In this document: piece by piece, positions 1 through 20,994 of the stretch
Numbering within the stretch: the stretch's first letter is position 1
Layout: each line of letters opens with the position of its first letter
IMG/VR virus record: IMGVR_UViG_3300017750_000154
Location: 1-20,994 of that record
From: a virus
Strand: one strand, 5' to 3'
DNA: 20,994 nt
The notes under the pieces: model-generated
What the model saw: the letters and a program-made list of their open reading frames with translations, nothing else
What the model was told of the DNA's origin: nothing
The model's database searches: none
Program-made: the position numbers and the translations under genes

Positions 1-1164
1 AGCAATTGTTTGGTCGCCTGGACCAGTCATTACAAGTGATACGTCAACTGAATCTGCATCTGCAAAATTATCAAATGCAGTTACTACGTTTGCAGTTGAA
101 GTTGTACCATCAGCACCTTGAACAAAAGAAGCTGAAAATGGAACCTGTACCTCTGTAAATGCTGTGGCAGAACTACTACCCCAGTTTGCACCACCATTTT
201 GATGTGCTGTCCACCATACATATTCTGATGTTCTATTGATTACTTCTTTATAGAAGTTTGTATCGCCTGCTCCTGTTACTGCATCAACAGCTTTAGACAC
301 AAAGGCAAACTTATTTACTATTGTATTAGCTGCATCTGTAAACTCTGAATCTTCATCAACAACAATAACGTGCATTTCGTCACCTGAACCACCTTTATTG
401 GCTACATAATCAGATGTTCCTGGTGCAACTTTAAAGTCATCATGGTATTGCCATTTCTTTAATATAGCATTACCTCCAGCTATATTGGCTGTCATGTCTT
501 GAGCTAAAACTATTGAAAAACTATTTGCAGAAACAACATCAAAGTATGTTGTGCCACCATCAATTGAAACTTTATCTCTTGCGATAAATGGTTGGCGTGT
601 ATTAGCTGGTGAGTTAAATGGTATTACATTCTTTTGAGCGCCAGCGCCAGCAAATATATTTACTGCATTAGCTCTCATTTGTTGGTTAGCTGTACCAACT
701 GATAAATTTTGTGAAAATGCGTTTGCACTTGGGCAGATAGAAATTCTTAGTGAATTACCTCTTGCGCCTGGATACTTAGCTGCGAAAGGACCAACAGAAG
801 TATTAGCTGCTGTGCCGTGGTTTAAATCATAATCGTCATCATTTTCGATTAAGATAGCACCACCAGTATTTGAAGCTGCATTTAAAGCTCCTGTCCCATG
901 ATCTTTGTTTACTGCTCTTACAAGTTTTAAATTATTCCCATAAGCCAGAAAGTTTGCCGCTGTGAACCAATATTCAAAGTTTGTTGAATCAGGATTACCG
1001 AATCTTTCTTGTAATTCAACTTCATTACCTACTGTGATTACCTCACTTGATGGTCCCCATGCAAATATTCCAGCGTGAGCCCCTATTGAAGTGGCAACTG
1101 ATGGGACAATAGTAGTGAGATCAATCTCAGATACATTTACTCCCGGTGATAACTGAAATGCCAT
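1..1164 (-). CDS. 18: Tail sheath protein gp18 (partial, N-terminal 388 codons)
   Basis: This encodes the contractile tail sheath subunit, which stacks in rings around the tail tube and contracts during infection. The reading frame is open from the ATG at 1164 to the window edge, so the C-terminal part, including the region that packs against the tube, is missing. The N-terminus reads MAFQLSPGVNVSEIDLT, typical of T4-like sheath proteins (the PGV.v.E.D motif), followed by the conserved AGIFAWGP segment near residue 33 and KYPGARGNSLRISI near residue 130. T4 gp18 has 659 residues, so roughly 60% may be present. A good ribosome site, AAGGAG, lies 7 bases before the ATG. The gene follows the large terminase, as in T4, with its own promoter box between them. 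Identity is firm from the motifs and the gene order. Confidence 0.95.
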   Translation of the reverse strand, partial: MAFQLSPGVNVSEIDLTTIVPSVATSIGAHAGIFAWGPSSEVITVGNEVELQERFGNPDSTNFEYWFTAANFLAYGNNLKLVRAVNKDHGTGALNAASNTGGAILIENDDDYDLNHGTAANTSVGPFAAKYPGARGNSLRISICPSANAFSQNLSVGTANQQMRANAVNIFAGAGAQKNVIPFNSPANTRQPFIARDKVSIDGGTTYFDVVSANSFSIVLAQDMTANIAGGNAILKKWQYHDDFKVAPGTSDYVANKGGSGDEMHVIVVDEDSEFTDAANTIVNKFAFVSKAVDAVTGAGDTNFYKEVINRTSEYVWWTAHQNGGANWGSSSATAFTEVQVPFSASFVQGADGTTSTANVVTAFDNFADADSVDVSLVMTGPGDQTIA

Positions 1165-1215
1165 GGATTTCTCCTTTATATTAGACTAGACGATTGTTTA
1201 TTCTCATTTACTCTC

Positions 1216-1222
1216 TATTTAG
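1216..1222 (-). promoter_or_regulatory. Late-promoter-like box before gp18
   Basis: On the minus strand the box reads CTAAATA, in the context CACTAAATAGAGAG, in the short gap between the terminase stop and the sheath start. It differs from the T4 late box TATAAATA in its first two bases. The same 7-mer, also preceded by A, occurs before the BppU-like gene. Transcription would start about 6 bases downstream, leaving a leader of roughly 45 bases with a strong ribosome site. A separate promoter fits the high demand for sheath protein. Promoter activity is inferred from the motif only. Confidence 0.6.
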
Positions 1223-1227
1223 TGATT

Positions 1228-2853
1228 TCAAAATCTCGTATTTATGTCACCACTTGAACTCCAAACATCTTCACCATCAATAATAACCTCTTCTTGTCGC
1301 CCATCATCTATAATACCAACAGGAGTTAAACTTTCTTCGATTAAAAGACTTTGTTCTTTGAGTAAAATTGACCTTACATCAACATTTGTAGAATCTTTAA
1401 AGTAAGCTTGTGCTGTTAACCAACCAAATAATACAAGCCCCATAGCCAAATCATCATAATTACCCTCTTCAGCTGCATATGAATCACGAACACGAACAAA
1501 TGAGTTAAGTTCTGCTATCGTATCAAAGTCAACTAAGATTAACTTATCAGTTTCAATAAGTGTTTTTAAGTTTGCACAACCAATTTTCTTTACAGATTTT
1601 GTAGTTTTAATACCGAAGGAGGCATTTCTTCTGAAACCTCCTGATATTGTTTGACCTTTTATGTGATGCTGGTCTATCTTATAAATGTTTTCATACTCTA
1701 AATCATAATGTAAAATGTCAACAACTTGTTGACCAATGTTATTCGTTTCAATTAAAATATATGCCTCATTGTATTTCATACCAATTGAATATATAATATT
1801 TGGAAAAAACAATAAAGGTAAATCATTTGCTCTATATTTTGCAACTTGTTTATAAGGTGTTTGTGTTGCATCTATAATATTTATGGCCGAATAGTCTTGA
1901 CCGACACCCTCTGAACAATCAACTGTAGCTATGTAAACATGACCTTCTTTTGGTTCTTCATACATATCAAGTTGGTCAATTGTACTAATTGGGTTAAAAA
2001 ACGCAAGTGAACGTAGTTTAGAACCAGATATAAGTGTGGCTGATGAACCTATAAACTCAGTTTCAAACTCTTGTCTAAATTGTTCTTCTGATGTATTTCG
2101 TATTGTTTCTTTTTTCCAGTCCTCATCACGACCTGGTACCATAGACCAATGTACTTCTATTGGTGTATAAGATGATCTTTTTTCTATCGCATCAATCCAC
2201 ATTTTGTAGAATAAATTAAGACCATTTGGTGTAGAAACAATGATTACTTTTGTTGTTTTACCTGATGATATTACAGGGTATGTAGCAGTAAAAAATTCTT
2301 GTGCCATATTATGAGGCACGAAAGCAAACTCATCAAGGAATATTAAGTTGTAAGTACCACCTCGAACACCTGAATTAGATGTTGCATAGGCATATATTTT
2401 AGAACCATTTTCTAATTCTATATTACCTTTGTTCCAAGTTATAATACCTTGTTGTAACCATAAAGGTAGATACTCATATGCTCTTTGTAAACGACCAAGT
2501 ATTTCTCTTGCAAGTTGACCTTTATTTGCGAGAATACCAACTGTATAATCAGGATTAAATAAAACAGCCCATAACATATAACCTACAGTCGTAGTTGTCT
2601 TACCAACTTGTCGTGGCATTTTACATATTGAAAAACGATTCTTATGAAAACCATCTACCATTTCTTCTTGAAATGGCCACATATCAAAATCAACAATACC
2701 TAAGTCTACGTTGACAATCTTTACATATTTCTTAATAAAGTATATTGGATCTTCTGAACATTTTAATATCTCTTTTGCTTCTTCTTGAGTAAAAGGTATT
2801 TCAACGCCAGTTTTTTTTAGTCTTTCATTACCAAGATAACCTTCAGTTGACAT
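1228..2853 (-). CDS. 17: Terminase large subunit gp17 (DNA-packaging ATPase/nuclease)
   Basis: This is the motor that pumps phage DNA into the prohead and cuts the concatemer. The ATPase domain occupies about residues 55-270. It shows an adenine-binding WPFQ at 59-62, a Walker A MPRQVGKTTT at 79-88 with Lys85, a Walker B IFLDEF at 171-176 with Asp174 and catalytic Glu175, and a coupling STPNG at 207-211. The RNase H-like nuclease domain follows, with candidate metal ligands Asp312 (TVDCSEG), Glu369 (LIETNN) and Asp467 or Asp468 (NYDDLAMG). At 541 residues it is shorter than T4 gp17 (610), mostly at the N-terminus. Its ATG lies 11 bases inside the end of gp16, so translation is probably coupled to it. 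No strong ribosome site is visible; a weak AAGG lies upstream. Confidence 0.98.
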   Translation of the reverse strand: MSTEGYLGNERLKKTGVEIPFTQEEAKEILKCSEDPIYFIKKYVKIVNVDLGIVDFDMWPFQEEMVDGFHKNRFSICKMPRQVGKTTTTVGYMLWAVLFNPDYTVGILANKGQLAREILGRLQRAYEYLPLWLQQGIITWNKGNIELENGSKIYAYATSNSGVRGGTYNLIFLDEFAFVPHNMAQEFFTATYPVISSGKTTKVIIVSTPNGLNLFYKMWIDAIEKRSSYTPIEVHWSMVPGRDEDWKKETIRNTSEEQFRQEFETEFIGSSATLISGSKLRSLAFFNPISTIDQLDMYEEPKEGHVYIATVDCSEGVGQDYSAINIIDATQTPYKQVAKYRANDLPLLFFPNIIYSIGMKYNEAYILIETNNIGQQVVDILHYDLEYENIYKIDQHHIKGQTISGGFRRNASFGIKTTKSVKKIGCANLKTLIETDKLILVDFDTIAELNSFVRVRDSYAAEEGNYDDLAMGLVLFGWLTAQAYFKDSTNVDVRSILLKEQSLLIEESLTPVGIIDDGRQEEVIIDGEDVWSSSGDINTRF

Positions 2854-3235
2854 CTTTCTTGCCTTTTAACATTTTCACAAGATCGTTTGTAGAACCTACA
2901 AATACAGCTTTATCAACATTGATTTCATTTGTAGATTTTTTAGGTTCTAAATCTTGTTTTCTCTTTTGTATCTCAAGTAAATCTTTATTGAGTTCACCTA
3001 AGTTTTTAAGAGTTTGTGCTACAACTTCAAAGGCTCTAGGGTGTTCAGATTCTTTTGCAACTCTCAAAAGACTATCAAGAGCTGAGTCACCTTTATTGAT
3101 GAGTCCACGGATATTTTCTCGAGCAAATTGAGCATCATTCTCAACTTGTTTCTCAGGTTCAATTGGTACTATTTCAGTATTGTCTACTTCTATGGGTTCA
3201 ATATTTAATAGTTTAGATAGTTTCTCATTTTTCAT
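2843..3235 (-). CDS. 16: Terminase small subunit gp16
   Basis: This is the DNA-recognition subunit of the packaging enzyme. In T4 it forms rings, binds the packaging site and stimulates the ATPase of gp17. The 130-residue product has the central helical signature of T4-like gp16: ARENIRGLINKGDSALDSLL, then VAKESEHPRAFEVVAQTLK (about residues 39-77), then NKDLLEIQKRK, which suggests a helical hairpin. The tail of the protein (VDKAVFVGSTNDLVKMLKG) is also typical. T4 gp16 has 164 residues; the shorter size here fits marine relatives. Its ATG overlaps the gp15 stop as ATGA, and its end overlaps gp17 by 11 bases. There is no clear ribosome site of its own, so it probably depends on coupling to gp15. 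Confidence 0.93.
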   Translation of the reverse strand: MKNEKLSKLLNIEPIEVDNTEIVPIEPEKQVENDAQFARENIRGLINKGDSALDSLLRVAKESEHPRAFEVVAQTLKNLGELNKDLLEIQKRKQDLEPKKSTNEINVDKAVFVGSTNDLVKMLKGKKDVN

Positions 3236-4236
3236 AGTAATGTATCTGGATATTCAGTTATACTGGTTGCAAAACCAAACTCATCATCTGGGTCAGCACT
3301 AGCTGGATTAGGTGTTAATACTATTTCTGCAGCCTTTAATGGGTCACTTTCAACTGACCGAATCGTTATAGTTGCATTTGATGTATCACCTGTTACAATG
3401 TCACCAGCTTCTAATAATTTATTTAGTCCTGATGCAACCAACGTAGCATTAGCAACATTAGAGAATTGTTTTACAGTACCTATTACATCTCTGGCTGCGA
3501 CACGGATTGTTTCACCTTCTAGTAAAAGTCTATCTGGGATGTCAGGCCTGAAATCAGAGGTCACTCTTTGTGCAGATTTTACTTGACTCTCAATGTAAAT
3601 ATTAGTATTTGCTTGTCGTATATATTTACCTGATTTAACTGGTGGCCAAATATAACTCTTTGCAGTAAATTGTAAATCCCACATAATCAATCTAGTTGAC
3701 ATCATATCACCTTCATAATCAACTGTTGATTGTACTGAATTTAAAACAATTGGCATATCATACTTTTGATTCATTTCAGGTATAAAGTTTACTGTTACTG
3801 TAAAATCTGGTGTAAAAAAAGGTAATATCTGTTCTAATATTTGTGTACCATCTTCTGTATTTCTTACATAAATTGATAAATTAAAATCAAAATTGTATGG
3901 TATAGGTCTGTATTGTGTTTTTATGGATGTAGAAGTATTAGCTGCAAAATTTTGTGTAAGTGTATTTAATTTTCTACTTGTATCATACGTCATACTTACC
4001 ATCTCAAATGAAATACGAGGTATTACTGTTTGTACAGCTTTTGTGAGTGTTGGGTCTGCTGTGATTCTTGTAAGATATTTTTCTTTTGCACCATAAGAAA
4101 GTGGTACTTTAAATAAAGTTTGTTTAGTTGTACCATCCGACTTATATCTTTGTAAGATAATATCATTAAAAACTGTGCCAAAAGCGACAACAATTTTTCT
4201 GATTGTTCTATTATAAAATTGTGCGTTACCTAACAT
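3232..4236 (-). CDS. 15: Tail-completion/sheath-stabilising protein gp15, with C-terminal module
   Basis: gp15 caps the finished tail and connects it to the neck. The core, about residues 1-205, matches T4-like gp15: an N-terminal YNRTIRKIVVAFGTVFNDI, the middle PIPYNFDFNLSIYVRNTEDG, and LEQILPFFTPDFTVTVN at about 134-150, ending near YIWPPVK. T4 gp15 has 272 residues but this one has 334. The excess is mainly a C-terminal segment at about 236-310 (EGETIRVAARDVIGTVKQF, then LEAGDIVTGDTSNATITI) that looks like a small beta module resembling one in gp14. Start ATG overlaps the gp14 stop as TAATG, with GAGG just upstream. The family call is firm; the function of the added module is unknown. Confidence 0.92.
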   Translation of the reverse strand: MLGNAQFYNRTIRKIVVAFGTVFNDIILQRYKSDGTTKQTLFKVPLSYGAKEKYLTRITADPTLTKAVQTVIPRISFEMVSMTYDTSRKLNTLTQNFAANTSTSIKTQYRPIPYNFDFNLSIYVRNTEDGTQILEQILPFFTPDFTVTVNFIPEMNQKYDMPIVLNSVQSTVDYEGDMMSTRLIMWDLQFTAKSYIWPPVKSGKYIRQANTNIYIESQVKSAQRVTSDFRPDIPDRLLLEGETIRVAARDVIGTVKQFSNVANATLVASGLNKLLEAGDIVTGDTSNATITIRSVESDPLKAAEIVLTPNPASADPDDEFGFATSITEYPDTLL

Positions 4237-5138
4237 TATGCCTCACCAAACGGATTTGTTTCACTAAAGTCTAGTATACCATCACCACCAGCTTCTATTC
4301 TTAGATTATCAAAGGTATCTTCAAAGGCAGTATTCATTGTTGCAGTATCATCAGCAGTAGAAACTGTAAATACTGCGTTTGATGTATTACCAATTATGTT
4401 TGATGACGTAAATGTACCTTGAACTCTAATTACATCTATATGTGTATTTGGTACAAAAGTATGAACAACAGCTTGTGCTGTTGATAATGCAAGATTAGCT
4501 CCTTGAAATACTATTTCATTTTGTACATATTGACGTTGACCATCACCAGATAATGTAATTCTTGTTCTTGGGTAGTAATCATTTATCTTATCATCAATTG
4601 TAGGATTACCAGTTGATATAAGTTCATTAGAAAATACAAATTTCTTCAACTTCAATGCGAACAAATAAACATTTGCACCACGACCACGCCCTAAAGTATA
4701 AAACATAGCTTGATCGTTTTCATGTTCTACAAAAGTTATTTCAAAGAAAGCATCTGTAAGAGGTACATAAATTAAATCACCCTCTCTTGGTCTTACAAGA
4801 CTGGTAGATTCTTCTCTTACAGTATGTACAAATCTTTTACGAGAAACTAAAAGTGTTATTTCATCTCTAATTTCAAGACCAAATTTGGAAATATAATCAC
4901 CTTCACCCTCCATACCTTGTATATTTTCAAGATACATTTCAAGTGAAAATGTTTTAGTGTATTCTTTAAGTGTATCTTCACCAAAAAGAAAATCAATTTT
5001 ATCACCACTTGTTCTTGGTAAATACAAAACATCCATGCCATATATTTTCATGGACTCAATGACTAAATCTTCAACTAAAAGTTGTTCACTTGTTATTTGA
5101 TTGGCTGGAAAAGGGTTAAAATACTGATTAGTTGCCAT
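4236..5138 (-). CDS. 14: Neck protein gp14, with inserted beta module
   Basis: gp14 forms part of the neck ring that closes the filled head and accepts the tail. The N-terminus NPFPANQITSEQLLVEDLVI, followed by ESMKIYGMDVLYLPR at 28-42 and GEGDYISKFGLEIRDEITLL at 78-97, is diagnostic. T4 gp14 has 256 residues, while this has 300. An extra module at about 204-264 (YVQNEIVFQGANLALSTAQA, then GTFTSSNIIGNTSNAVFTV) sits before the conserved C-terminal end, which resumes near TFDNLRIEAGGDGILDFSE. I chose the ATG at 5138, three bases after the gp13 stop, instead of the in-frame TTG one codon earlier at 5141. The only ribosome-site-like sequence is a weak GGGA within the gp13 terminal codons. Confidence 0.93.
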   Translation of the reverse strand: MATNQYFNPFPANQITSEQLLVEDLVIESMKIYGMDVLYLPRTSGDKIDFLFGEDTLKEYTKTFSLEMYLENIQGMEGEGDYISKFGLEIRDEITLLVSRKRFVHTVREESTSLVRPREGDLIYVPLTDAFFEITFVEHENDQAMFYTLGRGRGANVYLFALKLKKFVFSNELISTGNPTIDDKINDYYPRTRITLSGDGQRQYVQNEIVFQGANLALSTAQAVVHTFVPNTHIDVIRVQGTFTSSNIIGNTSNAVFTVSTADDTATMNTAFEDTFDNLRIEAGGDGILDFSETNPFGEA

Positions 5139-5141
5139 CAA

Positions 5142-6140
5142 TTATCCCATGTAAATTTCATTTGGCAACACATTCAAGACTTGCATCTCCTCTTCTATCT
5201 TATCTATTTCTGCTTTTGCTTCTTCCATAATTCTAGGGCCATCAAGTGTAACACCGCCCGGCATTTGAACGCCGGCAAATTTTGATAAATTAGAACCCCA
5301 TTGGTATTTTATGAGAGCTGTTGTATATTTTTTTAAAAATCTATCATCCCACACATCAGAAAATCCTGCCTGTGTAATAGATGCACTTGTCATAGTTTTT
5401 CCTGGATTACTTCTTAAAGTAATTACTGTGGGTGAATTTATTTGTTTGATTTGAACTTCTACTGTATCAGCTGCGTCCGAATTATTTGTTAAAGTTATAA
5501 AATCATTTTCAATCAATTGTTGGTCAAAAGTTGTGCTTGTGCCTGTAAGTACATTTGCATCACTTGTGATTGCAGCTGAGCCAGATATATTAATTGTATC
5601 TGGTTGTAATTTACGATAACACTCTACAATTACATATTCACCAACTTTTAAATCTCTAGTCCAATCAACATCTAAAAATAATTTATTTTGATGTCGATTA
5701 AATCTAAATTGTGGTGTGCCTGAAAATAATAAATTAAGAGTTCTAATATGTTGCATTGTAATCTCATATGAAACATAAGAAACAGATGTGAAGTCATATA
5801 AGTCATGCAATCTCAATTGATATCTCAAGTCAAACATATTGATTGATGAGTTAGAATCATCAAAAGGAAAAACACCATTCACAAATATTACCGCATCAGG
5901 AGCATAAATCCATTTTCTCTCAATATCTTCTTGAGTAACTTGATGTTTCATGAATATTTTTTCAACACCATCAAAATGGTAGTCGTGAAAATATTGAAGA
6001 GCATCATCAATTCGATCTTCTATTTGGTCATCATCTACATTTATTTCTATTACAGGAAAACCCAATCTTCTTAAACAATAATCTTTAAATGATTGTCTTG
6101 TAGTTGGTTTACCTCCATATCCTCTCGTATATTCTGGCAT
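5142..6140 (-). CDS. 13: Neck protein gp13, with inserted module
   Basis: gp13 is the second neck protein needed to close the packaged head before tail attachment. The family signature is clear: RRLGFPVIEINVDDDQIEDR at 24-43 running into DDALQYFHDYHFDGVE, and near the end LKKYTTALIKYQWGSNLSKF followed by AGVQMPGGVTLDGP. Between these, after VECYRKLQPD at about 181, a segment of about 75 residues (ISGSAAITSDANVLTGTSTT and ENDFITLTNNSDAADTVEVQ) interrupts the line of the family before SDVWDDRFLKKY. It looks like a compact beta domain of the kind found in many phage structural proteins. Total length is 332 against 309 in T4. A ribosome site AAGGA lies 7 bases before the ATG, within the end of the preceding gene. 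Confidence 0.93.
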   Translation of the reverse strand: MPEYTRGYGGKPTTRQSFKDYCLRRLGFPVIEINVDDDQIEDRIDDALQYFHDYHFDGVEKIFMKHQVTQEDIERKWIYAPDAVIFVNGVFPFDDSNSSINMFDLRYQLRLHDLYDFTSVSYVSYEITMQHIRTLNLLFSGTPQFRFNRHQNKLFLDVDWTRDLKVGEYVIVECYRKLQPDTINISGSAAITSDANVLTGTSTTFDQQLIENDFITLTNNSDAADTVEVQIKQINSPTVITLRSNPGKTMTSASITQAGFSDVWDDRFLKKYTTALIKYQWGSNLSKFAGVQMPGGVTLDGPRIMEEAKAEIDKIEEEMQVLNVLPNEIYMG

Positions 6141-6141
6141 A

Positions 6142-6477
6142 TTATATCCTTGTTACACCTGGTAATACATTTACAATACCTTCAACTGCTCTTATTTTAT
6201 TACCACTTGATGAAGTTACTAGAACATCATACAAGTATCGACCTGCTCTAAGATTTGCAGTTGTGGTTGGTGACATGGTGATTGTTACTTGACCATTTGC
6301 ATTACCAGTAATTGTGGCAGTAAAAGCATTTGCAGAGGCGGAGTATGGTGATTTTCTGAGCTCAGAATTAGCCGAGTAGCCGAACAAGTTTATGTTTGCG
6401 CCTGCGTTATCTTTTACATGAATTGTGTTTGAAAAATTTGCGTATTGCTCTATGAAGAGCTCAGTATAAGTAGCGAT
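6142..6477 (-). CDS. BppU-like/baseplate-associated small structural protein, apparent ATC start
   Basis: A 111-residue product is proposed, and it resembles the small BppU-N-like proteins that commonly precede gp13 in marine T4-like phages. The frame reads ATYTELFIEQYANFSNTIHV from the second codon, then NLFGYSANSELRKSPYS, a beta-rich middle, and the closing AGRYLYDVLVTSSSGNKIRA and EGIVNVLPGVTR. The homologous part clearly extends above the first canonical in-frame start (TTG at 6387), which would remove 30 residues of the domain. The only codon well placed for initiation is ATC at 6475-6477, six bases after an AGGAG; a TAA stop lies in frame 10 codons farther up. No frameshift route to an upstream ATG was found. 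Its stop is one base from the gp13 ATG. Its role in the tail or neck is inferred from context only. Confidence 0.75.
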   Translation of the reverse strand: MATYTELFIEQYANFSNTIHVKDNAGANINLFGYSANSELRKSPYSASANAFTATITGNANGQVTITMSPTTTANLRAGRYLYDVLVTSSSGNKIRAVEGIVNVLPGVTRI

Positions 6478-6483
6478 CTCGTT

Positions 6484-6517
6484 CTCCTGTTTTAGGACTA
6501 TTTAGTCAAACCAGGAG
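6484..6517 (-). promoter_or_regulatory. Hairpin enclosing promoter box and ribosome site
   Basis: On the minus strand, outer arms CTCCTG (6517-6512) and CAGGAG (6489-6484) flank inner arms GACTA (6507-6503) and TAGTC (6500-6496) with an AA loop. The intervening GTTT and CTAAAA pair in part. The downstream outer arm contains the AGGAG ribosome site of the BppU-like gene. In read-through RNA that site would be paired. RNA starting from the box inside the hairpin would lack the upstream arm. Pairing was judged by eye, with no folding energy computed. Confidence 0.55.
6499..6505 (-). promoter_or_regulatory. Late-promoter-like box before the BppU-like and neck genes
   Basis: The minus strand reads CTAAATA, identical to the box before gp18, in a gap of 47 bases between the fibre genes and the BppU-like gene. 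With T4 late spacing the transcript would begin near 6493, giving a very short leader that contains AGGAG. No other promoter box is visible between here and gp18, so this box probably also drives gp13 to gp17. Activity is inferred from the motif and its position. Confidence 0.6.
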
Positions 6518-6524
6518 TTAGTTT

Positions 6525-6773
6525 TTACATACCCGCTAGTAAGAATGGATTGAATCCTGCTTCAGCAACTTCAACTGTAACATTAGCAACTCTTGTTACC
6601 ACACCTCGACTATCAATTGTGATAGATGGTATATTACCAGCACTACCATAATCGCCGGCTGAAACACCGGCTTGAGTGGCTAATTTAGCAGTTGGTATAC
6701 CGCCATCAGCAAAACCTTCGCCAGATATAGCTCCTTGTGCAATTGAATTACCTACAATTCTAGTTAGACTCAT
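6525..6773 (-). CDS. Small fibre-module protein
   Basis: An 82-residue protein of tail-fibre type. It begins MSLTRIVGNSIAQGAISGEG and contains the module GVSAGDYGSAGNIPSITIDS followed by RGVVTRVANVTV. This is the short repeat seen in many marine phage fibres, of the form YG.a..vP..TvD..Grvt. The same module occurs near residues 103-136 of the 10541-11041 product. The start is well supported: AGAGGAAT lies just upstream, and the ATG directly abuts the TAA stop of the preceding gene. The protein ends NPFLLAGM. It may be a short adaptor or fibre tip subunit, but no exact role can be assigned. Confidence 0.8.
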   Translation of the reverse strand: MSLTRIVGNSIAQGAISGEGFADGGIPTAKLATQAGVSAGDYGSAGNIPSITIDSRGVVTRVANVTVEVAEAGFNPFLLAGM

Positions 6774-7184
6774 TTATTCCTCTAAATTTAATTCTGGAGG
6801 TGGGTTACCTTCAGGTTTTGGAAACTTTTTCTTTACTTCATCTATTGATTTAAACCAGTCTGATTCTTTTAAATCTTGACCATTATTTACAGCGTGCCAT
6901 AGCATATCTAACTGTTGAAATCCATCAGGATAATGGTGACAACGATCATAAGCATATTGATAATATTCTGCTACTGATTTTTGCCTTTCAAATTCTGCCA
7001 TAATTTCATCTTTAGTTGGTGGAGGATTTCCTTGTGGGTCATCCCATTTAGGAAAACTAAAACTACCACCACCTGCACTCATTTCAAATTTAGCTTCAGG
7101 CCTTAAAGCCTTAATTGCTGTATCTATACCATAACCAAGACCGGATTGTCCTGTAAAATTTTTTGCTATCTCATCCACATTCAT
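6774..7184 (-). CDS. Conserved small phage protein of the tail-fibre region
   Basis: A 136-residue soluble protein with no signal peptide or membrane segment. It contains LRPEAKFEMSAGGGSFSFPK near residues 28-47, WDDPQGNPPPTKDEIMAEF at about 47-65, and a C-terminal half with GFQQLDMLWHAVNNGQDLK. This arrangement (W.dp...PPT..Ei, then Q.DMLwh.i..G) recurs in small proteins next to fibre genes of marine phages. I know of no established function; it may assist fibre assembly or act as a minor structural part. A strong ribosome site AGGAGG stands 10 bases before the ATG, and a TATAAATA box lies farther up, so it is the first gene of a transcript. Its stop directly abuts the next start. Confidence 0.8.
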   Translation of the reverse strand: MNVDEIAKNFTGQSGLGYGIDTAIKALRPEAKFEMSAGGGSFSFPKWDDPQGNPPPTKDEIMAEFERQKSVAEYYQYAYDRCHHYPDGFQQLDMLWHAVNNGQDLKESDWFKSIDEVKKKFPKPEGNPPPELNLEE

Positions 7185-7209
7185 TTTAAATTTTCCTCCT
7201 TTAATTATA

Positions 7210-7217
7210 TATTTATA
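7210..7217 (-). promoter_or_regulatory. Late promoter box TATAAATA
   Basis: An exact match to the T4 late promoter box lies on the minus strand in the AT-rich gap after the glycine-rich array. A second related box, CATAAATA, overlaps the end of the upstream gene at 7229-7236. From the exact box, transcription would begin near 7204, only a few bases before the AGGAGG site of the next gene. The intervening minus-strand sequence holds a run of nine or so A residues. Confidence 0.75.
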
Positions 7218-7231
7218 ATCTTTTTTTTTAT

Positions 7232-8224
7232 TTATGATACAGGTCCACCCGTTGCACCGCCTATACTATATTTAATAGTTGGTGAATCTACTGTGAAAGT
7301 ATATCTTGCATATCCTACTCCAGAACCACCAGCACCACCCGTTGTTGTTGTACCCCCATCTGAACCACCGCCACCGCCTCCACCGGTATTTACTGTTCCA
7401 GCAGTTCCAGCTGGGCCGCCTCCGGCACCTGCACCTCCGCCGCCAGCTCCTCCTGCTCCTCCAGGTCTACCTGCTCCTGTTATTCCACTTCCACCTCCGC
7501 CACCTGCTCTAGCTACAGGTGAACCTGAAATAGAAGATGTTGTTCCAGCACCTCCTGCTCCGCCTGCACTACCTGGAGTTGGCGCTTCACCACCAACGGC
7601 GCCAGCACCGCCGCCACCACCTCCTGTTGTCCATGTTGCATTATCAGAGTGACCAGGACCGCCATTATTACCTTGTGGGGGACTTGTAGGTGGGGTATTT
7701 CCAGCTCCACCTGCATAAGCATTATTAGGATAACCACCGGCTCCGCCACCAGAACCTCCAGCACCTCCAACTGCTCTTGATCCTCCGTAACCACCGCCTG
7801 TTGAAACTATATCTGTAAAAGGTGATGGTGATGTAATAGATGAATCAGTACCTTTTGTTCCAGGATTAAATGCACTAGAACCACCGGTGCCAGCAGCTCC
7901 GCCAGCACCAATTGTAAACTTGTATTCTTGGTCTTTAACTAAAGAAAGACCCGAAGTGAATCTAAATCCACCTGCACCTCCACCGGCACCTCCAGCACCA
8001 CCGCCTCCACCACCTCCAATTATTAAAAATTCTGCACCTGTCATGGCAAAACTTGGTATAAAATTAGCAGTAGATGTAAATTCATGAACAGCATTTGTAC
8101 CATCTATTGTTTGCGTACCACCAGTTGAGTTTGTGGCCGCATTTGCTGTTCCTACAACATTGAGGGTATTTAATCCTATCGGGTATTGATAACCGAGTGG
8201 TCTAGCTTTGTGTTTAATTCCCAC
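7232..8224 (-). CDS. Glycine-rich adhesin-like protein, third gene of the tandem array
   Basis: A 330-residue product, the last of three adjacent paralogues. The head (about 1-70) has ARPLGYQYPIGLNTLNVV, NATNSTGGTQTIDGTNAVHE and then GAEFLIIGGGGGGGAGG. The body (about 70-305) is dominated by glycine runs separated by short loops such as AGNTPPTSPPQGNNGGPG. The close is GGSGVGYARYTF and TGGPVS. The pattern is that of glycine-rich tail adhesin domains. Phage S16 gp38 folds similar runs into packed polyglycine II helices with variable loops at the tip, and a similar fold here is inferred. Translation starts at GTG, overlapping the previous stop as TAGTG, with GGAGG nine bases upstream inside the previous gene's last codons. 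The base composition is much richer in G and C than in neighbouring genes, because of its glycine codons. Confidence 0.85.
   Translation of the reverse strand: MGIKHKARPLGYQYPIGLNTLNVVGTANAATNSTGGTQTIDGTNAVHEFTSTANFIPSFAMTGAEFLIIGGGGGGGAGGAGGGAGGFRFTSGLSLVKDQEYKFTIGAGGAAGTGGSSAFNPGTKGTDSSITSPSPFTDIVSTGGGYGGSRAVGGAGGSGGGAGGYPNNAYAGGAGNTPPTSPPQGNNGGPGHSDNATWTTGGGGGGAGAVGGEAPTPGSAGGAGGAGTTSSISGSPVARAGGGGGSGITGAGRPGGAGGAGGGGAGAGGGPAGTAGTVNTGGGGGGGSDGGTTTTGGAGGSGVGYARYTFTVDSPTIKYSIGGATGGPVS
7660..7712 (-). repeat. Near-identical DNA segment shared with 8640-8692
   Basis: This stretch encodes the loop AGNTPPTSPPQGNNGG and matches 8640-8692 in the neighbouring paralogue with only a few base changes. 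The glycine stretches around it differ more. It may be a recently copied or conserved loop. Alignment was by eye. Confidence 0.7.
8083..8204 (-). repeat. Head-coding repeat, copy C of the glycine-rich array
   Basis: This segment encodes the head from about RPLGYQYPIGL to the TNAVHEF segment. It is homologous to 9053-9178 and 10024-10149. Of the three it is the most diverged, and it has lost the TRIGGS segment between the two conserved parts. Confidence 0.65.
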
Positions 8225-9198
8225 TAAACTGGTCCTCCGTTGCTTCCATCTATATCATAAATAACTGAATCACTAGTTTGTTCCATAACATATCTGAAAA
8301 TTACAATTCCTGAACCGCCGGCGGCTCCTGTGCTATTATTATGTCCTGCGGCTCCTCCGCCTCCACCGGTGTTTACTGTTCCAGCAGATAGAGCTGCAGC
8401 TGCTACACCACCAGCACCACCTCCTCCTGCACCGCCAGGAGCTGGGGGTCCAGCATTACCACCTCCACCTCCGCCACCCGCTCTAGTTACGGGTGATGGG
8501 CCTGAAATAGAAGAAGCTACACCTGTTCCACCAGCACCGCCGCCACCTGAAGCACTTGCATTATAATTTGATCCTACAGCACCAGCACCCCCGCCTCCAC
8601 CTCCATGTAAATATGAACCAGGTGCATGATATCCAATCCCGCCATTATTACCTTGTGGAGGGCTTGTGGGTGGAGTATTACCTGCACCTCCAGCAATTTG
8701 AACACCTCCAGTACCACCGGCGCCACCCCCACCAGAACCACCAGCATTTCCTGCCGAACCGGCAGAAAAAGAACTTCCGCCTCCGCCACCTTCAGATTCT
8801 ATTGTTGAAAAAGGAGCAGGTGCTGAAATTGTACTATTAACACCATCACTACCTCTTGCACCTGTAGCTCCGCCGGCCCCTACGGTTGCTGTGTGAGCTT
8901 TAGATGCAGTCATAGAAACTGTACCAAATCTATAACCTCCTGCACCTCCACCTCCGCCACCACCAGAACCGCCACCGCCACCGCCTCCTGCGATTACTAA
9001 GTATTCAACGTCCATATCAGCTGAGGGTGTAAAATCTGCCGTTGATGTAAATGTGTGAACAGCATTTGTTCCATCAACTGTTTGTGTACCACCAGTTGAG
9101 TTTGTGGCTACATTAACTGAAACTGAACCACCAATTCTTGTGCTTAAACCTATAGGATAAGCAAAACCCTCTGGTCTAAAAAAAGAATATCCTGCCAT
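8224..9198 (-). CDS. Glycine-rich adhesin-like protein, second gene of the tandem array
   Basis: A 324-residue paralogue of the genes on either side. Its head contains RPEGFAYPIGLSTRIGGSVS, NVATNSTGGTQTVDGTNAVH and DMDVEYLVIAGGGGGGGSGG. This last segment is typical of the entry into glycine-rich phage domains. Glycine runs fill about 75-300, with a AGNTPPTSPPQGNNGGIG loop almost identical to that of the next gene. The end is GGSGIVIFRYVM and IYDIDGSNGGPV. The ATG overlaps the stop of the first paralogue as TAATG, with GGAGG nine bases upstream inside that gene's final codons. It probably acts as a tail-tip or fibre receptor-binding protein (inference from composition and neighbours). No cleavage, signal or membrane feature is evident. 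Confidence 0.85.
   Translation of the reverse strand: MAGYSFFRPEGFAYPIGLSTRIGGSVSVNVATNSTGGTQTVDGTNAVHTFTSTADFTPSADMDVEYLVIAGGGGGGGSGGGGGGGAGGYRFGTVSMTASKAHTATVGAGGATGARGSDGVNSTISAPAPFSTIESEGGGGGSSFSAGSAGNAGGSGGGGAGGTGGVQIAGGAGNTPPTSPPQGNNGGIGYHAPGSYLHGGGGGGAGAVGSNYNASASGGGGAGGTGVASSISGPSPVTRAGGGGGGGNAGPPAPGGAGGGGAGGVAAAALSAGTVNTGGGGGAAGHNNSTGAAGGSGIVIFRYVMEQTSDSVIYDIDGSNGGPV
8234..8238 (-). promoter_or_regulatory. Ribosome site built from NGGPV codons
   Basis: GGAGG lies in the codons for Asn-Gly-Gly-Pro-Val that end the 8224-9198 protein. It stands nine bases before the GTG start at 8224, and the stop TAG overlaps that start. Confidence 0.75.
8640..8692 (-). repeat. Near-identical DNA segment shared with 7660-7712
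   Basis: This is the second copy of the loop-coding segment AGNTPPTSPPQGNNGG. It is in the same frame and at a comparable position in the second glycine-rich paralogue. Confidence 0.7.
9053..9178 (-). repeat. Head-coding repeat, copy B of the glycine-rich array
   Basis: This encodes RPEGFAYPIGLSTRIGGS to TNAVHTF. It is highly similar at DNA level to 10024-10149, including a long shared stretch for STRIGGS and NVATNSTGG, and this suggests relatively recent duplication. Confidence 0.75.
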
Positions 9199-10184
9199 TA
9201 TACAGGCCCTCCATTTGATCCACCTATATCATAAATTTCTGATACAAAATCTTGACTCATTACATAAGTAATCTGAGCAAAACCTGACCCGCCAGCACTA
9301 GCATTTCTTTGCCCTCCTGGATTTGAAACGTGACCCCCGCCACCACCTCCTCCGCCACGATTGGCTGTAGCTGCAGCTGGGGCAGCTGCGTGATTACCAC
9401 CAGCTGCACCGCCTCCATTACCTCCCGTTCCAGCAGGAGTTGAACCTGGATGTGTACCGCCACCGCCTCCGCCACCGTAATATTCTGGTGAACCAGTAAA
9501 AGTTATAGCTACACCGACACCGCCTGGTCCTCCTGTACCCGGAGTAGCGCCAGCTGTTCCTACTCCACCTGCACCTCCTCCACCACCGCCAGCTAAAGGC
9601 GCCCCATTTCCTCCAGCATAACCTTGAGCATTTCCTGCCACAGAGGGAGGTCCACCTGGAATTGCAGTCATTCCTCCTCCACCGCCAGAACCACCAGCGT
9701 TAGCAGGAGTTGATGATTCACCAGCACCACCCCCACCACCTTCAGCAGTTAAGTTTGATGATGGTGTATTTGAATTAATTGTTACTGTGGTATTTGTGCC
9801 GTTTGCACCTTTTGTTCCAGTAGAAGTTGAACCGGCACCGCCAGCTCCTAGTGTAATAGTTAAAACAGCTCCTGGTGCTACTGAATAATCATTACCAATA
9901 ATTACACCTCCAGCACCTCCACCTCCGCCAGCTTTTCCACCGCCAGCTCCACCAGCAACAAACATATAAGCAAAAGTATATGTGCCGGCTGAACTATTTG
10001 TAAAAGTACCTGATGAAGTATATGTGTGAACTGCGTTTGAACCAACTGCGGTTTGAACACCGCCAGTTGAATTTGTGGCTACGTTAACTGATTCTGAACC
10101 ACCAATTCTTGTGCTTAGACCTACTGGATATTTAAAACCCTGAGGTCTACCAATTTTCTTTGTGCTAAGACGAGAAATTCCCAT
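9198..10184 (-). CDS. Glycine-rich adhesin-like protein, first gene of the tandem array
   Basis: A 328-residue product that opens the three-gene array. The head reads GRPQGFKYPVGLSTRIGGSE, NVATNSTGGVQTAVGSNAVH and, after a short insert, TFAYMFVAGGAGGGKAGGGG. Glycine runs continue to about residue 300, interrupted by loops such as STSTGTKGANGTNTTVTINS. The end is GGSGFAQITYVM and IYDIGGSNGGPV. Its loops differ from those of the two following paralogues even though heads and tails are alike, as expected for adhesins under pressure to vary. The ATG at 10184 lacks a clear ribosome site, so it may depend on the gene upstream, whose stop is 9 bases before it. Confidence 0.85.
   Translation of the reverse strand: MGISRLSTKKIGRPQGFKYPVGLSTRIGGSESVNVATNSTGGVQTAVGSNAVHTYTSSGTFTNSSAGTYTFAYMFVAGGAGGGKAGGGGGAGGVIIGNDYSVAPGAVLTITLGAGGAGSTSTGTKGANGTNTTVTINSNTPSSNLTAEGGGGGAGESSTPANAGGSGGGGGMTAIPGGPPSVAGNAQGYAGGNGAPLAGGGGGGAGGVGTAGATPGTGGPGGVGVAITFTGSPEYYGGGGGGGTHPGSTPAGTGGNGGGAAGGNHAAAPAAATANRGGGGGGGGHVSNPGGQRNASAGGSGFAQITYVMSQDFVSEIYDIGGSNGGPV
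9208..9212 (-). promoter_or_regulatory. Ribosome site built from NGGPV codons
   Basis: GGAGG lies within the final Asn-Gly-Gly-Pro-Val codons of the 9198-10184 gene, nine bases before the ATG of the next paralogue. The spacing equals that at 8234-8238, although the synonymous bases around it differ. Confidence 0.75.
10024..10149 (-). repeat. Head-coding repeat, copy A of the glycine-rich array
   Basis: This encodes RPQGFKYPVGLSTRIGGS to SNAVHTY, and is paralogous to 9053-9178 and 8083-8204. The conserved heads probably attach the three proteins to the same site on the fibre or baseplate (inference). Confidence 0.75.
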
Positions 10185-10193
10185 ATAAAATAA

Positions 10194-10523
10194 TTATGTA
10201 ACTTCTGAACCAAATACATTAAATGATACGCCTAAAGTATTTGTGTTACATCTCACAACATCAGCTGCATCCATTGTAAGTCCTAATGTTATACCAACAG
10301 CATCTGCTTGTGGTACAACACCACCTCTTACAATAAAGTGTTTGTCATTAGCAGTTTCACCATTTGGTGCAATCGCAATTGAATATGATGCGTTTGCAGC
10401 AGTTTGATTACAAACTGTGATTGACGATAACACAGCTGAGGTGCTACCTGGTACCGTGTATAGGTCTGCAAGGGTATTTGCACCTGGTTTTAATTGTCCT
10501 AATACTTTGTAAACTGTTGCCAT
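10194..10523 (-). CDS. Conserved small phage structural protein
   Basis: A 109-residue beta-rich protein of a type very widespread in marine and jumbo tailed phages. It reads YKVLGQLKPGANTLADLYTV at the start, then TSAVLSSITVCNQTAANASY at about 28-47, and a C-terminal half with IVRGGVVPQADAVGIT and GLTMDAADVVRCNT. It probably forms a small fibre or decoration domain: the pattern (LY.vP..t.avvssi.vcN.....a.y.i.v....) is common in virion proteins of unknown exact role. The start is supported by AGGA seven bases upstream. It lies between two other fibre-region genes with gaps of 9 and 17 bases and is probably co-transcribed with them. Confidence 0.82.
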   Translation of the reverse strand: MATVYKVLGQLKPGANTLADLYTVPGSTSAVLSSITVCNQTAANASYSIAIAPNGETANDKHFIVRGGVVPQADAVGITLGLTMDAADVVRCNTNTLGVSFNVFGSEVT

Positions 10524-10540
10524 TTGTTAATCCTATGATT

Positions 10541-11041
10541 TTACGTTTTAATAAAAATTAAATTGTTAGCTTCTTTGTATAGTCTTCCCGTTTCTGCCGA
10601 GCCGCCACCAGTTGGGATTCCAGAAAAATCTAAAGATGATACAGCTATATTTGCTACATTGACTACTCTACCTTTGTTATTTACATTTACTGTATTTACA
10701 ACAAGATTTGCTGTGCCACCATACTGACCTGATGTTACACCGGTTGGTAATAATTTTGCATCTGAAACGGATAAATCTGATGGAGCTGAAGCAGTAACAC
10801 CCATTGCAATATGTAAAATTTCAATATTATTAGTGCCAGTAAATGGGGCCGCATCAAAAGTTATTACTCTATTATTTACAGCATAAGATTCTGTGGCCTG
10901 TCTAACACCATCTAAAAAAACTAATATAGCTGCAGGTGAACCTACAGGTATTTGCATATTGAATTGCGTTTCAGAGTTATCACCGCTAAAAGTGTCTATT
11001 AAAAAATTTGCAACTCTTGGTGGGTTTCCTAAGTATGGCAC
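10541..11041 (-). CDS. Tail-fibre-type protein, GTG start
   Basis: A 166-residue protein in two parts. The first, about residues 1-85, is PYLGNPPRVANFLIDTFSGD, then AILVFLDGVRQATESYAVNN and FTGTNNIEILHIAMG. This is a beta domain common at the N-terminus or as a repeat of marine phage fibre proteins. The second, about 94-140, is LLPTGVTSGQYGGTANLVVN with VNNKGRVVNVANIAV, the same module as in the 6525-6773 product. It closes AETGRLYKEANNLIFIKT. The start is GTG with AAGGA upstream, and CATAAATA precedes it, so it should open a transcript. It is probably a fibre or collar-fibre component. Confidence 0.82.
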   Translation of the reverse strand: MPYLGNPPRVANFLIDTFSGDNSETQFNMQIPVGSPAAILVFLDGVRQATESYAVNNRVITFDAAPFTGTNNIEILHIAMGVTASAPSDLSVSDAKLLPTGVTSGQYGGTANLVVNTVNVNNKGRVVNVANIAVSSLDFSGIPTGGGSAETGRLYKEANNLIFIKT

Positions 11042-11067
11042 GATTTATCCTTTTTATCTAATTCTTT

Positions 11068-11075
11068 TATTTATG
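11068..11075 (-). promoter_or_regulatory. Late-promoter-like box CATAAATA
   Basis: It differs from the T4 late box by its first base and overlaps the last codons of the preceding gene. With standard spacing, RNA would begin near 11062, about 20 bases before the GTG start of the 10541-11041 gene. It may drive the block from there to the end of the glycine-rich array. Confidence 0.6.
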
Positions 11076-11538
11076 TAATATAAACAGAGGTATTTGGCAT
11101 ATCCACATTTGGCCAACCAGATTTAGTAGGTAAATCTCTCAATGCAGTTCTATAATTAGACCACTCAGTTTTTTTATCACTTGATAATGGTGAATCAGCA
11201 ACTTGTGTCCAATCTGTTTCTGTCAATAACTTGTTTCTTTCAGTTCTTTTTTCTGTTGTTAATAATTCGTTTGTGGTATTAGCTGCATCAGACTTTTCTT
11301 GGTCTGTTAAGTTTACAACTTTTACTGTATAGACATAATCACCATCTACATAAGCATCAACTGCTTCTAATCTTTGTGTTGCACGATTAAATGTTTTTGT
11401 TGATAAAACAAACTTGGCATTGTTTTGAGTCATCCACCCATCATCAGGACCTGAAGCTGGAAAAGATACATTTGGATACATTGTTTTATAATGACCAATT
11501 TTTTGTATTATTGAATCTACTACAATTGCGATTAACAT
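11071..11538 (-). CDS. Probable tail-assembly-chaperone-domain protein
   Basis: A 155-residue soluble protein. The C-terminal third, about residues 98-150, contains RNKLLTETDWTQVADSPLSS, KTEWSNYRTALRDLP and GWPNVDMP. This is the signature of the domain annotated as phage tail assembly chaperone (R..LL..tDW.ql.D.pl.......W..YRqaLRdlP). Such domains often end fibre-associated proteins and may aid their folding. The N-terminal part (VDSIIQKIGHYKTMYPNVSF) carries a small domain also seen in cyanophage fibre-region proteins. It sits directly after the giant LamG gene, so that protein is a natural client, though this is inference. Ribosome site TAGGAG is seven bases upstream of the ATG. Confidence 0.78.
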   Translation of the reverse strand: MLIAIVVDSIIQKIGHYKTMYPNVSFPASGPDDGWMTQNNAKFVLSTKTFNRATQRLEAVDAYVDGDYVYTVKVVNLTDQEKSDAANTTNELLTTEKRTERNKLLTETDWTQVADSPLSSDKKTEWSNYRTALRDLPTKSGWPNVDMPNTSVYIT

Positions 11539-11546
11539 TTTATCTC

Positions 11547-14500
11547 CTATGTATTTGCTGATTTGTTACCTGAAGCTACAATCATTGGTGTAAAGTTTGC
11601 TGTATATCTAGCGAAATTTTTAGTTACTCTTACTTCATCTAAAAATCCGTTAAACCCATATATTTGTGAATTAGGTCCATTGAATGTTGAACCAAGAACA
11701 AATTCCCTATCTCTTTGTGTTGGGTAAGAAATATCTCTTACAGGGCCTTTTCTCTTACCATCTCTAAATACGCTATGATTAGTTCCATCTTTTACTAAAG
11801 CTATATGATACCATTTATGAGTTTCTATCTCATCATCATCCCAATCATATGTACTTGCGTGATATGACAAACGCCAATCATTATTACTTGAATCATAATA
11901 AAATTGATATTCAGATCCACTACCATATTTTGACCATAAAGTGTGTAGACCACTTAACTCTTCAAATTTTACAAAAGCTTCCCATGTAAAGTCTTGGTCT
12001 TTTGCAGTAAATAAACTCTCTTGTGTTTCTGATTCTGGTATCTTAATGTAATCATTACCATCAAAATATAGACTACCAGTACCAAATTTTGTATTTGCAG
12101 CTCCAGTTGATATTTGTGCCTCTGTAACAGGTGTAAGTATATTTTTTCCAGTTGAATCATATATTCCACCATTTGTAGCATTACAAAGGAATGCTACTGA
12201 ATTACTATAAAATTGATAAGTATTGTTTCTTGGTGCTGTTGGTACAGTTGTTGATTCATCAGCGTAACCTTGTAACACATACAAGTTACTTATATAACCG
12301 TTCCAACATTCAGTTGCATTTGTATTACCACCAAAGGCAAAGAATTTATTTGTTAAATCTGTTGAATAACTACCACTATCACTTGAAAATCTTTCATTAC
12401 CATTTACCATACAGTAAAGAGTACCACTTTTTCTATAAAATTTAACATAAGTCCATTCTTTAAGTCTTAATGTTATATTACTACCTGGATAAATTGGCCC
12501 ACCACTACTGGTATAAACAATAACTTTTTGAGAACCATTAAATCCAAATGCCGGTTTAGCAGCGTCATTATCTGCGCCAGTTCTAAATGAGAAGAAATAA
12601 TCGTTGTCACCGCCAGAAATACGATACACCCATGCACCAATCGTGAAATCTCCTGTGCCTAGAGGTCTTGATAAAAAACCTTTAACAGCATTTCCATCTC
12701 CTTCACCAAGATAAGAACCTCCATGATCATAAGGATCATATGATGTTTCTAATTTGAATGGGTAGAAAGGTTTAATTCTTACACCTCCTGCGTTTCCAGC
12801 TAAAGTCAAATCATGATCAATAGAACCATTGTCTTTAAATCGGTTTGATTGAAGTGCTAAAAGTTTAGTTTGAGCTCCTGTTGATGTAAGAGGTGCAGTT
12901 GGCGCTGTAGTTACACTTCTTCTAGCACCGTTAATCAATATAAAGTTACTCATATAACCTTTAAATGCAGTTTGCCCATCTCTTGTTCCTAAATTTACAC
13001 CTGCAGCTGCAGCCATAATAGCAGATGAAGATGTAGCAGTTCCAACTTGAGCACCATCTATATAAACATAAAAATTATTACCATTTCTATCTACTTGTAA
13101 CCATTGCCATCTATTGTTTACTATATCAGTAGAGAAGCTAATTGTTGTCCAACTACTTCCATCGAATGATATTAAAAGTTCATCATGTGCTAAGATGAAA
13201 GGAACATAACCACTTGTACCCATACAAGCAATAGCTGTTCTACCAGAAAGAGCACTTCCTTGAGGGAAAACCCAAACACCTATTGTGAAATCATTAGTAC
13301 CTAAATCATAATCATCATGGTCTGCGGTGTAAATGTTACTGCCACCATCAAACTCTGCACACCACCAACCATCCGGTGGATAATGTGGGCCAAAACTACC
13401 TTGTGAAACATCTGTACCTACTGTTGTGAGAGTACAGGCGTTTGCACTTTCATCTATAAATCCAACATTACGAATCGAACCTCTATATTTACCAGTCAAT
13501 AATGTTGTTTGTTGTGCTATCTCTGTATTTGCAAATGGAAAAACTGGTCTTGTATTTGCATTATCAATTTCTGTTATTAGAAGCAAAGAATTAGATTTAT
13601 CAACAAAGTTTGAAGATTGACAAGTTAATAGCACGGTGTTTGTTATTGCAGTAAGAGGTGCAGTTGGCACAGTTGTATCTAAAGCTGTTCCTTTTACAAG
13701 TCTAACATTTGAAATATTCCCGATGAACGGGTTGTTAGCTTCACCATCAGTACCAATTGTAAATAAACCGGTTGATGTTGGTAAATTGGCCCCTACGCTT
13801 ACAACTTCAGCACCATTAATATAAATTTTTAAAGTTGTATTACTGTGTGTATAAATTAATCTAAAATGATACCATTGACTTGCAACAAAACCTGGACCAT
13901 AGTCACCATCACCCGCCGTTCCATTTACAGCAAAAAAGCCCACTTTATTGGCAGAATAGGCAGCGCTACTATTCATATTAATACCGATACCCCATTTATT
14001 CACCGAACCTCCACCATTTGACATTCCAAATAAAACTCTAGCAGCAGAAGTTATGGTGGATAATCTAAACCAACACTCTAAAGTATAATCTTCTGTTATA
14101 CCACCCAAATTTGTGTTCGTAGAATTTGGTATTGTAAGACGATCAGATGTGCCATCAAATTGACCAGACCAGTACCCATCATCAAATGGGTTGTCTGCGG
14201 ATCTTATTACATCACCAGTTTTCGTTAATTCTAAATTTAAATATGAATTATCTTTTGTTACTTCTTTATCTTGACAAGCCAATAAGATTTGATCTCTTGA
14301 AAGTTCAGTTGAGAAAGGTCTTGACCGAGATATACGAGTGTCACCAGATATAGTTATTGCATTATTTCCTGTTGATTTATCAATAAAAGAACCAGATTGA
14401 CAAATCAATAATTTCACATCACTTGCTGTGGCGCCCTGTGAAGTTGTTGTTAAATAGTCTGTTGGTGGGGTAAAAGATGAATTAGCAGTAGCATAAGTCG

Positions 14501-17500
14501 TGGGTATCGACCCAACAACTAATCTTAAATTTGAAACTTTACCAAAAGTGTCATGGCTACCAGTTGTTCTTTGATCGCCAACTGAAAAACCATTTAAAGT
14601 CGGGGTGCCCGTATTATAGACATGACCTTTCATCACACCATCAATATATCCTCTTATGTTATTAGAGCCATCTCTTGTGATACAAATGTGAAACCACTCA
14701 TTTAAACTTGTCCCTGATGCTACATCAAATACTGGTGATGTACCATTATAACTAAAATGAAAATCACCAGAATCTTGTATATTCAACTGAAACTGATCTG
14801 TTGTGTCGGTTGATACAATTATATCAGTTGAAGAATCTTGTTTCTTAAACCAAAGTTCTAAACTCCATTGTCCTGATAGAGCTGAAGTTACCGAAGGTAT
14901 GTCTAAGTAATCATCTGTGCCATCAAAATGCACACTCCAATACCCATTATCATATGGGTTGAATGTGCTTATTGCGGAATTTTTATTAGTCATACTATGA
15001 TTCTTGTCGCTATTATCAATGAAAGTATTTGCTTGACAAGCTATGAGGCTTACTTCCGATGCTGTAGCACCTTGAGATGTGTTAGATACAGGCTCTGTGG
15101 GTACAAGAAAATCACCTGTACCATAAACTCCTGTTCCTTTAATAATACGCAAGTTTGATACTTGCCCTGTGTACATTGATACAGTTGTTTGATCTACATT
15201 ACCACCAATTGTAGCTCTTGCACTAGCATTGTTAAGATTGTCTGTTGAAGCAACAGTTGTTGAACTCATTTTACCATTAACAGCAAAATATAGAGTACCA
15301 CTTATTCTCTGAATACACAAATGTTGCCAAGAATTTATCTTAACTGGTATATCACTTCCTGCTGTTTTATTAGCACCAATATAACATCCTAACACTCCAC
15401 TAAATAAAGTTATTGCAGATATATTATCTGTGCTTGAATTATTATTATATCTTAAATCTAAAATAACAGCAACTGATGGTATACTTTTAGGAAATGCCCA
15501 ACACTCAACAGTAAAGTCTCCTGTGCCAAAAGCAAAATCAGAACTTGCTGCTGTTGTTAAATTATCACTATTACCATCAAACTCAACAGAATGATTATTT
15601 ACTGGCGCTGTACCTACTGTTGTAAATGGGGTATTTTGAATTTGTGTATTTGCTGTATATTTCGGAACACCATTTAAGATGTTTAAGCCATGAATCTGAC
15701 CTTGAAATTGTTGACCGCCTGATGGTTGATTCAAACTTATGTTAATATCACCATGTGAATAATTAACTGAGTCTGTGTAAACGTCACCCTCTCTTAGACC
15801 ATCAAGATACATTGTGGTACTATTACCAGACCTAACAATAGCTAAATGATACCATTTACCAGTTGATAAAGCTCTTGATGTTATTGCAGCTGCTGTATTT
15901 ACATACCATAAAATTTTCTTTGCACTATTTAAAATAATTGCTGGATATGCTCCATTAGCAACTCTCGCATCATATAAAAGCATATCAGAGCCAGGCAAAC
16001 CTGTTGCATTAAACCACATTTCAATTGTAAAATCGTTTGAATTTCTAAAAGCAAAATCATTTACGGGTATCGGATTTGTATTTGCTAAATGGTCTGATCC
16101 ATCAAAAAAAGTGCTAAATTGATTTGTTGCAATTGTACCTGAATTTGAGGTATTTGCATAAGATGGTGGTTGTAAATTAGGATGAAAAGAAGTATTTGAT
16201 GTGTATTTTGCTCGACCTTTTTCTACACGGATATCAGACAGATATCCTATCCAAGGTTGTGAAATCGCACCATCTCCAGCACCAATTATAAGTCTAGTGG
16301 GTGTATTTAAGTTATTTGTATCTGCGGCTGAGCCTTGTAATTCGCCGTTCATGAATATTCTTGATGTGCCATTTTCTCTACAAAGTGCTATATGAGTCCA
16401 TTCATTTTTTCTAATTTTTCTTGTTGAAGAAACAAGGAGACTACTATAATATAAACCAAGAATTTCTGAAGTAGGTTGTTTATAAAAATATATTTCTGTT
16501 CTATTGCCACCAGTTTGGCGAGTCATAATTCCTCTTTGGCCGGTGTCAGTTGACATATCATAACACCAAAGTTCATATGTAAAATCTTCTGTACCAAAAG
16601 TATACTTCTGTGTTGTATCGTTTGCTGCCACATAACCGGTACCATCAAGATAAATTGATCCAGTATTTGCACTTGAATATATTTGTGTGTTACTTGTATC
16701 TGAAACAAGATTTGGAAAAGGTGTAAAAACGGATACTCTTGGTGTTCCAGTTGGCTCTAAGTCGAATTTACTTAAACTATTGTCTTTAAATCTATTTGAT
16801 TGTAAAGTTAAAAGTTTTACATCACTCGCAGATGTGCTTTGTGAAGTTGTCGTAAGTGGACTTGTGGGTGCTGTAAAAGCCGAGGTGTAAACAGCTGCGT
16901 GTGTAATTTTAAAATTACTTATATAGCCATCTAATGCGGTTGAATAATCTTCAGGATTTCGACCAATGCGAAAGGCTCCTGTCCAACCCGTTAAATTACC
17001 TGAAACTGTGCCGGTAGCCGATAAATCACCGTTGACATAGAGTTTAGATTCATTTGTTCCGGTGCCCTCTCGTACAAATGCGACATGAGCCCATTTATTT
17101 TGTATTGCAGCTCTTACACTTGTAGCGGTACTAAAGTTACCACCACCAACTGTTTGTTCAATAGTAAGTGCGCCATCACCACTATCATGTAAATTAATTT
17201 TTGAAGATCCTCCGCCACCATTAGATAAACCCCAAACCGGTTGAAAAGCGTCAGGTCCAGCTATGTATAAAAAACACTCAACAGTTATAGGATTACCACT
17301 TACATCTATAACACTATTAGGCACCGTAATATAATCAGGTGTGCCGCCAAAAAATTCTACACTCCAAAATCCATCACTATAATACCATGGACTAAAATTA
17401 GTACCATGAACATTCGTGCCTTCTATTTGTAGTTGTTGATCATTTGGGCCATCATCTGATATGGCTAAATACTGAGCTTCTGGTGCTGGGTTATTTAAAT

Positions 17501-17654
17501 TATTTGCGCCTGGATTCCCATCCCCATGAACAAGTAGAATTGTATTTGCGTATTGGTCATCAGTTCTTTCAGCTACAGCACCACCGCCACCACCACCACT
17601 ATCAGAAGCTGTATTTGCAGCTGCGCCTAGAGCTGAAAGTGTAATTAAATCCAT
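11547..17654 (-). CDS. Giant virion-associated protein with nine tandem LamG-like domains
   Basis: A 2035-residue uninterrupted frame. After a glycine-rich N-terminus (GGGGGGAVAER, 20-30), nine concanavalin A/LamG-like domains follow at about 97-260, 332-490, 513-672, 688-845, 905-1062, 1160-1332, 1430-1590, 1647-1808 and 1861-2022. Each has three landmarks: an F-DG-or-related opening strand (such as SVEFDGNSDNLTTAASSDFA), a DFT.E.W strand, and W.H.al.R....LYvnG. Most then have G.isN.ri..g...Y. Linkers carry LLTLQSNRFKDNS-like motifs. LamG domains bind sugars or proteins, so this is probably a host-surface binding fibre; no catalytic site is seen. The start overlaps the previous stop as TAATG, without a clear ribosome site. 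It takes up 29% of the window. Confidence 0.92.
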   Translation of the reverse strand: MDLITLSALGAAANTASDSGGGGGGAVAERTDDQYANTILLVHGDGNPGANNLNNPAPEAQYLAISDDGPNDQQLQIEGTNVHGTNFSPWYYSDGFWSVEFFGGTPDYITVPNSVIDVSGNPITVECFLYIAGPDAFQPVWGLSNGGGGSSKINLHDSGDGALTIEQTVGGGNFSTATSVRAAIQNKWAHVAFVREGTGTNESKLYVNGDLSATGTVSGNLTGWTGAFRIGRNPEDYSTALDGYISNFKITHAAVYTSAFTAPTSPLTTTSQSTSASDVKLLTLQSNRFKDNSLSKFDLEPTGTPRVSVFTPFPNLVSDTSNTQIYSSANTGSIYLDGTGYVAANDTTQKYTFGTEDFTYELWCYDMSTDTGQRGIMTRQTGGNRTEIYFYKQPTSEILGLYYSSLLVSSTRKIRKNEWTHIALCRENGTSRIFMNGELQGSAADTNNLNTPTRLIIGAGDGAISQPWIGYLSDIRVEKGRAKYTSNTSFHPNLQPPSYANTSNSGTIATNQFSTFFDGSDHLANTNPIPVNDFAFRNSNDFTIEMWFNATGLPGSDMLLYDARVANGAYPAIILNSAKKILWYVNTAAAITSRALSTGKWYHLAIVRSGNSTTMYLDGLREGDVYTDSVNYSHGDINISLNQPSGGQQFQGQIHGLNILNGVPKYTANTQIQNTPFTTVGTAPVNNHSVEFDGNSDNLTTAASSDFAFGTGDFTVECWAFPKSIPSVAVILDLRYNNNSSTDNISAITLFSGVLGCYIGANKTAGSDIPVKINSWQHLCIQRISGTLYFAVNGKMSSTTVASTDNLNNASARATIGGNVDQTTVSMYTGQVSNLRIIKGTGVYGTGDFLVPTEPVSNTSQGATASEVSLIACQANTFIDNSDKNHSMTNKNSAISTFNPYDNGYWSVHFDGTDDYLDIPSVTSALSGQWSLELWFKKQDSSTDIIVSTDTTDQFQLNIQDSGDFHFSYNGTSPVFDVASGTSLNEWFHICITRDGSNNIRGYIDGVMKGHVYNTGTPTLNGFSVGDQRTTGSHDTFGKVSNLRLVVGSIPTTYATANSSFTPPTDYLTTTSQGATASDVKLLICQSGSFIDKSTGNNAITISGDTRISRSRPFSTELSRDQILLACQDKEVTKDNSYLNLELTKTGDVIRSADNPFDDGYWSGQFDGTSDRLTIPNSTNTNLGGITEDYTLECWFRLSTITSAARVLFGMSNGGGSVNKWGIGINMNSSAAYSANKVGFFAVNGTAGDGDYGPGFVASQWYHFRLIYTHSNTTLKIYINGAEVVSVGANLPTSTGLFTIGTDGEANNPFIGNISNVRLVKGTALDTTVPTAPLTAITNTVLLTCQSSNFVDKSNSLLLITEIDNANTRPVFPFANTEIAQQTTLLTGKYRGSIRNVGFIDESANACTLTTVGTDVSQGSFGPHYPPDGWWCAEFDGGSNIYTADHDDYDLGTNDFTIGVWVFPQGSALSGRTAIACMGTSGYVPFILAHDELLISFDGSSWTTISFSTDIVNNRWQWLQVDRNGNNFYVYIDGAQVGTATSSSAIMAAAAGVNLGTRDGQTAFKGYMSNFILINGARRSVTTAPTAPLTSTGAQTKLLALQSNRFKDNGSIDHDLTLAGNAGGVRIKPFYPFKLETSYDPYDHGGSYLGEGDGNAVKGFLSRPLGTGDFTIGAWVYRISGGDNDYFFSFRTGADNDAAKPAFGFNGSQKVIVYTSSGGPIYPGSNITLRLKEWTYVKFYRKSGTLYCMVNGNERFSSDSGSYSTDLTNKFFAFGGNTNATECWNGYISNLYVLQGYADESTTVPTAPRNNTYQFYSNSVAFLCNATNGGIYDSTGKNILTPVTEAQISTGAANTKFGTGSLYFDGNDYIKIPESETQESLFTAKDQDFTWEAFVKFEELSGLHTLWSKYGSGSEYQFYYDSSNNDWRLSYHASTYDWDDDEIETHKWYHIALVKDGTNHSVFRDGKRKGPVRDISYPTQRDREFVLGSTFNGPNSQIYGFNGFLDEVRVTKNFARYTANFTPMIVASGNKSANT
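11589..17366 (-). repeat. Array of nine LamG-like domain repeats
   Basis: The repeat unit is about 155-170 residues with linkers of 15-95 residues. The repeats are recognised at protein level; DNA copies are diverged, so the array looks old and not like a recent tandem expansion. Linkers after domains 1, 4, 5, 6 and 7 share an LL..QS..F.D.S motif. Shorter linkers follow domains 2 and 3. A duplicated linker lies between domains 5 and 6, and between 6 and 7. Confidence 0.85.
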
Positions 17655-18394
17655 TATCTACTATCTAATATTGAAACGGCACCCCTCCAGGTTGTTCCAC
17701 CATCATCAGTAATGAAAACAAGAACATCAACTTTTGTTTCACCTTGTGTTAATGTTGGTGCTGACCCACCTGCCCACTTAACCGAACCAGGCCAAGTTTG
17801 TGTGTAAGAATTTTGCATACCACCACCACTCGTAATTTCTAGTGTGAATGCTGTGGCTTTTGATGAATCAGGACCTCCTGCAAAAGTCCATGTACAAGCA
17901 CCAGTAGTGTTTGCTGAAAAATATGTACCTTGTTTAGTGTTAACCGTTGCGGTACCAGAAACTTTACCTAATGCAATATGTGTTGAGTTAAATACAACAA
18001 CATTTTGAACAGATGTATTCATCTGTGTTACATTCATTAAGGCAAGTGTATTTGCCATTTTAGGTGCAGTTATATTTAAGTCTGCAATCGCAGCTGTTTC
18101 GATTGAACTTGCTGAAAATAAATTTGCTGTGAGTGTTGATGGTTTTATTTCGAGCGCTGTGATTGTATTAGCTGAAACTGAACCACCGCTTATGACACCG
18201 TTTGCAATATTATTAGCTTCGATTGCATATAAACCAATATTGTTTGCCTGTATCGCTCTTTCAGCAATTGTATTTGCAAATACAGAGTTAGAAGCTAAAG
18301 CTCCTGCTGGTGCTACAATTGCCCCTGCTGCTAATTTTTCGGCCGTAACTGAAGAATTGGCCAGCATTTTCCCTGATACAAGTGTTAGTGCCAT
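17654..18394 (-). CDS. Tail-fibre-type protein with N-terminal short repeats
   Basis: A 246-residue protein. The first half, about 15-115, is made of loose short repeats of hydrophobic and Ala/Asn residues: VFANTIAERAIQANNIGLYA, IEANNIANGVISGGSVSANT, TALEIKPSTLTANLFSASSI. It is consistent with a slender beta-helical or triple-stranded fibre shaft. The second half has the widespread phage fibre-end domain: NTTGACTWTFAGGPDSSKAT, FTLEITSGGGMQNSYTQTWP, VKWAGGSAPTLTQGETKVDV, then FITDDGGTTWRGAVSI. It starts at an ATG with AAGGA eight bases upstream. It lies just before the LamG giant and shares an overlapping stop/start with it, so the two are probably made in linked amounts. The exact fibre to which it belongs is not known. 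Confidence 0.85.
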   Translation of the reverse strand: MALTLVSGKMLANSSVTAEKLAAGAIVAPAGALASNSVFANTIAERAIQANNIGLYAIEANNIANGVISGGSVSANTITALEIKPSTLTANLFSASSIETAAIADLNITAPKMANTLALMNVTQMNTSVQNVVVFNSTHIALGKVSGTATVNTKQGTYFSANTTGACTWTFAGGPDSSKATAFTLEITSGGGMQNSYTQTWPGSVKWAGGSAPTLTQGETKVDVLVFITDDGGTTWRGAVSILDSR

Positions 18395-18404
18395 TTATTT
18401 TTCC

Positions 18405-18842
18405 TTATGGTGAAACTTTAATCCAACCAGTTTGATTGTTTGCTTTATAAGCGTTTTCATCCCAATCATAATATTCACCAAGTGCTGAATTTGCATCAGT
18501 CGGTGCATCACCTAAAGGCGATGTCCACATAAATGTTGATGTGTTAATTGTCCAACTTGTCCATTGAGTGTTAGATATAGGAGCCACGAAAGCATCCATA
18601 CTATCATTTTTAACATAATTATAACCTACACCAGCATAATTACCTCTTAACGCTGTACCACCATCTGGTAAATACTTACCGTTTGCTGCTGTTCCCCAAT
18701 GAACACCCTGTCTAGTATTATAAGATGTTTGAATCCATCTACTTTTATCCCCAACAGCTCCACTATCAATGAAATCTTGTTCTGCTACTATCACACGAAC
18801 AACTGTATTTGTAGAAGGATCTACCTCTGCATAATGTGACAT
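18405..18842 (-). CDS. Conserved phage structural protein of the fibre region
   Basis: A 145-residue protein that matches a small family common in marine T4-like phages. It begins MSHYAEVDPSTNTVVRVIVA, continues EQDFIDSGAVGDKSRWIQTS and YNTRQGVHWG, then GTALRGNYAGVGYNYVKNDS, and has the typical closing pattern P...W..n..t..W.sPl.....yYdWDE......GWI. The family is found next to or within fibre proteins and is probably a virion component; its exact function is unknown to me. It is the first gene after a TATAAATA box and has a strong ribosome site, AAGGAG, seven bases before the ATG. No membrane or signal segment is present. Confidence 0.83.
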   Translation of the reverse strand: MSHYAEVDPSTNTVVRVIVAEQDFIDSGAVGDKSRWIQTSYNTRQGVHWGTAANGKYLPDGGTALRGNYAGVGYNYVKNDSMDAFVAPISNTQWTSWTINTSTFMWTSPLGDAPTDANSALGEYYDWDENAYKANNQTGWIKVSP

Positions 18843-18874
18843 TTACTATCTCCTTTTAAAAAATCATTATCTTC

Positions 18875-18882
18875 TATTTATA
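18875..18882 (-). promoter_or_regulatory. Late promoter box TATAAATA
   Basis: An exact T4-type late box stands in the minus strand in the short gap after the 510-residue glycine-rich gene. RNA would start near 18869, leaving about 27 bases to the ATG at 18842. It probably drives the conserved small protein, the fibre-repeat protein, the LamG giant and the chaperone-domain gene. Confidence 0.75.
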
Positions 18883-18883
18883 A

Positions 18884-20416
18884 TTAATTTATAAAGTATA
18901 CTGCGCCATTTGATAAATCTCCTGTTATGGCGTCATAGACAATGTGTACAACACCACTACCACCAGAACCTGGATTAGTAGGTCCACTAGGTATTTCTCC
19001 TGGAAAATATGGATTATAATTTCCTGGAGCACCGCCGCCTCCGCCACCGCCCCCTCCGTTAACAGTTCCAGATTCAGCAGTAATATATTTATCGTAACCA
19101 GGAAAACTAGGTGCTAATGGGGAAGGTACGCTGAAAGGAACTCTTCCGTTACTTGCACCACCTCCACCACCGCTGCCGCCACCTCTAGGTGGGCCATTTG
19201 TACCACCAGCTCCACCTGCACCTATAGATCCTATTGGCACAACACCTTTAGCAGTAACAGTCACAGCATCACCGCCATTTCCGTATACGGGTGTTCCTGT
19301 ACCTGGAGATGTAGGATTGTACCCCATACCGAAACCTTGACCTGCAGCTCCACCTCCACCGCCTCCAATTAAAACCGGTCCTGCACCACCGCCGTATGAT
19401 GAGGACATATTAGTATCACGAAGAATCGCTGTATAAGTTCCTTGACCACCTGGCATTCCAAAATGATTATTAGCTTGACCACCTGGATAAGCGCCACCAC
19501 TAACATATTGACTAGCTGGCATAGAAGGACTCATACCCGGATATGGATAAAAAGGAGCATAACTTAATTTATTACCAGCAGGGTTTGTGGGTGGTCCTGC
19601 TTGCGGAGATGTTGCTGGATTATTTGCAATCGCACCGGCTGTAATAAGTGGTTGAGGACTAGGTGCAGATGGTTGTGCTAATTGACCTCCATCAACAGGA
19701 GCATATAACAAAGAATTAGGGTCTTGAGTTGCAACAGCACCTAAATTTTCATCATTGTAATTATTTCCTGTGCCTGCTCCACCGCCACCTGACCCCATCT
19801 CCTGAGTAGGTGAACCTAGAGCATTACCTTCTCCAGAACTTGTGCCAGGCATACCATTCCCTCCAGCTCTATCAACAGCACCACCGCCTCCACCACCATA
19901 ACCTATTAAAAATCCAGTATTGTTACACATTGGGTGAGCGCCATTGTAAAACTTTATTTCAGATTTATCTCCGTTACCACCTCTCTGAGGAGGATTATGA
20001 GCAGGGTTAGTTCCCCCAGCACCAACAATAACTGGATATGTTTGTCCAGAGTGAACTGTGACTGACTTAGCAAATACAACACCGCCTCCGCCGCCACCAC
20101 CTCCATAACCACCTCCTCCAGCACCGCCAGCTCCTACAACAATCACATCTACGTTACCCGTAAAACCACAAGTAAACGAACCTGACTGTCTAAATGTGTG
20201 TCGAACTTTTTGACCTGGACCTGGAATATTATCACCAAAAAAAGTTTGTTGACCTTCTGGTGAAGTTGGGCTAGTGAGACCTGATGGAGCAGCTGTTGCT
20301 AATTGCAAACCAACATTTACTCTAGTATCGCTAACAACTAATTTACTATTCAGTCCTGCTGGAAATTCAAAACCAGGAGGTCTTATATTTTTTGATGATA
20401 CTTTTATATTACTCAT
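18884..20416 (-). CDS. Large glycine-rich adhesin-like protein
   Basis: At 510 residues it is the largest complete glycine-rich protein here. The head starts SSKNIRPPGFEFPAGLNSKL, related to the RP.GF.YPiGLsTr heads of the three-gene array. After KVRHTFRQSGSFTCGFTGNV and VDVIVVGAGGAGGGGYGG at about 88-105, glycine runs alternate with longer proline- and serine-rich loops (such as APSPQPLITAGAIANNPATS and KLSYAPFYPYPGMSPSMPAS). A late GTVNGGGGGGGGG and GGSGVVHIVYD mark the conserved close, but the final residues are AVYFIN, unlike the GGPV tails. The long loops are the main difference and could be receptor-contact regions. The ATG lies 5 bases after the previous stop with no clear ribosome site. 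A polyglycine-helix fold is inferred. Confidence 0.83.
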   Translation of the reverse strand: MSNIKVSSKNIRPPGFEFPAGLNSKLVVSDTRVNVGLQLATAAPSGLTSPTSPEGQQTFFGDNIPGPGQKVRHTFRQSGSFTCGFTGNVDVIVVGAGGAGGGGYGGGGGGGGVVFAKSVTVHSGQTYPVIVGAGGTNPAHNPPQRGGNGDKSEIKFYNGAHPMCNNTGFLIGYGGGGGGAVDRAGGNGMPGTSSGEGNALGSPTQEMGSGGGGAGTGNNYNDENLGAVATQDPNSLLYAPVDGGQLAQPSAPSPQPLITAGAIANNPATSPQAGPPTNPAGNKLSYAPFYPYPGMSPSMPASQYVSGGAYPGGQANNHFGMPGGQGTYTAILRDTNMSSSYGGGAGPVLIGGGGGGAAGQGFGMGYNPTSPGTGTPVYGNGGDAVTVTAKGVVPIGSIGAGGAGGTNGPPRGGGSGGGGGASNGRVPFSVPSPLAPSFPGYDKYITAESGTVNGGGGGGGGGAPGNYNPYFPGEIPSGPTNPGSGGSGVVHIVYDAITGDLSNGAVYFIN

Positions 20417-20421
20417 ATTAT

Positions 20422-20994
20422 TTAATTTATAAAAATGTCAAATGCTGATTGACTGATTGAAAAATATCTTATTACTGCGTAACCACTTGCACCAGCACCA
20501 GCGGTGCTATTACCATAACCTCCGCCGCCGCCGCCACTTCCTCTGTTAACTGTCCCATTACCACCAGGTGCTGGTCCAGCTCCTGGACCTCCGTTACCAC
20601 CTATACCACTTCCGCCAACTCCTGCTGTTCCAGTTCCCTCCCAAACTCCGCCACCACCTCCACCACCGTAAGTAGTAGATACTTCATCATATGCAAGAGT
20701 CAAACCAGCTCCGCCTGCACCACCAGCTGCTGGGCCAGCATTTCCGCCAACTGCACCTACACCGCCTCCGCCACCGCCTTGGCCATTACCATCTGGATTT
20801 CCTGAATCAGAACCTCGACCACCTGCATTACCATAAAATAAACTATAACTTGGAGCGGACATTGGGTTAACTGATGTACCGCCAGCACCCGCTGTAGGTG
20901 CTGATCTTTTTCTAGCTGAACCACCTCCACAACCTCCTGGAGCTCCTGGATCTCCATCTACATTACCATCACCGCCTTTTCCACCTCCTTGTGC
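20422..20994 (-). CDS. Glycine-rich adhesin-like protein (partial, C-terminal 190 residues)
   Basis: The frame is open to the right edge of the window, so the start lies outside; the internal ATG at 20862 should not be taken as the start because 44 codons above it continue the same glycine-rich composition. Visible are GGSARKRSAPTAGAGGTSVN, MSAPSYSLFYGNAGG, then dense glycine runs, GTVNRGSGGGGGGYG and the closing GASGYAVIRYFSISQ and FDIFIN. It is a fifth paralogue. Its end (FIN) is like that of the next gene and unlike the GGPV-ended array, so the five fall into two groups. The Arg/Lys-containing segment before the ATG is unusual among these proteins. It is probably an adhesin or tail-tip protein by composition. 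Confidence 0.8.
   Translation of the reverse strand, partial: AQGGGKGGDGNVDGDPGAPGGCGGGSARKRSAPTAGAGGTSVNPMSAPSYSLFYGNAGGRGSDSGNPDGNGQGGGGGGVGAVGGNAGPAAGGAGGAGLTLAYDEVSTTYGGGGGGGVWEGTGTAGVGGSGIGGNGGPGAGPAPGGNGTVNRGSGGGGGGYGNSTAGAGASGYAVIRYFSISQSAFDIFIN

Follow-up and report, generated by a model that had tools for sequence, protein, structure and literature searches.

A tail gene of a marine T4-like phage carries, across its Shine-Dalgarno (SD) sequence, an RNA hairpin with a T4-type late promoter nested inside it, an arrangement that is likely to gate translation in cis in the manner of T4 gene e. The device itself is already known in T4; what is new here is its presence at a tail gene, its conservation through paired mutations and the very rare AUC start. 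The window (the whole stretch of DNA analysed) is a viral contig of 20,994 bases whose minus strand carries the large tail, neck and terminase genes; its large terminase is 54-55% identical to proteins of cyanophages S-PM2, S-CREM1 and Bellamy. Read from 6518 on the minus strand, the site is ACTCCTGGTTTGA CTAAATAG TC CTAAAACAGGAGA ACGAG ATC (Table 1). An inverted repeat with 10-nt arms that are 90% complementary, CTCCTG (6517-6512) and CAGGAG (6489-6484), encloses CTAAATA. The first-pass annotation had placed this motif in an inverted repeat whose CAGGAG arm is the SD of the BppU-like gene and had likened the arrangement to T4 gene e; the former was confirmed, on the minus strand, and the geometry is indeed that of a late promoter in an SD-hiding hairpin.

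Table 1. Features of the tail-gene site and its surroundings in the window
Feature	Position	Strand	Basis
Two ATAAATA late-promoter candidates (7210, 7229), preceding transcription unit	7210..7235	-	Motif
Upstream gene, 82 aa, member of read-through unit	6525..6773	-	ORF list
Stem 5' arm ACTCCTGGTTTGA (anti-SD arm)	6506..6518	-	Hand-set arms, covariation
CTAAATA, T4-type late promoter motif, within hairpin	6499..6505	-	Motif, relatives, Aeh1 precedent
Inner small hairpin GACT-AAAT-AGTC, window version	6496..6507	-	Fold
Predicted late-RNA 5' end, C of CTAAATA at -12	6493	-	Inferred from PMC1524935
Stem 3' arm CTAAAACAGGAGA	6483..6495	-	Hand-set arms, covariation
AGGAG, SD sequence, 6 nt ahead of start codon	6484..6488	-	Sequence
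Probable AUC start codon, invariant among clade contigs	6475..6477	-	Relatives with ATG, TTG or GTG there
Tail protein gene (BppU-like, 111 aa)	6142..6477	-	Profile and structure matches
Downstream block gp13-gp17, genes adjoining/overlapping	1228..6140	-	Profile recognition
gp13	6140-5142	-	Profile
gp14	5138-4236	-	Profile
gp15	4236-3232	-	Profile
gp16	3235-2843	-	Profile
gp17	2853-1228	-	Profile

Since the predicted RNA starts downstream of the 5' arm of the stem, only read-through RNA would contain this arm. In read-through RNA from the window the SD was unpaired with a probability of 0.003-0.013 (approximately 99% paired), against 0.27-0.29 when the upstream DNA was shuffled, and a value as low as that of the window was obtained in 2-4 of 200 shuffles. 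The predicted late leader is the 16-nt AAAACAGGAGAACGAG, the predicted RNA from 6493 reading AAAACAGGAGAACGAGAUC, and in this RNA the SD was unpaired with a probability of 0.50, i.e. about half free. A difference between the two RNAs had been anticipated by the first-pass annotation and was found; the incomplete release of the SD in the predicted late RNA of the window nevertheless counts against the gate reading. The same behaviour was observed in nine distinct homologous leaders, in all of which the stem sits exactly on the SD, with SD unpaired probabilities of 0.000-0.013 in read-through RNA (matched by 0-5 of 200 shuffles) and 0.22-0.72 in promoter-started RNA. In contig G016 the SD was hidden in read-through RNA, but its release in the predicted late RNA was weak. 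The energy of the whole fold was moderate (z -1.9, 9/200 shuffles).

Comparison with relatives indicated that it is the pairing that is conserved. CTAAATA was retained 20-30 nt 5' of the start in all of homologs L264-L285 and L320. When the stem arms were aligned manually with loops removed, four distinct helices were present among full-stem relatives (CTCCTGG.., CTCCTGT.., CTCCCGT.. and CTCCCAG..), and covariation was derived from these. Over the 13-pair stem 86.5% of alignment cells were paired and both-sided changes occurred at four pairs, for example U-A to C-G and G-C to A-U; compensatory changes in relatives, which the first-pass annotation had named as a check, do exist. With the pairing slid by 1-3 columns as a control, 37-56% of cells were paired and both-sided changes were seen at 0-1 pairs. 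The stems of relatives also contain G-U pairs, as RNA would give. The window is identical to L006 and L007 over 111 and 65 nt, respectively, spanning hairpin and start; between the same contigs the divergence at four-fold sites of neighbouring genes is 22-33%, and identity in the upstream gene only 60-63%. In six clade contigs with 2-12 promoter/start pairs each, the tail-gene promoter alone has an SD-hiding hairpin, those of the tail sheath, tail tube and other genes being without one. These data bear on the reading of the inverted repeat as a protein-binding DNA operator surrounding the late promoter, to which its palindromic form and overlap with the promoter would lend themselves. Such a role is highly improbable given that the stem changes with compensation and G-U pairs, that the sequence of the site is not conserved and that other late promoters of these contigs lack the repeat.

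Assignment of CTAAATA (6505-6499) as a late promoter is well supported. The late promoter of phage Aeh1 is CTAAATA beginning at -12 (PMC1524935), and the predicted start at 6493 follows from placing the C of the motif at -12 as in Aeh1; cyanophage late promoters have the form NATAAATA (PMC2984593). MTAAATA is not enriched in the window as a whole (14 seen, 15 expected), and five of the ten minus-strand copies sit 15-50 nt 5' of a gene start (P = 8e-6). The motif also precedes genes for the tail sheath, tail tube and a head scaffold-type protein in an overlapping 51-kb contig and relatives. Homologs of a gp55-type sigma factor are encoded on two larger clade contigs, G010 and G011 (E 1e-20 to 2e-21), and none was found in the 51-kb contig, which like the window is a fragment. 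Sigma-70-like matches near the site are consensus matches only. The two ATAAATA candidates further upstream are the probable source of read-through RNA, and no intrinsic terminator (GC stem plus T run) was found at 6100-7300 of the window. The first-pass annotation had proposed a timing switch, and this part was not supported: with upstream candidates of this motif that are also late and no terminator before the tail gene, the main effect of the hairpin would be to filter out read-through from late promoters, and expression from the gene's own promoter only fits better than a delay until late infection. Its suggestion that the site controls entry into the neck/terminase block stood in part. 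The promoter does head a block of the BppU-like gene and genes 13, 14, 15, 16 and 17, but the hairpin covers the BppU-like SD only; as gp13 has a separate SD of its own (AAGGA), control of the whole block would be possible only via the promoter itself.

In one sister clade the hairpin appears to be exchanged for a terminator. L284, L285 and L320, which form a single clade on the tree (support 99/93), have an intrinsic terminator, AAACCCAC..GTGGGTTTTTT, after the upstream gene and ahead of the promoter. The SD of these three was unpaired with a probability of 0.16-0.72, no more hidden than in shuffles, and stem energies were -3 to -4 kcal/mol compared with -9.5 to -17.5 in the others. In another clade (L286-L288) there is neither late promoter nor hairpin, and the start is ATG. 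The finding of a terminator in leaders that do not hide the SD suggests that read-through RNA is kept from being expressed by the hairpin, and that hairpin and terminator may share one job, blocking tail-gene expression from such RNA; as this is a single instance in a single clade, the exchange is suggestive at most. Together with the compensatory changes it provides comparative evidence for a block on read-through expression, and these natural variants would allow hairpin, terminator and start codon to be separated. The same replacement could be read as a sign that the hairpin is mainly a terminator, or an exonuclease barrier for the upstream messenger, with SD pairing as a by-product. A promoter in a hairpin of that kind does occur in a relative: just upstream of position 1501 of L031 a late promoter lies within a terminator-like hairpin, TCCCTCAG..TATAAATA..CTGAGGGATTTTTT, with a T run after it, where read-through RNA would end at the hairpin and promoter-started RNA would pass. 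At the window site there is neither a T run nor a terminator prediction, the stem lies exactly over the SD in nine of nine leaders and SD hiding exceeds that in shuffles, making this explanation very unlikely.

The preferred reading is a translation gate. Upstream late promoters would feed read-through RNA having both arms, which would fold and bury the tail-gene SD, leaving the gene silent on such RNA. A gp55-type late sigma factor would use CTAAATA within the hairpin, and since the RNA starting at about 6493 would be without the 5' arm, the SD would be freed and a ribosome could start at AUC. The tail gene would be translated from its own promoter only, with the AUC codon keeping the level low. 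Anatomy, conservation, covariation and terminator exchange were computed or compared, and from these we infer promoter use, the translation block, AUC initiation and low dose. In the window the stop codon of the upstream gene is 7 nt from the CTCCTG arm, and a terminating ribosome could for this reason open the hairpin, making tail-gene translation on read-through RNA proportional to that of the upstream gene. The stop-to-arm distance is likewise short in several relatives (in L279 and L281 the stop is more distant than in the window), but upstream genes differ by lineage and their ends lie 21-88 nt before the tail-gene start. Such coupling would have no need of a promoter inside the hairpin, and the hairpin is lost in the terminator-bearing relatives; we consider it unlikely. 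A bypass or frameshift joining the upstream ORF to the tail gene was also weighed and rejected on account of in-frame promoter stops and an upstream-stop spacing that varies among relatives.

The tail gene is likely to begin at AUC, as judged from comparison of homologous genes. For an ORF read from the ATC at 6477 the next ATG, GTG or TTG is the TTG at 6387, and there is an in-frame stop inside CTAAATA. Homologs at 35-60% identity mostly have ATG where the window has ATC, and this alignment makes ATC the likely start. The codon differs by clade, being ATC in that of the window, TTG or GTG in sister clades and ATG in the promoter-less clade. In the three lineages that carry it ATC is unchanged and neighbouring codons vary, with an in-frame promoter stop in each leader; it is never ATT or ATA, and the first 30 codons have 4-9 synonymous changes. 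Fixation of ATC amid synonymous change is expected of a start codon and not of an internal Ile. The rare start noted in the first-pass annotation is thus conserved across the clade of the window. A weak start in combination with a gate suggests that the dose of the tail protein matters. Gene callers limited to ATG, GTG and TTG would truncate or overlook genes of this kind.

The AlphaFold model of the tail protein is all beta with a pLDDT of 91.5. Its best solved matches include DT57C baseplate and T5 tail tip chains (TM 0.70-0.76), with 80alpha baseplate chains also among them, and its PHROG match is to L-shaped tail fibre assembly; a Pfam search gave no match. The fold is of the L-shaped-fibre-assembly/BppU-like Ig type, and BppU-like is a fair label for it. 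Other putative tail fibre sequences were observed in the window. The gp13 (5142-6140) carries approximately 70 inserted residues that L134 gp13 lacks, and part of the insertion matches a tail fibre family. Three consecutive fibre-like genes at 7232-10184 (324-330 aa each) are glycine-rich paralogs, with a further related gene at 18884-20416, and a protein of 2035 aa (11547-17654), probably a giant adhesin or fibre, contains nine laminin G/concanavalin-like domains.

A scan of all viral contigs for the nested arrangement, requiring complementary arms and an ATG start, recovered 16 contigs, some closely related, compared with none for a reversed arm and two for a scrambled promoter. In T4 the same script recovers three genes, taken from their N-termini to be e, 49 and I-TevI. 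In the raw pattern scan 44 of 120 matches were without a start codon in position, and enrichment across whole T4-like genomes was weak, with 11 of 122 promoter/start pairs at the <=5% shuffle level where approximately six would be expected. Matches at a UmuD-like gene (L127 and relatives) were discarded as false positives, being located at CTGTATAAATACACAG, which resembles a LexA box. That the window hairpin arose by chance at an ordinary late promoter would accord with its moderate fold z-score and with the abundance of MTAAATA motifs in an AT-rich genome, but covariation, conservation, the SD-specific shuffles and scan ratios of 16 to 0 and 16 to 2 render it extremely improbable. Among gp13 homologs the late-promoter motif is present in 47 of 68, and eight appear gated. 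In the unrelated L090, L134 and L183, gp13 is likewise preceded by a nested late promoter/SD hairpin, the stem sequences being unrelated, and six homologs (L440, L444, L450, L465, L480 and L481) have a compact version of the gate in which the 5' arm consists of the promoter tail and untranscribed spacer (e.g. ATAAATAtccctataggGGGAtataATG), like T4 e, 49 and I-TevI. Endonucleases (L093, L111, L130, L145 and L163), mostly of homing-endonuclease types, are frequent among genes with the nested architecture, as is known for I-TevI.

A textbook T4 control device is here extended to a tail gene of uncultured T4-like viruses. A broader possibility, advanced tentatively and with some doubt, is that nested-promoter SD hairpins form a general gate restricting T4-like phage genes to their own promoters, interchangeable with inter-operon terminators and paired with weak starts (AUC, UUG, GUG) fixing the dose of low-copy tail proteins. 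Non-canonical starts are found in infC (AUU in E. coli, ATC in Streptomyces) and sigR (GTC), where they are IF3-repressed (PMC5472188). The tail gene resembles these in the conservation of a non-canonical start codon and differs from them as a structural phage gene with no known feedback and a start joined to a hairpin. Its promoter is like those of cyanophages and Aeh1 in motif, spacing and place ahead of virion genes, although most T4-like late promoters in the clade contigs, unlike that of the tail gene, are not within an SD-hiding hairpin. The closest comparison is with T4 e, soc, 49 and I-TevI, in which the SD is hidden by a hairpin, a late promoter lies within the region coding its 5' side, and promoter-started RNA is without that side (PMC3014915). 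The nested late promoter, the SD-hiding hairpin and the predicted absence of its 5' side from promoter-started RNA recur here. In contrast to T4 e, the gene concerned encodes a tail protein rather than lysozyme, the start is AUC, UUG or GUG in the window lineage and its sisters, read-through would come partly or wholly from other late promoters rather than the early ones of T4, and in a sister clade the hairpin is swapped for a terminator.
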